Assembly (NCBI GenBank): GCA_002840435.1
Contig: PHAT01000005.1
Coordinates: 162,460 to 226,459, forward strand
Reading direction: 5' to 3'
DNA length: 64,000 nt
Origin: Deltaproteobacteria bacterium HGW-Deltaproteobacteria-6
GTDB taxonomy: Bacteria; Desulfobacterota; Syntrophia; Syntrophales; Smithellaceae
Of the stretch, positions 1-64,000 are shown piece by piece. Every line of letters begins with the position of its first letter. Positions within the stretch are counted from its first letter, which is position 1. Under the pieces are notes generated by a model, which saw only the letters and a list, made by a program, of their open reading frames with translations, did not search any database and was not told the origin of the DNA. Both the position numbers and the translations under genes were made by a program.

Positions 1-252
1 GACAACATCGTCAATGCTGCCGTTCGTAAAGGGCGTAAGAGACGCACGGATCCTGCCGGCATTTGCGGACGTTTCGACGGGGGCGTGCAGCCACCCCATT
101 CGATTGGAAATCCCCTCAGGCGCCGGCTTCCAGACATGAAAATCATTTGCCCAGATCCGCGCGGCAATGTTGCTGCGGCGCATTTTCTCCAAAGCGTTGG
201 TTACGGCGCTCTGATAGCCGCCGAGCAAAAAAGAAATGCCTGTTGTCTTCAC
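1..252 (-). CDS. pgi: Probable glucose-6-phosphate isomerase, N-terminal part (runs off the window)
   Basis: The first 84 codons are present and the rest lies beyond the left edge. The start is a GTG at 252 with a strong GGAGGAG ribosome site just upstream. The stretch IWANDFYVWKP followed by SNRMGWL resembles the N-terminus of the phosphoglucose isomerases that also occur fused to transaldolase; such proteins continue into a sugar-phosphate (SIS) domain, which cannot be seen here. It begins 15 bp after the transketolase stop, so the two are probably co-transcribed for interconversion of hexose and pentose phosphates. The identity rests on this short N-terminal similarity only. Confidence 0.55.
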   Translation of the reverse strand, partial: MKTTGISFLLGGYQSAVTNALEKMRRSNIAARIWANDFHVWKPAPEGISNRMGWLHAPVETSANAGRIRASLTPFTNGSIDDVV

Positions 253-267
253 TAAAGGTCTCCTCCG

Positions 268-2328
268 TTAACGAATCGACAGCATTTCTTTCGCCACCGC
301 AACAATGTTGGCGGGTGTGAAACCGAATTTCTCATAAAGTACCGGCCCGGGCGCGGACGCGCCGAAGGTTTCCATGCCGATAATTCTGCCCGAAAGCCCT
401 ACATAATGCTCCCATCCCAATTTGATGCCGGCTTCCACGGCAAGACGGGCATGGACATGCGGGGGTAAAACTTTATTGCGGTACTCCTCGGGCTGACGAT
501 CAAATATTTCCCAACTGGGCAATGACACAACGCGCACCCGAAGTCCTTCCTGCGCCAGCCTGCGGCCGGCATCCAGTGTCATGGCGACTTCCGAACCGGT
601 GGACAGAAGAATAATATTCGGTTCCAGCACAGACGAGTCCCATAAAATATAACCGCCCTGACGCACCCCGGCGGCGGGAGCCAGGATCTGCCGATCCAGC
701 ACGGGCAAGTTCTGACGGCTGAACACCAGCGTGGTAGGACCTTTGGTGTTGGTCAGTGCCAGACGCCAGGCTTCAAGTGTTTCATTGGCGTCCGCAGGAC
801 GCAGCACGGTCATGTTGGGGACTTGACGCAAGTTCATAATCTGCTCAACGGGTTGATGCGTCGGGCCGTCTTCCCCCACCCCGATACTGTCGTGTGTGAA
901 AACAAAGATAGCGCGCAAACCCATCAAAGCGGCCAGCCGCATGGGCGGACGCATGTAGTCGGCAAAAGTTAAAAAGGTTGCCGTGTAAGGAACGACGCCG
1001 CCGTGCAATGCGAGACCCACCGCTACAGAACCCATCGCGTGCTCGCGCACGCCGAAATGAATATTTCGTCCCGAATAATCCCAGGCGCCGCCCACCATGC
1101 CGTGCAGCCCCTCCCGGGAGAAAACCGGGCTCTGGAAATCGCCCAGACCCTTAAGCCAGGTAAACGTCGAGGGATTAAGATCCGCCGAACCTCCGGCCAG
1201 TTCCGGAACGTTTGCCGCAATAGCCTGCATGACGATTTCCGAGGCTTTGCGGGTGGCGACATCTTTGGAACCGGCAGGAAATTCAGTAAGCGCCGCCTGC
1301 CAATCAGCGGGTAATGCGCCGGAGAGTGTCCGTTCGAGTTCAGCGGCCAGCGGAGCATCTTTTTGCCGGTATGCCGCGAGCGTTTCCATCCAGATCTTTT
1401 CACTCTTCTTACCGCGCGAAACAGCTTTGCGGAAATATTTGCAGACATCATCCGAAACATAAAAGGGTTCTTTGGCCGGCCAGTCGCAACGGTCTTTCGC
1501 CCCTTGCAGTTCTTTTTCTCCCAGCGGCGAACCGTGTGCGTCGCAGGTGCCCTGCTTATTGGGCGCGCCGTAGCCGATAGTGGTTTGCACACAGATCAGA
1601 GAAGGCTTGCCGATTTCTTTTTTAGCCTTTTTAATGGCCCGGTCGATGGCGGCGATGTCGTTGCCGTCCTGAACCTTCTGCACCTGCCAGCCGTAAGACT
1701 TGAAGCGCATTTCGACATTTTCAGTAAAAGATAATCCCGTGGAACCGGCCAGGGATACTTTATTGTCATCATAAAGGACTATGAGTTTATTCAGACACAG
1801 GTGACCGGCCAGGGCGCAGGCTTCCGCCACCACGCCTTCCATCATGTCCCCGTCTCCGGCCATGACATAAGTGTAATGGTCAATAATCGATTGTCCCTCG
1901 CGATTGAAACGGGCGGCCAGATGCGCTTCCGCAATGGCCATACCAACGGCGTTGGCCAGCCCCTGCCCCAGAGGTCCGGTAGTGACTTCCACGCCCGCGG
2001 TATGTTTGTATTCAGGATGTCCCGGGGTAAGACTGCCCCATTGACGGAAATTTTTAATGTCATCAAGTGAGAGTTCATAACCCGTCAAGTGCAAAAGGGC
2101 GTATAAAAGCATCGAGGCATGTCCGGATGACAGAACAAACCGGTCACGATCCGGCCATGCGGGATTTCCAGGATTATGCTTCAAATGCTTTGTCCATAAA
2201 GTAAAGGCCGCTGCCGCCGCGCCCATGGGCATGCCCGGATGCCCGGATTTGGCTTTTTCAATGGCATCCGCAGCTAAAAACCGTATGGTATCAACGCATT
2301 TTTTTTCCAGTTCATTTTTATCAGACAT
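268..2328 (-). CDS. tkt: Transketolase
   Basis: Cytosolic thiamine-diphosphate enzyme that moves two-carbon units between ketose and aldose phosphates in the non-oxidative pentose phosphate pathway. The 686 residues match the usual full length. The N-terminal half has the SGHPGMPMG substrate loop and the GDGDMMEG motif that, with a later DDNK, binds metal and diphosphate. The middle domain has the FGVREHAMG stretch carrying the glutamate that activates the cofactor, and the C-terminal domain follows. The ATG is preceded by AAGGAG. It lies directly upstream of the probable pgi gene in the same direction. Confidence 0.96.
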
Positions 2329-2399
2329 AACGTCTCCTTAAAGTAATTGAAGAATTTTCACTTAAAACAAAGATTAAATTATTGCACGAAAAATATTTA

Positions 2400-2729
2400 T
2401 CAAGACTTACCGGCTAAGTTGTCATCCAGCCATTGGAGATAGTCTTTACTGCCCTTGACAATCGGCACAGCAATAATTTCCGGAGTTTCGTAGGTATGCA
2501 GCTTTTTGATGGCGGTTTCCACCTGAGGGAAAAGGTCTTCACGGGTTTTAATCAGGCAGTGATATTCCCGTGAGCCTTCCACCAGCTTGCCCTTCCAGAA
2601 ATAGGTGCTCTCGACAGTATCGGTAATCTGCACGCAGGCCGCCAGCTTTTCCTCCACGAGATGCCGGGCGATCCTTTGTGCCTGTTCTTTCGTTTCGGTC
2701 GTCGTCAAGACCTGAATGAATACCCTCAT
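2400..2729 (-). CDS. cutA: CutA1-type divalent ion tolerance protein
   Basis: Small trimeric ferredoxin-like-fold protein of the CutA1 family, linked genetically to divalent metal tolerance; its exact biochemical role is unsettled. Features visible are the VLTTTETKEQA start, EKLAACVQI, YFWKGKL and the C-terminal YETPEIIAVP. I chose the ATG at 2729 (109 residues) because it matches the family N-terminus and has a purine-rich AAAGGCGGGG site upstream; a TTG ten codons earlier would add an unconserved extension. It follows the RNA methyltransferase gene after about 33 bp, so co-transcription is likely. Confidence 0.9.
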   Translation of the reverse strand: MRVFIQVLTTTETKEQAQRIARHLVEEKLAACVQITDTVESTYFWKGKLVEGSREYHCLIKTREDLFPQVETAIKKLHTYETPEIIAVPIVKGSKDYLQWLDDNLAGKS

Positions 2730-2762
2730 TACCCCGCCTTTCTTTCCTCCAGCCTTCAATCT

Positions 2763-3551
2763 TCAGCCTTTTTTCGACATTTCATACATCATGATAGCCG
2801 CCGCCTGGGGCAGACTGAGCGAATCGGACTGACTGTTGCCGGAAATACGCCAGCGCGCGCCGACTTGGCCCAATAAGTTATCCGGAAGACCATGACTTTC
2901 GTTACCCAGAAGCAGAGCCGTTTTTTTCGTCAGGGGATGCGGCAAAACGCCCGTTCGGACATCGCTGCCAATCACGTCATAATATTTTCTGATTTCAGAC
3001 AGCACGGCCGATAAATCCATATCAGCCCAAACCGCCAAATGAAAAATGCTGCCCATAGATGCGCGGATAACCTTGGGATTCGTCCAATCCACCGAATTAT
3101 GGCCTAAGATGAGTCCGCAAAAGCCGAACCAATGCGCGCTGCGCATCAGGGCGCCCAGATTGCCCGGATTATTAATTTCATGAAGGATTAAAATGTGCCC
3201 GGTGTCCGATCTGAGAAATGACGAAAGAGAGGCTTGCTTTTGATTCCTGACAACTGCCATAATCCCTTCCGGTTCTTTGTCCTGACTCAGCTTTTTCCAT
3301 TCCGGCCATGTCAGTTGATAGAAGGAAATCTTTTCCTGCCCGGGCACCGCCAGTTTTTCCCAGTACTGAATTTTTTCCGGCAGCACAAGGATTGCCTCCA
3401 CCTCCCAATGGCTCTTCAACAGCTCCTCAACAACTTTCACTCCCTCTGCTAAAAACATGCCTTCGGCCCGGCGAAATTTAACGTCGGTGAGTCTTGCCCA
3501 TTTTTTCAACTGATTTTGTGAAGCGGCAGAAAACTCGATCTGCATCATCAT
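2763..3551 (-). CDS. TrmH/SpoU family RNA 2'-O-methyltransferase
   Basis: A SPOUT-class methyltransferase that uses S-adenosylmethionine to methylate a ribose 2'-OH in tRNA or rRNA. All three SpoU motifs are visible: NPGNLGALMRSA near residue 128, LLLGNESHGL near 213, and SLSLPQAAAIMMYE close to the C-terminus, which form the trefoil-knot cofactor site. An N-terminal substrate-binding domain of about 95 residues precedes them, as in RlmB/TsnR-like members. Three ATG codons stand in a row at the start behind AAGGAG, so the exact first residue is uncertain. The target nucleotide cannot be predicted. It starts one base upstream of the TerC stop. Confidence 0.9.
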   Translation of the reverse strand: MMMQIEFSAASQNQLKKWARLTDVKFRRAEGMFLAEGVKVVEELLKSHWEVEAILVLPEKIQYWEKLAVPGQEKISFYQLTWPEWKKLSQDKEPEGIMAVVRNQKQASLSSFLRSDTGHILILHEINNPGNLGALMRSAHWFGFCGLILGHNSVDWTNPKVIRASMGSIFHLAVWADMDLSAVLSEIRKYYDVIGSDVRTGVLPHPLTKKTALLLGNESHGLPDNLLGQVGARWRISGNSQSDSLSLPQAAAIMMYEMSKKG

Positions 3552-3552
3552 G

Positions 3553-4491
3553 TTACTCCTTCATCGTGACCGGAGGGACTTCGCCTTCCTCTTTTTCCGG
3601 CCAAATCACGGATGAAATTATTGAGACAGCCAGAATGGAGGCGATCACAATCAGGGAGGCCGCAACAGGCACATGGAAAAAATCCTCAATCAGCATTTTG
3701 ACGCCGACAAAACTCAAGATCGCCGCCAGGCCGTAATGCAAAAGATGAAATAATCTCATCAAACCGGAAATAGCGAAAAAGAGCGACCGCAGGCCCAGGA
3801 TTGCAAAAACGTTGGATGTATAAATGATAAAAGGATCTTTGGTAATGGCAAACACGGCCGGAATCGAATCAACGGCAAAGAGAATGTCGGTGGTTTCCAG
3901 GGCAAGAAGCACGGCCAGCATGGGTGTCGCAAATCTTACACCGCGTTTGACGACAAAAAACCTGGCTCCGGAAAAACGCTTCGTAACGGGGGTAAAAAAT
4001 CGCAGCATTTTTATGGCGATATTTTTGTCGGGATGGACTTCCGTCTCTTTGTTTAAAGCCATTTTGATCCCGGTAAAAATCAGAAAAGCACCGAAAACAT
4101 ACATGATCCAGCTGAAGGTGTTAATAAGCGCAACGCCCGCGAAGATAAAGACCCCGCGTGTCACCAGCGCCAGAAATATCCCCCAGAACAGGGCTTTGTG
4201 TTCATATTCAATCGGTACCTTAAAAAAACGGAAAATCAACATGAATACAAAAAGATTATCGATGCTCAGAGAGTATTCAATAAGGTAACCGGCCAAAAAC
4301 TCCATCGCCTTCCCGTGGCCGTAAAAAAAGTAAACACCCGCACAAAACAAAAGGGCAAGGGTTACCCAGAAAGCGGTCCACAGCATGGCTTCATTCATTC
4401 TAAAAACGTGAGTTTTGCGATTGAGAACGCCAAGATCAAGAGCCAGCATGATCAGAATAAAGACTGCAAAAAATATCCACCACCAGATCAT
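3553..4491 (-). CDS. TerC/Alx family integral membrane protein
   Basis: A polytopic inner-membrane protein of 312 residues with about eight or nine hydrophobic segments. The family signature is present: YLIEYSLSIDNLFVF around residue 70 and ALETTDILFAVDSIPAV around residue 205, both with acidic residues inside membrane helices. Family members such as Alx and TerC are tied to manganese homeostasis, pH response or tellurite resistance; the substrate here is unknown, though metal-ion export is a reasonable inference. Many relatives are controlled by the yybP-ykoY manganese riboswitch, but only 17 bp separate this gene from the one upstream, so there is no room for one directly in front. Confidence 0.9.
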   Translation of the reverse strand: MIWWWIFFAVFILIMLALDLGVLNRKTHVFRMNEAMLWTAFWVTLALLFCAGVYFFYGHGKAMEFLAGYLIEYSLSIDNLFVFMLIFRFFKVPIEYEHKALFWGIFLALVTRGVFIFAGVALINTFSWIMYVFGAFLIFTGIKMALNKETEVHPDKNIAIKMLRFFTPVTKRFSGARFFVVKRGVRFATPMLAVLLALETTDILFAVDSIPAVFAITKDPFIIYTSNVFAILGLRSLFFAISGLMRLFHLLHYGLAAILSFVGVKMLIEDFFHVPVAASLIVIASILAVSIISSVIWPEKEEGEVPPVTMKE

Positions 4492-4508
4492 GAATCCAAT
4501 TCCTTTGA

Positions 4509-5840
4509 TTACATTGAGCGGCCGAGTGCCTGAGCCGCATTATGAATAATGTCCCAGGCTGCGCTGAAGGGAGGGGCGTAAGCCAGATCCAGCCAGCCAA
4601 TCTGATCAAGATCCATTCCGGCCCAGAGTGCGACGGAGAGAACATTGATCCGCCCCACGACGCCGGTCAGGCCAACGGCCTGCGCGCCCAGCAACTTGCC
4701 CGACGATCGGTCGGCAATCAGTTTCAATCCGATTTTGCTCGTCCCCATGGCCGTCGACATCGCATTACCCCAGGTGATGTTGCTGGCAGGCTGGTAGCCG
4801 CAGGCGATGGCTTCCTGCTCCGAGATCCCCGTTGCCGCACATTCCAGACTGAACAGACGGAAAGACTGGGCGCCGACGATGCCGTCAAAAGTCAGCGGTT
4901 TACCGCCGATATTGCGTCCTGCCACACGACCCTGTTTATTGGCAATATCGCCCAGCGGGATATTGACCCAGCGCCGGCTGACTTTGTGAAACGATTCGCA
5001 GCAGTCACCAGCGGCATAAACATTCGGCAGAGATGTCTGCTGGGCAAAATTGACGGCTATCGCACCGGTCGATCCGATCTTTAAACCCGCTGCCTGCGCC
5101 AGACGCGTATCTGGCCGGACGCCGATGGCCAGAAGCACCAGGTCACCTTCGTAGTCGCCTTTATCCGTTGTGACACAAAGCATTGCCTCTTTACCATTCT
5201 CAATAGCCTTTGCCTCGGCATTGCCGATAAATTCCACGCCATTTGCCTGAAGTTCTTCCAGCATCACGGGGGACAGAGCCTCATCCCAGCGATTGGCCGG
5301 AAGTTTGTCTTTGTGAATGATGGTTGTTTTAATCCCTGCTGCGGAGAGCGCCTCACTCATTTCCAGTCCGATAAAGCCGCCGCCGATGATAACAACACGT
5401 TTCGCGCTTTTCTCCTTAAGCCAGGTTTTGATGTGAATGGCATCTTCCAGATTGCGCAGCGAGAAAACACCCGGCAGATCAATTCCGGGCATGGCCGGCA
5501 AAATCGCAGATGTGCCGGTAGCCATGACCAGGATGTCATAGGAAAAACGGTCGCCTTTTTTTGTTGCAACAAAATTTTCCTTCGGATTGATGTTGACGAC
5601 TTCCGCATGAAGCTGCACGTCAATGCCGCTTTCACGGAATTTTTCCGGCGTCCGGGCAATGAGGTTATTTTCGTTCTTGATCATATCGCCAATATAATAG
5701 GGCGTTGGACAGGAAGCGTAAGAAACAAACTTGCCCATCTGCAGCATGGTAACATTTAAAGAAGGATCATGACGTTTGGCCTCGGCCGCTGCAGATGCTC
5801 CGCCTGCCCCACCGCCAACAATCACCAAATGTTTTCCCAT
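4509..5840 (-). CDS. CoA-disulfide-reductase-like FAD/NAD(P)H oxidoreductase
   Basis: Pyridine nucleotide-disulfide oxidoreductase of 443 residues related to CoA-disulfide reductases, NADH oxidases and NADH-dependent polysulfide reductases. The FAD loop GGGAGG lies at residues 9-14. A single active cysteine, C44, sits in SYASCPTPYYIGD at the family position, and the NAD(P)H loop GGGFIGLEMSEAL is near residue 155. YAAGDCCE closes the FAD site, followed by the dimerisation domain; there is no C-terminal rhodanese domain. The ATG at 5840 has a GGAGGT site and avoids overlapping lgt. Whether the substrate is CoA disulfide, polysulfide or oxygen cannot be told from sequence. Confidence 0.88.
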   Translation of the reverse strand: MGKHLVIVGGGAGGASAAAEAKRHDPSLNVTMLQMGKFVSYASCPTPYYIGDMIKNENNLIARTPEKFRESGIDVQLHAEVVNINPKENFVATKKGDRFSYDILVMATGTSAILPAMPGIDLPGVFSLRNLEDAIHIKTWLKEKSAKRVVIIGGGFIGLEMSEALSAAGIKTTIIHKDKLPANRWDEALSPVMLEELQANGVEFIGNAEAKAIENGKEAMLCVTTDKGDYEGDLVLLAIGVRPDTRLAQAAGLKIGSTGAIAVNFAQQTSLPNVYAAGDCCESFHKVSRRWVNIPLGDIANKQGRVAGRNIGGKPLTFDGIVGAQSFRLFSLECAATGISEQEAIACGYQPASNITWGNAMSTAMGTSKIGLKLIADRSSGKLLGAQAVGLTGVVGRINVLSVALWAGMDLDQIGWLDLAYAPPFSAAWDIIHNAAQALGRSM

Positions 5841-5853
5841 GCCGACCTCCGTA

Positions 5854-6699
5854 TCATTTCCGACGGGATGAAACCTGTTTGCGCCACAAAATAATGGCAA
5901 TACCCGCGAGCATCATTAATGTGCACAGGACTTGTCCCATGGTATTGAATCCGAGTACAAATCCCAGATGCGCATCCGGTTCACGGAAAAATTCGATCAT
6001 GAAACGAACCAGACCGTAGCCGAAAATGTAAAGGCCGATCATGAATCCGTCGAACGGATTACGTTTGCGCATTCCCCACAGAACGACAAACAATAAAAGG
6101 CCTTCCAGCATGGCTTCGTAAAGTTGCGAAGGATGACGCAGGCTCTGCGTTGCATCCAACGGAAAATACATCCCCCACGGCACCGTGGTTATGCGGCCCC
6201 AGAGTTCGCCGTTGATGAAATTGCCGAATCTGCCGAACATATAACCCAGGGGGGCTGCAGCGCACAGCCAGTCGCCGAATTGCCACCAGTTGATTTTGTG
6301 TTTGCGGCAAAAGAAAATTGTCGCAATCGCCACACCGATAGCTCCACCGTGATAGGACATGCCGCTCAAACCCACAAAGCGAAAACCATTAGAAAAATCA
6401 AATGGCATAATAATTTCCAACGGATGGGAGCTGTAGTAACTTAAATTGTAAAACAGGGCATAACCAAACCTTGCTCCGATAATCAGACCGAGCATCGCCC
6501 AGACCATATAGTCCTGCACAATTTCTGTAGTTAATTTGATTTCTTTGTGTTTAATCCGGTAAGCAAAGAGAGCGTAGGCCACGACGAAAGCGACCAGATA
6601 CATCAGGCTGTAGTAACGCAGCTGAAAAGATCCGATACTGAAAAGGGTAGGGCTGATATGCGACGGCAAGTGCTGCCAGGCATTGATAAAAGATTCCAT
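5854..6699 (-). CDS. lgt: Prolipoprotein diacylglyceryl transferase
   Basis: Inner-membrane enzyme that transfers diacylglycerol from phosphatidylglycerol to the lipobox cysteine of prolipoproteins, the first step of lipoprotein maturation. The protein has about seven membrane segments. It carries the Lgt signature GRFGNFINGELWGR around residue 140, the essential SYHGG histidine region, RHPSQLYEA and a late REPD. I take the ATG at 6699 (281 residues) as the start; a TTG six codons upstream is possible. It lies 13 bp upstream of the CoA-disulfide-reductase-like gene. Confidence 0.95.
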   Translation of the reverse strand: MESFINAWQHLPSHISPTLFSIGSFQLRYYSLMYLVAFVVAYALFAYRIKHKEIKLTTEIVQDYMVWAMLGLIIGARFGYALFYNLSYYSSHPLEIIMPFDFSNGFRFVGLSGMSYHGGAIGVAIATIFFCRKHKINWWQFGDWLCAAAPLGYMFGRFGNFINGELWGRITTVPWGMYFPLDATQSLRHPSQLYEAMLEGLLLFVVLWGMRKRNPFDGFMIGLYIFGYGLVRFMIEFFREPDAHLGFVLGFNTMGQVLCTLMMLAGIAIILWRKQVSSRRK

Positions 6700-6834
6700 A
6701 AGATTATTTCCGTTCAAATTTTCTATTAAATCCGTTAAAAAAAACGATCCATTTTTGATTATTTCTCATTCCGATGCACCGGGACAAGAAATCTGGTAAA
6801 GAGAACTCGTTTGGGTCGATACGACCATAAGAAA

Positions 6835-7797
6835 TTAGTAGGTCTGTCCTTTCAGATCTTCGATATGCAGCTCCGCGCTGTGCACGGCGTTGGCGCCGTC
6901 TCCTGCGGCTGTGACGACCTGGCGGAACAGCTTGACACGGCAATCCCCGGCGGCGAAAAGACCGGCTGCATTTGTTCGTAAATTTTCATCTGTAATGATA
7001 AAGCCGGTTTTGTCCATTTCCACGAGACCTTTAAATATATCCGTGTAGGGCAGGCGGCCGACAAAAATAAACGCCCCGTCAGCGGTTATCTCACTTAGCT
7101 TCCCCGTATGAACATCCTTCACCTTGACACCGGTGACAAAATCAGCGCCGTTTATTTCCGCAACGGTCGCGTTCAAGACAAACTCGATCTTCTTTTCGGC
7201 AAAAGCTCTGTTTTGCAGTATTCCCGCTGCGCGCAATCGATCACGGCGATGAACCACGATAACTTTTCTGGCAAAATGGGTCAGAAAAAGCGCTTCCTGA
7301 ATGGCCGTATCACCGCCCCCCACCACAATAACATCGCGATTGCGGTAAAACGGCCCGTCGCAGGTGGCGCAGTAAGAAACGCCCCGCCCTGCAAATTCCG
7401 ATTCCCCCGGCACGCCAAGATTGCGCCACCTTGCGCCAGTTGCGGCAATAATACTCAGGGTTTTATAGACTTTATCTCCGGTAGTCACTTCCCAGACCAC
7501 CGGTGTTTCAGCGCTTTGTTTGACGGAAGTCACATCATTGGGAAGGATCTCCAAACCGAATTTCAGCGCTTGTTTTTTAAAAAGCTGCATCAGATCAAAC
7601 CCGTTTATGCCGTCGGGAATGCCCGGATAATTTTCGATCATGTCCGTTATGGTGATCTGGCTGACCGTGCCCGCACCTTCAATGAGCAGCGTTTTGAGCG
7701 CGGCGCGCGCGGCATAGATACCAGCCGTGTAGCCTGCCGGCCCGCCGCCGATAATGACGATATCATAATCATATTCCGGCAAGTTTGCCTTTGTCAT
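6835..7797 (-). CDS. trxB: Thioredoxin reductase
   Basis: FAD- and NAD(P)H-dependent reductase that keeps thioredoxin-like proteins reduced in the cytosol. At 320 residues it has the standard low-molecular-weight TrxB layout: FAD loop GGGPAG at residues 17-22, the redox pair C143-A-T-C146 (SYCATCDG), the pyridine nucleotide loop VVGGGDTAIQEA, and AAGDCR closing the FAD site. The C-terminus TAAGDGANAVHSAELHI is also typical. Between it and lgt lie about 135 bp with no gene. Thioredoxin reductase next to a second disulfide reductase suggests a local theme of thiol redox balance. Confidence 0.94.
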   Translation of the reverse strand: MTKANLPEYDYDIVIIGGGPAGYTAGIYAARAALKTLLIEGAGTVSQITITDMIENYPGIPDGINGFDLMQLFKKQALKFGLEILPNDVTSVKQSAETPVVWEVTTGDKVYKTLSIIAATGARWRNLGVPGESEFAGRGVSYCATCDGPFYRNRDVIVVGGGDTAIQEALFLTHFARKVIVVHRRDRLRAAGILQNRAFAEKKIEFVLNATVAEINGADFVTGVKVKDVHTGKLSEITADGAFIFVGRLPYTDIFKGLVEMDKTGFIITDENLRTNAAGLFAAGDCRVKLFRQVVTAAGDGANAVHSAELHIEDLKGQTY

Positions 7798-7873
7798 ATG
7801 AAATCCCCCCGATATTTTATTGCTGACTTTAATCAGGAAGAGTGGCTTTTGTAAAGATTAAATTGATAAGATT

Positions 7874-9118
7874 TTAAGCGACACCGGAGAAACCGGCGTA
7901 CTCATCGGCAGACGGGTCCATAGAGTTGTTATAGGCGTCAACGCCGTAAAATTTGAAGACAATGTGGTTGGGATCAATTGTCGCATTGCCGGTTGAATTT
8001 TGAGAAACCTTGAAACGGACTGTCGCAGTATTACTTTTCGTATCGTAAATGACAGATACCGGCGTTGGACGAATAAACGCCTCCGTAGCCGGCGGGATCA
8101 CTCCGTAATTATAAACACCGCCATTATCCCTAATGGTGGCCCGGGATATTTTCCAGTTATAAGGATTGATGATGGACGCCTCATCCATATCCTTGGAAAA
8201 CGCAACTTTCACTTCAAAAAGCCTCGATGTGTCCGGGCCAGTCAATCTCGTAGGAGAAAGAGTTGAAACACTGGTCTTGGGTCCCAGCGCGGTATTGAAT
8301 CCGATTGAACTATCGAGACTTCGCTTTAGATTTGAGTCGTAGGCAGTCGATCCGAACGCATGGAGGATTTTTGGCGACGTGACCTGAGCGATGTAATTTC
8401 TCAAATCGATTGATTTACCGGAGCTTTTGGATTCCAAAATGCTCAACTGGTCTTCAGCTTTCTGAAATTCACCCATGTCGGCATAGGCATATCCCAGCTC
8501 AACGTAAGCAAGTTCAAAATTTTTATTGACCCGGATGGCCTTGGTTAACTGGGAAACAGCGTCTCCCAGATCGCCTTCGGCCCGCGCCACCTGGCCTAAC
8601 CCATAGAATCCCGCCGCACTGATGGGGGTGAGCCTTGTAACGGCTTCAAACTGTTCCCGAGCCTGGCTCAAATTTCCGGCAGTGATATAGGACTGGCCCA
8701 GAGAATAACGGCTTTCGGCGTCTTCGGAATCCAGTTTTACCGCCGCCTCGTATTCCGCAAGCGCTTCCTCCTGCATTTCTTTCTGAATATAGATGTCACC
8801 CAGAGCCATATGAAATTCGGCGCGTTGCGGATAAATGCGGATTGCGTCCTTGTACGTTTTTATCGCATTATCGGTGTCTTCCTGCTTAACATAAGACTGG
8901 CCAATATATTCGTAAGCTTTAGCGGAATTATCAGAAAAAGGCGAAAGAGCCGATGATCTTTTAAAGGCATTAATGGCCTCTCGGTATTTTTCGTCCTGAA
9001 ATAAATCAATCCCCTGAGCCAAGACCGTGCCGGCCAAAGCATCTAATTTAGCCTGCGAGTTGGCCGCAGCCGAAGTAAACATATAATCAATGGTTTCTGC
9101 TGATATGGTCAGGTCCAT
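7874..9118 (-). CDS. TPR-repeat protein with C-terminal Ig-like domain
   Basis: Unrecognised protein of 414 residues. Residues 20-245 consist of about six tetratricopeptide repeats, for example AKAYEYIGQSYVKQED and ESRYSLGQSYITAGNL. The C-terminal 150 residues are predicted beta-rich and contain FEVKVAFSKDMDEASIINPYNW. That pattern resembles the SbsA-type Ig-like domain of surface proteins, in which a 'sum of new bonds' motif precedes a NY.I element. There is no signal peptide at the chosen ATG, which has a GGAGATG site eight bases upstream. A scaffolding role is likely from the repeats; the cellular site is unclear because the Ig-like half suggests export while the N-terminus does not. Confidence 0.6.
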   Translation of the reverse strand: MDLTISAETIDYMFTSAAANSQAKLDALAGTVLAQGIDLFQDEKYREAINAFKRSSALSPFSDNSAKAYEYIGQSYVKQEDTDNAIKTYKDAIRIYPQRAEFHMALGDIYIQKEMQEEALAEYEAAVKLDSEDAESRYSLGQSYITAGNLSQAREQFEAVTRLTPISAAGFYGLGQVARAEGDLGDAVSQLTKAIRVNKNFELAYVELGYAYADMGEFQKAEDQLSILESKSSGKSIDLRNYIAQVTSPKILHAFGSTAYDSNLKRSLDSSIGFNTALGPKTSVSTLSPTRLTGPDTSRLFEVKVAFSKDMDEASIINPYNWKISRATIRDNGGVYNYGVIPPATEAFIRPTPVSVIYDTKSNTATVRFKVSQNSTGNATIDPNHIVFKFYGVDAYNNSMDPSADEYAGFSGVA

Positions 9119-9349
9119 TTACATCTCCAATATTCTACAATCCATCTGTTGTCTGTATCGGTAAACGATGTTGAAAACTTTATTAAATTGTAAATTATGG
9201 ATTATGATATGTTTCTACAGGATCAAGTCGAACGTGTGGCACAAGGGTAATATCTATCCTGTTGCGTCTGCCATTGGAGAAAATACCTTCATCATGATTA
9301 GAAAAATGACGATGAAAAATATTCACGCTAAACTTTCTGCTTGGAGAGA

Positions 9350-9389
9350 GCAAAAGCATACTCTCTATCTTCGCGAACTTATGCTTTGC
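9350..9389 (-). other. Hairpin directly after the TPR/DUF2628 gene
   Basis: Read on the minus strand, GCAAAGCATA and TATGCTTTTGC flank a loop of about 19 bases and pair along 10 bp with one bulged T. It begins immediately after the stop codon. No long T-run follows, so it could protect the mRNA 3' end or be a weak terminator. The rest of the 9119-9389 gap shows nothing convincing. Confidence 0.3.
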
Positions 9390-11240
9390 TTATCGTCTTG
9401 CCATGTAAAATATAATTGCGGCCAGAATGGCGGCAGCCGGTAAAACAGTGCAAACCCAGGAAACCCATGTGTTGACACCCCCTTCGTACCGCAGGTATTC
9501 CGTCAGTTTGGATTGATCCGTGATGGAAAGCTGAGCGGCGGCAATTACCTTCTTCAAGCTGTTATGATAAAGCGAGTTGGCATAAAATGAAAAAGCCATC
9601 CATGGGACTATAATCACAATGAAACCGAGCACGTACTTACCGTTTATAGCACAAAGAGCGGAAAGGGCGACAACGCCTGTGAAAGCAAAGAACCATCCGT
9701 ACATTTTTCTGTAAAGCGCCCAGATCCCACCGCCAAAGAAAGCGGCCCAGTTCCAGCTTTCTTTCAGATCAGCGGGCTGCCAGTCAAAATCTTTGAATTT
9801 AGTCAGGTAGTAAATACAGTTTTTTCCTCCAAGGATGGCTTCATAAAGACTTTCATCCACTTCATGCGGTTCTTCCAGGCCGGACATATCGGTTGTCCTT
9901 TCTGCCGGCGACAATGGCGGCGATGCCCCTTCCTTCCTCTTTTCAATTTCCGCCTTGAATTGATTAACCGCTTTGATAAGCTCATCATCTTGCAATCTAT
10001 GCGTAGCCAGGGCAAATCCACGATGGTATATGTATTCCATTTCTTTTCTTAAAATTCTATCAAATTGACCTTCTTTTGCCGCTTCCTTGATTAGGGTGAT
10101 CATTTCGTCGTCCTGCATATCAGTGAAACTTTTCTTTCGGGATTTCAGGACAAACAGCAGTCCTCCTGCTGCCAGTATGATGACAACGATTACCACTCCC
10201 GCAAACTTGTTTTCCTCAACGGCTCTATTGACGGCCGCAATCCAATCATTTTGAGTGACACTGAAAACGGCGGCTGTTTCAAATTGTTTAGTGAGTTCAA
10301 TGGCCTTGTCGTAATCAGCAATAGCTCGATTGTAATTGCCAAGGCCATCATAGGCGGCACCCCGATTATTATAGGCAATAGCAAATTTAGGATCGAGTTC
10401 AATGGCCTTGTCATAATCGGCAATAGCCTGGTTGTGGTTGCCAAGATTATTATAGGTAGCTCCTCTGTTGTTGTAGGCCTCTGCATATTGCGGACTGAGC
10501 TCAATGGCTCTGTTAAAATCATCAATTGCCTGTTTGGTGTTGCCAAAACTATTGTATATGGTCCCGCGGTTATTATAGGCCTCTGCATATTGCGAACTGA
10601 GTTCAATGGCTTTATCAAAATCACTGATAGCCTGCTTGTAAATGCCCAGTTTTTTATATCCGGTCCCCCGATGATTATAGGCCGCTGCATATTGTGGACT
10701 GAGTTCAATGGCTTTGTCAAAATCACTGATAGCTTGTTCATTATGATCAAGCCTGCTGTAAGCAATCCCTCGGTTACAATAGACTGTTGCATCGTTTGGA
10801 CTAAGTTCGATCGCTTTGTTAAAATCGGCAATGGCCTGCTTATAATTACCAAGATTATTATGAACAAGTCCGCGATTACCGTAGAACACCGCATTGTGCG
10901 GGTTTAGCTCAATGGCCTTGTCAAAATCGACTACCGCCTGCTTGTAATTACCGAGTTTATGATGGGTTAATCCACGGTTATAAAAGGCTGCTGCATTCCT
11001 GGGGTTTAAAACAATGGCCTTGTCAAAATCGGCAACCGCCTGCTTGTAATTGCCAAGTTTGCTCTGGGCATTACCCCTGTTGTAATAGACCATTGCATCC
11101 TTCGGGCTCGGCTCTGTGGTTTTGTCATATACATCCATCACATCGTGGTTGACGGCTGTTGTTTCAGCAGATGCAAAACCCGGAATAAACAAAACAAGCA
11201 GGAAAGAGATGAGTATTGTTCGTTGAAGGGCAGACTTCAT
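9390..11240 (-). CDS. Exported TPR protein with membrane anchor and DUF2628-like C-terminus
   Basis: A 616-residue protein of unknown function. It has a signal peptide (hydrophobic residues 8-21, cleavage likely after FASA). Residues 46-317 hold eight consecutive 34-residue TPR units of the YNRG...KAIEL type, and a single membrane helix lies near residues 345-365. A charged segment follows, then a DUF2628-like module beginning ESWNWAAFFGGGIWALYRKMY with several further hydrophobic helices. The repeats should face the periplasm as a protein-binding surface. The ATG at 11240 is preceded by AAGGGG; a GTG four codons earlier is an alternative. A good promoter lies just upstream. Confidence 0.75.
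   Translation of the reverse strand: MKSALQRTILISFLLVLFIPGFASAETTAVNHDVMDVYDKTTEPSPKDAMVYYNRGNAQSKLGNYKQAVADFDKAIVLNPRNAAAFYNRGLTHHKLGNYKQAVVDFDKAIELNPHNAVFYGNRGLVHNNLGNYKQAIADFNKAIELSPNDATVYCNRGIAYSRLDHNEQAISDFDKAIELSPQYAAAYNHRGTGYKKLGIYKQAISDFDKAIELSSQYAEAYNNRGTIYNSFGNTKQAIDDFNRAIELSPQYAEAYNNRGATYNNLGNHNQAIADYDKAIELDPKFAIAYNNRGAAYDGLGNYNRAIADYDKAIELTKQFETAAVFSVTQNDWIAAVNRAVEENKFAGVVIVVIILAAGGLLFVLKSRKKSFTDMQDDEMITLIKEAAKEGQFDRILRKEMEYIYHRGFALATHRLQDDELIKAVNQFKAEIEKRKEGASPPLSPAERTTDMSGLEEPHEVDESLYEAILGGKNCIYYLTKFKDFDWQPADLKESWNWAAFFGGGIWALYRKMYGWFFAFTGVVALSALCAINGKYVLGFIVIIVPWMAFSFYANSLYHNSLKKVIAAAQLSITDQSKLTEYLRYEGGVNTWVSWVCTVLPAAAILAAIIFYMARR
10290..11105 (-). repeat. Eight tandem 102-bp coding repeats (TPR units)
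   Basis: Within the TPR/DUF2628 gene, eight head-to-tail units of 102 bp each encode one 34-residue TPR. Unit identity is high at protein level (YNRG, LGNYKQA, DFDKAIEL recur), and stretches of near-identical DNA recur as well. This suggests recent expansion by unequal crossing-over, and repeat number may vary between strains. Confidence 0.85.
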
Positions 11241-11280
11241 ATAGATGTACACCCCTTTAGATTTTTAACAATAATGCTAT

Positions 11281-11309
11281 AATATACAACACCCCAAGGT
11301 AAAAGACAA
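11281..11309 (-). promoter_or_regulatory. Sigma-70-type promoter of the TPR/DUF2628 gene
   Basis: On the minus strand, TTGTCT (11309-11304) and TATATT (11286-11281) are separated by exactly 17 bp, with four and five matches to consensus. Transcription would start near 11274, about 34 bases before the ATG. Confidence 0.55.
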
Positions 11310-11893
11310 GGAATGCTCATGTTGACGGGAAGTGATGAAAAAATCCAATCAGCAAGAGTATGCCGGCGGCCCGGTTTTCATCCAGACGGTTATTGATTAA
11401 ATAAGAGATGATGCGATCAGTCCAAGCCCCTGCTTAAAACGGGTATTCAAAACATGAGATCCGTCAATACGGCGAATGGGGAAGATGCTCTGGAGTTTAT
11501 ATGGAAGAGAGCCTGTGCTATGCCCAAACTAAACGGGGTGGGATGGCTCGGAAGAAGAAACAGCATCTATCATGACCTGTATGATTCCCAGGATCGTCTC
11601 AAGCGGATAAAACCGTGAAGAAATAATAAGTGAATCTGAAAGACTGCGATGCATTTTTTTGAGAAGATCATTGATAATAAAATATTTTTCAAAAAATTTG
11701 CGAATATGTGACAATTCCCGCCTGTGTAATTTCAACGGAGGCATCAATTATTGTAATTGATTAATTCTGCATGATCTTGTAATAGCAATCGCTCGATGAA
11801 AATGATCTGAAGACACGAGACGCTGCTGACTGCCCCAGAGAATATATCGAGGACATAAAGTAACGTTATATTATAATGATAGGAGAAAGATAT
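11310..11893. other. Gene-poor region between divergent genes
   Basis: About 580 bp, AT-rich in its right half, with no open frame I can support as an intact gene. It contains a short frame that looks like a broken response-regulator piece (entered separately) and, near 11872, a TATAAT just before the ribosome site of the next gene. Otherwise I see nothing recognisable. Confidence 0.5.
11454..11618 (+). pseudogene. Possible remnant of a response-regulator receiver domain
   Basis: A 54-codon frame reads VNTANGEDALEF and, seven residues later, AMPKLNGVGWL. In receiver domains a 'TA.nGeeALe' stretch is normally followed by about ten residues with the phospho-accepting aspartate and then 'MPkmnGvel'. 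Here the aspartate segment appears to be missing. There is no ribosome site and the rest of the domain is absent. It could equally be chance resemblance. Confidence 0.25.
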
Positions 11894-12169
11894 ATGCCTG
11901 ACTACAGGATAAAAATCAGCGAGACACAAGATGAGGATCTGGAGAATCACCATTATCTAGTAACAGCAAAAAACGAAGCAGAGGCAAAAGAGTTCGCCAT
12001 GAAATTTATGGAACACTTCATTGACGATGATAATGATCCGGAAAAAATCGAAAATGGATATACGTTTTACAACAAAGCCGTGATGGTCCGACTCGAGTCG
12101 ATAAAGGAGACGACAAAAGAGCAGTTCAAGGAGTTTCTTTTGAAAATCCACACCATCAACATGACTTGA
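11894..12169 (+). CDS. Hypothetical small acidic protein
   Basis: I do not recognise this 91-residue protein. It starts at an ATG nine bases after AGGAG and begins MPDYRIKISETQDEDLE. The composition is acidic (DDDNDPEKIEN) with no membrane segment, signal peptide or cysteine. The pattern of an N-terminal strand, a helix rich in Glu/Ala (KNEAEAKEFAMKFMEHF), another strand and a final helix suggests a compact alpha/beta cytosolic fold. It stands alone between two gene-poor regions, so context gives no hint of its role. Confidence 0.6.
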   Translation: MPDYRIKISETQDEDLENHHYLVTAKNEAEAKEFAMKFMEHFIDDDNDPEKIENGYTFYNKAVMVRLESIKETTKEQFKEFLLKIHTINMT

Positions 12170-12607
12170 ATCATTCCTGAAAGCTGCACGGTTTCCGGAA
12201 ACATTATTTTTCGCGGTTTATTTACCTGCGTCCTCGCCTGCGTCGGAGTATCAGGTATCGGTATCCGGATTGACAGGATCTGTATAGCGACCTGACTCTT
12301 TTGAAATTACCGGTCACCATCACAAACAGAACGGTTATTAAAGGATCTATTTGTAAATACAGCTTTTTATAAAATATTTACAATAAACGCTTGCATCTTT
12401 TTTCATAGCTGTGTCATAATTTATTTAACTAAATAGCCAGTGCATTATTCAAACGTCTTTCTCATGATTCATCCCCGAGTTGCTCACACAGGCCAGTTAA
12501 TAAAACCGGTGCTCTATATGTCATTCCGCCACTGATTTTGCAGTATGATCATCAAAACAGTCCCGATATCATGCTCTGATATTTGTGTGTTTGAGGGAGG
12601 ATTTGTC
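12170..12607. other. Gene-poor region upstream of the transglycosylase gene
   Basis: About 440 bp without a supportable gene. It ends in an AT-rich stretch (12350-12430) where a CATAAT at 12415 could be a -10 element, but no good -35 accompanies it at the right distance. Confidence 0.4.
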
Positions 12608-13471
12608 ATGCACTTCTATCGTGGATGCAGGATGCTTTACAGAAAGGCTTTCTCCCCCATTACCATCATATTTATTCCCTTTGGCAAAGGGTGCAGAACT
12701 ATCCATCTAAAAATTTCAGCTGCCGGCATCGCCTTGCTGACCATTGTTATCATCTTAAATGTTATTTTGCTCTGCTACACGATCCCCTATGTAATCCAAT
12801 ACCATGATATGAAGAAACAATTCCTCGATTATTCCCGGAAGATATCGGATCTCAACAGCACATTATCATCCATGAAAATGGCAAGTACGAATCTCCATGC
12901 CTTGACATCACCGGGAGCAAAAGAGGGAAACCCCTGTCGAGAAAGAAGATTTATCTTTAACATCAAAGCATCCGATATGATCAAATATAATCAGATCATT
13001 TCGGATGCATCGGTAAAATACAATGTAGAAGCTGCTTTGATAAAAGCGGTCATCAAAATGGAATCAAACTTCGACCATCTGGCTGTATCACCAAATGGCG
13101 CACAGGGGTTAATGCAACTCATGCCGCAGACTGCTCAGGCCTATGAAATTGAAGATTCTTTCCATCCGGAGAATAATATCGAAGGAGGAACTCGTTATCT
13201 CCGCTACCTTCTGGACCTTTTTGAAGAAAATCTACCGCTCGCCCTGGCGGCCTATAATGTTGGTGAAAATGTCGTCATCAAATACCACTACAAAATCCCC
13301 CCCTACAGAGAAACGCAAGAGTATGTTAAACGCGTCCTGGGCCACCTGTATTCCTATCGCCGGATTGACCAGAAAATCAAGAGCGGAAAAGTCATCAGTT
13401 ATAATGGATTGCCATTTCATCAACGGGAAACAGCGGTTACCATGCTGCCTGATACGGCAATACGGGAATGA
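12608..13471 (+). CDS. Membrane-anchored lytic transglycosylase (SLT family)
   Basis: Peptidoglycan-cleaving enzyme of 287 residues predicted to act in the periplasm. Residues 36-60 form one membrane segment, residues 65-95 a short coiled region, and residues 125-260 an SLT catalytic domain. The catalytic glutamate is E152 in IKMESNFDHLAVS. The family motifs GAQGLMQLMPQTA, a glycine-rich GGTRYLRYLL, ALAAYNVGENVV and PYRETQEYVKRVL follow in order. The ATG at 12608 has GGAGG six to seven bases upstream; an earlier ATG at 12545 lacks one and would place a polar extension before the anchor. It has no tight operon partner. Confidence 0.9.
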   Translation: MHFYRGCRMLYRKAFSPITIIFIPFGKGCRTIHLKISAAGIALLTIVIILNVILLCYTIPYVIQYHDMKKQFLDYSRKISDLNSTLSSMKMASTNLHALTSPGAKEGNPCRERRFIFNIKASDMIKYNQIISDASVKYNVEAALIKAVIKMESNFDHLAVSPNGAQGLMQLMPQTAQAYEIEDSFHPENNIEGGTRYLRYLLDLFEENLPLALAAYNVGENVVIKYHYKIPPYRETQEYVKRVLGHLYSYRRIDQKIKSGKVISYNGLPFHQRETAVTMLPDTAIRE

Positions 13472-14035
13472 TCCATTTAGTTATTTGCGGCAAATTGAAT
13501 ATTAACGCCGGAACAGGTTATCCGTAAAAGCCGCGTGGCAAAGAGATTCACATTTTTACGGCCGCATTTGTTCAGTTGCGGATGTCCGGATGCACCGGCT
13601 TCCAAGCGTCCCTGTAAATCACCATATACCTTTGCTGCCTTAAAGATTTTGGAAAGAGCAAATAACCGCTCATTGTCGCAAAAATGTTTTTGAGAGTTTT
13701 GTTATGCTGTTCCTATGAGCGGACACCTCCAGAATCCTGGCCGCTGTTTTCAGCACTGATCATTTCTGCGTTTTCCGGCAATCATCCTTTTTTGCAAAGT
13801 TACGGATGTCACGTCAAGCCGTAATAAGAAACACTCATTCTCGATTACAAACATCAACAACGAGCCGCTCATTTTGTAATGATTATTGAATTGACTTACC
13901 CGACTTTTCTGTCTATACATTTTCCCATAAAAGCCTTTCTCAAAGAGGCTTTCACTATCAGCAAGGCAAAGGGCCGGGAGGATCTTTTCAGATGCACCAC
14001 TGCCTGTTTTCTGAATGATCGGAGGTTTCTTATCC
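13472..14035. other. Gene-poor region carrying the promoter of the sensor gene
   Basis: About 560 bp with no supportable gene. The only clear element is a sigma-70-like promoter near its right end (entered separately). A short hairpin, AAAGCCT...AGGCTTT near 13928-13951, lies in the presumed leader of the sensor kinase mRNA. Confidence 0.4.
13891..13919 (+). promoter_or_regulatory. Putative sigma-70 promoter for the sensor/regulator pair
   Basis: TTGACT (13891-13896) and TATACA (13914-13919) are 17 bp apart, with five and four matches to consensus. This would give a leader of about 110 bases before the sensor ATG at 14036. Confidence 0.42.
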
Positions 14036-14785
14036 ATGTATGAAAAGCCCACCTATGAAGACCTGGAACAAAAAATAAAAATTCTCGAAAAAGCAGTTAT
14101 GGAAGCCGAACAGTACCGGGTGGCTCTGAAGCAGAGCGAAGAGAAGTTCCGGATTCTCGCCGACTTGTCACCGGCAGCAATCATGCTTTACCAGGATGGC
14201 CGGTGGATCTATGCCAACCAGGCTACCGAAACTATTTTCGGCTATTCCGCAAAGGAACTTCTCCGCATGAATTCCTGGGACATCGCTCATCCCGACTTCA
14301 AAGCATTTGTTCAGGAATGCGGACAGAAATTCGAGCGGGGGGAAGAAACGACCTATCGTTATGAAGTCAAGATCATCAGGCGGGACGGTTCTGAGAAATG
14401 GGTGGATCTGACGGGGGCATCTACAATGATCGGAAAGCGACCCGTCGGAATTATCTCGGTGACCGACATCAACGACCGGAAAAGGGCGGAGGAAGAAAGA
14501 TACCATTACGAAAAACTTCATGGCGTTCTGGAAATGGCGGGAGCCGTTTGCCATGAATTGAATCAGCCGATGCAGATTATTTCCGGATATTCCGAAATGC
14601 TGTTAAAGGACACTGCGGAAGATGATCCCGTCCACATCAAAGTGGATAAGATCAACAAGCAAATTCGCCGGATGAGCACTATCACAAAAAAACTGATGAG
14701 AATAAAAGATTCTCAAACCGAAGATTATGCGGGATTCAGCCGAATTATCAATATCAATAAGAGCTCCGATCAAGAGTCTGAATAA
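14036..14785 (+). CDS. PAS-domain sensor with histidine dimerisation domain but no ATPase domain
   Basis: A 249-residue cytosolic protein: short coiled start (1-35), PAS domain with PAC tail (36-150), then a HisKA-type helical pair with the phospho-accepting histidine H173 in AGAVCHELNQPMQIISGY. The chain ends about 60 residues after the second helix, so the HATPase catalytic domain (N, G1, G2 boxes) is absent. It is not an obvious frameshift: the stop is followed within 16 bp by an intact response regulator. The histidine can be phosphorylated only by a partner kinase or by reverse transfer. The start with GGAGG ten bases upstream fits better than the ATG at 14015, which overlaps that site. 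Confidence 0.82.
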   Translation: MYEKPTYEDLEQKIKILEKAVMEAEQYRVALKQSEEKFRILADLSPAAIMLYQDGRWIYANQATETIFGYSAKELLRMNSWDIAHPDFKAFVQECGQKFERGEETTYRYEVKIIRRDGSEKWVDLTGASTMIGKRPVGIISVTDINDRKRAEEERYHYEKLHGVLEMAGAVCHELNQPMQIISGYSEMLLKDTAEDDPVHIKVDKINKQIRRMSTITKKLMRIKDSQTEDYAGFSRIININKSSDQESE

Positions 14786-14800
14786 AAGGAGAAAATTGTT

Positions 14801-15202
14801 ATGATGGAGAAGAAAATTTTAGTGGTAGATGATGAAGTCTCCATTTTGGATATGATCAAAGAAGTTTTCGAGTCAGAAGGTTATACGGTATTGACGGCCG
14901 GAAGCGCGGAAGATGCCCTGAAGATCATTCAAAATGAATCTGCCTGGGTTATGTTTCTCGACATCAGGCTTCCCGGTATGAGCGGTGTTGAGCTCTGCAA
15001 AAAAATCCGCTCAAAGGATCAGATCAGCATTATTCATGCGTTTACCGGCTATAGCAATATTTATGGTCTTCTGGAATGTCGGGCCGCTGGATTTGACGAT
15101 TTCTTTGTCAAACCGGTCAAACTCGATGTGCTCTTAAAAGCGGCTCAGGATTCGTTTGAACGACTGGAGAGATGGAAAATCAGCGACTTCGGTTTAACAT
15201 AA
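14801..15202 (+). CDS. Single-domain response regulator
   Basis: A stand-alone receiver of 133 residues with no output domain. It has the acidic pocket D10/D11 (VVDDE), the phospho-acceptor D54 in FLDIRLPGMSG, the switch threonine T82 (AFTGYS) and the lysine K104 in FVKPV, so it should be phosphorylatable. It begins 16 bp after the PAS-HisKA gene with AAAAGGAG upstream, and the two are surely co-transcribed. Like CheY or Spo0F it must act by protein contact or as a phosphate relay. Two adjacent ATG codons leave the first residue ambiguous by one. Confidence 0.9.
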   Translation: MMEKKILVVDDEVSILDMIKEVFESEGYTVLTAGSAEDALKIIQNESAWVMFLDIRLPGMSGVELCKKIRSKDQISIIHAFTGYSNIYGLLECRAAGFDDFFVKPVKLDVLLKAAQDSFERLERWKISDFGLT

Positions 15203-15225
15203 GAAAGACGATGATGTGGAAGTTG

Positions 15226-15252
15226 TTCATGACACCCGTAAGGTGTCATGAA
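15226..15252. other. Perfect 11-bp hairpin between response regulator and tRNA-Arg
   Basis: TTCATGACACC and GGTGTCATGAA pair perfectly around the five-base loop CGTAA. It lies between the convergent response regulator and tRNA-Arg genes, right next to the tRNA 3' end. No T-run follows on either strand, so it may be a processing or RNA-end signal rather than a classical terminator. Confidence 0.5.
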
Positions 15253-15254
15253 AT

Positions 15255-15331
15255 TGGTGCCCCTGGCGTGAGTCGAACACGCGGCCCACAGATTAGGAAT
15301 CTGTCGCTCTATCCTACTGAGCTACAGGGGC
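15255..15331 (-). tRNA. tRNA-Arg (anticodon CCT)
   Basis: Full cloverleaf on the minus strand: acceptor GCCCCTG/CAGGGGC pairs perfectly, the D-arm is GCTC..GAGC, the anticodon loop TTCCTAA gives CCT (reads AGG), and the T-arm GCGTG TTCGACT CACGC is standard. The CCA end is encoded. It is 77 nt long with CCA. Confidence 0.95.
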
Positions 15332-15363
15332 AACCTTGTTTGTTATTCCTGCAAGACGCCGCG

Positions 15364-15391
15364 ATTTAACATTCTTTACGCAGGCTGTCAA
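15364..15391 (-). promoter_or_regulatory. Promoter of tRNA-Arg
   Basis: Minus-strand TTGACA (15391-15386), perfect to consensus, is followed after 16 bp by TTAAAT (15369-15364). The start would be about 26 bases before the tRNA. It lies just after the ftcD stop, so the tRNA has its own promoter. Confidence 0.5.
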
Positions 15392-15403
15392 CCTTCCGTC
15401 ATC

Positions 15404-16309
15404 TTACGCGGCTGCAAAATCCTTCAGATGCGTTTCCAGCAAACGGTTCTTATCAAAGTTTATCAGCTTGAGATTTTGCGGTTTCGTGCCGGTGAATGCG
15501 CATTTGGGCGCCAGTCCGATCAATTCCGATTCCAGGATCTCAACGCCGCGCTCAGCCGCAAGCGCCTCCACCTGTTCATAAATCACTTTAAGCGGCGTTT
15601 CTCTGCAATTGGTCAGATTCATGGACACCTGCGCCAGATGTCTGCTTTTTAATATGACGCCAATGGCGCGCACATGTTTCAGGCCGCCGCTTTTTTCCCG
15701 GATTAGCGATGCGATTTTTTGCGCCAACCTCAAATCATCACAATTCAGATTGATGTTATAGGCAACCAGCGGTTCACGCGCGCCTACAGCCGTTGCGCCC
15801 GCACGTGGATTAAATACCGGCTTGCCGGCATCCGGAGCGTCGTCAGGATTGGACATCTTTTCCGCCAGCGCCTCGTATCCGCCGCGTCTGACATTCGCCA
15901 GTTCGCTGCGCTCGGGAATCAATGCCGCATGACCATAAAAATAAACAGGCACTCCGAATCGTTCATATAGTTGATGACCATAGAGATGCGCCAGATCAAC
16001 AGCCTCAGCCATTTTTGTTTTGCCCAGTGGAATGAAGGGCACCACGTCAACTGCCCCCAGCCGCGGATGGACACCCGTTTGTGTACGCATGTCAATCAGC
16101 TCCAAAGCCTGCCTTGATGCGGCTAGCGCCGCTTCCAACACATCTTCCGGTTTTCCCAGAAACGTGAAGACACTCCGGTTATGATCGCTGTCCCCGCTGT
16201 AGTCAATCAGGCGGATATTGGAAAACGCCTTCAATACGCTGGCAATCGATTCGATCTTATCCAAATCGCATCCTTCACTGAAATTCGGCACGCATTCGAT
16301 AATTTTCAT
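15404..16309 (-). CDS. ftcD: Glutamate formimidoyltransferase
   Basis: Cytosolic enzyme that moves the formimino group of formiminoglutamate to tetrahydrofolate during histidine breakdown, or works in the reverse direction in folate metabolism. The 301 residues correspond to the transferase half only. The N-terminus MKIIECVPNFSEG, the histidine in SGDSDHNRSVFT, HPRLGAVDVVPFIP and FNPRAGATAVGAR are family hallmarks. The cyclodeaminase half found in fused animal enzymes is absent. No other histidine-degradation gene is nearby. The gene starts two bases after the phosphatase stop, so the pair is probably translated from one mRNA. Confidence 0.93.
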   Translation of the reverse strand: MKIIECVPNFSEGCDLDKIESIASVLKAFSNIRLIDYSGDSDHNRSVFTFLGKPEDVLEAALAASRQALELIDMRTQTGVHPRLGAVDVVPFIPLGKTKMAEAVDLAHLYGHQLYERFGVPVYFYGHAALIPERSELANVRRGGYEALAEKMSNPDDAPDAGKPVFNPRAGATAVGAREPLVAYNINLNCDDLRLAQKIASLIREKSGGLKHVRAIGVILKSRHLAQVSMNLTNCRETPLKVIYEQVEALAAERGVEILESELIGLAPKCAFTGTKPQNLKLINFDKNRLLETHLKDFAAA

Positions 16310-16311
16310 GT

Positions 16312-16956
16312 CTATACCTGATAAAATTTTAAAGTCGGCAACTCCACACAGGTGAGTTTACCGCCAAAGACCGCGCCTGTGTCAATGCCGATCTTATTCG
16401 CGGCAACCAGAGGCGCGTTGAAATGAGTATGTCCAAATATCACCCGTTTGCCGAAATCATAGTCGGAATCAATAAACGACCGCCGGATCCATAGCAGATC
16501 ATGAATAGCCTGCCCGGCCAGTGGCATTCCGGGAAGCAAACCGGCATGAACAAAAATAAATTGATCCGTTTCATAATAAGGCAAAAGCGATTCAAAAAAG
16601 CGCAAATGCGCCGAAGGAATTTTTGCCTTCCTTTGGAACAGGGTATCCGTTCGTGATATCCCGTAAGCTTCGAGCGTCAGCAAACCGCCATTGACCAGAT
16701 ACATTTCTTCATCCACACCTTCCAGATAGCGCATCAGCATGGATTCGTGGTTTCCGCAAAGACAGATCACTTTTTGATAGACTTTTTCGAGCTCCAAAAC
16801 GTAGTCAACGACGTCTCTGCCTCCGTCCGCGCGGTCGATATAATCGCCGATAAAAACCAGGGTATCGTTTGCCGGATCGGCTGCTATATCCTGAATGAGA
16901 CGCTGGAGTTTATCCAGACAACCGTGAATGTCTCCGATGGCAAAAATTTTATTCAT
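16312..16956 (-). CDS. Calcineurin-like metallophosphoesterase (PrpA/ApaH-like)
   Basis: A 214-residue serine/threonine-phosphatase-type enzyme with a two-metal site. The motifs are ordered as expected: GDIHGCLDKL at residues 8-17, GDYIDRADGGRD near 37, CGNHESML near 66, a later FVHAGLLPG and GHTHF. Relatives act on phosphoproteins or on diadenosine polyphosphates; the sequence alone does not separate these. It sits between ftsY and ftcD, all minus strand with short gaps. Confidence 0.9.
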   Translation of the reverse strand: MNKIFAIGDIHGCLDKLQRLIQDIAADPANDTLVFIGDYIDRADGGRDVVDYVLELEKVYQKVICLCGNHESMLMRYLEGVDEEMYLVNGGLLTLEAYGISRTDTLFQRKAKIPSAHLRFFESLLPYYETDQFIFVHAGLLPGMPLAGQAIHDLLWIRRSFIDSDYDFGKRVIFGHTHFNAPLVAANKIGIDTGAVFGGKLTCVELPTLKFYQV

Positions 16957-16981
16957 TTTCTTTCGCCGTCAGAAAAATCTG

Positions 16982-17893
16982 TTAATCTAACAGGGCTGCC
17001 GTAAAATCCTTGCTATCAAAGATTCGCAAATCATCCAGTCCCTCGCCGACTCCGATAAACCGCACCGGAAGTCCCAGTTCGCCGGCAATGCGGACCACGA
17101 CACCGCCCTTCGACGTTCCGTCGAGTTTTGTGAGCACAATGCCGGTCACACCGATATCCTCTTTAAACATTTTGGCCTGCATGACGGCATTCTGACCTGT
17201 TGTGGCGTCTAATACAAGCAATATCTCGTGTGGCGCTCCGGGCAATTCCCTGCCGATAACCCTTTTAACCTTTTTAAGCTCCTCCATCAGGTTAGTCCGG
17301 GTGTGCAGGCGGCCTGCCGTATCCACAATAACAACACCGTTAAAACCGGCTTTAATCTTGCCGACTGCATCAAAAACAACAGCCGCGGGATCGGCATTCA
17401 TTTTCTGTTTGACGACGGGCGCACCGACGCGGTTTCCCCACACTTCCAATTGCTCGATGGCCGCCGCCCGGAAAGTATCGGCGGCTACCAGCAGAATATC
17501 ATATCCATCATTGCGCAATAAATTAGATAGCTTGCCAATTGTTGTCGTTTTGCCGCTGCCGTTGACGCCGATAGCCATAATGACAAATGGCTGATTCTTC
17601 GGAATGCTCAGAGGCTTTTCCATTTGCTGCAGAATCGCCATCATGCGTTCCTGCAAAACCTTTTTAATCTGCGATGCGTCCTGCAGCTCCTTACGCTTCA
17701 CCCGCTGCTTCACATCATCTATCAAATCGTGTGTAAACTGCGGCCCCATGTCTGCCGAAATCATTAATTCTTCAAGTTCATCAAAAAGAGCCTGATCAAG
17801 AACCCTTTTGCCAAAAACAAGATTATCCAGATTTTTCGTCAGGACCGTGCGCGTCTTGGCCAGACCCGCCTTTAATTTATCAAATAAACCCAC
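16982..17893 (-). CDS. ftsY: Signal recognition particle receptor FtsY
   Basis: SRP-type GTPase that docks ribosome-SRP complexes at the inner membrane. In its 303 residues: N domain (1-95), then G domain with GVNGSGKTTTIGKL (P-loop), DTFRAAAIEQL, DTAGRLHT, TKLDGTSKGG and the closing GVGEGLDDL. The acidic A domain of E. coli FtsY is missing, as in many bacteria, leaving a short N-terminal helix MGLFDKLKAGL for membrane contact. The start codon is GTG, with AAGGA about twelve bases upstream. It follows smc by 162 bp. Confidence 0.96.
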   Translation of the reverse strand: MGLFDKLKAGLAKTRTVLTKNLDNLVFGKRVLDQALFDELEELMISADMGPQFTHDLIDDVKQRVKRKELQDASQIKKVLQERMMAILQQMEKPLSIPKNQPFVIMAIGVNGSGKTTTIGKLSNLLRNDGYDILLVAADTFRAAAIEQLEVWGNRVGAPVVKQKMNADPAAVVFDAVGKIKAGFNGVVIVDTAGRLHTRTNLMEELKKVKRVIGRELPGAPHEILLVLDATTGQNAVMQAKMFKEDIGVTGIVLTKLDGTSKGGVVVRIAGELGLPVRFIGVGEGLDDLRIFDSKDFTAALLD

Positions 17894-18017
17894 TTTAAAA
17901 CGAATTCCTTTCTTAAATCATGACCTTTTGAGAATAGTCCGTAAGACCCCGCTTGGAAAACCAATTGCAGAAAACGGTACAGCCGTTCCTTGTCTATTCA
18001 TAACGATTTTACGGGAA

Positions 18018-18023
18018 TGTCAA
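18018..18023 (-). promoter_or_regulatory. Possible -35 element for ftsY
   Basis: A consensus TTGACA on the minus strand lies about 125 bp before ftsY. The best -10 candidates (TATGAA at 15 bp or TGAATA at 17 bp) are weak, so ftsY may have its own promoter in addition to read-through from smc. Confidence 0.25.
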
Positions 18024-18055
18024 TCAAATTTTCTTTGCTAAAGTAACGGAATGGA

Positions 18056-21000
18056 TTAGTTCAGATTGACGGAAACCAGAGACGATATGCCCTGTTTTTG
18101 CATGGTCACGCCAAAGAGCGTGTCGGCGACTTCCATCGTGCTCTTATTATGCGTAATCATGATAACCTGGGACTTCTCGGCAACATCCCTGATCAAGCGG
18201 TTAAACAGGTTGGTATTCGCATCATCCAGCGCTGCATCGACTTCGTCAAGAATCAGGAAAGGCGTTGGACGGTATAGCAGAATCGCAAAAATCAGTGCAA
18301 TGGCCGCCAGGGATTTTTCGCCGCCGGACAGCAGACTGACACTTTGCGCTTTTTTACCCGGAATCTGGATATCAATATCAACCCCGGTTTCCAGCAAATC
18401 ATTTTCATCGGTCAGGTGGAGTTCTCCGTGACCCCCGGGGAAAATATGAGAAAAAGTATCTTTAAAACATGCATTGACAGCCGCAAAGGTTTCGGCAAAC
18501 CTCTCACGGGATATTTTGTTGATCCGGGTAATGGTTCTCTGCAGCGACGCTAGCGACTCGTTGAGATCGGACAACTGCGTCGTCAAAAACTGATTGCGTT
18601 GATCGAGCTCTGCATATTCATTGAGCGCCAGCAGATTCACCTCGCCGAAATTGTCAATGATCTGCTTGTCTTTTTCCAAAAGAGCGGCGAGTTCGGCAAT
18701 TTTGTCATCATCCACCATGGTGAAATCCGCCATCATGGCCGCAAGATCAACGCTGTGCTTTTCAGCAACTGCCTTTTGCAGATTCTCAATGTTTAAGGCC
18801 ACTTCGCGGCACTGCATTTCCAGTTCGTTTGTTTGCCGATGCAAATCATCGAGTTTCTTTTTGACGTCGCGAATTTCGTTTTCCTGAACTTTCAGCAGTT
18901 CATCCTCGTGCGCCCTTTTTTCTTTCATTTCAGCCAATACGGCATCACAGGACGCCAGGCTCTGATAGAGCGCCTGCAGCGCCGTTTGCTCCGCTTCAAC
19001 GGCGGATGCCAATTCGGTCATCTGGTTTTGACAGGCAACGATCTCTTCGCTCTTTCTCGCAACTTCACTTTCATTGACGCTCATATCATGTTGCAACCGC
19101 GCGATGGTTCTCAGATCCGCTTCTTTCTTTTCCATCAGAGAAGCCAACAGAACTTTTTTCTCCGTGAGAAGCTTCTCCTGCGCATCAATGGCCGCCCTCG
19201 ATTGCTGACGACGGCTGTTTAATACGGAGATGATTTCGTTGAGCTCTTTTTCCGCCGCTTCTCTCTGGAGAACATCCGCTTTGATCTCCAGCAATTTTTG
19301 TTCGGCCTGGGCTTCTTCTGTTTTAATATTCTGACGGTTAAATTCAAGCACGGCAATTCTCTGCTTCAATCTACCCGTTTCATCCTCGAAGCGCTCCATA
19401 TCTTTTTTCCGGCCGTTGATATCTATCTCCAGCCGGTGCGCCCTGTTTTTTAATCCGGTGAGTTCTTCATCCCAGCGGGCAATTGATGAAACCAGTTTTT
19501 TCTTTTCCTGAAGTTGATCCTCCAGCTCGACGGATAGTCTGGACACTTCCGTTTCCAGTTCCGCGATTTCTCTTTTAGTAGCCAGCAGACTTTTTTCCAC
19601 CGCCGAGCCGCTGCCGCCCGTCAGTACGCCGTGCGGACTGATGGTATCACCGTCCGGCGTCACAAAAGTCCCCCGGAAGCCGTTTTTCTTCCACAGATTG
19701 ATGCCGCTTTCCATCGTCGGCGTTAATAAGACATCCCCCAGCAGACAATCGGCAATCTGTTTGAATTCGTCCTTCACAACCACTTTGCGCAGCAGGGGCT
19801 CCGCATCCAGGAGATGTTCGGCGCTGTAAGTTTCAGCGTAATTGCCTCGCAACTCCACCGGCACAAAACTGCCCCGGCCCAACTGATAACTTTTCAGATA
19901 GTCAATGGCGCGCACGCCTTCTTCCTGATTCTTCACGACGACATATTGCAGCTTATCGCCCAACACCGCTTCCACCGCCGACTCATATTCGCGCGGCACA
20001 TTGATGTGATCGGCTACCACACCGTAAAACGTATCCAGACTTTCCTGCTTCTCAATAACCTTCTTCACACCTTCGTTGGACCATTTAAAGGCCGCCTGAA
20101 ATTCCGTAAGCGATTGCAGGCGCGATGATTTACCGCCTGCTTCTTCTTTAATCTGCATGATTCGTTCTTCAACCATCTGCAAATCCGATTTGGCTCTTTC
20201 CAGTTCGTCGGCAGTGGTTTCTTTCTGGTCCGCCAGCCTCACTATTTCTTCTTCTTCCGCCGCCAGACCCGAGATGAGCAATTGCAGTTTATCCGTTAAT
20301 TCGGTCAGTCTGTTTTTATCCTGTTCAATTTCACGGATTTCCCGTTCCTCGCGCTTCCTGAAATCCTCCATGTTCTTATTGAGGCTCGCAATAACGTTAT
20401 TGAACTTGGCCAGATCCTGCATCACGTCAATATAACGGATTTTATGTTCTTCCAGACGGGAATTGATTTCCCGGTCGCCTTCCAATAACCCCTGAACCTG
20501 CTGCTGTCCTTCATCCAATTCATCCTGGAGCTGACTCATCTGGTTAAAAGCGTCCGCGGCCTTCTTTTGCAGATTTTCAACCTCGACAATCAAACTTGAC
20601 TTTTTCTGTTCCATTACATCTATTTCAGCCTGATCTTTTTGTTTACGCTCCGAGGCTTCCGTCATCCGGCGCCGCGAAAATTCGATATTCTTTTCCTTGA
20701 TGTTGATGGAATTCTTAATTTCATAAAGTTCGGTTTGATGGCGGCTGATCAGTTCATCATTTTCCAGCAGTTTCGCCTTCATTTCTTCCAGCGCGGATTC
20801 CTTTGCTTCCAGTTGAGCGTTGATACCTTCCAGCTGCTCGGAGAAGCCGCCGCGAACATCCTGCAGTGTGGCGTTTTTTTCGGCCAATCTGGCAAAGCCC
20901 TGTTGGGACAAAACCAGTTCCGTTTCTTTAATGCGCAGTTTTACTTCTTTGTATTGTTCGGCCTTTTTAGCCTGCCTTGCTATGGCATTAAGCTGGGATT

Positions 21001-21604
21001 TGACTTCCTTGTGGATATCATTGAGACGCAAAATGTTCTGCTTGGTGGCCTCCATCTTCCGAACGGCAGCATCTTTACGGCTTTTATATTTGGATACTCC
21101 GGCCGCGTCTTCGATAAATAAGCGGCGATCCTCCGGTTTGGCTTCCACCAGAGAGGACACGGAGCCCTGCTCAACCAGCGAATAGGTGCGGGCGCCGACA
21201 CCCGTACCCATAAAAAACTCTTTGATGTCCAGCAAACGGCAGGGCACGCGATTGATGCAATATTCACTTTCGCCATCCAGCACAACCTTGCGAGAAATGG
21301 ATACCTCCGTCAATTCGCCATAAACACCGGGAAAGCTCGATCCATTGCTCGCCAGCGTCATGACGACCTCCGCCATGCTCACGGGAGCGGCGTCTTCACT
21401 GCCGTTAAAGACCACATCATCCATTTTCTTGCCGCGCAACGCTTTAACGCGCTGTTCGCCCATCACCCAGCGAATCGAATCAACCACATTTGATTTTCCA
21501 CAACCATTGGGACCGACAACCGCATTGACGCCTTTTGAAAAATCAATGACGACCTTGTCGCGGAAAGATTTGAAACCTGCTATTTCCAAACGTTTTAATT
21601 TCAT
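18056..21604 (-). CDS. smc: Chromosome segregation protein SMC
   Basis: Condensin ATPase of 1182 residues, a typical full length. The N-terminal head has GPNGCGKSNVVDSIRWVMGEQ-type Walker A at residues 32-39. A long coiled coil follows to about 500, then the hinge (about 520-660, with YGVVADHINVP and the glycine-rich GGSGS), the return coiled coil, and a C-terminal head with signature LLSGGEKSLAAIAL and Walker B FLILDEVDAALDD. It acts in the cytosol on DNA, normally with ScpA and ScpB, which are not in this window. The upstream 240 bp are AT-rich and gene-free, consistent with a promoter. Confidence 0.97.
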   Translation of the reverse strand: MKLKRLEIAGFKSFRDKVVIDFSKGVNAVVGPNGCGKSNVVDSIRWVMGEQRVKALRGKKMDDVVFNGSEDAAPVSMAEVVMTLASNGSSFPGVYGELTEVSISRKVVLDGESEYCINRVPCRLLDIKEFFMGTGVGARTYSLVEQGSVSSLVEAKPEDRRLFIEDAAGVSKYKSRKDAAVRKMEATKQNILRLNDIHKEVKSQLNAIARQAKKAEQYKEVKLRIKETELVLSQQGFARLAEKNATLQDVRGGFSEQLEGINAQLEAKESALEEMKAKLLENDELISRHQTELYEIKNSINIKEKNIEFSRRRMTEASERKQKDQAEIDVMEQKKSSLIVEVENLQKKAADAFNQMSQLQDELDEGQQQVQGLLEGDREINSRLEEHKIRYIDVMQDLAKFNNVIASLNKNMEDFRKREEREIREIEQDKNRLTELTDKLQLLISGLAAEEEEIVRLADQKETTADELERAKSDLQMVEERIMQIKEEAGGKSSRLQSLTEFQAAFKWSNEGVKKVIEKQESLDTFYGVVADHINVPREYESAVEAVLGDKLQYVVVKNQEEGVRAIDYLKSYQLGRGSFVPVELRGNYAETYSAEHLLDAEPLLRKVVVKDEFKQIADCLLGDVLLTPTMESGINLWKKNGFRGTFVTPDGDTISPHGVLTGGSGSAVEKSLLATKREIAELETEVSRLSVELEDQLQEKKKLVSSIARWDEELTGLKNRAHRLEIDINGRKKDMERFEDETGRLKQRIAVLEFNRQNIKTEEAQAEQKLLEIKADVLQREAAEKELNEIISVLNSRRQQSRAAIDAQEKLLTEKKVLLASLMEKKEADLRTIARLQHDMSVNESEVARKSEEIVACQNQMTELASAVEAEQTALQALYQSLASCDAVLAEMKEKRAHEDELLKVQENEIRDVKKKLDDLHRQTNELEMQCREVALNIENLQKAVAEKHSVDLAAMMADFTMVDDDKIAELAALLEKDKQIIDNFGEVNLLALNEYAELDQRNQFLTTQLSDLNESLASLQRTITRINKISRERFAETFAAVNACFKDTFSHIFPGGHGELHLTDENDLLETGVDIDIQIPGKKAQSVSLLSGGEKSLAAIALIFAILLYRPTPFLILDEVDAALDDANTNLFNRLIRDVAEKSQVIMITHNKSTMEVADTLFGVTMQKQGISSLVSVNLN

Positions 21605-21848
21605 AACGTATCTTTAATCGAAGTGTTTAAATTTTAAAAAAGCCTAACAAAAGATATTTCCTTTGTAAAGTGAAAATACAACAAAATGTATGAATGAAAA
21701 AATCATACCACAATATATAGTGCTTTGACCATTGGAGCAAGAAAGATACGCATTAAGGAAAATACGGCGGGAAGACAAATAATTGGACGAAATTCAAATT
21801 AAATTTAACTAAAAAAAATTGTGATCATGTCGCCAAATTAAGAAGCCC

Positions 21849-22859
21849 TTAAAAAACACCGTCAAGTTTATTACCACAATGGGAACATGAATTGTCCGAT
21901 AGGTTATTATCTGTAATTCGATAACCATTACGTTTAATTAGCAGCCTTTGGCAATTGGAGCAATACGTATTTTCGCCGTCATCACCCGGCACGTTGCCAC
22001 TATACACATATTTCAACCCGGCTTCTTTCCCGATATCACAGGCGCGATGCAGCGAAGAGACGGGGGTTGAAGGTGTCGAAAGCAGCTTGAACTGAGGATG
22101 GAATCTGCTGATATGCCATGGAGTTTCCGAACCCAGGCTGGAAATAAACGCGGCAATCTCTTTCAATTCTTCCGGAGAATCATTCAAACCGGGGATAAGC
22201 AATGTGGTGATTTCCAACCAGATTCCCTGCTGCTTCATTTTTATCAAACTGTCCAGAACCGGTTTGAGTCGCGCGCCACACTGTTTCTTATAAAATTCAT
22301 CCCGAAAAGACTTTAAATCCACATTGGCGGCGGCAAGATAAGGCGCAATTATTTCAATCGCCTCCAGTGTCATAAACCCATTCGTAACAAAAACATTTTT
22401 CAAACCTTCACCGCAGGCAGTCTTTGCGGTTTCCAGAGCGGTTTCCATATAAACGGTAGGTTCCGTATAGGTATAAGCAATCGTTTTGCAAGAACTTTTT
22501 TGGGCGCGCTCTACGATGGCCGCAGGTGACGTATCTTCGCCCATAATCATCAAGGTGGAGCGAGGCATTTGGGATATTTCATGATTTTGGCAAAATTCGC
22601 AGCTTAAATTACAGCCGACGGTGGCAATGGAATAGGATCGTGAAGCGGGATAAACATGAAAAAAAGGTTTTTTTTCAATAGGGTCAACATGCTCGGCAAT
22701 CAGTGTCCCGAAGACAAGGGAGTACAAAATACCATCCCTGTTTTCACGGACACCGCATAGCCCGCGCCGATCGGGGTTTATTTTGCACCGGTGGGCGCAT
22801 AGCGCACATTGCACACGGGAATCGGCAAGCTTTTTATAAAGTAACGCTTCTCTGATCAT
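21849..22859 (-). CDS. amrS: Radical SAM enzyme of the AmrS (AmmeMemoRadiSam) type
   Basis: A 336-residue radical SAM protein. An N-terminal cysteine region CALCAHRCKIN...GLCGVREN precedes the cluster motif CNLSCEFCQN near residue 83, the CX3CX2C that holds the catalytic [4Fe-4S] cluster. YTYTEPTVYMETA, LKSF and SRFHPQFKL follow as in the family once called PflA-like. The C-terminus adds CSNCQRLLI and CSHCG, a likely extra zinc or cluster site. AmrS proteins often accompany AmmeMemo partners, but neither the A nor the B component is adjacent here. Its ATG overlaps the methyltransferase stop by four bases (ATGA), implying coupled translation. Confidence 0.86.
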   Translation of the reverse strand: MIREALLYKKLADSRVQCALCAHRCKINPDRRGLCGVRENRDGILYSLVFGTLIAEHVDPIEKKPFFHVYPASRSYSIATVGCNLSCEFCQNHEISQMPRSTLMIMGEDTSPAAIVERAQKSSCKTIAYTYTEPTVYMETALETAKTACGEGLKNVFVTNGFMTLEAIEIIAPYLAAANVDLKSFRDEFYKKQCGARLKPVLDSLIKMKQQGIWLEITTLLIPGLNDSPEELKEIAAFISSLGSETPWHISRFHPQFKLLSTPSTPVSSLHRACDIGKEAGLKYVYSGNVPGDDGENTYCSNCQRLLIKRNGYRITDNNLSDNSCSHCGNKLDGVF

Positions 22860-23638
22860 CGGTCAGCCTCTTTTAACATGCCCCGGACAGCCTCCGGAGC
22901 TCCGGTCTCCGTATCGGCTTTCAACTCGAATGAATTTATAATGGGGTTTTGAACGGTTCGGTAAGTATATCGAACAGGAACTATCATACCGACAAATGCA
23001 CCCAATGGATTATTTTTCATTGGGAAAAGTTCTTCCAGTTCCGAGAACAGCGTATAAACAGGACTGGGGAGGTAAATAACGGACCCCCACCTGATGGAAG
23101 AAGTTTCCACTGTTTCTTTGATAATGGATTGCATTTCACCGATAGAGAAGAAACGAATGGCGGGGACGGTGGGAAAGCCAAAAAGTTTTCGCACAGAGCG
23201 TTCGGTTCCTGCCAGAAAATGCTTATTGAAAAAGCCGATAAATACACGGTTACGGCTGACCCGGACAGCCTCAGCAATGATTTTTTGCGGGTCGCCCGGA
23301 GGCTGCGGACCATTCATCAGAGTGACAATATCAAATTCATTATCGGAAAAAGGAAGGTCTGTGGTGTCTCCCTGAACCAATTCACATTGATTACCAAGTT
23401 TTTTCCGGGCCAGCTCCAGAGCTTTAGCCGACGAGTCAATTCCCGTCAGGACACATTTTTCCTGTTGGAACAAGCGCAGATAGTTCCCTGTTCCGCAACC
23501 CACATCCAGCAGAGATTCCCCCATGGCAGGAGACACTAAATCCAAAATTAGTTTTTCTTGACGGGAAAATATATATTGTCCTAATTCTGATTCCAGCCAT
23601 TTCTCCCCTGACGCGGCCTGAAGTGGATCGAAAGACAT
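22856..23638 (-). CDS. Class I SAM-dependent methyltransferase
   Basis: A 260-residue methyltransferase of the UbiE/Methyltransf_11 type. Motif I is LLDVGCGTGNYLRLF around residue 45, followed by an acidic residue in TGIDSSAKAL, DTTDLPFSDNEFDIV and the short NGPQPP in place of a usual post-motif. I chose the ATG at 23638 because GGGAGGGG lies eight bases upstream; the ATG at 23656 overlaps that site. Substrate unknown. The tight ATGA overlap with the radical SAM gene suggests the two modify the same molecule or act in one pathway; that is inference. Confidence 0.82.
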   Translation of the reverse strand: MSFDPLQAASGEKWLESELGQYIFSRQEKLILDLVSPAMGESLLDVGCGTGNYLRLFQQEKCVLTGIDSSAKALELARKKLGNQCELVQGDTTDLPFSDNEFDIVTLMNGPQPPGDPQKIIAEAVRVSRNRVFIGFFNKHFLAGTERSVRKLFGFPTVPAIRFFSIGEMQSIIKETVETSSIRWGSVIYLPSPVYTLFSELEELFPMKNNPLGAFVGMIVPVRYTYRTVQNPIINSFELKADTETGAPEAVRGMLKEADR

Positions 23639-23773
23639 GAAGCCAACCCCTCCCATTGCTGCATAACATTTAATTATTTCGCAACACCTACACGATCATC
23701 AATCTTGGATGGACTAACACTAATTCATATCTTTATTATAATCAATATCAAGATAATTGCCTCAGGCAAATTT

Positions 23774-24766
23774 TCATCCGCCGATGTCGGACATGTCACG
23801 ATGGCATTTTTTCAGATGCCTGTCTGTGCAGTCCAGATCGTGTTTTTCGGGTTTCAGCAATATCGCCTGACGGATAAGGCCGGAGAGCTCGGCATCATCA
23901 CAATGACGATTGAGAGCCGCCTTCAAATCAATTTCTTCATCCTTAATCAGACAAGCACGCAGTTTCCCATCGGCCATCAGGCGCAAACGGTTACAAGTTG
24001 AACAAAAATGATCGCTGACCGGATTAATAAACCCAACTTCACCCGGTCCGCCTTTCAGCCTATAAATTCTGGCCGGTCCGTCTGATTTGTTCTTTTTGCC
24101 CGGCAAGGGCTCAAGCTGAAGATGTTTACTGATTTTTGCGAACAACTGGTTTGTCGGCAGGAAGTCTTCGGGTTGATCTGCGTTTACCTGACTGATCGGC
24201 ATAAGCTCGATAAATCGGATTTGAAAAGGTTTTTTCATCGCCAATTGCGCAAAATCAAGAACCTCATCGTCGTTGAAGCCGGTCATCACAACCGTGTTGA
24301 TTTTTATAGGGGAAAAGCCTGCCTTTTCGGCAGCAGCAATGCCCCGAAAAACATCGTCAAGGTTTCCGCCTCTGGTTATTTGAAAATATTTGTCTTTGTC
24401 GAGAGAATCAAGACTGATATTGATTCTGGTGATACCGGCTTTAAAAATATCTTCTGCATACTGATCCAGGAGAATGCCGTTGGTTGTTAAGCTGATATCC
24501 TGAAGGCCCCGTATTTTTTTCAAATCTTTAGCGAACTCAACAAAGCCCCGGCGGACAAGAGGTTCACCGCCAGTCAGCCGGATCTTGATCATGCCCATCT
24601 TAACCGCTTGGGAAACGATGCGAAGAATATCTTCATACCGGAGAATATCGTCATGCCCTTTCAACGAAATTCCTTCCTTGGGCCGGCAATATGTGCAACG
24701 TAAATTGCATCGTTCTGTAATGGAAACTCGCAGATAGTTTATATCTCTGTCGTATTTATCCAGCAT
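23774..24766 (-). CDS. moaA: GTP 3',8-cyclase
   Basis: Radical SAM enzyme that, with MoaC, converts GTP to cyclic pyranopterin monophosphate in molybdenum cofactor synthesis. Of 330 residues, the N-terminal cluster motif is CNLRCTYC at 20-27, then LTGGEPLVR, LTTNG and ISLDSL. The C-terminal second cluster uses FCSTCNRLRL and a later CL. The chain ends in Gly-Gly (SDIGG), the conserved tail needed by MoaA. No other moa gene is adjacent, and I see no molybdenum-cofactor riboswitch upstream. Confidence 0.95.
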   Translation of the reverse strand: MLDKYDRDINYLRVSITERCNLRCTYCRPKEGISLKGHDDILRYEDILRIVSQAVKMGMIKIRLTGGEPLVRRGFVEFAKDLKKIRGLQDISLTTNGILLDQYAEDIFKAGITRINISLDSLDKDKYFQITRGGNLDDVFRGIAAAEKAGFSPIKINTVVMTGFNDDEVLDFAQLAMKKPFQIRFIELMPISQVNADQPEDFLPTNQLFAKISKHLQLEPLPGKKNKSDGPARIYRLKGGPGEVGFINPVSDHFCSTCNRLRLMADGKLRACLIKDEEIDLKAALNRHCDDAELSGLIRQAILLKPEKHDLDCTDRHLKKCHRDMSDIGG

Positions 24767-24912
24767 GACTTTACTACAATCTCCTTAATTACCTGACTGG
24801 CGTTCATAGCATAAACCATCAGACAAAACAACTTTAGCCTGTGGAATAGAATAGAATCCTTCAATGATCCGGATAAGCGCATATATACTGGAAACAAAAA
24901 GTGAAATGTTTC

Positions 24913-24940
24913 TTGACAGGACACTGTTTCTCGTTTAAAC
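24913..24940 (+). promoter_or_regulatory. Putative promoter of greA
   Basis: TTGACA (24913-24918), perfect to consensus, is followed after 16 bp by the weaker TTAAAC. Transcription would begin about 70 bases before the greA start. Confidence 0.35.
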
Positions 24941-25018
24941 AAAAATTTAGCGAGTTTCCTGCCTGTTGTTGAACAATAAAGATCACGTCAGAGCAAGGCA
25001 AAATAATCTGGAGTGTTT

Positions 25019-25498
25019 ATGGACAAGATACCTATTACTAAAGAGGGCTTTGAGAAATTAAAAAAGGATCTGGAGACCATCAAGAATGTGTCCATCCCTG
25101 AAAATGTTCGTGATATTGAAATAGCGCGTGCCCATGGTGACCTTTCCGAAAATGCGGAATATGCTGCAGCAAAAGAACGTCAGTCCCATCTTTACGGCAA
25201 ATCACAGGAATTGGAAAATAATCTGGCTTCGTGCAACATAATCGATATAACGGGGATAACCAGCGACAAGGTTGTTTTTGGATGTTTTGTGACCATAGCC
25301 GATATTGACAGTGACAACGGTGAAGAAATAAAATATCAGCTGGTCGGCCCTTTTGAATCGGATATCAATCAAAACAAAATTTCAGTAACATCACCTATCG
25401 GCAGAGCATTAATCGGGAAAAAAATTGATAGTGAAATTACCGTAAAAACACCGGGCGGTACCCGCAATTTTCAAGTTATCGACATTTCGGTTGACTAA
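25019..25498 (+). CDS. greA: Transcription elongation factor GreA
   Basis: Binds RNA polymerase through its secondary channel and stimulates cleavage of backtracked RNA. The 159 residues fit the family length. The N-terminal coiled-coil hairpin carries the acidic tip in HGDLSENAEYAAAKERQ, and the C-terminal FKBP-like domain ends with SPIGRALIGKKIDSEITVKTPGG. The ATG at 25019 gives the standard N-terminus MDKIPITKEG and has TGGAG upstream; a GTG two codons earlier is less likely. It is transcribed towards the atp operon and shares a terminator with it. Confidence 0.95.
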   Translation: MDKIPITKEGFEKLKKDLETIKNVSIPENVRDIEIARAHGDLSENAEYAAAKERQSHLYGKSQELENNLASCNIIDITGITSDKVVFGCFVTIADIDSDNGEEIKYQLVGPFESDINQNKISVTSPIGRALIGKKIDSEITVKTPGGTRNFQVIDISVD

Positions 25499-25537
25499 GT
25501 GATCAGCCCCGGAGCTACCGGACATTAATTTTTACCA

Positions 25538-25573
25538 TTAAAAAAGGCAGATCCTGTTGAAGTGATCTGCCTT
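25538..25573 (-). terminator. Intrinsic terminator of the atp operon (also serves greA)
   Basis: A perfect 10-bp stem, AAGGCAGATC with GATCTGCCTT, encloses a 10-base loop. Read on the minus strand it is followed by a run of six T, the right form to end the atp operon. On the plus strand the tail is a poorer CTTTAAT, but it may still end greA transcription. Confidence 0.85.
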
Positions 25574-25601
25574 CTTTAATCTATATTGCGACGGGTTAGT
25601 T

Positions 25602-26012
25602 TTACATTAATCTTTCAGCAACACTAATCCGGTTAATCGCGCGAGCAAGAGCCAAACGCATTTTTTCATAATCGTCATGCTCCTTGGTCAGTTGCGCCAA
25701 ACTCGCCGTAGCCTTTTCTTTTGCCCTCGTCGCTCTGTCTTTATCAATGGCATCAGCTCTTTCCGCCGTTTCAATTAATATGGTTACTTTACTGCCTGTC
25801 ACTTCCGCATAGCCGGTATTGACGGCATAATTTGTCTTTTTACCGGCAACCAGAAAATAAAGTTCACCAATATCCACTGATGTTAAGAAGGGTTCATGGC
25901 CTCGCAAAACCCCAAATTCACCTTCTGTTCCGGGAATTGTTACTTCATCCACTATTCCGGAAAAAGCAATTTTTTCCGGCGTTACAACTTCAAGCATTAA
26001 TTCATCCGACAT
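25602..26012 (-). CDS. atpC: ATP synthase epsilon subunit
   Basis: Central-stalk subunit of the F1 sector that also modulates ATPase activity. The 136 residues show the N-terminal beta sandwich ([29 protein letters not shown], the characteristic GEFGVL..H) and the C-terminal helical pair ([18 protein letters not shown]). It is the last gene of the operon, 15 bp after atpD. Confidence 0.95.
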
Positions 26013-26027
26013 TGAAATCCTCGCTTA

Positions 26028-27434
<1,407 letters not shown>

Positions 27435-28310
27435 TTAACCTTTCGACAAAGCTTCGGTACCGCCAACGATATCCATTAACTCCGCCGTAATTGCCGCCTG
27501 TCTTGCTTTATTCATTTTCAGCGTCAAACTGCTGATCAGTTCTTCGCAATTGCTGGTTGCATTATCCATGGCAGCCATCCGAGCGCCGTTTTCACCGGCT
27601 GATGTTTCCAGGAGAGCCCGATAAACCAAAACATGAACATACATCGGCAGTAATTTATGCAGCAACACTTCATCCGATGGTTCATAAGTATAATCAAGAC
27701 GCTTATCAGAATCCATCTCCGTATCCTGGCCGATTGACGGTAAAGGAAACAGCCGGACAATTGTAGGCTTCTGAACGGAAACATTGACAAACTGATTATA
27801 GATTAAATAGAGTTCGTCATACTCCTCTTTGATAAAAGGGGTAATAACTTCATCCGCAATGGAAACCGCCAGCGTCATGTCAAATTTACTTAAGACATCA
27901 ACCTTTTGTGCAATGATGTTCGACTTCTTTCGAAAAAAATCCCGGCCTTTGCGGCCGACGCTGACTAAGGCAATTTCTTTGCTTTCTTTTCCTTTTTCCT
28001 TTAAGAATCGCTCTGTTGCTTTAATAAGGTTTGTATTGAACCCGCCACAAAGCCCCCGGTCGGACGTCATACAAATAACTCTTATTTTTTTGGGGTCACG
28101 AACCGCCAGCAATGGATGAGAAGAACTATCCACACGTAAAGCAACACTACTAAGAACATCCATAAATTTTCCAGCGTAAGGCCGGAAATTTTCCATCTTC
28201 ATCTGCGCCGATTTAAATTTTGACGCGGCAACCATATTCATGGCGCGTGTGATCTGCTTCGTCTTTTGAACGGCGCTAACTTTTCTTTTTATGTCTTTAA
28301 GCGAGGCCAC
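27435..28310 (-). CDS. atpG: ATP synthase gamma subunit
   Basis: Rotor shaft of F1. The 291 residues begin MASLKDIKRKVSAVQKTKQITRAM, whose helix enters the alpha3beta3 core, contain the SDRGLCGGFN signature near residue 85, and end with the conserved MDNATSNCEELISSLTLKMNKARQAAIT helix (quoted in parts: NATSNCEEL and NKARQAAIT). The order atpA-atpG-atpD is standard. Confidence 0.96.
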   Translation of the reverse strand: MASLKDIKRKVSAVQKTKQITRAMNMVAASKFKSAQMKMENFRPYAGKFMDVLSSVALRVDSSSHPLLAVRDPKKIRVICMTSDRGLCGGFNTNLIKATERFLKEKGKESKEIALVSVGRKGRDFFRKKSNIIAQKVDVLSKFDMTLAVSIADEVITPFIKEEYDELYLIYNQFVNVSVQKPTIVRLFPLPSIGQDTEMDSDKRLDYTYEPSDEVLLHKLLPMYVHVLVYRALLETSAGENGARMAAMDNATSNCEELISSLTLKMNKARQAAITAELMDIVGGTEALSKG

Positions 28311-28405
28311 TGAAGATTCTCCTCAACTGTTTAATTTGGACTTTAATCCGTCGTTCCTGTAACCAGAATTTTTACCACAAAATTCTATTTCATCTTCTTT
28401 ACAAT

Positions 28406-29920
28406 TTATTCCGCCACAAAAACGGAGTCGAATGCAGTCAGAGCATCCTTCATCTTCTTTTCCAGCTCAGGCGAAATAATCTTTTTATCTTCTATTTCTT
28501 TCAAAATATCAGAATGCTTGCTTTCAACGAAACTCAACAACTGTTTTTCATAGGCCTGGACTTTTTCAACATCGACTTTATCAATAAAACCTCTTGTTCC
28601 CGCAAACAGGACAACAATTTCCTGTCCCAGAGACATGGGCTGATATTGCGGCTGTTTAAGCAACTCAACCAGACGAACACCACGATCCAACTGCGCTTGC
28701 GTGGATTTGTCGAGATCGGAACCGAATTGGGCAAATGCTGCCAGTTCACGGAACTGGGCCAGATCAAGTTTCAGCGTGCCGGCAACCTGCTTCATCGCCT
28801 TCACCTGGGCTGCGCCGCCGACGCGGGACACGGACAGACCGACGTTGATAGCCGGTCGGATACCGGAGAAGAACGAACTCGGTTCCAAATAAACCTGGCC
28901 GTCGGTAATTGAAATAACGTTGGTCGGAATGTAGGCCGACACATCGCCCGCCTGGGTTTCGATAATCGGCAGAGCGGTGAGCGATCCGCCGCCCAACTCC
29001 TGACTGACACGGGCTGAACGTTCCAGCAGACGGGAGTGATTGTAAAAAATGTCGCCGGGATAAGCTTCACGTCCGGGAGGACGACGTAAGAGCAGTGAAA
29101 TCTGACGGTAAGCAACTGCCTGTTTGGACAGATCGTCATAAACAATCAATGCATCCTGGCTCTTATCTCTAAAGTATTCACCAATACTGCAACCGGCATA
29201 GGCCGCGATATACTGAAGTGTTGCGGGATCGGAAGCGCATCCGGCAACGATACATGTGTAAGACATCGCGTCATGCTGTCTTAATTTTTCCACAACCTGC
29301 GCCACGGTGGATTTCTTCTGGCCGATGGCGACGTAGATACATTTAACGCCCGTATCTTTCTGGCGAATGATCGCATCGACGCAAATGGCTGTTTTACCAA
29401 TCTGGCGGTCGCCAATAATAAGTTCACGCTGGCCGCGTCCGATCGGCGTCATGGCATCAATGGCTTTGAGGCCCGTGTACATCGGCTGGTTAACGGGTTG
29501 GCGCGCGATAACACCTGGGGCAACCATTTCAATTCGGCGAAACTCGGTGGCTTCAATGGGGCCTTTACCATCCAGTGGCGCTCCCGTCGCGTCAATGACA
29601 CGGCCGAGCAGTCCTTCACCCACCGGAACCTGCGCGATTTTACCGGTTCTCTTAACGATATCACCTTCTTTGATATGTGTAACTTCTCCCAGAACGGCAA
29701 CACCGACATTATCTGCTTCCAGGTTGAGAACCATACCCAGAATGCCGCCGGGGAATTCAAGAAGCTCCATAACCATTGCGTTTTGAACACCGTAAACTCT
29801 CGCGATACCGTCACCGACAGACAGGACTGTTCCTGTTTCGCTTATATCCAGCTTTTTTTCATAGCTTTTAATTTGCTCAGAAATAATTTGACTAATTTCT
29901 TCCGCCTTGATTGCTTCCAT
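28406..29920 (-). CDS. atpA: ATP synthase alpha subunit
   Basis: Non-catalytic nucleotide-binding subunit of F1, 504 residues as expected. The N-terminal helix ([19 protein letters not shown]) contacts delta. The P-loop is [15 protein letters not shown], Walker B is [12 protein letters not shown], and [17 protein letters not shown] is the alpha signature. The start follows a GGGGAGGCAAG site two bases after the atpH stop. Confidence 0.97.
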
Positions 29921-29922
29921 GT

Positions 29923-30465
29923 TTATCTTGCCTCCCCTAAGAGATTCCTCATATTATTCAATTGGTTTTTGATGCTGCCGTCATAAAGCGTATCACCAAC
30001 ACCAATAACTATGCCACCTAATAGGCCCTTGTCTGATTCAACCGTTACTTCAACTTCGCGGCCCGTCATTTTTTTCAAATTAGAGGTTATGTAATCCTGC
30101 GTCTCACCGGATAGAGGAAATGCCGTCCTCAAAGTTACTCTCACTTTTTGAAGCGTTTCATCCATCAACTGCCTGTAGCAGCTTTCAATGTCCGGTAAAA
30201 CATCGATCCGTTTCTTATCGATCAGCAAATTTAAAAAATTGATTGTCATTTTAGAAAGCGATAATTTGCCGATGATCTTATCCAGCACTTTCTTCTTAGC
30301 TTCCTCGTCAAAGATCGGATTGGCTAAAAAGCCACCCAAATCTTTATTCTCTGCAACAATTGAAGAAAACTGACTGAGCTCGTTATAATACTGTTCCAGT
30401 TTCTTTTCTTCCTCGGCAATTTCAAAAAATGCGCGAGCGTATCGTTTTGAAATATTGCTGATCAA
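29923..30465 (-). CDS. atpH: ATP synthase delta subunit
   Basis: Peripheral-stalk subunit that joins F1 to the b subunits. The 180 residues begin with the typical helical bundle [20 protein letters not shown] and end with the conserved [20 protein letters not shown] element. It overlaps the atpF stop by four bases, which indicates translational coupling. Confidence 0.93.
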
Positions 30466-31058
30466 TTTTTGTTCACCACCTTATCCATATATTCCTTGAC
30501 CATCGCTTCATGGTCCTGTGCTGTTATGTTCTTCTTTAGTATTTCTTCCGCCATTTGCACTGAAAGGGCAACTGCTTCACTGCGCAACTGACCGGAAGCT
30601 TTATTCAACTCCTGTTCGATGCGCGCCTGCGCGTCTTCTTTCATTTTCTGGGCGGCCTTGCTTGCATCTTCAATGATCTTCTGCTTTTCGACAACACCCT
30701 GAGCCTTGATCATTTCAAAAATACCGTCAATTTCCAGAGAAGCCTTGTCGATCTTTTCCGCATACTCCCTGTACTGCTTCTCGGCATCCGCCTTTTGAAC
30801 GGCTGTGCTTTCCAGGGAATCCTTGATGTCCTGACGCCGGCCGGCAAAAAAGCTTTTGATTTTCGGTGCTAACATCCATACCAGAAAGCCAATGATAATA
30901 GCGGCATTAAGCGTCTTCCAGGCAAAATCTTTCCATTGGGATCCGCCTTCACCATGCCCCTCGCCGCCACCTGACGCATAAACCATGCAAGCCGAAGCGA
31001 AAACGATAAACAGGGAAAGAAACAGCGAAAAATTAATTGATCGGCGTGAATACTTCAT
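30462..31058 (-). CDS. atpF: ATP synthase subunit b with an N-terminal signal-like extension
   Basis: Peripheral-stalk membrane subunit, 198 residues. Unlike the classical b subunit it starts with a signal-peptide-like segment (hydrophobic residues 9-28 ending YASGGG), then a glycine-rich linker, the usual membrane helix (AAIIIGFLVWML) and a long charged helix typical of b. This extended form is known in Desulfobacterota-type operons; whether the first segment is cleaved is not known. It overlaps atpF' upstream and atpH downstream by four bases each. Confidence 0.92.
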   Translation of the reverse strand: MKYSRRSINFSLFLSLFIVFASACMVYASGGGEGHGEGGSQWKDFAWKTLNAAIIIGFLVWMLAPKIKSFFAGRRQDIKDSLESTAVQKADAEKQYREYAEKIDKASLEIDGIFEMIKAQGVVEKQKIIEDASKAAQKMKEDAQARIEQELNKASGQLRSEAVALSVQMAEEILKKNITAQDHEAMVKEYMDKVVNKN

Positions 31059-31489
31059 TGCATTCTCCTTCCCAGAATCTTTTCCGCAATTTCCAGAGAA
31101 AGCTTACGGGACTGGCCGTCAAGTATCTGCCGAGCAGCTTGCATCTCCGCATCCATCTTCTTTTGAAATTCTTGATACATTATTGGTATTTCATTACGGA
31201 CGGCATCGACAATGCCTTTGGCCTGCTGAGCACCTTCCGTGATAATCTCTTTTTTCAGATCAGAAGCGCTCGTTTTTGCCTTATTGAGTTTTTCATCATA
31301 TTCGGCGGCTTTTTTATCCACAGAATCTTTGAAAAGCTTAATTTCATTTTCGAGCTCTTCAAGCTGTTTTTTACGGCGGTCTATGATGGACAAAATGGGT
31401 TTATAAAGAAGATAATTGAGGATAAAAACTAAGGCTATGAAAGTAGCCATCTGAACGAAAAGTGTTAAATCTGGAATTACGGTAACCAC
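31055..31489 (-). CDS. atpF2: ATP synthase subunit b'
   Basis: Second peripheral-stalk b-type subunit, 144 residues: an N-terminal membrane helix (FVQMATFIALVFILNYLLYKPI) described here in part as FVQMATFIALVFIL, followed by one long charged helix with a YKPILSIIDRRKKQLEE-like start. It is the first gene of the operon atpF'-F-H-A-G-D-C. Genes for subunits a and c are not adjacent, so the Fo part must be encoded elsewhere, a split arrangement seen in many Desulfobacterota. Confidence 0.9.
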   Translation of the reverse strand: MVTVIPDLTLFVQMATFIALVFILNYLLYKPILSIIDRRKKQLEELENEIKLFKDSVDKKAAEYDEKLNKAKTSASDLKKEIITEGAQQAKGIVDAVRNEIPIMYQEFQKKMDAEMQAARQILDGQSRKLSLEIAEKILGRRMQ

Positions 31490-31661
31490 AACTTACCTCG
31501 TCTTTTTTCAGAACTTATTATCCATACTTGCCATGGGACAATAAGGTGAATTAAATTTAATCTAACATTTCAAACAGCGTAATCTCTGGCAGTGATTTGT
31601 TACAGAAGCTGACGTTCAATAACCGGGCTCGCTGAAGCTAGCCACACCGCGAGGACGGAGG

Positions 31662-31691
31662 TTACTAACCATACACTTGTTTGGTTGTCAA
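31662..31691 (-). promoter_or_regulatory. Putative atp operon promoter with a structured leader
   Basis: Minus-strand TTGACA (31691-31686) is a perfect -35; TAGTAA 18 bp later is a weak -10. A leader of about 165 bases would follow. It begins with a region able to fold (AACC...GGTT outer and CTCGC...GCGAG inner pairing, about 31662-31618). The remainder of the 31490-31764 gap shows no gene. Confidence 0.3.
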
Positions 31692-31764
31692 GCTTTTTTA
31701 TGACCGACGGTCTAATTTTGATAAAATCACAGCTATGATAGTTTAAATAAGTGCTTGAAAGAAC

Positions 31765-32142
31765 TTAATCCACTGATGATTGAACTATTTTTTGCTCCTT
31801 TGCATCAATCATATGTGACCGTCCATCAAAAAGCGCCCCCTCTTCCATGATGAAGACCGGTGTCCGCACGTCGCCGAGAAATTTTCCTGTGGAGTGAATG
31901 TTTATTTTTTCCTTCACATCAATACTGCCTTGAACTTCACCGCCGATATAGACACTGTGAACGGCAATGTTGGCCTTCACCAAAGCACCCTCACCGATAT
32001 CAACAGACCCTTGCCCGAAAATCTCTCCTTGAAAATCGCCGTCAATACGAACATTGCCGTTAAACATCAGTTTACCGACAAACTCGGCGCCCTTCCCTAA
32101 AAAAGCTTTCGTATCTTCAACATGTTTCTTCTTTTCCCACAT
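31765..32142 (-). CDS. Bactofilin (polymer-forming cytoskeletal protein)
   Basis: A 125-residue protein of the bactofilin family (formerly DUF583). The core is a right-handed beta-helix with the repeating pattern seen in FNGNVRIDGDFQGEIFG, SVDIGEGALVKANI and VYIGGEVQGSIDV, flanked by short charged ends. Bactofilins polymerise without nucleotides on the inner membrane and position cell-wall enzymes. It lies 35 bp after rodA in the same direction, which suggests it belongs to the elongation machinery encoded by the following genes. Confidence 0.9.
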   Translation of the reverse strand: MWEKKKHVEDTKAFLGKGAEFVGKLMFNGNVRIDGDFQGEIFGQGSVDIGEGALVKANIAVHSVYIGGEVQGSIDVKEKINIHSTGKFLGDVRTPVFIMEEGALFDGRSHMIDAKEQKIVQSSVD

Positions 32143-32176
32143 ACTTTTCTCCTTATGATTCCGAATAAAAAACAGA

Positions 32177-33292
32177 TCAGCGTTGCAAGATAAATCTGCG
32201 CACGCTGACGTTCATTAACAACCCTATCGCGGCCAGCAATGACACTATCGCTGAACCGCCGTAACTTAAAAAGGGCAATGGAATGCCGACAACCGGCAGC
32301 ATACCCAAGACCATTCCCATGTTGATCACCACCTGCCAGGCAATCAGTACGGTAATGCCAAATGCCAGTATCGTGCCCAATAAATCTTTTGAATGCAAGG
32401 CAATTTTCAACCCCCAGATGATCAAGGATATAAACATCATCATCAGGATCAAACCGCCGACAAATCCCCACTCTTCCGCAAACACGGAAAAAACGAAATC
32501 CGTCTGCTGTTCCGGTAAAAACTTCAGCTGGGTTTGTGAACCTTTTAAAAATCCCTTGCCCAGAAATCCTCCGGAACCTATGGCGATCATGGATTGGATA
32601 ATATGGTAGCCCGTACCCAAGGGATCAATCTCGGGCGAAAGAAAAGTCAGTAATCTGTCTTTTTGATAATCTTTTAAAAAGAACCAGGCCATGGGCAACA
32701 TCACTAAAATACTGACAGCGGTTATCAACAGGGACTTCCAGTTCATTCCGATAAAAAGAACAATCGAAGCGGCAACAATGACGATCATCAATGCCGTCCC
32801 TAAATCCGGTTGTTTCAAGATCAGGACACAGGGAAACAACACCATCACGGCAGGAACAAACAGTTCCCGCAACAGATAGGGCTCGTTAGATTTATGATCA
32901 TCAAAATATCTGGCCAGAACAATAATAACACTCACCTTCATTAATTCGGAAGGTTGAAATAAAACGAATCCGAAGGATATCCACCTTTGCGCGCCATTGG
33001 CCGTATGACCGAATAAAGCAACAACAATCAGGGATAGAACGGAAATCGCATAAATAATATATGCAGCCTGATTGATGGCCCGGTAATCAATTAAAAAAGT
33101 AATCATCATTAAAAAAAGACCGAACAGAATCCATTGAAGTTGCTTTAAGTAAAGGGGTGATTGATTATCGCTGAGACTAAAGCCGGTGGAATAAATATTA
33201 ATAATGCCAATGGCACAAATAGCCAGCACCAACCCACACAGAGTCCAGTCAAAATTCTGAAATATACGGCGATCGTATTTAAAAAAAATCAT
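32177..33292 (-). CDS. rodA: Rod-shape SEDS peptidoglycan polymerase RodA
   Basis: Integral membrane glycosyltransferase of the elongasome, 371 residues with about ten membrane helices. SEDS hallmarks are QRWISFGFVLFQPSELMK, KQPDLGTALM (with the key aspartate), a periplasmic loop with LPEQQTDFVFSVFAEEWG and the late PFLSYGGSAIVS. It follows its partner transpeptidase gene (mrdA) in the usual order. Confidence 0.96.
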   Translation of the reverse strand: MIFFKYDRRIFQNFDWTLCGLVLAICAIGIINIYSTGFSLSDNQSPLYLKQLQWILFGLFLMMITFLIDYRAINQAAYIIYAISVLSLIVVALFGHTANGAQRWISFGFVLFQPSELMKVSVIIVLARYFDDHKSNEPYLLRELFVPAVMVLFPCVLILKQPDLGTALMIVIVAASIVLFIGMNWKSLLITAVSILVMLPMAWFFLKDYQKDRLLTFLSPEIDPLGTGYHIIQSMIAIGSGGFLGKGFLKGSQTQLKFLPEQQTDFVFSVFAEEWGFVGGLILMMMFISLIIWGLKIALHSKDLLGTILAFGITVLIAWQVVINMGMVLGMLPVVGIPLPFLSYGGSAIVSLLAAIGLLMNVSVRRFILQR

Positions 33293-33343
33293 TTTCTTCC
33301 TTAATAAGAATCCTTCCTTGAACGATAAACATGAAATACGTAA

Positions 33344-35233
33344 TCAGTCTTCCGGCTGACCGGCCGGCTGAATTTTTGCGGCAACCTTAACCGCTTTTTC
33401 TTTTTTCCTGGCATCAAAGTAAGCGTTCAGAATTTTACGGGCAATCGGAGCGGCAACCGCACCGCCGCCGCCGGCATTTTCAGCAATCACCGCCACGGCG
33501 ATTTCCGGACTTTTCATCGGAGCATAGCCGACAAATAAGGCGTGGTCTTTATGAAATGCGGTAATTTTTTGTGTACGGCGCGCCTTCTCATTCTGCGGCA
33601 ATCCCACCACCTGCGACGTTCCGGTTTTACCGCAAACGTCTGCAGAAGGCCTGCGCGCAGCAGCTCCGGTGCCTCCCGGTTCATTGACAACACCCCAAAG
33701 TCCGTGGCTGAGCACTGATATCGTCTGCGGACTTAACTTTAATTCGCCTTTTTTCTCCGGCAGATATTCTTTAACAACGGTTCTATCGGACAACTCAATT
33801 CGCTGAATAAGATGGGGACGCCACAAAGTACCGCCGTTAGCCAAAGCGCTGTATGCCTGCACCAACTGCAGCGGGGTTGTTAAATTGAACCCCTGGCCGA
33901 TGGATATTGATATCGTTTCACCGAGGTGCCACGGCTCTTTCATACGAGCCAGCTTCCAGTCCCGCGTGGGCACCAGACCCCTTCGCTCGTGAGCAAGATC
34001 AATGCCGGTAGCCTCCCCTAAACCGAACAACCGGGCGTATCGCGCTATTTTATCCACGCCCAACATCTTCCCAACCGTATAAAAATAAACATCACAGGAC
34101 TCCACCAGCGCCCGATGCAGATTGACGGATCCGTGTCCATGCTTTTTCCAGCAGCGGAACGATCTGTTGCCCAAACTGAAAGAACCGCTGCAGGATATTC
34201 TGGTTTCAGGCGTAACGATGCCCTCTTCGAGGGCTGCCGCGGCCACAATAAGTTTATAGGTCGAGCCGGGCGGATACTGTCCGGAAATGGCTCTGTTGGA
34301 CAAAGGGTTCAACGGATTCTTTTGCAGTTTTTCCCATTCAGCGCGAGCAATGCCGCTGTTGAATAAATTCGGATCAAAAGACGGCAGACTGACCATCGCC
34401 AGAATCGAACCATCACGCGGATCCATTGCCACAGCCGCACCGGCTTTACCTTCAAAGGCTTCCCAGGCAGCCTTCTGTAATTGGGCATCTATGGTCAGCA
34501 CAACGGTGGAACCGGAAGTGGGATCAATCCGCCCCAGGTTCTTAATGACTTTGCCGAAGGCATTGACTTCAACCAGTTCATTGCCTCGGCGGCCGCGAAT
34601 ATAGGGATCAAGAACTTTTTCGATGCCATACTTTCCCGTGATATCGCCGGACAGATAATCTTCCTCCGATTTTTCCAATTCTTCCTTGCTGACTTCACCC
34701 GTGTAACCGATGATCGGTGCGATCATTTCCCCATCCACATAGAGGCGGACCGGCGTGACATCGACATAAACACCCGGCAGGTCAATGGCGTTGGTTTCCA
34801 CAAGGGCAACTTTTTCGATGCTGACGTTTTTTTCCAGTCGCACCGGCAGATAGGGTTTAAGCGTCTTGGGAAAAGGCAGATCGGATGAGTAATCGATCGA
34901 TTTGGTTTTATAAATATCTTTAATTTTCCGGATCATTAACTCCGGATCCACACCTTTTGTGGGCATGTAAAGCACATCAAAAGAAGGACAGTTGTCCACG
35001 ATCACCGCGCCATTGCGATCCATAATCAGACCGCGCAATGGCTGGATTTTGCGAAAGCGCACGGCATTGTTTTCCGACCGCTGTTTAAGTTCATCTCCCT
35101 TGATGACCTGCAAATACCATAGTCGAATCATTAGGACAAGCAGGGTCAGGACAACCAGGATAATGACAACTTTAAGCTTCTGCCGAAATTCCGCGGGTTC
35201 CGGTCCGTTGCGAAGATTGCCTTGTTTTTCCAT
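33344..35233 (-). CDS. mrdA: Penicillin-binding protein 2 (elongasome transpeptidase)
   Basis: Class B PBP that cross-links glycan made by RodA. Of 629 residues: cytosolic tail, one membrane helix (about 21-40), a dimerisation/pedestal domain, then the transpeptidase domain. The active serine is in PPGSTYKL (SxxK), the second motif SCD in VESCDVYFY, and the third KTG in CGKTGTSQV. The ATG at 35233 has AAGGA upstream; it overlaps the end of mreD by 62 bp in another frame, and no later start would keep the anchor. Confidence 0.95.
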   Translation of the reverse strand: MEKQGNLRNGPEPAEFRQKLKVVIILVVLTLLVLMIRLWYLQVIKGDELKQRSENNAVRFRKIQPLRGLIMDRNGAVIVDNCPSFDVLYMPTKGVDPELMIRKIKDIYKTKSIDYSSDLPFPKTLKPYLPVRLEKNVSIEKVALVETNAIDLPGVYVDVTPVRLYVDGEMIAPIIGYTGEVSKEELEKSEEDYLSGDITGKYGIEKVLDPYIRGRRGNELVEVNAFGKVIKNLGRIDPTSGSTVVLTIDAQLQKAAWEAFEGKAGAAVAMDPRDGSILAMVSLPSFDPNLFNSGIARAEWEKLQKNPLNPLSNRAISGQYPPGSTYKLIVAAAALEEGIVTPETRISCSGSFSLGNRSFRCWKKHGHGSVNLHRALVESCDVYFYTVGKMLGVDKIARYARLFGLGEATGIDLAHERRGLVPTRDWKLARMKEPWHLGETISISIGQGFNLTTPLQLVQAYSALANGGTLWRPHLIQRIELSDRTVVKEYLPEKKGELKLSPQTISVLSHGLWGVVNEPGGTGAAARRPSADVCGKTGTSQVVGLPQNEKARRTQKITAFHKDHALFVGYAPMKSPEIAVAVIAENAGGGGAVAAPIARKILNAYFDARKKEKAVKVAAKIQPAGQPED

Positions 35234-35711
35234 ACACTAATCCTTCTATCTTTCGCATCGCGTAAAAAAAGCCGACGGAAAGAACACTAATCAGCAAAGC
35301 CTGTGGCACAAAAACGAGAAACACATTACTCAGCATGTCAACGTCAGACACAATATGGTAGAGTAGAATCAGCATCAGCGACTCCAGCAGAGAACAAACC
35401 AGACTGAAAAGAGCTATGAGATAAAGCTTTTCCGAAGCAAGCCGCAATGAAACAAAAAAAGAAAGTAAAAAAATAAGCAGATAAGCAAGCGTGAATAATC
35501 CGAGAGGCGCTCCGGACACACAGTCAAACACAAATCCCGAAAGGCCTGTCAGGATGATTCCTTTCATCAAATCCAGACGAAATCCGGCATAAATCACGAC
35601 AACCAGCGACAGTTCCAAAACCAGCCAGCCTGAAAAAAGGATATCGGCCAGGGTGGTTTGTAATACAACCAGCAAAATTGTCAAAAAAGGCAATAATAAA
35701 TAATAAATCAT
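35172..35711 (-). CDS. mreD: Rod-shape-determining protein MreD
   Basis: Small integral membrane protein of the elongasome, 179 residues with about five or six hydrophobic segments and the DxxxG..G..FDCVSGAPLG region typical of MreD. Its last 20 codons overlap the start of mrdA, and its first codon overlaps the mreC stop (ATGA). Sequence conservation in this family is low, so assignment leans on topology and position between mreC and mrdA. Confidence 0.88.
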   Translation of the reverse strand: MIYYLLLPFLTILLVVLQTTLADILFSGWLVLELSLVVVIYAGFRLDLMKGIILTGLSGFVFDCVSGAPLGLFTLAYLLIFLLSFFVSLRLASEKLYLIALFSLVCSLLESLMLILLYHIVSDVDMLSNVFLVFVPQALLISVLSVGFFYAMRKIEGLVYGKTRQSSQRTGTRGISAEA

Positions 35712-36553
35712 TTTGCAGTTTTCTTTCCCTCAGAAAATTCCCCTTGCCCGGTCGTTAAAACCAGAACTTCCTCCAGCATGGAAAAATCAACAAAAGGGGC
35801 CACCCGGATCTGCAAAAACAACCCGACGTCCATCCGGTCGACGTGGCTCACCTTGCCGATAAGCAACCCCTTGGGAAAAATGTTACTCATTCCGGATGTC
35901 ACAACCACATCGCCTTCCTTGACATCCTGAACTTTGGAAATATACCGGACGACGCAGCCGCGCGATCCCGCGCCGCGAACAATTCCCTGCACCCGCGTTC
36001 GTTGTATCAGAACATCCACGTTGGAATTTTCATCAATCAGCAGGAGAACTTTCGAACTATGCCAGGAAACATCCGTCAATCTTCCGATAAGTCCGGGCGG
36101 AACAAGAACCGGCATCCCGGATTTCAGACCGTGCGCACTGCCTTTGTCAATCCAGAGGGTTTTGGAAAGGGCTGCCTGTTCTTTGGCAATCACCCGGGCA
36201 GCCGTGAATTTGTACTGACGATCTTCCAGCAAAGACAGAAGTTTTTTCAATCTTTGCGCTTCAAGATAGCCTTCTTTATAAAGAATCAGCTCCGCCTGGA
36301 GAGCGGCAATTTTATTTTTCAGACTCCGATTATCTTCTTCCAGTCCGACCAGGTGAATATAGCGCAACCAGGCGTTTTCGACGCCTTCAATGGACGCATT
36401 GAACAATCGCTGAACAGGCGTTGCCGCTTCCAGAACAAGCTTTTTTACAACACCCGCACCGGAATCGTACTTTAAACTATACGAAAGCAGAACAAGAGCG
36501 GCGGCAACAACTACGCCAATAAAGATGACGGTCCGATAATTCTTAAAAAACAT
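35708..36553 (-). CDS. mreC: Rod-shape-determining protein MreC
   Basis: Bitopic periplasmic protein of 281 residues: one membrane helix (8-26), a coiled coil (about 60-105, LEEDNRSLKNKIAALQAEL), then two beta-barrel domains with the conserved DKGSAHGLKSGMPVL, GLIGRLTDV, ENSNVDVLIQRT and VVTSGMSNIFPKGLLIG. It links cytosolic MreB to wall synthesis. Confidence 0.94.
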   Translation of the reverse strand: MFFKNYRTVIFIGVVVAAALVLLSYSLKYDSGAGVVKKLVLEAATPVQRLFNASIEGVENAWLRYIHLVGLEEDNRSLKNKIAALQAELILYKEGYLEAQRLKKLLSLLEDRQYKFTAARVIAKEQAALSKTLWIDKGSAHGLKSGMPVLVPPGLIGRLTDVSWHSSKVLLLIDENSNVDVLIQRTRVQGIVRGAGSRGCVVRYISKVQDVKEGDVVVTSGMSNIFPKGLLIGKVSHVDRMDVGLFLQIRVAPFVDFSMLEEVLVLTTGQGEFSEGKKTAK

Positions 36554-36601
36554 ATTCGACCTAATATCTTCTACCGATAAAGACCGATTCAGGAAGCGAC
36601 A

Positions 36602-37669
<1,068 letters not shown>

Positions 37670-37816
37670 TCATATATTTTTTGGGTCTATATCGTATTTC
37701 ATCCCCCTAAGCAACGCATTTTTAAAATGTATTTGCAATTTGTAAATGACTGTAATACTAGTGATCCTGATTGTAAAGATATTGGGTCACTCAACACTCA
37801 CTTTAGAGGTAATGAA

Positions 37817-39415
37817 ATGCTGAAATTTTTCCGTAAACACGCTCGAGGCTGGTTCATGCTTCTTTTCATGGCCATCATTATTTTTGTTTTCGTCCTTTAT
37901 TTTGGAACAGACCGGGGCTCTCGAACAGCCAACGCTCTGGCCATTGTCGATGGCGTTGCCATCACCGAATCCGAATATTATAACGAATACTCAAAAATAA
38001 CGGATATGGAAAAAGCGCGTCAAGGCGGCGCTTTAACGGCGGAGATGATCAAGCAGATGGATCTCAAAAAGGTGGCCATCGACAACCTGATCAACCGTCA
38101 GGTCATTATTGCCAAAACAAAAGATTTGAAACTGCAGGTGTCCGATGACGAGTTAAAGCAAATGATCATGACCATACCCGACCTGCAAACAGACGGGAAA
38201 TTTGACAACTACAAATATAAGCAATTACTGCGCATGAACAAATTAACCGCAGAAGACTTTGAAGCCAGCCAGAAAGTGAATCTGGCTGCCAGTAAAATTG
38301 CCGTTATAATTCGTGAAGGGATCAAAGTATCCGATCAGGAAGTGCTGGATCTTTATGCCATGCAGAATCAGAAAATTAATCTCAATTTCCTGCAAATTTT
38401 CGGCGCTGATATCACCAGAAAAATCAATCCATCCGTAAGCGAGCTGGAAAAATATCTTAAGAACAACAGCAATGCTTTTCGCGTTCCCGAGCAGGTAAAA
38501 ATCAAATACCTGTTTTTTGCCGCCGAGACGTTTTCTTCCGCCGAAATCAGCCCCTCCGACGTCAGGGATTATTACAACCGCAGTAAAGAAAACTACAAAG
38601 GCAAAGACGGCAAGCTCATGGGGCTGGAACAGGCGACACCGGTCATCATCAAAGAGCTGAAGCAAAGCCGGGGAATGCAAAAAGCCTTTGCGGAAGCCAA
38701 GATAGCGCACGACACCATTTACCAGGAAGACAACTTTGACGCTTATGCCGCAAAAAATAACCTGAAAGTTCAGGCTGCTGATTTTTTCCCGCTCAATAAA
38801 CCCCCTCAGATCTTTGCATCCGTTAAAGATCTGACTTCGCAGCTGGCCGGCTTGCAAAAGAAGGATATCAGCAAAGTTCTGACCGCTGGCAATGGCTATT
38901 TCGTGATACGCATTGACGATAAAAAGGAAGCCTTCACGCCGCAGCTCAAAAATATTGAAACGGACGTTCGCCGCAGCTATCTCAAGTCTGAGCAGGACAA
39001 AATCGCCTTCGAGGACGCCGCCATGATCCTTGAAAAGCTGCGCAAAGGAGAAAATCTGGATAAACTGGCTTCGGAGAAAGGTTTAAAAGTACAGGAAACC
39101 GGCTTATTTCAACCCGGCACGGCTATTCCGAAACTCGGCAACCATCCCGAAACCGTCGAAATACTTCTGTCTCTTTCCATGAATCAGCCTTATCCGGAAA
39201 AGCCTCTTGCCATCAATAATACAAATGTGATTATCAAACTCAAGGAAATGAGCGCACTGGACAGGAGCGATTTCGCCGCAAAAAAAGAGATATATCGAAA
39301 AGTGGCGATGAATCTGAAACGGGAAGAAGCGATGAAATTATGGCTGGAAGGCAACAAAGCGGAGATGATCAAAGCAAAACGGCTGAAAATCAATAAAGAG
39401 GCAAAAGATTTATAA
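37817..39415 (+). CDS. Membrane-anchored SurA/PpiD-like periplasmic chaperone
   Basis: A 532-residue protein: short basic tail, one membrane helix (about 13-31), then a periplasmic SurA_N-like helical domain (YYNEYSK, KVAIDNLINRQVIIAKTKDLKLQVSDDEL quoted in part as NLINRQVIIAK) and a C-terminal region with FVIRIDDKKEAF. The layout resembles PpiD. I could not find the usual parvulin motifs (RHIL, GGDLG, FGYHII), so prolyl isomerase activity is doubtful and a folding role for exported proteins is more likely. The ATG at 37817 with GAGGT upstream places the anchor at the N-terminus; the open frame extends further upstream without support. Confidence 0.8.
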   Translation: MLKFFRKHARGWFMLLFMAIIIFVFVLYFGTDRGSRTANALAIVDGVAITESEYYNEYSKITDMEKARQGGALTAEMIKQMDLKKVAIDNLINRQVIIAKTKDLKLQVSDDELKQMIMTIPDLQTDGKFDNYKYKQLLRMNKLTAEDFEASQKVNLAASKIAVIIREGIKVSDQEVLDLYAMQNQKINLNFLQIFGADITRKINPSVSELEKYLKNNSNAFRVPEQVKIKYLFFAAETFSSAEISPSDVRDYYNRSKENYKGKDGKLMGLEQATPVIIKELKQSRGMQKAFAEAKIAHDTIYQEDNFDAYAAKNNLKVQAADFFPLNKPPQIFASVKDLTSQLAGLQKKDISKVLTAGNGYFVIRIDDKKEAFTPQLKNIETDVRRSYLKSEQDKIAFEDAAMILEKLRKGENLDKLASEKGLKVQETGLFQPGTAIPKLGNHPETVEILLSLSMNQPYPEKPLAINNTNVIIKLKEMSALDRSDFAAKKEIYRKVAMNLKREEAMKLWLEGNKAEMIKAKRLKINKEAKDL

Positions 39416-39444
39416 TCCGAATCAGCGGTTTTTGATGTAACTGA

Positions 39445-39484
39445 AAAAGGGAAGAACCATTATCCGGTTCTTCCCTTTTATTTT
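39445..39484. terminator. Bidirectional intrinsic terminator
   Basis: A perfect 14-bp stem, AAAAGGGAAGAACC with GGTTCTTCCCTTTT, encloses a seven-base loop. T-runs follow on both strands. It ends the chaperone gene on the plus strand and the tRNA-Ala on the minus strand, directly abutting the tRNA 3' end. Confidence 0.88.
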
Positions 39485-39560
39485 TGGTGGAGATGAGCAG
39501 GATCGAACTGCTGGCCTCTTGAATGCCATTCAAGCGCTCTCCCAGCTGAGCTACACCCCC
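39485..39560 (-). tRNA. tRNA-Ala (anticodon GGC)
   Basis: Minus-strand cloverleaf: acceptor GGGGGTG/CATCTCC with two G-T pairs, D-arm GCTC..GAGC, anticodon stem CTTGA/TCAAG with loop ATGGCAT (anticodon GGC, reads GCC/GCT), T-arm AGCAG TTCGATC CTGCT. CCA is encoded. It is 76 nt long. Confidence 0.95.
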
Positions 39561-39588
39561 AATCAAGACTTCCCAAATCGAAGGGCCT

Positions 39589-39617
39589 CTTTAACATGGG
39601 CATTTGCGGCTTGTCAA
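39589..39617 (-). promoter_or_regulatory. Promoter of tRNA-Ala
   Basis: Minus-strand TTGACA (39617-39612) with TTAAAG after 17 bp. The start would be about 20 bases before the tRNA. It is back-to-back with the tRNA-Leu promoter. Confidence 0.5.
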
Positions 39618-39628
39618 CAGATTTTAGC

Positions 39629-39656
39629 TTGACATTTTGTTCTCCGTCTATATAAT
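39629..39656 (+). promoter_or_regulatory. Consensus sigma-70 promoter of tRNA-Leu
   Basis: TTGACA (39629-39634) and TATAAT (39651-39656) both match consensus perfectly at 16-bp spacing. Transcription should start about 39662-39664, only a few bases before the tRNA 5' end. Confidence 0.85.
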
Positions 39657-39665
39657 CGCGCCCGT

Positions 39666-39759
39666 GCCGGAGTGGTGAAACTGGTAGACGCAGGGGACTC
39701 AAAATCCCCCGCTCGCAAGGGCATCTCGGTTCGATTCCGAGCTCCGAGCTCCGGCACCA
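39666..39759 (+). tRNA. tRNA-Leu (anticodon CAA) with a 7-nt internal duplication
   Basis: The acceptor GCCGGAG pairs perfectly with CTCCGGC, followed by ACCA. The D-arm, the anticodon stem GGGGA/TCCCC with loop CTCAAAA (CAA, reads TTG), a long variable arm, and a T-arm CTCGG TTCGATT CCGAG are all present. Between the T-stem and the acceptor 3' strand there are seven extra bases: the sequence reads CCGAGCT CCGAGCT CCGGC, a tandem duplication. The gene is 94 nt with CCA, against 87 expected. Promoter and terminator are intact. It could be a functional variant, a pseudogene or an assembly error. Confidence 0.85.
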
Positions 39760-39767
39760 GAATATTC

Positions 39768-39803
39768 AAAGGTTTGCAACGCTCATCGTTACAAACCTTT
39801 TTT
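39768..39803 (+). terminator. Intrinsic terminator of tRNA-Leu
   Basis: AAAGGTTTG pairs with CAAACCTTT, and AACG with CGTT beyond one mismatch, around the loop CTCAT. A run of six T follows. With the promoter it makes tRNA-Leu a self-contained unit. Confidence 0.82.
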
Positions 39804-39950
39804 CATTTTGGGACTGATTGCAACTATTCTGCAATCATGAGCCCTTTGTACATACAATGGTCAATCTTTCATTGACATTCAAGCCCGCTCCTATTATAAA
39901 GTTCAACATTATTGGTAATTTACTATCAAAAAAAGAAGGATAAAAATAGG

Positions 39951-41981
39951 GTGACAAAGAGAAACATCCAGATCAAAGCAGAGCCGCTGCAGTTAACTTT
40001 AAAAACCACTGTCCGGCATGCTGCGGCGACCCGGAAGGAAGGGGAAAGCCTCTGGATCGAGGCAAAAAGCCAGGGGCATACGGGATACGGCGAAGGTTGT
40101 CCCAGAGACTATGTGGCGGGCGATGATCTCACCTCCAGCCTCCAATGGGTCAGGGAAACGTTTTCCGCAGGCGAGGTGGATTTTTCAACGCTCGATGATC
40201 TGAAGCAATGGTCATCCTCTCATGCAAAAATGATCGATCAATATCCTTCGGCATGGTGCGCCGTCGAAATGGCGATACTTGACCTTCTTGCCAGGGAAAA
40301 GGGCTGTTCAGTTGAGGAACTGCTGGGACTCAGAGGCGATATGCGCTATGGCCGCTACACAGCCGTTCTCGGGGATCAAAAATTATGGCAATATGCCACC
40401 CTGGTTGATCAATATCTGATCCGCGGAATTGCGGATTTCAAAATCAAACTCAGCGGCAATCCGGCAGAAGACACGCAAAAAATAGAACTGCTGGAGGATT
40501 TGTCCGTTCAGCATCACGCTCCCACTCCCCGTATTCGTCTGGACGCCAATAATTTGTGGAAGGATCGCTGTGATGAAGCCATCGCTTTCACATTGGCGCT
40601 GGGGCGCGAAAGATTGTTTGCCGTGGAGGAACCGGTGCAGGCGCGGCATATTGAAGATATCAGCCGTTTCAGTATGGCTACGGGACTTCCCGTGATTCTG
40701 GATGAAAGCCTGTGCACCTTGGCTGATCTGCGGTTATTTCAAAATGTGCCGGGTCAATTCATCGCCAATATCAAAATCTCGCGGGTGGGCGGTCTTACCC
40801 GGGCGTTGCAAATGATCACCGAAGTAAAAAAGCTGGGATGGCCGATTATTGTAGGTTGTCACGTCGGTGAAACATCATTGCTGACAAGGGCTGCACTGGT
40901 GATCTCCGCTGCTGCCGGAGAAAATCTTGCGGCCCATGAAGGGGCTTTCGGCGATTATCTGGTGTCACGGGAACCATCCCAACCGACCCTGACGTTCGGA
41001 CGCGGCGGGCTTTTGGATTTGCGCATGCCTTATCATCTGAAAACCGTCCGGGGGCTTCAGATCGTCCCGGTAGAAAACTGGGATGCCGGTTTTGGCATGC
41101 AGTGCCGGATGCCTCAGGCAGCGGATGACGGCGCGCCGGACATCTGTTTTCTCGAAATGCCCGACCGGTATAAAATTCATTACCGGCGGTGGGGCCTTCC
41201 GGAAGGTGAAGATGCGGTGCTGATTCTGCACGGGGGCATGAGTCATTCAGGCTGGCTGGCGCCGCTGGCGATTCAGCTCAGATCGATGATGCCGGATCTA
41301 ACCGTCATCGCCGCTGACCGGCGTGGCTGCGGATTGAATGATAAGCGGGGAGACCTGGGTTCCGTCCATGCGGCAATTGGAGACGTCACCCGGCACATTG
41401 AATTGCTGAAAAAATCTTTCAAAAGGGTGCATCTCGCCGGCTGGTGTCAGGGGGCGCAATACGCCGCCGTGGCGACAGCCGGGATGCCCGATGCCGTTTC
41501 CAGCCTCATTCTGATGGCTCCGAGCTTTTTCTGGAATGAACGCTTCCACTCCGTTTTAAGCATCAACAGAAAAATCACGCAGGAGATGATGGCCGTATTT
41601 AAACTGAAACCCGAGCGCGATCATGCCTGCATTCCCATCCCCATGGAGGCCACTGATTTTACACTAGTCGACGAATGGCTGGACTTCATCGAAAAAGATG
41701 ATCTTAAAACCACATTACTGAATTTGAAATCATCAGGGATCGCAAGTGAAATTCAGGAGATGTCCTGGTTGGCCATGCCCCGGAACGGCCTCCCCGTGCT
41801 CGCGATGATTGCGGAACAGGACCGCATCGTGGACAACAGGAAAATCACACAATTTCTGGATCAGTTATTTTCCCGAGAGACAAAGAATCAGTTAATCGTC
41901 TTCAGCAGCGGCCATGCCATACAATTTGAGAAACCCAGGGAAGCTGCATTGGCAATATCAGGATTTATCCGGAATCTTTAG
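39951..41981 (+). CDS. Fusion of an enolase-superfamily enzyme and an alpha/beta hydrolase
   Basis: One 676-residue chain with two enzyme modules. Residues 1-375 are a muconate-lactonising/dipeptide-epimerase-type barrel with the full catalytic set: K164-I-K166, metal ligands D198, E226/E227 and D251, and K275 on the opposite face. Residues 400-676 are an alpha/beta hydrolase: oxyanion HGG (427-429), nucleophile elbow G497-W-C499-Q-G501, acid D624 (AEQDRIVD) and H655 (SSGHAIQF). The nucleophile is cysteine, not serine. The GTG start has AAGGA ten bases upstream. MenC and MenH are also these two folds, but no other menaquinone gene is near. Substrate unknown. Confidence 0.85.
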   Translation: MTKRNIQIKAEPLQLTLKTTVRHAAATRKEGESLWIEAKSQGHTGYGEGCPRDYVAGDDLTSSLQWVRETFSAGEVDFSTLDDLKQWSSSHAKMIDQYPSAWCAVEMAILDLLAREKGCSVEELLGLRGDMRYGRYTAVLGDQKLWQYATLVDQYLIRGIADFKIKLSGNPAEDTQKIELLEDLSVQHHAPTPRIRLDANNLWKDRCDEAIAFTLALGRERLFAVEEPVQARHIEDISRFSMATGLPVILDESLCTLADLRLFQNVPGQFIANIKISRVGGLTRALQMITEVKKLGWPIIVGCHVGETSLLTRAALVISAAAGENLAAHEGAFGDYLVSREPSQPTLTFGRGGLLDLRMPYHLKTVRGLQIVPVENWDAGFGMQCRMPQAADDGAPDICFLEMPDRYKIHYRRWGLPEGEDAVLILHGGMSHSGWLAPLAIQLRSMMPDLTVIAADRRGCGLNDKRGDLGSVHAAIGDVTRHIELLKKSFKRVHLAGWCQGAQYAAVATAGMPDAVSSLILMAPSFFWNERFHSVLSINRKITQEMMAVFKLKPERDHACIPIPMEATDFTLVDEWLDFIEKDDLKTTLLNLKSSGIASEIQEMSWLAMPRNGLPVLAMIAEQDRIVDNRKITQFLDQLFSRETKNQLIVFSSGHAIQFEKPREAALAISGFIRNL

Positions 41982-42010
41982 AGGCAGAAATTCCAGCAGG
42001 AGGCTGTCCC

Positions 42011-44131
42011 ATGAACCAGCAGGGCCCGATAATAGTGAAAGAGTTTAATGAACACCCGGATCCCGATCCCGTGGTCATCCCGTCCTATTTCCGCCATCAT
42101 AATCTTATTCGAAAACTCAGCTCCAAAAAAACGATTAATCAGCGTAAACTTATCAACCTGTGGAACAGCATCCACTTCATGGATGGCATGGTCCAGGTCC
42201 ACCTCCAGCACCCCCGTTATAAAGAGGGACTCCTTGTCGAAGCCCATCCGGAACCCTGCGGTGACAACTCGATAACCTGCCGCTGGCCGGAGAAAAGCGG
42301 CCTGTTTACGGAAAACGCGAGTATCCTGGACATTATCCTGACCAACGGCCTCACGATGTTCCTCGTGCCCGCCAATCTCCTGGACATTCAAAAAGATCAT
42401 TTTACAATTGAAATGCCCGATCGCGCGTATATCCTGGGCAAAAGGCAGGCCAGGCACTTTGATTGTCAGGGCATCAATGCCATGCTGGTACAGGACGGGT
42501 TTCAGGCCCATGGGCAGCTGACGGATTTCAGTTCCCGGGCCTTCACCATTAAGGTCAGCCCGGAATCCACCGGATCTTTCCGCTGGTTTAATGCCGACAA
42601 CCCATCGACGGTCAATCTTTACCGGAATGGCCGGATGGTTTTTTCGGCATCCTGCCGATGCATCAGACAAACGGCTGACCAGGGGCTTCGGGAAATTGTA
42701 TTGGCCCCGGCGACCAGCCAGATCAGCCGTTTTTTAAAGAAAAAATGGCGCAGCCCCCGCGTTTCGGTCAGGCCCGTGCCGAATATCACCTTTGAGCATC
42801 CATTAATTCTCAAAAATATTCAGCTGGACGTTAAAAACCTTTCCTCCTCGGGCTTCGCCATTGAGCTTGCCGCCGATGAAGATGTTCTCATCCCGGGTAT
42901 GATCATTCCTGACTTGAAAATGAACTTTTCAGGCGCTTTGCAAATCCCATGCGAAGCACAGGTTCTCTACCGCCGCGCAATAAAGAAGAGCATCATCCTC
43001 TACGGTTTTGTTATCCTGGATATGGACGTTGTCGCCTACAACCGGCTGAGTCATATTGTCATGAATATCATTGATCCCGGCGCTCATGTTGCCGATGAGG
43101 TCGATGCCGAGCAGCTTTGGGAATTTCTTTTTGACAGCGGTTTCATTTATCCTAAAAAATATACCACGATCCACGCGCACCGGCAGCCGATGAAGCTTGC
43201 TTATCAGCGGCTGTATCGCGATAATCCCGAAATCACCACGCAGATCACGTATCAGCAAAATGGCCGGATATATGGGCATGCCTCCATGGTCCGATCTTAC
43301 AGGCGGACCTGGATGGTTCACCACCTTGCCGCCAGACCGCTTAACAAAAAGAGGACCGGCCTGCAGGTCCTGAAACAGATCATGCACTATTTCAACGGCC
43401 TCTATCGGCTGCCTACCGTCGGGATGGACTATATGATGTTCTATTTCCGGCCGGAAAACCGTTTTCCCGATCATTTCTTCGGCGGCTTCGCCAGGCATTT
43501 CAAGAACCCGCGGGCCTGCTCGCTTGACCTTTTTTCCTATATCAATTATCCGACATCCGACACCAGAACGCCCCTGCCTGAAGGGTGTGTGCTAGCCGGT
43601 TGCACAGCCGCGGATCTGGAAGAATTAAGGCGTTTTTATCAGAATACGTCCAACGGACTCCTGCTGGATGTATTGAGCCTGGATAAGGAAGGCGAAGAGG
43701 GAAAATTCCTTTCAGAGCTGTATGCTGGCCATGGGTTCCTCCGAAGCTGCCGGAGCCTCTCTCTCACGCAAAACGGAACATTAAAAGCCGTTATCATCGT
43801 GAACAAATCGAACGTGGGGCTCAGCCTCTCGGACTTCTTAAACGGGCTCAAAATCCTGGTCACCGATGCAGCGGGTCTGCCCTGGCCGATCCTGTCTGCG
43901 GCCATTGCGCAGGTGGCGGCCGAAAATTACAAGATGGACCAGATACCGGTTCTCATTTATCCGTCTGACTATTTCAAAGCACAGGATGTTTCGATTCCTG
44001 AAAAGAAATATAATCTCTGGATCATTCACGCTCATTACGCCCGGGAATACAGTGAATACATGATGGAAAATATCAAGTTCAGAATCAGATTTATTATCCG
44101 GCTTTTCTTGAAAAAATTCAAAGGAACCTGA
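42011..44131 (+). CDS. PilZ-like protein with a GNAT-like C-terminal region
   Basis: A 706-residue cytosolic protein, not confidently recognised as a whole. Residues about 110-235 and 240-345 look like two PilZ/YcgR-type beta barrels; the second has arginines in KKKWRSPRVSVRP and an NLSSSGF motif close to the c-di-GMP-binding RxxxR and (D/N)xSxxG pattern. Residues about 375-700 resemble an acyl-CoA N-acyltransferase fold without a clear catalytic signature. The ATG has GGAGG upstream, 29 bp after the fusion enzyme, and its stop overlaps the kinase start. A c-di-GMP-responsive role is inferred from the PilZ-like motif alone. Confidence 0.6.
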   Translation: MNQQGPIIVKEFNEHPDPDPVVIPSYFRHHNLIRKLSSKKTINQRKLINLWNSIHFMDGMVQVHLQHPRYKEGLLVEAHPEPCGDNSITCRWPEKSGLFTENASILDIILTNGLTMFLVPANLLDIQKDHFTIEMPDRAYILGKRQARHFDCQGINAMLVQDGFQAHGQLTDFSSRAFTIKVSPESTGSFRWFNADNPSTVNLYRNGRMVFSASCRCIRQTADQGLREIVLAPATSQISRFLKKKWRSPRVSVRPVPNITFEHPLILKNIQLDVKNLSSSGFAIELAADEDVLIPGMIIPDLKMNFSGALQIPCEAQVLYRRAIKKSIILYGFVILDMDVVAYNRLSHIVMNIIDPGAHVADEVDAEQLWEFLFDSGFIYPKKYTTIHAHRQPMKLAYQRLYRDNPEITTQITYQQNGRIYGHASMVRSYRRTWMVHHLAARPLNKKRTGLQVLKQIMHYFNGLYRLPTVGMDYMMFYFRPENRFPDHFFGGFARHFKNPRACSLDLFSYINYPTSDTRTPLPEGCVLAGCTAADLEELRRFYQNTSNGLLLDVLSLDKEGEEGKFLSELYAGHGFLRSCRSLSLTQNGTLKAVIIVNKSNVGLSLSDFLNGLKILVTDAAGLPWPILSAAIAQVAAENYKMDQIPVLIYPSDYFKAQDVSIPEKKYNLWIIHAHYAREYSEYMMENIKFRIRFIIRLFLKKFKGT

Positions 44132-47010
44132 TGGAAGAAAAACAGTATTACAACAGCCGGATTATCAAGAGCTATGTAGAGTACCTGAAAAAGTTCTTTC
44201 CGGATATTAATATAGCTCCGTTATTGAAATACGCGGACATTGAAATGTTCCAGCTCGATGATGAAGGACACTGGCTGACCCAGACACAGGTTGACCGGTT
44301 TCACGACATCCTTGCGCAGGCGACGCAGGATCCGGACATCTCCAGGAAGGTAGGTCGTTTTTCGGTAACATCCCGCGCCTCCGGCGCTCTTGGACAGTAT
44401 ATGCTGGGATTTATGAACCCGGCAACGGCGTACGGCGTTTTGGAGAAAATCAACGGCCGTCTCAGCCGGGCAGCCGTGATGAAAACCCGGACGATCGCAT
44501 TGGATAAGCTTGAGGCGAAAGTAACGCTACAGCCGGGTGTGGACGAAAAACCTTACCAGTGCTCTAACCGGCTGGGTGGACTGGAGGCGCTGGCAAAACT
44601 CTCCACCAACAAATTAGCCAGCATCGAACATCCCGTTTGCGTCCACAAGGGCGGGGACTGCTGCCTGTATGTCATCTCCTGGAAAAAAACGCCCTCCCTG
44701 ATCTGGAAACGCATCCGCAATTACTCCTCCGTCATCGGCCTGGTCAGTTGCATCATCGCACTGAATTTTATCCAACCCGCCTACTGGGATGCCCTGGTCC
44801 TGTCGTTCGTCATCGTCTTGATGGGATTGACGCTGCATGTCGAACATCTGGAAAAAAAGGAACTGTTATCCATTATCAACAATCAGGCGGATGCGTCCGA
44901 CCTCCTCCTGGATCAAATCAACAGCCGGTACAATGAGGCCCTTCTGATTCAGGAAATCGGTCAGGCGGCCTCCATGATTCCCGAGGTCGACGAGCTTCTC
45001 AAGCATGCCATGAAATCGCTGATCACCAGGCTGGATTTTGACCGGGGAATGATCATGCTGCAAAACGAGCAAAGGAATTTGCTCGTTTATTCCGTAGGCT
45101 GCGGATACAATCCCAAAGACGAAGCCTACATGGAGGGCATTAAATTTCATCTGGACAACCCCCTCTCAAAAGGCGTGGCCATTGAAGCCTTCAGAAAACA
45201 GAAACCCGTATTGGTCAATGATGTATCGCTAATTGAAAAGGATCTGTCCCCAAAGACTCTTAATTTCATCCGCGACATGGGCACTCAGTCTTTCATCTGC
45301 GTTCCGATAGTCTATAAAGGGGAATCCATGGGCATCCTCATGGTGGACAACATCCAGACGAAAAAGCCGCTGGGCCAGACGGAGATCAACCTGTTGATGG
45401 GCATTGCCCCGCAGATCGGCATCAGCATCAGAAATGCCGTCTCCTATCAAAAAATCAAGGAAAGCGAAGAACTTTACAGGACGATATTCGAAAGTACGGC
45501 CACGGCCAATATCATTGTCGCCGAAGACTCGACTATTCTCATGGCCAATAACAACTTTGCCGGCCTGTCCGGGTATACAAAACAGGAACTGGAAGGAAAG
45601 ATGAGCTGGACGGCTTTCGTCCATAAAGACGATCTGGAAAAAATGAAAACCTACCATAAGATGCGCAGGCAGGATCAGGGATCATCGCCATCCTCTTATG
45701 AATTTCGCGCCGTAAACCGTGAAGGCAAAATTCTGGATCTCATGACGAGCGCCGCCATTATTCCTGATAAGAAAGAAAGCATCATCTCGATGGTCGATTT
45801 AAGCGGAAGAAAGCAGCTTGAAACGCAGCTCATTCAGGCGCAAAAGATGCAGTCCGTGGGACAATTGGCCGGAGGCGTCGCCCACGACTTCAACAACATG
45901 CTCAGCGTCATCATCGGGAATACGGAAATGGCCCTGAACAAGGTTGCCCCCTCTGAACCCCTCCATAAAGCACTGCAGAATATCCTGAATGCAGGGAGAC
46001 GGTCCGCAGATCTGACCCGCCAACTGCTGGCCTTTGCCCGCAAGCAGAATGTCACCCCCAAAATTCTTGACCTTAATGAGACAGTGGAAAGCATGCTCAA
46101 GATGCTGAGAAGGCTCATCGGCGAAGACATTGATCTTGCCTGGTTGCCAAACAGCACCTTATGGCCCGTGAAGATGGATCCCAACCAGATTGATCAGATC
46201 CTGGCCAATCTGTGCGTCAACGCCCGGGATGCCATCACCGGCGGGGGCAAGGTCACCATCAAAACGGAAAATACCGTCCTTGATCACGCATACTGCACTT
46301 ATCACGCGGATTTTGTCCCCGGCGACTATGTGCTTCTGTCCGTAAGCGACAATGGCTGTGGTATGGATAAGAGAACCCTGTCCAATATCTTCGAACCGTT
46401 CTTCACCACCAAGGAGGTCGGCCAGGGAACCGGACTGGGATTATCCATGGTCTATGGCATCGTTAAACAGAACAACGGTTTCATCAATGTCTACAGCGAA
46501 CCCCTGCAGGGAACCACCTTCAAAATCTATCTGCCCCGATACGCGGGCAAAGCCGTGCAGATCCAGAAGGAAGACATGGCGGAACCACTCCAGCGGGGGA
46601 ATGAAATCATTCTGCTGGTCGAGGATGAACCGACCATCCTGGAAATGACCGCGACAATGCTCGAAAGCCTCGGTTACACCGTGCTGACCGCGGGCAGGCC
46701 AAGCGAAGCGATCCGATTGGCCGGGGAGCATGACTCTGAAATCAATCTGCTGTTGACGGACGTCGTTATGCCTGAGATGAATGGCCGGGATCTGGCTCAA
46801 AACATGCTGCCTCTTTACCCGCAAATTAAGCACCTTTTCATGTCCGGCTATACGGCCAACGTTATTGCCCATCAGGGCGTGCTCGATGAGGGCGTCCATT
46901 TCATTCAGAAACCGTTTTCGGTAAACGACCTGGCCACCAAAGTGCGGGAAGCACTGGACCGTGACCATGATAAATTTTCCGCTTCGAAATCCGGTCTACC
47001 GGTTATCTAA
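44131..47010 (+). CDS. Hybrid sensor histidine kinase (V4R-like, GAF, PAS, kinase, receiver)
   Basis: A 959-residue membrane kinase. Residues 1-190 are a sensory domain ending in HPVCVHKGGDCCLYVISW, like V4R-type or heme/small-molecule sensors. Two membrane helices lie near 200-235. A GAF domain (about 260-435) and a PAS domain (about 440-570) follow. The HisKA histidine is in GGVAHDFNNML; the HATPase domain has NLCVNARDA, DNGCGM and GTGLGLSMVYG. The C-terminal receiver has VEDEP, LLTDVVMPEMNG and QKPFS. It overlaps the PilZ-like gene by one base (TGATG) and the convergent LysR gene by 15 bp. Confidence 0.9.
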   Translation: MEEKQYYNSRIIKSYVEYLKKFFPDINIAPLLKYADIEMFQLDDEGHWLTQTQVDRFHDILAQATQDPDISRKVGRFSVTSRASGALGQYMLGFMNPATAYGVLEKINGRLSRAAVMKTRTIALDKLEAKVTLQPGVDEKPYQCSNRLGGLEALAKLSTNKLASIEHPVCVHKGGDCCLYVISWKKTPSLIWKRIRNYSSVIGLVSCIIALNFIQPAYWDALVLSFVIVLMGLTLHVEHLEKKELLSIINNQADASDLLLDQINSRYNEALLIQEIGQAASMIPEVDELLKHAMKSLITRLDFDRGMIMLQNEQRNLLVYSVGCGYNPKDEAYMEGIKFHLDNPLSKGVAIEAFRKQKPVLVNDVSLIEKDLSPKTLNFIRDMGTQSFICVPIVYKGESMGILMVDNIQTKKPLGQTEINLLMGIAPQIGISIRNAVSYQKIKESEELYRTIFESTATANIIVAEDSTILMANNNFAGLSGYTKQELEGKMSWTAFVHKDDLEKMKTYHKMRRQDQGSSPSSYEFRAVNREGKILDLMTSAAIIPDKKESIISMVDLSGRKQLETQLIQAQKMQSVGQLAGGVAHDFNNMLSVIIGNTEMALNKVAPSEPLHKALQNILNAGRRSADLTRQLLAFARKQNVTPKILDLNETVESMLKMLRRLIGEDIDLAWLPNSTLWPVKMDPNQIDQILANLCVNARDAITGGGKVTIKTENTVLDHAYCTYHADFVPGDYVLLSVSDNGCGMDKRTLSNIFEPFFTTKEVGQGTGLGLSMVYGIVKQNNGFINVYSEPLQGTTFKIYLPRYAGKAVQIQKEDMAEPLQRGNEIILLVEDEPTILEMTATMLESLGYTVLTAGRPSEAIRLAGEHDSEINLLLTDVVMPEMNGRDLAQNMLPLYPQIKHLFMSGYTANVIAHQGVLDEGVHFIQKPFSVNDLATKVREALDRDHDKFSASKSGLPVI

Positions 47011-47937
47011 AACGGTTTTGCCGGCCTCGTATTTTTTCAAAAAGCTGACAAAGGTTTGGTGGTGCGGGCGGAAATCGAAGGACTTGAGGTAAATCAGATA
47101 GAATTTTCTTTCGATACGGCAGGAGGTGATGGGAATTTCATAAAGAAGCCGGGACGCCAGTTCGCGCTTAACCGCGTGCACCGACAGGACGGATACGCCG
47201 AGCCCGGCAATCACGGCTTCCCTGATCGCCTCGGAACTTCCCAATTCACCGCAAATATTCAGCTGCGAAAGGCTGATTGACTTTTTTTCCTTGAGATAGG
47301 CTTCAAAAACAGATCGCGTCGCCGATCCCCTTTCGCGCAGGACAAACGGCTCCGCAAGCAGTTCGGAGATGTCTATCGAACCTTTTTTGACAAAACGGTG
47401 ATGCTTGGGAACAACCAGAATCAGCCGGTCATTCCAGAGCGGTTCGGCCGTCAGCTTCCGGTTGAGCGGTTCTTTGCCGATGCAGCCGATTTCCACCTCA
47501 TGATCCAGCACCATATTCAAAACTTCTTCGCTGTCTTCCGTTTTTATAAAAATCCGGATATCGGCATGATCTTTTTTAAACGCACTCATGGCATGCGGCA
47601 TAATATAGGTAGCCGGAATGGTGCTGGCGCCGATATAGATGTCGCCACCCGTATTTTCGCGCAGCTTTTGGATTTTTTCGCCCGCTTCCTTGCGCAGCTT
47701 AACCATCCGCAGGGCGATATCATAAAGAATTTTCCCTTCCGGAGTCAAAGAAACACCTGAAGGGCTGCGGTTGACCACTTTCACATTGAGACAGTCTTCC
47801 ACATTGTGAATATTCTTCGTCAACGCCGGTTGCGTCAGCAACATGCGCTTGGCCGCACGGCTGAAACTGCGTTCTTCCACCAGACAGATCAGGGCCTCCA
47901 TTTGCTGGAGGGTAATGTTTTCAAAACGGTCAACCAT
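46996..47937 (-). CDS. LysR-family transcriptional regulator
   Basis: A 313-residue regulator: N-terminal winged helix (residues 8-68, MEALICLVEERSFSRAAKRM and LTQPALTKNIHNVEDCLNV, shown in part) and a periplasmic-binding-like effector domain (about 95-300). LysR proteins usually control a divergent gene; the SDR gene starts 179 bp away on the other strand and is the likely target. The effector is unknown. Its 3' end overlaps the hybrid kinase gene by 15 bp, convergent. Confidence 0.93.
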   Translation of the reverse strand: MVDRFENITLQQMEALICLVEERSFSRAAKRMLLTQPALTKNIHNVEDCLNVKVVNRSPSGVSLTPEGKILYDIALRMVKLRKEAGEKIQKLRENTGGDIYIGASTIPATYIMPHAMSAFKKDHADIRIFIKTEDSEEVLNMVLDHEVEIGCIGKEPLNRKLTAEPLWNDRLILVVPKHHRFVKKGSIDISELLAEPFVLRERGSATRSVFEAYLKEKKSISLSQLNICGELGSSEAIREAVIAGLGVSVLSVHAVKRELASRLLYEIPITSCRIERKFYLIYLKSFDFRPHHQTFVSFLKKYEAGKTVLDNR

Positions 47938-48020
47938 GATGGTAAGTGCATAACATAAATATTTTTTATCTACAAAGTTTATATATTAACCGACAGGATC
48001 ATGACAGAATTTTACATATT

Positions 48021-48048
48021 TTGGTAACGACTCTTGGCTGTTTATGAT
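48021..48048 (+). promoter_or_regulatory. Putative promoter of the SDR/Nudix unit
   Basis: TTGGTA (48021-48026) and TATGAT (48043-48048) are 16 bp apart in the LysR-SDR intergenic region. The position suits control by the divergent LysR protein. No specific T-N11-A box could be chosen with confidence. Confidence 0.35.
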
Positions 48049-48116
48049 ACTATTTGCCGCCGCATGAAAACGATTCCGGAAAACATCCGGTTAACAATAA
48101 TTTTAAGGAGGAACAG

Positions 48117-48905
48117 ATGAAACTCACAGACATGTTTTCGCTCAAGGGAAAAGTGGCGCTGATCACAGGCGGCGGCCGGGGCATCGGCAAATTTATTGCC
48201 ACCGGCCTTGCCGAAGCAGGCGCGGATATCATTTTAACATCCCGCAAGTTGAAGAATCTGGAGGCTACGGCCAAAGAACTGGAAGCCGAGTTCAAAGTCA
48301 AAGCGCTGGCCATTGCCAGTGACATGGCCAAAGAAGAAACCATTGACGCCATGCTGGCGGAAGCTGTGGCAAAATTGGGGCACATTGACATTCTGGTCAA
48401 CAACGCCGGTGCGACCTGGGGCGCTCCCACCCTTGAGTTCCCCCTGGAAAAATGGGATCAGCTTTTCAACGTCAACGTCCGCGGCGTCTGGATTCTCACC
48501 CAGAAAGTCGCCCGCATCATGAAGGAACAGGGCGGCGGCAACATCATCAATATTTCTTCCGTCATGGCTTTCCGCGGCTCCATCGAGGAAGGTCATCCGG
48601 CCATTCCTTATAATTCCACTAAAGCGGCCATCAATCTGCTGACCATGAATCTGGCTGTCAAATTGGCCCGGTATAACATTCGCGTCAATGCCATCGCACC
48701 GGGTTTTTTTCACACGGACATGATGGCTTACATCGACAAGCCCGATTTTAAACCGATCCGCGACGCGATCATCAATGAGATCCCGCTGCGCCATGTCGGT
48801 GAAATTGATGACATGAAGGGTGTGGCCGTATTCCTCGCTTCACCTGCTTCGGCCTTTATGACCGGTCATGTCATGGTTGTTGACGGCGGCCAGATCGCCA
48901 AATAA
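48117..48905 (+). CDS. Short-chain dehydrogenase/reductase
   Basis: A 262-residue classical SDR similar to gluconate 5-dehydrogenases and FabG-like reductases. It has the cofactor loop TGGGRGIG (residues 18-25), NNAGATWG, the catalytic serine in NISSVMAF and the pair YNSTK, plus the VDGG end. A residue after strand 2 is Ser-Arg-Lys (TSRK), which favours NADPH. The ATG has AAGGAGG upstream. The Nudix gene follows 20 bp later. Substrate unknown. Confidence 0.9.
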   Translation: MKLTDMFSLKGKVALITGGGRGIGKFIATGLAEAGADIILTSRKLKNLEATAKELEAEFKVKALAIASDMAKEETIDAMLAEAVAKLGHIDILVNNAGATWGAPTLEFPLEKWDQLFNVNVRGVWILTQKVARIMKEQGGGNIINISSVMAFRGSIEEGHPAIPYNSTKAAINLLTMNLAVKLARYNIRVNAIAPGFFHTDMMAYIDKPDFKPIRDAIINEIPLRHVGEIDDMKGVAVFLASPASAFMTGHVMVVDGGQIAK

Positions 48906-48925
48906 ATGCCAGGGAAGGAAAAATC

Positions 48926-49819
48926 GTGCCTTCATCGGTGCAAATTGCCGTGCCTAAAGAATCGGCGACTGTTATTTTAGTCCGAAGCAATCCCGAGAGC
49001 AACTGGGAAGTTTTTTTAGCATGCCGCCATCGCAATCAGTCTTTTATGGCGGCGGCTTATGTTTTTCCGGGCGGTCAGGTGGATGCCGCCGACGCGGACT
49101 TACAGCTCAATAACTTTATTGCAGCACCGGATCAATTTAATCCGCAGGCATTACTTCAGGATCCCGGTTTATCCCCTGAGATGGCGCAGAGTATTTTTAT
49201 CTGCGCCATCCGGGAAACCTTTGAAGAAGCAGGCATACTCATTGCGCAGGACTCCGGCGGACATTCACTGAAATTCGATTCCAATCAATCCATCGACCGC
49301 TTTGCCGACTACCGGAGAGAACTTAACGCCGGGCAGATGACACTCAAAGAGATCGCTGAAAAAGAAAACCTGCTGTTGTCCCCGGAAGCTCTGGTTCCTT
49401 ATGCCCACTGGATTACACCGGAAATTTCTCCGAAGCGATTCAGCACCCGCTTTTTTCTGGCACAACTGCCGGAAGGCCAATTGACGACGACCGATTGCGA
49501 CGAGTTGACGGACTGCCTGTGGGGCACGCCGGAAAATATTTTAAAAATGCATGACAATAAAGAGGTGATGCTGATGCCGCCGACGCTGAAGACCCTGGAG
49601 GAACTGGCGGCATATACGACGATCGACGCACTATTTTCCGGGATCAAAGACCGCGCTATTTATCCCATCCTGCCTCAGCATTCGGAAAATTTTTTAAAGT
49701 TGCCGCACGATCCCGAGTACGGCATTGAAAAATTTAAAGTGCCGGCCCGGCTGGATGAGCCTTCCCGCATCATCTTCACCGACGGCATCTGGCAGACGGG
49801 ATTTTATCCGAATAAATAA
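48926..49819 (+). CDS. Nudix hydrolase (NUDT19-like, interrupted Nudix box)
   Basis: A 297-residue Nudix protein with a GTG start behind GGGAAGGA. The Nudix box is split: VFPGGQVDAAD occurs near residue 47, and the REXXEEXG half (AIRETFEEAGIL) comes about 45 residues later, as in NUDT19-type proteins that act on CoA derivatives or related diphosphates. The extended C-terminal half (SPEALVPYAHWITPE...FSTRFFLAQLP) is also typical of that subgroup. It is probably co-transcribed with the SDR. Confidence 0.85.
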   Translation: MPSSVQIAVPKESATVILVRSNPESNWEVFLACRHRNQSFMAAAYVFPGGQVDAADADLQLNNFIAAPDQFNPQALLQDPGLSPEMAQSIFICAIRETFEEAGILIAQDSGGHSLKFDSNQSIDRFADYRRELNAGQMTLKEIAEKENLLLSPEALVPYAHWITPEISPKRFSTRFFLAQLPEGQLTTTDCDELTDCLWGTPENILKMHDNKEVMLMPPTLKTLEELAAYTTIDALFSGIKDRAIYPILPQHSENFLKLPHDPEYGIEKFKVPARLDEPSRIIFTDGIWQTGFYPNK

Positions 49820-49828
49820 AATTCGAAA

Positions 49829-50887
49829 TTATCCGGCCTTTTCCCGGCTCATCACCGCATACGTATCATAAACGGTTGCAGGCGGCGTATAAAGGCTGTC
49901 ATCCGCTTTTTTATCCAGCTTCAATGCGTCGGTGGGACAGGTGGTGACGCAAAGACCGCAGCCGATGCAGCGGTCGGCGTGAAACCCGACTTTCTCATCC
50001 TTCATCTTAAATGCCCCCACGGTGCAGCGCGAGACGCAGATACCGCAGTGGTTACAGAGGGCTTCGTCAAACAGGCAGGCATAATTGCTTTTCACCGCGC
50101 GGGCCGGGGCCGGGAAAAGCTTGAGCGAAATCAGCATGCCGCAGCAGCAGGAACAGCAGCAGCACATCGCTTCCACTTTCTGAGAATTCAAAATATGGAT
50201 AACCAGTCCCTCCGCTTCACTTTGCTTCAGAATGGCCAGTGCCTCCTCCGTGCTGATGTAACGCGCCATTCCGTTTTCCACATAATAATCGGCAAAAGTC
50301 TCAAACTGCAGGCACGTCTCCAGGGGATGCGAACAGGTTTTTCCATACAGGCTCACCGCCTTGCGGCAAAAGCATTCGGCAACGGCAATGCGGGCTTTCC
50401 CCTTGATGATCGCGGCAGCGTCATCGTAGGGGAAGATGGGCCGGTCGGCGACGATTTCGGCATTGATGGGAATGGAACGCAGATGGGGTGTTTTCTGCCC
50501 GTGGAACGTGGCGCCCAAACCGGTCAGATAATACTGGGAGATGTCCTTGAGCAGCGGTTTATCTAAATTGTTCAACTGGAATTCATAGATGCCGACAATG
50601 AAAGGAACCGGAAAATAACAGATCGCCTCATCCTGCCTGACTCTGAAGATAAGGCCCTTGCGGGCCATTCCTTCCAGTCGAACCGCCATGTCCGCAACAT
50701 CCGATGCCAGACGCAAAGCCACCTGCCCGGCCGTTGCCGGTTTGGCCTCCAGCTTCAAAAACAGATCCGCGTCTTCTTCGCTGAAGAGCTGACGAAGGAT
50801 TTTAATTTCTACGCCATTGGCTGTTGCCGGATAACCGGTTGCCATCATTTCCAGCCTGTCGCGCAATTTTTCATAAATATTGCTCAT
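49829..50887 (-). CDS. Winged-helix, cysteine-rich, two-[4Fe-4S] protein (paralogue A)
   Basis: A 352-residue protein. Residues 20-95 look like a winged helix (ATAGQVALRLASDVADMAVRLEGMARKGL, in part). The middle has CFCRKAVSLYGKTCSHPLETC and then the run CCCCSCCCG. The C-terminus is a bacterial ferredoxin with CNHCGICVSRC and CIGCGLCVTTC, two [4Fe-4S] sites. The order matches a second gene at 54325. Such proteins could be redox or metal-responsive regulators or electron-transfer partners; no function is established from sequence. I chose the ATG at 50887 over the TTG one codon earlier. Confidence 0.78.
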   Translation of the reverse strand: MSNIYEKLRDRLEMMATGYPATANGVEIKILRQLFSEEDADLFLKLEAKPATAGQVALRLASDVADMAVRLEGMARKGLIFRVRQDEAICYFPVPFIVGIYEFQLNNLDKPLLKDISQYYLTGLGATFHGQKTPHLRSIPINAEIVADRPIFPYDDAAAIIKGKARIAVAECFCRKAVSLYGKTCSHPLETCLQFETFADYYVENGMARYISTEEALAILKQSEAEGLVIHILNSQKVEAMCCCCSCCCGMLISLKLFPAPARAVKSNYACLFDEALCNHCGICVSRCTVGAFKMKDEKVGFHADRCIGCGLCVTTCPTDALKLDKKADDSLYTPPATVYDTYAVMSREKAG

Positions 50888-50937
50888 CAAATATCAGTTC
50901 CTCCGTTTTCTGTCTGGTCCCGCAGAGTTCTTGTCTT

Positions 50938-52413
50938 TTAATGCTCCGCCCGCGCGCGCCGCTTCTGATAATAGGCTTGAGCCTTGGCCAGCGCGCGGAT
51001 CGCCTGTTCCGGAGACGAGTATGCCATAATCCCCATCTTATCCAGATGCCGGACGATATTGCCTTCATCGGGATCATCAAAACCGACGACATCGATCACC
51101 GGCAGGATCGGCTTGTTGAACTCCCTGATTTGTTCCACGATCAGATCCAGAAGCTCCATTTCTCCGGCGATCATTTTCCCGGCAGGCCCCTCCATAACGT
51201 CGCGGGGAAGCACATCGGATGCCAGCCAGCGTCTGGCACGGCTGGTCATATAGCCTAAGCCCAGCAGAACGATGGCGTCCATGTCCGCGTACTTTAACAA
51301 CGCGGCAGTGGAATCGGTGATCATCGAAACCTTTCCCGGCGCAACCAGATCAACGGGGTTGCGTCTGCTCCAGAAAGACGGCAGATAGGCGTCGAGCATG
51401 CCGACCACCCGGGCAGAAAGCGGCGGAACCTCAAGGCCTGCCGCCTCGCACAGATCGGCGGATATAACGCCCAGCCCTCCCCCCTGCGTGACGATGCCGA
51501 TCCTCTTCCCTTTGATTTCCGGCTGGGAGAGCAGGAGTCCCGCGATATCCACCATCTCATCAATGGTATCCGCCACAATGATATTGGCCTGACGGCAAAT
51601 GGCGCGAAACACCATGAAGCTTCCGGCCAGCGTGCCCGTGTGCGACATGGCCGCGTCCGCGCCGATGGTTCCGGTACCGCCTTTGAGCAGGATGACCGGC
51701 TTGGTCGCCGATATCCGTTTGATCGTATCGATGAATCGGCTGCCCTGGCGCACACCTTCCACATACAGGCAAATGACTTTGGTCTTGTCGTCGGTTTCCA
51801 GATAGTCCAGGTAATCTTCAATTGTCAGATCCGCCTCGTTGCCGGAGCTGACCAGGCGACTGATGCCGATCTCCCGCCGGATGAACCGGTCGGAGAGGCA
51901 GGTCCCCAGATTGCCGCTCTGGGATAAAACAGCTACGGCCCCCCGTGTGAATTGCGAGGCGGTCATGATCGCCTGCATGCGCGATGGATAGGCGCTGTAC
52001 ACTCCCATGGTGTTCGGTCCCACCATGCGGATACCGCCTTCGCGTGCGACGGAAAGAACTTCCTGCTCCAGAGCCTTTCCCTCTGCGCCGGTCTCGCCGA
52101 ATCCGGCGGTGATGACGATGGCGGCGGGGATGCCAGCGGCAATGCATTCGCGCAGCGTATCCGGAACCTTTTCTTTAGGGACAACGATGATGGCCATCTC
52201 AACAGGCCGCGGCACTTCAGCCAGGCTTTTATACAGGGGCCTGCCAAACCATGTGCCGCCCTGAGGGTTTATTGGATAAATGTTGCCGGCATAACCTCCC
52301 CTGATGAGGTGGTGAAGAATGTTAAATCCCCATTTGGAGGGATTTGCGGACGCACCGATAAAGGCAATAGCCCGCGGTTCAAACAGGGCTTTAAAAAATA
52401 ATCCGCTATTCAT
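50938..52413 (-). CDS. NDP-forming acyl-CoA synthetase, alpha-type subunit without ATP-grasp partner
   Basis: A 491-residue protein of the ADP-forming acetyl-CoA synthetase/succinyl-CoA ligase superfamily. Residues 8-140 are the CoA-binding Rossmann domain (IAFIGASANPSKWGF), residues 155-290 the first ligase domain with the phospho-histidine H258 in MSHTGTLAGS, and residues 300-475 the second ligase domain. The ATP-grasp beta part is neither fused nor adjacent, so ATP formation would need a partner encoded elsewhere. It lies 50 bp upstream of paralogue A, in the same direction. Confidence 0.88.
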   Translation of the reverse strand: MNSGLFFKALFEPRAIAFIGASANPSKWGFNILHHLIRGGYAGNIYPINPQGGTWFGRPLYKSLAEVPRPVEMAIIVVPKEKVPDTLRECIAAGIPAAIVITAGFGETGAEGKALEQEVLSVAREGGIRMVGPNTMGVYSAYPSRMQAIMTASQFTRGAVAVLSQSGNLGTCLSDRFIRREIGISRLVSSGNEADLTIEDYLDYLETDDKTKVICLYVEGVRQGSRFIDTIKRISATKPVILLKGGTGTIGADAAMSHTGTLAGSFMVFRAICRQANIIVADTIDEMVDIAGLLLSQPEIKGKRIGIVTQGGGLGVISADLCEAAGLEVPPLSARVVGMLDAYLPSFWSRRNPVDLVAPGKVSMITDSTAALLKYADMDAIVLLGLGYMTSRARRWLASDVLPRDVMEGPAGKMIAGEMELLDLIVEQIREFNKPILPVIDVVGFDDPDEGNIVRHLDKMGIMAYSSPEQAIRALAKAQAYYQKRRARAEH

Positions 52414-52632
52414 GTCCGTACCTTATGCTTTATTTGAGTAGATCGATTTCAAGCGATTCTACGGAATTTAAATTGGTCTTCTCTGACTGCCGCCGGTTGA
52501 CCGATGGTGTCGCAGTACATCAATCATCAAGATGAGTAACCAATCACGATTTTCAAAATCCGTCAAATGCTGAGTTAAGGAAGGCATTCAAAGGCAGCTG
52601 TGCGTTGTATGCCGCCGGTCCGCTCTCTTTGG

Positions 52633-54081
52633 TCAGCGGCTCTTTCCTCCCTTGATCCCGGAGAGTTCCTGCCGCAGCAGTTCGACCTCTTCCTCCAGCA
52701 TGAGATTTCTATGACGCAGACGGTTGGCGTCCGCGAGATAACGGTCTTTGATGTCGTCATAATACGTGCAGCGGTTGCGCCCGTCTTCCTTGCTGACATA
52801 CAGCGCCTTGTCGGCCCGGTCGATGGCGTCCATCACGGCGTGCATACTGACTTCAAATTCAGCAATCCCTGAAGAAACCGTTATCGGGTGTTCAAGGCCG
52901 TCGATGGCAAAAGATGTTGTTTCAATTTTCCTGCGCAGGTTTTCCATGGTATCGAGCACCACCTGCTTTTCATAACCGTAAAAAACGGCGCAGAATTCCT
53001 CGCCGCCGTAACGATAGGCGTATGGCACCCCATCGCGGATCAGCTGGGCGACTTTCTTGAGGACCTGATCCCCGACGGGATGGCCGTAAGTGTCATTTAA
53101 GCTCTTGAACTTGTCGATATCGATCATCGCGACAAACAATTTTTTCTGCCCGGTTTTAAACTGCTTGAACAGGCGTCCCATCTGCTCGTTGAGCTTGCGT
53201 TTGTTGTATAGTTGCGTGAGATCGTCGGTATAGACCTTGGCGGCAAGAAGCCGGTTTTGGTTGGCTTCAATGATGCGGGCGGCAACCGGCGTGACGAAGT
53301 CAACTTTTTTGATCCAGATATCCCGGTCGAAATCCGGTGTTTTCGTGCACAGGATGCGGCAGTGGCCGATCTGCCGCCCTTCCACGGTGAGGGGGACCTC
53401 ATAAATGGTTTCCTGCACCTCCTGAAAAGTCGGCGCGTCAACGGCATGCGGCAGCTCAGGACTCTCCTCCTGTTGTTTGTTGTAGATAAAAATTTTCCCG
53501 TCGGTATTGAGGTTGGTGGTCAGAAACTTGTCATCGTCGAACAGATAGACTTCAAAGTGCCTGGCGTTAAGAAAGTTGATAATCCTGCTCATGGCCTTTT
53601 CAAAGGGTTCCAGCTGTATGTCGACCAGCCACTGGATGTGCCGCATGCTTTGTTCGAACAGTTCAAGCTCCTGCAAGTTGGCAATCTGGGATTCCGCCAT
53701 CTCTTTCTGCACAAATTTGAGACGATCTATCTCCGTCAAGCTGTCCTGTGCAATTTTCAATGCATGATTGTACTTTTCCAGCAGGATGGTGATTTTTTGA
53801 TACGCCTGCCGGATGCGGTCGCGGCTGCCGAAAACGGCGCCCAGTTTTCCGGGTTCAACAGCCGCGATAATCTCGGCGCCGATTTTGTCGCGGATCATGG
53901 TCATGTATTTACGGGGAATGCCGCGCAGGCACTCCAGGGAAACGTCATCCTCAACCCGGCGCAGGCGCGCCTGAAAATCGTCGAACGCCGCCCCGTCGAG
54001 CCGGGCGGCGTTCGACCTCTTTTCAATATCTTCAAGTATCTCCTGGACTATGGCGCGGGCATTATCCAATGTTCTTTTCAT
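52633..54081 (-). CDS. Diguanylate cyclase (GGDEF domain)
   Basis: A 482-residue cytosolic protein. Residues 1-180 are helical, residues about 185-290 may form a GAF-like sensor, and residues 300-455 form the GGDEF domain with IDIDKFKSLNDTYGH and active loop RYGGEEF. It should make cyclic di-GMP from two GTP. The inhibitory RxxD site five residues before the loop is absent (the sequence there is DGVPYAYRY). A short coiled coil ends the chain. The PilZ-like protein at 42 kb is a conceivable receptor. Confidence 0.9.
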   Translation of the reverse strand: MKRTLDNARAIVQEILEDIEKRSNAARLDGAAFDDFQARLRRVEDDVSLECLRGIPRKYMTMIRDKIGAEIIAAVEPGKLGAVFGSRDRIRQAYQKITILLEKYNHALKIAQDSLTEIDRLKFVQKEMAESQIANLQELELFEQSMRHIQWLVDIQLEPFEKAMSRIINFLNARHFEVYLFDDDKFLTTNLNTDGKIFIYNKQQEESPELPHAVDAPTFQEVQETIYEVPLTVEGRQIGHCRILCTKTPDFDRDIWIKKVDFVTPVAARIIEANQNRLLAAKVYTDDLTQLYNKRKLNEQMGRLFKQFKTGQKKLFVAMIDIDKFKSLNDTYGHPVGDQVLKKVAQLIRDGVPYAYRYGGEEFCAVFYGYEKQVVLDTMENLRRKIETTSFAIDGLEHPITVSSGIAEFEVSMHAVMDAIDRADKALYVSKEDGRNRCTYYDDIKDRYLADANRLRHRNLMLEEEVELLRQELSGIKGGKSR

Positions 54082-54261
54082 ATTCCGATTCAAACCCTCA
54101 GCGTTGATGTTTTAAGCAAAACCGTCAGCTCGATGCGCCCCGTACTCCTAAAATATGCGTGACAACCTCTAACAAGATATCATGTTATTGTAAAGAAAGA
54201 GTTATTGCATATTGAGGTCTGCCCGTGACCCGTATCACATTCCATGGATATTTGTTTGTCC

Positions 54262-54290
54262 TTGACATGAAAGACATTTTTTCCGATACT
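54262..54290 (+). promoter_or_regulatory. Putative promoter of the second Fe-S protein
   Basis: TTGACA (54262-54267) and GATACT (54285-54290) are 17 bp apart, about 35 bases before the start codon at 54325. Confidence 0.42.
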
Positions 54291-54324
54291 TTCTTCAATT
54301 CTTTGAAACGGAGGATACGCCGAT

Positions 54325-55317
54325 ATGGTAGACATGAATTTGTGCAGCCAACTTGCCCGCGCCATCGGGGCGGGAGAATCGCCGCTCATCCCCAGAATCT
54401 TCGAAGCGCTTGTTAATGACGATGAGGCCAGAGTCATGCTCCTGGCTTCCCCGCCTGCAACCGTCGAAGAATTAGCCCAAAAATCAGGATTGTCCGCAGA
54501 CGCGATTACGGCCATGATGGATTCCTTATTTCAACGGGGGTTGATCTTCAAGGCCGCCAAAGGCGGTGAAAAAAAATTCTACCGTGTCAAAACCATTCCG
54601 CAGATGCACGATTCCACCAGCCTGACTCCGGGAATTTCCAGGCATGTGCTGGACCTGTGGAAAGAGTACATGGAAAAGGAATGGCCGGATTACGGTCAGA
54701 TGATCATGGAAATGCTGCCCGGTTCCATCATGCGGGTTGTCCCCGTCAATGAAAGCATCGAACCGCAATCACGGATTCTGGCTTACGATGATGTCATAAA
54801 GATTATCGAGGATGCTAAAATACTTTCGGTTACCAATTGCTCCTGCCGCGTAATTTCCGGTAATTGCACCAAGCCGCTGGAAGTTTGCATGCAGGTCGAT
54901 CGTGCCGCCGAATACAATATCGACCGGGGAACGGGACGGGTATTGTCCAAAAACGAGGCCATTGAGATATTGAAAAAGTGCCGGGAGGAAGGGCTGGTGC
55001 ATGTTGTGGATAATCGCCAGACGGTCGGCCATGTCATCTGCAATTGCTGCAATGACTGCTGCCTGAACTGGGCAATTATGAAGGGACCGAAGAAATGGGT
55101 GGCGCCCAGCCGTTTTGAGGCCACAGTCGATGCCGATCTTTGCAGCGGATGCGAAACGTGTGTGGAGCGATGTTTTTTCGACGCGCTTTCCATGAAGGAT
55201 GATCTGGCTGCCGTAGATCCGGAAAAGTGCCTGGGATGCGGCGCCTGCACCGTCGTCTGTCCCGTGGATGCCTTAAAGCTCAAAGAGGTGCGACCGGCCG
55301 ATTTTGTTCCGGTCTGA
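54325..55317 (+). CDS. Winged-helix, cysteine-rich, two-[4Fe-4S] protein (paralogue B)
   Basis: A 330-residue protein with the same layout as paralogue A: winged helix (residues 20-80, ATVEELAQKSGLSADAITAM), a middle part with NCSCRVISGNCTKPLEVC, then CNCCNDCC, and a C-terminal ferredoxin with CSGCETCVERC and CLGCGACTVVC. Spacing of the middle cysteines (CxCR...C...PLEVC) is the same in both, which argues for a conserved extra metal site. The ATG has GGAGG upstream. It is followed 50 bp later by a cupin gene in the same direction. Confidence 0.8.
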   Translation: MVDMNLCSQLARAIGAGESPLIPRIFEALVNDDEARVMLLASPPATVEELAQKSGLSADAITAMMDSLFQRGLIFKAAKGGEKKFYRVKTIPQMHDSTSLTPGISRHVLDLWKEYMEKEWPDYGQMIMEMLPGSIMRVVPVNESIEPQSRILAYDDVIKIIEDAKILSVTNCSCRVISGNCTKPLEVCMQVDRAAEYNIDRGTGRVLSKNEAIEILKKCREEGLVHVVDNRQTVGHVICNCCNDCCLNWAIMKGPKKWVAPSRFEATVDADLCSGCETCVERCFFDALSMKDDLAAVDPEKCLGCGACTVVCPVDALKLKEVRPADFVPV

Positions 55318-55367
55318 GTTCCTGAACAAACAGTAAGTTCTTGTCCAATCAAACAGGAGAGCCCAGA

Positions 55368-55754
55368 ATGAGCATCGATCCCCTTCTCGCCGTGCTGCCG
55401 GGAGCCGATCACCGCGAAATCGGCATCATGCAGCTCGATGTGGTCCCGGCGGGCCTTGCCCGGGTCAAGCGGATGATTTACCCGCCCGGTTTCCGATGGT
55501 CAACCCATATCAAGCCCCTGGTGAACACCGACCTGTGTATGCATGGGCATGTGGGATTCCTGGCCCGGGGACACCTCCGTTTTCTTTTCCATGACGGCTG
55601 CACCCTGGATTTCGTCGCACCGCAGGTGGTCGTCGTCGAACCGGGCCATGAAGCCTGGGTCGTGGGAGAGGAAACGGCCGTCTTGATCGAGTTCGACTTT
55701 GAAAAAGACACCATCCCGCGATTGGGCCTGCCCGAGACGCACCGCCACGACTGA
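55368..55754 (+). CDS. Small cupin-fold protein
   Basis: A 128-residue single-domain protein predicted to be a jelly roll. The histidines in STHIKPL and CMHGHVGF and a later PGHEAWVV sit where cupins bind a metal. The reaction is unknown. The ATG at 55368 has AGGAGA upstream. It is probably co-transcribed with paralogue B, 50 bp away. Confidence 0.7.
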   Translation: MSIDPLLAVLPGADHREIGIMQLDVVPAGLARVKRMIYPPGFRWSTHIKPLVNTDLCMHGHVGFLARGHLRFLFHDGCTLDFVAPQVVVVEPGHEAWVVGEETAVLIEFDFEKDTIPRLGLPETHRHD

Positions 55755-55850
55755 CCGGCCGCAGGCGGCAAATCAAGCTGTGGCAGCTTACGCTCTGGAC
55801 TGCCGTTACACGGAGAGAAAAGGACGCCGCCACAGCGCGTCTTTGCCGTG

Positions 55851-56648
55851 TTAATTCATTCGCATCCCGCCGCAGACGTTGATGGCCTGGCAGGTGATAT
55901 TTTTCGCGAGATCGGAGCAGAGAAACAGCGCCATATGGCCGATATCTTCGCCGCTCTGGAATCTCCTGAGCGGAATGGTTTTTCTGATACTCTCCCGCAT
56001 CAGTTCCTCCGGCTTTCCCGAATACTTCGCCATCTGCTGCGTCAGGCCGCCGCCCTGTTTTTCGCCTATCTTGGTTTCGATGATTCCGGGACAGATACCG
56101 TTGACATTGATGTTGTGCCTGGCTGCGGCAAGCCCTACGCCCTGGGTCAGGCCCATCGCGCCGAATTTCGACGATGAATAATGCGTATAAAAGTCGCTCC
56201 CCTGCCGGGACGATGCCGACAGGATATTCACTATTTTGCCTTCCCTGCGGGGAATCATCTGCCGGAGAACGGCCTGACAGCAGTTACTGACACCGATCAG
56301 GTTAACTTCGAGTGTTTTTCGAAACTCGTCGTCGTTAGATTCCATATAGGGTTTGCTGTAGGCAATTCCGGCGCAGTTGATGAGATGATCGATCTTCCCG
56401 TTCTCTTTTACAATCCGGTCAATAAGAGCGTAGATATCATCTTTTTTCGTAACATCAAGCTGCACGGCTTCCGCAAGCAGTCCTTCCGCTTTCATCTGTC
56501 CCGCTTTTAGTCTCGCGTCTTCCAGTTCCAGATCCGCCACATAAACCTTGGAGCCGGCTTTCGCAAAAACGTCCGCGATGCCGCCGCCGATTCCCCCTCC
56601 GGCGCCTGTTACCAGGGTTACCTTGCCCGTCATATCTATTCCAATCAT
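55851..56648 (-). CDS. Short-chain dehydrogenase/reductase
   Basis: A 265-residue classical SDR with cofactor loop TGAGGGIGGG (residues 14-23), an acidic residue after strand 2 (VADLELED) favouring NAD, NCAGIA, the catalytic serine in LSASSRQG, and the pair YSSSK. CGGMRMN ends the chain. It converges on the cupin gene. Substrate unknown. Confidence 0.9.
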   Translation of the reverse strand: MIGIDMTGKVTLVTGAGGGIGGGIADVFAKAGSKVYVADLELEDARLKAGQMKAEGLLAEAVQLDVTKKDDIYALIDRIVKENGKIDHLINCAGIAYSKPYMESNDDEFRKTLEVNLIGVSNCCQAVLRQMIPRREGKIVNILSASSRQGSDFYTHYSSSKFGAMGLTQGVGLAAARHNINVNGICPGIIETKIGEKQGGGLTQQMAKYSGKPEELMRESIRKTIPLRRFQSGEDIGHMALFLCSDLAKNITCQAINVCGGMRMN

Positions 56649-56891
56649 CTTAATATCCTCTCTTGCCGATTAGTATTTCTTGCGACAACTATTTAACATT
56701 TATTATCCATCAGATTACAGAGAAATTTTCACCATTTTATAATGTGTCACCGCGATCAGGATGATGGCTTTATACGGAAATACTGATAATTATATCTTTT
56801 TCCTGCTTCCCATTTATTCATTTGGTGATAGAATATTCAGGCATCAGGAAAGCTGGACGATCGGAATTGCTGATTAATCCGGGGGCTGTTT

Positions 56892-57449
56892 ATGAAGTTG
56901 CTTATCTGCGGCGGAAGTATTGCGGCAGGATTCGGTGTCATCAAAAGTTACGCAGATATTATGGCAGACTCCCTGACGTCAAAGGGGATCGAAGTGATCA
57001 ACCGGTCAAGACACCGGGAAACCTCTTTTGATGCGATCCGCACTTTCACCGAAGACATCGATTTCTTTCAGCCGGAGATGCTTCTTGTTCAATTCGGTGT
57101 TGACGATGCTTTCGGGTATGTCTACCGCTCGGAATTTCAGGAAAATATCGTACAGATGATCAGGCTGGCGCGGCTTCGTTTCAATCCGGTCATCTTCCTT
57201 GCGACATCTCACACCTTTGATAATCCCGATGAGATGCACGCCGTTAATATTTTTTACAGATCCTTGAGGATTGTCGCTTCAGACCTGGGCTGCAAATTAA
57301 TTCCCGTCCACTTATCCTGGGCGGGATATCTTGAAGAACATCATCTGGAAAACGCGGATTTAGTGCTGTCGGATTCCCGATATCCTAATGAAAAAGGGCA
57401 TCAGGTTATGGCGGAAACCATTATAAGGTGGTTCCGACAAAACCTTTGA
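56892..57449 (+). CDS. SGNH-fold protein with altered catalytic residues
   Basis: A 185-residue protein with the GDSL/SGNH esterase fold pattern. Block I is CGGSIAAGFG, with S9 kept but GDS changed to GGS. Block III is FGVDDAF where GxND is usual. The C-terminal block reads SDSRYPNEKGH, so the aspartate D161 is present but the catalytic histidine of DxxH is Y164. It may therefore be inactive, use H170, or have another role. A GGGGG site precedes the ATG. Confidence 0.72.
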   Translation: MKLLICGGSIAAGFGVIKSYADIMADSLTSKGIEVINRSRHRETSFDAIRTFTEDIDFFQPEMLLVQFGVDDAFGYVYRSEFQENIVQMIRLARLRFNPVIFLATSHTFDNPDEMHAVNIFYRSLRIVASDLGCKLIPVHLSWAGYLEEHHLENADLVLSDSRYPNEKGHQVMAETIIRWFRQNL

Positions 57450-57520
57450 CAAACATCGATAACTTGAATTAACTAGCCGCATGTGTTCAAAATTATCGAT
57501 ATGATTCGGGAGAAATTGTC

Positions 57521-58348
57521 ATGGTAAAAGTTAATCTGGAAAAATGTATCGGATGCGGCACCTGCAAAGCGGACTGCACCGCCGCGAACATCGCTCTCAA
57601 AGACGGGAAGGCCGTTCACGGCAAATTCTGTCTGGAATGCGGACACTGCCTTGCCGTATGCCCGCAGCATGCGGTTGCCTTGGTTGGCAACTATGATCCT
57701 TCGGAGATTATCGAATATGATCCAAAGCAATTCGAGATTACGCCCGAGAGGCTTTTAAATTTTGTTAAATTCCGCCGGAGCATCCGTCAATATACGGGCG
57801 AACCGGTAAGCGATGCGGATATCGCGAAAATACTGGAGATGGGACGATACACGCAAACCGGCGCAAATATGCAGTTGCTGCGTTATATCGTCCTGACAAA
57901 GGATACGCTGCGGGAGATTACGCCGATTGCGCTCACGGCACTGGCGGAACTGGACGTCAAAAGCGTCGATAAGAAAGCGATGCGGGTGCCGCATCAGTAC
58001 CTGGATTTCCAATCCATCTGGGTCAACTGGCATCAGGTTTACCAGAAAAACCAGAGGGATTTATTGTTCCATGGCGCGCCCAACGCGCTTCTGATTGTCA
58101 GCCGGAAGTGCAACGAGGTAGACGGCTGCCTAAACGCGGGTCATCTCGAACTGATGATCAACGCGCTGGGCCTGGGCGCCTGCCTGATGGGTTTTGGAAC
58201 ATTCGCATTTGACGTCTCACCGGAATTAAAACAAAGAGTCGGCATTCGTGAAGATGAATCGGTCATCTTTATGATGGTTTTCGGCCATCCCAAAGTGAAG
58301 TATCTCAGAACCGTCAACCGCAAAAAAGTGAAATACGAAAAGATCTGA
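57521..58348 (+). CDS. Ferredoxin-nitroreductase fusion
   Basis: A 275-residue protein. Residues 1-55 form a two-[4Fe-4S] ferredoxin (CIGCGTCKADC and CLECGHCLAVCP); residues 75-265 are a flavin-dependent nitroreductase (FRRSIRQYTGEPV at the FMN site, GLGACLMGFG later). Such fusions are common in anaerobes and allow electrons to reach FMN from ferredoxin-type donors. The natural acceptor is unknown. A GGGAGAA site lies upstream. Confidence 0.9.
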   Translation: MVKVNLEKCIGCGTCKADCTAANIALKDGKAVHGKFCLECGHCLAVCPQHAVALVGNYDPSEIIEYDPKQFEITPERLLNFVKFRRSIRQYTGEPVSDADIAKILEMGRYTQTGANMQLLRYIVLTKDTLREITPIALTALAELDVKSVDKKAMRVPHQYLDFQSIWVNWHQVYQKNQRDLLFHGAPNALLIVSRKCNEVDGCLNAGHLELMINALGLGACLMGFGTFAFDVSPELKQRVGIREDESVIFMMVFGHPKVKYLRTVNRKKVKYEKI

Positions 58349-58385
58349 TCGGCTGCATGGATGGCCGCCGCCTGAGCCGAAACTT

Positions 58386-59330
58386 ATGAATCAACCATTC
58401 GGACCTATTAGAGTGATACCGGGAGAAGACAAGTGCAGATTTCCTCATTGCACGTCTCTGTTTATTGATGATGATGTTAAGGTTCTCATCGATCCGGGCG
58501 CCGGCTTGAAAACGCTCACGGCCCTGAAGCAGGAAGCTTCCATCGATCTGGTCATCAACACGCATTATCACTTTGATCACATTGCCTACAATTATCTTTT
58601 TGATCAGGCGCAGGTCCTCATCAATGCGCAGGAAGCCCCGTGTTTCCGGGAGAGAAAAAATTTGGGCGCCCTCCTGGGCATGGACGAGGTTTACGGTCCG
58701 GATTGGGTTTATGAATGGATGGCCAGGATAGCCGATCCTTCCACAAAGCAAAGCCCGTTTTCCCCTCAGAACCGACACGAGTGGTGGAAATCCACGGCCA
58801 GACTGGATAGAGAATACCGGTGGGGAGAGGTCATGGATTTCGGCAGGACCAGGATGGAGGTCATCGGAACCCCCGGACATTCGAAAGGCTTCAGCTGTAT
58901 GAATTTCCCCGACCATGGCGTGATGTATGTCGCGGACATCGACCTCACATCTTTCGGACCCTGGTACGCCGGTTCCGACGGTGATATCGATTGCTTCATC
59001 TCTTCGTGTGAAAAGCTCAAAGCGATCGATGGTGAATATTACATCACGGGACATGAAAAAGGTGTTCTGGGCAGAAAGGATTTTCTGGCCGGCCTGGACA
59101 GGTTCATCGAAATCATTCATGAACGGGACAGGAAGATTCTTTCGACACTGACAAGGCCTTTGTCATTACAGGAAATTGTCGATCAGGGCCTTATCTACGG
59201 CAGCAAATACCATGTCGATGCGTGGGTCTACATGTGGGAATTCATCATGATCAAAAAACATGTCCGGAGAATGATTGGCCGGGGACAGATTGACGACCTG
59301 GGAAACAAATTTCTGGGCAAAGGAGTGTAA
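58386..59330 (+). CDS. Metallo-beta-lactamase-fold hydrolase
   Basis: A 314-residue protein with the two-metal site HxHxDH in NTHYHFDHIAYN (near residue 60), a histidine in GTPGHSKGF, the bridging aspartate in YVADIDLTS and a final histidine in TGHEKG. The C-terminal 70 residues form a helical extension. Substrates in this broad family include thioesters, lactones and nucleic acids. The ribosome site is weak. It starts 37 bp after the nitroreductase, so co-transcription is likely. Confidence 0.87.
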   Translation: MNQPFGPIRVIPGEDKCRFPHCTSLFIDDDVKVLIDPGAGLKTLTALKQEASIDLVINTHYHFDHIAYNYLFDQAQVLINAQEAPCFRERKNLGALLGMDEVYGPDWVYEWMARIADPSTKQSPFSPQNRHEWWKSTARLDREYRWGEVMDFGRTRMEVIGTPGHSKGFSCMNFPDHGVMYVADIDLTSFGPWYAGSDGDIDCFISSCEKLKAIDGEYYITGHEKGVLGRKDFLAGLDRFIEIIHERDRKILSTLTRPLSLQEIVDQGLIYGSKYHVDAWVYMWEFIMIKKHVRRMIGRGQIDDLGNKFLGKGV

Positions 59331-59415
59331 ACGCCGGCAAAAAGTCCATGGGGCATAAAAATATGCTTTCATTAGGCAGGCAGATAAGGTAAACGCACCC
59401 ACTAATAAATTGTTT

Positions 59416-59568
59416 GATTCAGCAATCCGGAACACGGTGCAATTCCGTGACGGTCCCGCCGCTGTAAACGTGGACACCGGCTGCAAGGATACAACCACTG
59501 TCTGTTTTAACAGGACGGGAAGGTCGCAGCCGATGGATGATCCGTAAGTCAGAAGACCTGCTGAAATC
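59416..59568 (+). ncRNA. Cobalamin (B12) riboswitch
   Basis: The aptamer core is clear: ACGGTCCCGCCGCTGT, then GACACCGG, a CCACTG element, GGGAAGGTCGCAGCCGATG and the B12-box end CCGTAAGTCAGAAGACC. The outer stem pairs GATTCAGCA with TGCTGAAATC. A strong terminator starts 24 bases later, so corrinoid binding would be expected to end transcription before the dehydrogenase gene. No corrinoid synthesis or transport gene is adjacent. Confidence 0.95.
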
Positions 59569-59592
59569 ATTATGAACAAGGGATTCGATGGT

Positions 59593-59637
59593 AAAGGGTT
59601 CCTGCGGAAATTAATTTTATCCGCAGGAACCCTTTTT
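59593..59637 (+). terminator. Riboswitch expression-platform terminator
   Basis: A perfect 16-bp stem (AAAGGGTTCCTGCGGA with its complement) around an 11-base AT-rich loop, followed by five T. It lies between the cobalamin aptamer and the ribosome site (GAGGAGG at 59643) of the next gene. Confidence 0.9.
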
Positions 59638-59653
59638 GTATTGAGGAGGCGGC

Positions 59654-60619
59654 ATGAAGGCAGTTATTGTTGAAGAGATAGGTAGTTTCACCATCCGGGA
59701 CATGGAAACACCGGCGCCCGGCCGTGATGACGTTCTCGTTCGCGTTTCCGTAACCGGTCTGTGCCGGACGGATCTGAAACTCATCAGGGTGGGGCACAGG
59801 GATCTTGCGTTGCCCCGCATCCCCGGGGAAGAGGTCGTGGGCATCATTGGGACTCTCGGGACAGGTGTGAATGACTTTACCACAGGCCAGAGGGTCTACA
59901 TTTATCCCGGCACAAGTTGCGGCACCTGCCGGCCCTGCCGGTCAGGGGCGGAAAACCTCTGCAAAGATATGCAGATCATGGGGTTTCACCGTCACGGTGG
60001 TTTTGCCGAATATGTGGTAGCCCCCGCCCGCAGCCTCATTCCCGTGCCGGACAATATTACCGACGAAGAAGCGGTTTTTGCCGAGCCTCTTTCCTGCTGC
60101 CTCAACGCTCTGGAGCTTTCCCGCCTGAAAAAAGAAGAGGCCATTGCCATCTGGGGCGCCGGTCCTGCCGGTTCCCTGCTTGCCAGAAGCGCTCGCGCTC
60201 TTGGGGCGGAAGTCGCCATCATTGACACCGATGAACGCCGGGCTTCTCTGGTAAAGGGTTTTACGCGGCCTCCGGACAGAACTTTTGACGCAGCCATCGT
60301 CGCCGCAGGAAACCGGAATGCCTATGTGGAAGCCTTGGAACGCCTCGGGCCAAGGGGACGGCTTGTTGTGTTTTCCGGCCTTGCACCCGATCACTGCGCC
60401 ATCAAAACCGATTTCAACCAGTTGCATTATCTTGAACAGACCATCGTCGGCGCCTACGGTTGCAGCTTCAGACATGGCCGGGAGGCCCTTGCCCTCATCG
60501 GCAGCGGTGCTGTTCCCGTTTCCGACCTGATCTCTCATGCCCTGCCCCTCGGAGACCTGGAGAGAGCCCTCGGTCTTGTAGAGCGACGGGAGTGTATGAA
60601 GATTCATCTTTACCCGTAA
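59654..60619 (+). CDS. Zinc-type medium-chain dehydrogenase under riboswitch control
   Basis: A 321-residue MDR-family dehydrogenase related to sorbitol/threonine dehydrogenases. C37 (GLCRTD) and E60 are at catalytic-zinc positions, but the usual histidine of GHE is E59 (PGEEV). The structural zinc set C89, C92, C95, C103 is complete. The NAD(P) loop is WGAGPAGS near residue 173, followed by an acidic IIDTDE that favours NAD. It directly follows the cobalamin riboswitch and precedes the TrpD-like gene by 26 bp. Substrate unknown; a link to corrinoid metabolism is inferred from regulation only. Confidence 0.88.
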   Translation: MKAVIVEEIGSFTIRDMETPAPGRDDVLVRVSVTGLCRTDLKLIRVGHRDLALPRIPGEEVVGIIGTLGTGVNDFTTGQRVYIYPGTSCGTCRPCRSGAENLCKDMQIMGFHRHGGFAEYVVAPARSLIPVPDNITDEEAVFAEPLSCCLNALELSRLKKEEAIAIWGAGPAGSLLARSARALGAEVAIIDTDERRASLVKGFTRPPDRTFDAAIVAAGNRNAYVEALERLGPRGRLVVFSGLAPDHCAIKTDFNQLHYLEQTIVGAYGCSFRHGREALALIGSGAVPVSDLISHALPLGDLERALGLVERRECMKIHLYP

Positions 60620-60645
60620 AACAGAATAAAACGAGGAGACCGGCA

Positions 60646-61704
60646 ATGGACCAGCAGGTATTAAAGAATTTCGGCGGAAAGATCGAACGTCTGATTAACG
60701 GACAAAACCTCACTGAGGAAGAAACGTATTGTTCATTCAAACAGGTCTTATGCAACGAACAGCCCGATCTGCAGCAGGGAGCGTTTCTGGCCGCCCTGAC
60801 CGCCAAAGGTGAAACACACGATGAGATCGTCGGTGCGTGGCGCGCCATATATGAGTTTGACACGATACGCACGGCTTCCGATCTGCCCGGTCCTCTTTTT
60901 GAAAATTCCGGCACGGGTATGGACGGGATAAAAACATTCAACGTCAGCAGTGCCGCGGCCATCGTAGCCGCGGCCTGCGGCGTCACAATGGCCAGACATG
61001 GAGCACGGGCCATTACCTCTGCATGCGGCACCGTCGATATTCTTGAAGCGGTGGGAATCGATGTGGAATGCGATATATCAACCGTAGAGAAAAGTATCCG
61101 CGAGACAGGCATCGGTCTTTTCAACGGCACAAGCCCCAGGGTGCATCCCGGCGGTTTGGGCCGCATTCTCAGCCAGATACGATTCGGCTCCACCCTGAAC
61201 ATTGCCGCTTCTCTTGCCCATCCCGCTAAACCGTCCCTAGCCCTCAGGGGCGTTTACGCAGAATCGGTGATGGAGAAAGTAGCACAGGTCATGCAGCTCA
61301 TCGGTTATGAACGAGGCATGGTCGTACACGGAAGGAACGGAAAACCGGGAGCGGGAATGGATGAAATCTCGCCTTCCGGAGACACTCTCGTCATCGAGTT
61401 TTCCGGAAGCCGGGTGAAGCGCTATACCATTCAGCCCGGGGACGCGGGCATAAAGAAATGCGCCCTTGAAGATATTCTGGCAACCGGCAGCATCCGGACC
61501 GAGGCCCGGCGGTTTGTCGAGGTCGTCTCCGGCCGGTCCCATCAACCCTGTATCGACTTCACCTGCCTGAACGCCGGGGCAATCCTCTACGTGGCGGGCA
61601 AGGCCGCTGATCTGAAAAATGGCGTGGAAATGAGTAGGGAAACCATCATGACGGGAAGGGCCCTGAGCAAGCTGAAGGAATGGCGGGCGGTTCAAGGAAG
61701 ATAA
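60646..61704 (+). CDS. Divergent anthranilate-phosphoribosyltransferase (TrpD)-like protein
   Basis: A 352-residue member of the TrpD/thymidine-phosphorylase fold. The PRPP loop is GTGMDGIKTFN (89-99; TrpD has GTGGDG), followed by ARHGAR (117-121), TSACGTVD and a DE pair at 239-240 for magnesium. The region where TrpD has RTxFNxLGPLxNP reads FGSTLNIAASLAHPAKP, so anthranilate may not be the substrate. No other tryptophan gene is near. It starts with GAGGAG upstream, 26 bp after the riboswitch-controlled dehydrogenase. A phosphoribosyl or ribosyl transfer to an unusual base, possibly a cobamide lower ligand, is speculation from context. Confidence 0.8.
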   Translation: MDQQVLKNFGGKIERLINGQNLTEEETYCSFKQVLCNEQPDLQQGAFLAALTAKGETHDEIVGAWRAIYEFDTIRTASDLPGPLFENSGTGMDGIKTFNVSSAAAIVAAACGVTMARHGARAITSACGTVDILEAVGIDVECDISTVEKSIRETGIGLFNGTSPRVHPGGLGRILSQIRFGSTLNIAASLAHPAKPSLALRGVYAESVMEKVAQVMQLIGYERGMVVHGRNGKPGAGMDEISPSGDTLVIEFSGSRVKRYTIQPGDAGIKKCALEDILATGSIRTEARRFVEVVSGRSHQPCIDFTCLNAGAILYVAGKAADLKNGVEMSRETIMTGRALSKLKEWRAVQGR

Positions 61705-61750
61705 AATGTGGTGGAAAAACAGATCGTTATTTAGATCAAGTTGCATCCCA

Positions 61751-61786
61751 TTGACTAAACCCGTATGGTAATATAACAGGTTTAGT
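61751..61786 (+). promoter_or_regulatory. Promoter inside a palindromic operator, upstream of the amidohydrolase
   Basis: TTGACT (61751-61756) and TATAAC (61772-61777) are 15 bp apart. An 8-bp perfect inverted repeat, ACTAAACC (61754-61761) and GGTTTAGT (61779-61786), brackets them. A dimeric repressor bound there would block the polymerase. Confidence 0.45.
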
Positions 61787-61812
61787 TATACAGGTATGAG
61801 GCGGTGTAGAAC

Positions 61813-62640
61813 ATGGCAATAATTCCTGAAAAAATAATCGATTTTCATGTCCATCTGTTTCCGGATAAGCTTTTTGACGCCATCTGGAGTTCTTTTGTTA
61901 AAAATTATAACTGGAATATCATCCATCAATATTATTGCGGGGAATGCATAGCGCGTCTGAGAAAGGGAGGCGTCGGAACCATCGTCTATTCCAACTACGC
62001 CCACCGTGCCGATATTGCCTTGGGCCTGAACCAATGGAATGTTAAAATCCTTCAGGAATATGACGACCTTTACTGCTTTGCCGCGTATCACCCGGACGAT
62101 AAACACGCCCTGGAAATGGCTGAGCGTCTTCTCGAAAACCCGAAGATACTCGGATTCAAACTCCACCACCTTGTCCAGAATTTTTATCCGTGCGATGTTC
62201 GGCTCTTCCCCCTGTATGAAATGATCATCAGGAAAAAGAAGCATCTATTGTTTCACGCAGGAACGGGACCCGTGGGGAATCCATATGTCGGTCTTGAACC
62301 TTTCCTGAAGGTGCTTGAAAAATTCCCGGATCTGCCCGCAACCGTCGCCCACATGGGGGCGCATGAATATAGCGGGTTCATAACACTTTTAGATCGATAT
62401 CCGCGATTGTACCTGGACACCGCCTTCTGTTTTTTGCCGCCGCCGTATGAAGGCTATCAACTGGGCCCCGATTATCTTGAAAAGTATCAATCAAGAATTT
62501 TATACGGTTCGGATTATCCCAACCTGATAACACCGCGGGAAGCGGAGATTGAAAACTTGCTGAAGATGAACCTGTCTCAGGAATTTTACGATAAAATATT
62601 TCACGATAACGGCATGGCTCTGATCCGTTCCCTGACTTGA
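61813..62640 (+). CDS. Amidohydrolase-superfamily (metal-dependent TIM barrel) protein
   Basis: A 275-residue protein of the amidohydrolase-2 type. The first metal motif is HVHLFPD (residues 12-18, HxH), with a histidine in LLFHAGTG, another in VAHMGAHE, and the catalytic aspartate in YGSDYPN. Enzymes of this group hydrolyse or decarboxylate small aromatic or cyclic compounds. It follows the TrpD-like gene by 108 bp but appears to have its own palindromic promoter. Substrate unknown. Confidence 0.85.
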   Translation: MAIIPEKIIDFHVHLFPDKLFDAIWSSFVKNYNWNIIHQYYCGECIARLRKGGVGTIVYSNYAHRADIALGLNQWNVKILQEYDDLYCFAAYHPDDKHALEMAERLLENPKILGFKLHHLVQNFYPCDVRLFPLYEMIIRKKKHLLFHAGTGPVGNPYVGLEPFLKVLEKFPDLPATVAHMGAHEYSGFITLLDRYPRLYLDTAFCFLPPPYEGYQLGPDYLEKYQSRILYGSDYPNLITPREAEIENLLKMNLSQEFYDKIFHDNGMALIRSLT

Positions 62641-62728
62641 GCTGCCGCCATATCTTCTGCTTATTTTAAAACGTTCTTCAATCCGCTCAAGCATGAGTCA
62701 TAAAAAAACCGACCCCATCGCCTTTTTG

Positions 62729-63556
62729 CTATCCGATGGCCGAATCTTTCAGCTGTCTTCTCAGCAAGTCTACAGCGGATTGGGCCTGCAGGAAAATGTC
62801 CGCGGCTTTTCCAAAGTCAAACATCCGCACTTCCTGGATTTCCTGCTGGATATAGATGTCAGGCTTTTTGTGCTTCATCTTTTCAGCAAGAGCCGACGCC
62901 TGCATGATATTGAAAGCTCCAAAAACGGACTCCAGAGCGCCGGGAATTTTATGATCCCCTTCATTGCGAACCTTGCTCACATCCACGGCTATGGTAAAAT
63001 CAGCCCGCTCTAAAAGGTGATCGTAGGGAACCAGATTGACGACGCCTCCATCGATGAAAACCCTGCCTGCAATCGACACCGGCGCAAATACTCCCGACAC
63101 GGCCATGCTGGCCTGCAGAGCGGGAAGCAGATCACCTGCTTCAAACACAACTTCCTGTGCGGTCCAATAGTCCGCGGCAACGACTAACAGTGGAATATCC
63201 AACTCTTCAAAAGTCGGCTTCTTAATTTCACTGAACAGATATTCAATAAAGCGCTGTGTCTTGATAAACCCGCCGCGCGACAATCCCGCGGAAAAAGCCG
63301 TAACCCATTTCAGCAGGTCACTTTTCTTGGCCACGATATCCCGCCAGGTATCATCTTTTAAAATGAGATACCGGCTGATGCGCTCCCGGATCTCCTTCCC
63401 GGACATCCCGGAGGCATAGAGCGCCCCGATGATGGCGCCGACACTGGTGCCGGAAATGATGTCCGGTTTAATGCCCAGATCATCAAGAGCCTCCAGAATA
63501 GGAACATGCGCCAAACCGCGAACACCGCCGCCTCCCAAGGTCAAACCGATTTTCAT
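62729..63556 (-). CDS. Patatin-like phospholipase (RssA-like)
   Basis: A 275-residue cytosolic or membrane-associated acyl hydrolase. The oxyanion loop GGGGVRG (residues 8-14), nucleophile motif GTSVGA (serine near 38) and the DGG of the Ser-Asp dyad (FIDGGVVN) are all present, so it should be active on lipid esters. The ATG has AAAAGGGG upstream. It converges on the amidohydrolase gene, with 88 bp between them and no clear terminator. Confidence 0.9.
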   Translation of the reverse strand: MKIGLTLGGGGVRGLAHVPILEALDDLGIKPDIISGTSVGAIIGALYASGMSGKEIRERISRYLILKDDTWRDIVAKKSDLLKWVTAFSAGLSRGGFIKTQRFIEYLFSEIKKPTFEELDIPLLVVAADYWTAQEVVFEAGDLLPALQASMAVSGVFAPVSIAGRVFIDGGVVNLVPYDHLLERADFTIAVDVSKVRNEGDHKIPGALESVFGAFNIMQASALAEKMKHKKPDIYIQQEIQEVRMFDFGKAADIFLQAQSAVDLLRRQLKDSAIG

Positions 63557-63653
63557 TATTTCCCCTTTTCAAGTAGAAGGTCGGAGGGTTGAATTTTGCT
63601 CCCGTGACGCCGTTTGCTCCATGGATATTTCCGGCCTGAATAATTCCCGCAGG

Positions 63654-64000
63654 TCAAATGATGTCCTCATTCCGGAAACGATGGAACAGGAGCGCACCGA
63701 GAATCAGGACATAGATAAGGATATTAATGAACGGATAAACAGACAAAAATCCCTGGAACCCTTCACCGCCGATAATCGAAGACGCAAATTGCTGGATGCC
63801 GGAAAGTTTCGGCCATAAATAGTAGGCCGCTTTCCCCCAGGTCCAGTCCGGCTGTGCGCCCGGCTGCTGCATCATCGCCTGCCCCATTGGGCTGCGGCTT
63901 AGCGCAAAAATTCCTTCGGCAACAAAACTGGCCATGCCGATGCCCGTCACGAAAAGAAAAGCGATGATATCCGGCATCAGGAGCGAAAAAAGAAGCACGG
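63654..64000 (-). CDS. Integral membrane protein, C-terminal part (ABC-2 permease-like)
   Basis: The final 115 or so residues of a protein that begins beyond the right edge. Two hydrophobic segments are visible (AFLFVTGIGMASFVAEGIF and NILIYVLILGALLF), and the chain ends HRFRNEDII, like the 'FrrRDi' ends of ABC-2 type permeases. A region rich in Gly, Trp and Tyr lies between. This assignment rests on topology and the end motif; another type of membrane protein is possible. Confidence 0.5.
   Translation of the reverse strand, partial: VLLFSLLMPDIIAFLFVTGIGMASFVAEGIFALSRSPMGQAMMQQPGAQPDWTWGKAAYYLWPKLSGIQQFASSIIGGEGFQGFLSVYPFINILIYVLILGALLFHRFRNEDII

Follow-up and report, generated by a model that had tools for sequence, protein, structure and literature searches.

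A cobalamin riboswitch precedes a dehydrogenase and a TrpD paralogue

The window analysed here, a stretch of 64,000 nucleotides of contig PHAT01000005.1 from Deltaproteobacteria bacterium HGW-Deltaproteobacteria-6 (genome G000, 4.1 Mb), contains a cobalamin riboswitch followed by genes for a dehydrogenase (ADH) and for a paralogue of the TrpD family of phosphoribosyltransferases (TrpD*) (Table 1). A first-pass annotation had described a B12 aptamer with its own terminator, ahead of a zinc-type dehydrogenase and a TrpD relative with altered motifs in tight order, and our analyses confirmed each of these points.

Table 1. Features of the riboswitch locus (positions are those of the window)
Feature	Positions	Strand	Details
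Cobalamin riboswitch aptamer (RF00174)	59403-59579	+	Rfam covariance model, 83.1 bits, E 5.6e-19
Riboswitch terminator hairpin and T run (expression platform)	59593-59637	+	Fold prediction
Zinc-type MDR dehydrogenase (ADH)	59654-60619	+	321 aa; Pfam ADH_N, ADH_zinc_N
TrpD* (TrpD-family phosphoribosyltransferase paralogue)	60646-61704	+	352 aa; Pfam Glycos_transf_3 and its N-domain

The match to RF00174 spans the full length of the model (positions 1-189), at 83.1 bits for a gathering score of 31.5, and starts 13 bases before the start given earlier (59416); it is one of two cobalamin riboswitches in the whole genome. Downstream of the aptamer, a long hairpin with a trailing run of T's is predicted for positions 59590-59645 (-28.8 kcal/mol, z -6.1, with none of 200 shuffles as good). 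This hairpin was not among the calls of a generic terminator scan of the window. Hairpins of -23 kcal/mol or better were found in nine of the 14 riboswitch loci examined, the window locus counted in, and such a terminator after the aptamer would fit an OFF switch.

Both Pfam domains of the ADH score above their cut-offs (ADH_N, 101.1 bits; ADH_zinc_N, 32.3 bits). Its GHE motif reads GEE, with Glu in place of the His that we take to be a catalytic-zinc residue; the same change occurs in loci L026, L029 and L031. Of 23 loci tried, two gave no match to the search pattern, and the remaining 17 keep GHE. For TrpD*, whose mechanical ORF opens at TTG 60460, we took as start the ATG at 60646, 26 bases after the ADH. 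A ferredoxin-nitroreductase (57521-58348), a metallo-beta-lactamase-fold protein (58386-59330) and an amidohydrolase (61813-62640) were considered as further parts of the system and rejected; they were not noticed beside the pair when the ORF lists of the other loci were inspected by eye.

TrpD* forms a group apart from canonical TrpD

The window TrpD* passes the cut-off of the TrpD model TIGR01245 (262.6 bits, cut-off 199.05), for which the canonical TrpD of the same genome reaches 423 bits. Across the same genomes, TrpD* copies without a frame break score 232-289 bits and canonical copies 389-433, and a second, canonical TrpD was present in all 20 TrpD* genomes tested. TrpD* fails the cut-off of the YbiB-type model PRK08136 (32.7 bits against 185), and Pfam and NCBIfam scans at E 0.001 retrieved no match to the CobT family (PF02277 or TIGR00303).

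Likeness to the TrpD of TIGR01245 resides in the predicted fold and in a set of conserved residues. The AF2 model of TrpD* has a pLDDT of 91.6, and the 50 PDB matches listed for it by Foldseek are all anthranilate phosphoribosyltransferases (AnPRT), with TM values by query length of 0.80-0.89. Residues G89, T90, G91, D93, N99, S101, H118, D239 and E240 are common to TrpD* and canonical TrpD; all of these except H118 belong to the GTG, N-x-S and D-E elements that, from work on AnPRT, we take to form the PRPP/metal site.

TrpD* differs from canonical TrpD, besides its lower TIGR01245 scores and its separate group in the tree (95/89), in signature residues, two of which presumably contact the substrate. 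In the window protein, GTGMD and RHGA stand where TrpD has its GTGGD and KHGN signatures. Among 29 aligned TrpD* rows, which contain near-copies, GTGMD replaces GTGGD in 28 and KHGN has become (K/R)HG(A/S) in most, its Asn being Ala or Ser in every row, and Leu takes the place of the PVR Arg in all 29. The canonical TrpD rows, in contrast, keep both the Asn and the Arg (21 of 21, two of them contributed by G142). We take these two residues to be anthranilate-contact residues of TrpD, the Arg presumably anchoring the carboxylate. Three copies do not enter the alignment: L009 has an in-frame TAA, L010 runs into a contig end and L038 carries both a frameshift and a TAG. Two others, L037 and L039, were treated separately as divergent.

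The pair recurs in bacteria and archaea, with riboswitches in bacteria

We ran a profile search over two phyla, that of the window and an archaeal phylum that includes Methanothrix, and obtained strong TrpD* matches in 12 of 395 and 12 of 196 genomes, respectively. Twenty-three archaeal genomes passed the E limit, from which the 12 with at least 513 bits were taken; the remaining 11, none above 271 bits, were read as ordinary TrpD from score alone. An ADH adjoins TrpD* in 23 of the 24 strong loci (11 of 12 bacterial and all 12 archaeal), the 24th lying at a contig edge, and in all eight loci listed in a contig scan that found at least eight, although these locus counts are not independent because several loci are near-copies (L141-L143, L137-L139 and the Methanothrix set). 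At L036 no ADH is in view; the neighbour there was judged by eye to be oxidoreductase-like. A search of plasmids with TrpD* returned 26 records, all below 60% identity, the best 20 of the 26 showing at most 36.2% and being mostly annotated as trpD.

A cobalamin riboswitch lies directly upstream of 10 of the 12 strong bacterial loci at the gathering score, or of 12 of 15 when two divergent copies and a broken one are included. Upstream of L035 the match to RF00174 is weak (28.3 bits against 31.5), none was scored at L036, where the upstream contig is only 150 bases long, and the divergent copy at L039 has the pair and no cobalamin riboswitch upstream. None of 20 canonical TrpD loci, taken as a control from the 21 available, was preceded by a cobalamin riboswitch (Fisher p 1e-6 against the 10 of 12, relatedness ignored). 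No cobalamin riboswitch was found either in the six archaeal loci of the contig scan or in L137-L147, which are 11 archaeal loci as well. The expectation that the pair is linked to B12 riboswitches elsewhere is thus borne out in bacteria and not in archaea, which have the pair without the riboswitch. Since the arrangement of riboswitch and genes recurs in distant genomes, that of the window is not due to chance.

In the open-licence PMC literature we found no title linking TrpD or a phosphoribosyltransferase to cobT, cobamide or a cobalamin riboswitch. In Chlorobium, low-coverage regions with cobalamin genes are described as also holding trpD and a dehydrogenase without a name, which may or may not correspond to the pair, together with genes for an amidohydrolase and a sugar phosphate epimerase (PMC8620254).

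CobT is often a neighbour or fusion partner of the pair

CobT, the enzyme that activates the lower ligand of cobamides, is adjacent or fused to the pair in 14 of the 24 strong loci (six bacterial and eight archaeal), and is not adjacent in the other six bacterial loci, that of the window among them, and four archaeal ones. It is likewise adjacent or fused in the six Methanothrix loci among those listed in the contig scan, L005 being in both sets. The neighbouring CobTs belong to two unlike families, TIGR03160-type and TIGR00303-type. In L028, L035 and L038, ADH_N and DBI_PRT occur in a single protein, an ADH::CobT fusion; L038, with its broken TrpD*, is not counted among the 24. Additionally, CobS follows CobT in L027 and L030. 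Conserved co-location with CobT or CobS, together with predicted control by cobalamin riboswitches in bacteria, is seen in unrelated genomes.

Co-occurrence of the pair with absence of cobT, for which a check had been suggested earlier, was not seen, as 17 of 20 genomes contain a PF02277 CobT (all 15 genomes of the window's phylum with a TrpD-like match, plus those of L006 and L009). The other three, all Methanothrix, carry beside the pair homologues of an L005 protein with a match to TIGR00303, the archaeal CobT family. We thus rejected TrpD* as a substitute for CobT. The two are distinct families, although CobT (PF02277, TIGR03160; archaeal TIGR00303) catalyses a phosphoribosyl transfer, as TrpD* presumably does, belongs to the same pathway neighbourhood and has an ADH fused to it in three loci; it is retained beside the pair or elsewhere in the genome.

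Cobamide genes of the window genome and known suppliers of the lower ligand

No CbiD match was found in G000. Beside its other cobalamin riboswitch lie genes for CobT, CobS, CbiR (NF041277, 278 bits) and CobU, along with TonB-type and BtuF-type genes named from sequence. With these genes and no CbiD, G000 looks like a cobamide remodeller in need of a base, the lower ligand being the obvious missing input. CbiR removes the lower ligand of cobamides (PMC7733943), and the adh-trpD* pair would supply a new one.

BluB, which destroys flavin and needs oxygen, is unrelated to the pair and scored above its cut-off in none of the 20 TrpD* genomes (best, 109 bits against 150). A bluB/cobT2 fusion is known (PMC4657239), in which base supply is joined to CobT in parallel to ADH::CobT. 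The anaerobic benzimidazole route of BzaF or BzaAB starts from aminoimidazole ribotide (PMC8123684, PMC8620254) and uses ThiC-like proteins, of a family unlike the pair; it shares with our proposal a supply of lower ligand next to CobT, and a BzaF-type gene lies beside a CobT in G088 and G161. A BzaF-type profile derived from two genomes, G339 and G161, of which one carries TrpD*, was run on the window's phylum and matched two of the 12 TrpD* genomes versus 78 of the 383 others (p = 1). With the 11 matches of at least 800 bits, the figures are two of 12 versus nine of 383 (p = 0.04, towards co-occurrence). As TrpD* does not avoid BzaF genomes, we see no support for the idea that the pair simply replaces BzaF, the 5-hydroxybenzimidazole synthase. 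Inspection by eye of the TrpD* clusters revealed no second conserved base-synthesis enzyme. Separately, we observed ThiC-family copies of ambiguous type, two extra ones in G395 and three in all in G570; the family of L061 was assigned from tree and identity.

Discussion

Because it is presumably controlled by riboswitches in bacteria, and because it travels with CobT, and is partly fused to it, in bacteria and archaea, the pair is probably part of an undescribed step supplying or preparing the lower part of B12. On the sequence evidence, we consider it likely that ADH and TrpD* constitute a cobamide lower-ligand module that acts with CobT and does not replace it. The first-pass annotation had envisaged a TrpD-fold enzyme in a step comparable to that of CobT; the placement in cobamide metabolism, beside lower-ligand activation, stands, given the bacterial riboswitches, the CobT neighbours and fusions and the loss of anthranilate residues with a normal TrpD kept, and the substitution for CobT does not. 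Nothing in the examined loci points to its other suggestion, a B12-independent bypass of a B12 enzyme.

When cobamide is scarce, and assuming an OFF switch, the riboswitch would let transcription pass the terminator and both proteins would be made. With PRPP as donor, TrpD* would most likely phosphoribosylate a small aromatic compound or an azole, other than anthranilate, and ADH would oxidise or reduce the precursor or the product of TrpD*, the substrates of both enzymes being our guess. The resulting base, or base precursor, would be handed to CobT for conversion to the alpha-ribotide, which CobS would join to activated cobinamide, so that the place of the pair would be before or alongside CobT. 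TrpD* would probably not make the alpha-ribotide itself, because TrpD enzymes act with inversion and give a beta-product from alpha-PRPP.

More specifically, and only tentatively, the pair may represent an undescribed anaerobic route to the lower ligand common to Desulfobacteria-like bacteria and Methanothrix-type archaea, in which a repurposed TrpD would phosphoribosylate an arylamine or azole, ADH would oxidise what is formed, and the base obtained, possibly new to cobamides, would pass directly to CobT, in places within the ADH::CobT fusion. A particular chemistry, rather speculative and drawn by analogy with the BluB reaction (ribityl C1) and with indole synthesis (ribose carbons), would start from an arylamine to which TrpD* adds phosphoribose; ADH would oxidise the sugar moiety, whose C1 would close an imidazole ring.

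Alternatively, TrpD* could work on the donor side of CobT, regenerating or replacing NaMN, for instance by phosphoribosylating the released nicotinate or another pyridine, with PRPP driving alpha-ribotide formation and ADH providing an ancillary redox reaction. Such a role would account for the constant presence of CobT, rather than of a base synthase, as neighbour and fusion partner. The stereochemistry would also suit, the product of TrpD and the donor of CobT both being beta-linked. We nevertheless regard it as improbable, since a Leu in place of the presumed carboxylate anchor in all 29 rows is a poor fit to a carboxylated pyridine, and since it leaves ADH, which accompanies TrpD* more regularly than CobT does and is itself the partner in the CobT fusions, with no evident task. 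ADH is also left unexplained if TrpD* works in reverse, as nucleoside phosphorylases of the superfamily do, and splits a nucleotide so that its base, a purine or another, becomes available as lower ligand. Purine lower ligands are known (PMC8123684), and TrpD* weakly matches models of thymidine, AMP and pyrimidine-nucleoside phosphorylases; however, these matches do not exceed 49.7 bits and TrpD* is far closer to TrpD, which makes such a reaction quite improbable.

The pair might also act elsewhere in the nucleotide loop, with ADH helping to make the aminopropanol linker or both enzymes altering the ribose in a way not yet recognised. The best matches of the window ADH indeed include models and structures of threonine 3-dehydrogenase, but with 142.9 and 135.6 bits it misses the respective cut-offs of 380 and 458.35, similar scores are reached with many other MDR families, and the listed NCBIfam models are all far under their cut-offs. 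As a role in the linker accounts for neither TrpD* nor the fusion with CobT, we give this little credence. Finally, passing the NCBIfam cut-off and having the predicted fold of AnPRT would agree with an ordinary second anthranilate phosphoribosyltransferase. From its sequence, TrpD* is unlikely to be one: we reject an ordinary TrpD because of the separate canonical copy and of the anthranilate-linked residues lost throughout the alignment, and an accidental link of such an enzyme and a dehydrogenase to the riboswitch is hard to credit given that the pair is linked to CobT in both bacteria and archaea and, in bacteria, to the riboswitch as well.

A lower-ligand module acting with CobT would matter because whether an enzyme or an organism can use a given cobamide depends on the lower ligand. 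In a survey of 11,000 bacterial species, that ligand was predictable for only 58% of cobamide producers (PMC6461909). The genes described here make up a compact, recognisable pair whose link to CobT extends over bacteria and archaea, with cobalamin riboswitches as a further link in the bacteria. There is a naming trap, as TrpD* passes NCBI's TrpD cut-off and would consequently be placed in tryptophan synthesis; the cut-off of TIGR01245 evidently fails to exclude this paralogue. If the pair supplies a base, it would fill a gap in organisms without BluB (all 20 tested) and mostly without a BzaF-type match (10 of 12 in the phylum), and would serve as a marker for predicting cobamide structure.

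The ADH-TrpD* pair and its riboswitch

The first-pass annotation had described a B12 aptamer with its own terminator ahead of two tightly ordered genes, an arrangement borne out by the riboswitch score, the hairpin and the short intergenic gap (see Table; the TrpD* start is our choice). The genome of the window, G000, has two cobalamin riboswitches in 4.1 Mb. Elsewhere in the window, a weak tRNA match may represent a degenerate tRNA; a better-scoring tRNA lies some 110 bases away on the opposite strand.

Table. Coordinates of features in the window and in related loci
Locus	Feature	Position	Strand	Remarks
Window	Cobalamin riboswitch, full length	59403-59579	+	83.1 bits
Window	Long hairpin and T run	ca. 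59593-59637	+	fold -28.8 kcal/mol, z -6.1
Window	Zinc-type dehydrogenase (ADH)	59654-60619	+	321 residues
Window	TrpD-family protein (TrpD*)	60646-61704	+	352 residues; 26 bases past ADH
Window	tRNA match	39668-39746	+	34 bits
Window	Better tRNA	39488-39560	-	
L148 (G000, C5)	Second riboswitch and following genes	787648-794119		
L009	In-frame TAA in TrpD*	4670-4672		
L038	Broken TrpD*	7825-8930	-	frameshift and TAG
L037	Divergent TrpD* relative	7690-8844	+	
L039	Divergent TrpD* relative	7889-8950	+	
L033	Small protein	about 9417-9635	+	
L035	Small protein	9161-9379	+	
L027	Apparent tryptophan operon	6220-12743	-	
L137	Divergent gene, start	4762	-	
L138	Divergent gene, start	7127	+	
L139	Divergent gene, start	6529	-	
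L140	Divergent gene, start	8722	+	
L141	Divergent gene, start	4934	+	
L142	Divergent gene, start	3737	+	

Scanning GTDB genomes with TrpD* alone retrieved at least eight relatives of 51–61% identity, six from Methanothrix/Methanosaeta and two Desulfobacterial (L006 and L009), with ADH directly upstream of TrpD* in all eight loci among the matches listed. L006, whose contig starts inside ADH, groups among the relatives of the window in the tree, and in L009 a 76-bit riboswitch precedes ADH. A TrpD* profile yielded 15 matches at E 1e-80 or better in 395 genomes of the window's phylum: 12 strong loci (at least 433 bits, window counted), two divergent relatives (L037 and L039; GTGSD, KKGA), both beside ADH, and one broken copy (L038, genome G046). 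ADH adjoined TrpD* in 11 of the 12 strong bacterial loci in six-frame searches, the exception being L036, at a contig edge, and in all 12 strong matches obtained from 196 genomes of one archaeal phylum, to which G395 (source of locus L005) belongs. The TrpD* copies of L009 and L038 are broken by decay or assembly error. L033, L035 and L038 also encode a protein of ca. 70 residues between TrpD* and ADH; that of L035 has no Pfam match.

At the Rfam gathering score, the riboswitch was found upstream in 10 of the 12 strong bacterial loci and in 12 of all 15 phylum matches; in L037, a 94-bit riboswitch precedes the divergent relative. L035 shows a weak match (28.3 bits), L036 has merely 150 bases of contig upstream, and no riboswitch was found upstream of the pair in L039. 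The aptamer end and the first gene start are 67–291 bases apart in 14 loci (including L009 and the weak L035 match; some gene starts are approximate), nine of which have a strong terminator hairpin. In a matched control, no cobalamin riboswitch was found up to 1.5 kb either side of any of 20 canonical TrpD loci. The anticipated link of the pair to B12 riboswitches elsewhere thus holds for bacteria but was not seen in archaea, with none found in the six loci from the GTDB scan or in L137-L147.

Six of these last 11 archaeal loci contain a gene oriented divergently to the TrpD*/ADH/CobT cluster and encoding a protein of ca. 300–313 residues with an N-terminal ribbon-helix-helix domain, which may be a local regulator because no riboswitch was found at these loci. 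PF01402 was above cut-off in all three proteins tested (L139, L140 and L141), which also contain an AIR synthase-like region (PF00586), above cut-off in one.

TrpD* differs from canonical TrpD

All 20 genomes tested contain a canonical TrpD besides TrpD*, with TIGR01245 scores of 389–433 bits versus 232–289 for TrpD* copies without a frame break. When 29 TrpD* rows and 21 canonical ones were aligned together, the Asn of KHGN was replaced by Ala or Ser and the Arg of PVR by Leu in every TrpD* row, and GTGGD by GTGMD in 28, confirming the altered motifs proposed initially; near GTG, N-x-S and the D-E pair, TrpD* keeps the residues that it has in common with TrpD. We take these positions to have the PRPP/metal and anthranilate roles known from work on anthranilate phosphoribosyltransferase (AnPRT). 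The title of PDB 4x58 (AnPRT variant N138A) fits the roles given for AnPRT. The tree splits the groups (canonical, 100/100; TrpD*, 95/89), with the divergent L037 and L039 relatives beside TrpD*, and the AF2 model of TrpD* (pLDDT 91.6) retrieved AnPRT structures as 50 of 50 among the matches listed. From the intact shared residues, the changed KHGN and PVR residues and the AnPRT-like model, TrpD* should still bind PRPP but fail to accommodate anthranilate, with a less acidic compound as its probable acceptor. A role as tryptophan enzyme is very unlikely given the coexisting canonical TrpD and the invariably changed KHGN and PVR residues, although the NCBI TrpD model would label TrpD* anthranilate phosphoribosyltransferase. 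The asterisk keeps TrpD* distinct from TrpD2, a name in use for YbiB-type proteins, whose models match TrpD* weakly.

The His of the ADH GHE motif is replaced by Glu in the window, L026, L029 and L031, and kept in 17 other pattern-matched loci. In L027, a riboswitch-ADH-TrpD*-CobT-CobS cluster is immediately preceded, on its own strand, by an apparent tryptophan operon including canonical TrpD (the other trp genes identified by eye).

Association with CobT and sources of lower ligand

Six-frame searches located CobT, which activates the cobamide lower ligand, adjacent or fused in six of the 12 strong bacterial loci (L026, L027, L028, L030, L034 and L035) and eight of the 12 archaeal ones (G395/L005, L140-L144, L146 and L147). 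Family models confirmed bacterial-type CobT (TIGR03160) in L026, L030, L035, L141 and L146, archaeal-type CobT (TIGR00303) in L005 and L147, CobS in L027 and L030, and CobU in L030; the remaining CobT assignments derive from profiles made from these same loci. A single protein starts with ADH_N and ends with DBI_PRT/CobT in L028, L035 and L038, and L031 has CbiD within ca. 6 kb of the pair. The strongest evidence for the pathway is that one small pair occurs beside two unlike base-activating enzymes and is fused to one.

In G000, the second riboswitch is followed by TonB-type and BtuF-type genes, identified from their own sequence, and by CobT, CobS, CbiR (278 bits versus a cut-off of 105) and CobU. 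CbiD marks anaerobic corrin-ring synthesis; it had no match in G000 and four others of the 24 genomes searched, although absence from a draft genome is not proof. Because the CobT, CobS, CbiR and CobU genes are present and CbiD is unmatched, G000 looks like an importer that would strip foreign cobamides via CbiR and then rebuild them. Such a cell needs lower ligand, and the pair under its other switch would fit that need.

BluB was over cut-off in none of 20 genomes (best 109 versus 150 bits), and ThiC-family proteins occur in 19 of 20, as a single copy in 15. Proteins of G339, G088 and G161, 75–79% identical, form a BzaF-type clade, two cases adjoining CobT; two extra ThiC-family copies, from archaeal G395, are its neighbours in the tree, a placement that is moderately supported (81/95). 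A BzaF-type profile matched 80 of the 395 phylum genomes, including two of the 12 with strong TrpD*, indicating neither avoidance nor enrichment (p = 1); the 11 matches of at least 800 bits (two of 12 TrpD* genomes versus nine of 383 others) lean to co-occurrence (p = 0.04). G088 (loci L061, L077, L081, L082, L083 and L149) has four PF02277 matches, one beside a BzaF-type gene, one ADH-fused and one beside CobS/CobU-like genes (by eye); this BzaF-type gene with one CobT, and TrpD* elsewhere with an ADH::CobT fusion, hint that a single cell may run two distinct base systems.

A possible route to the lower ligand

We propose that low cobamide would cause terminator read-through and production of ADH and TrpD*, which would act on a precursor whose product would pass to CobT and then CobS; the switch response, step order and substrates are our proposal, built on the observed neighbours and residues. 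TrpD converts alpha-PRPP into a beta-product, which speaks against TrpD* itself making the alpha-ribotide, and we therefore place TrpD* either ahead of CobT in the pathway or on the side that provides CobT with its donor. Base supply is, in our judgement, the probable role of the pair, with appreciable room for doubt. No paper linking the TrpD* pair to cobamide assembly was found in searches of open-licence PMC papers. The finding represents a new variant within cobamide assembly, and would be more than that if true as a new base pathway.
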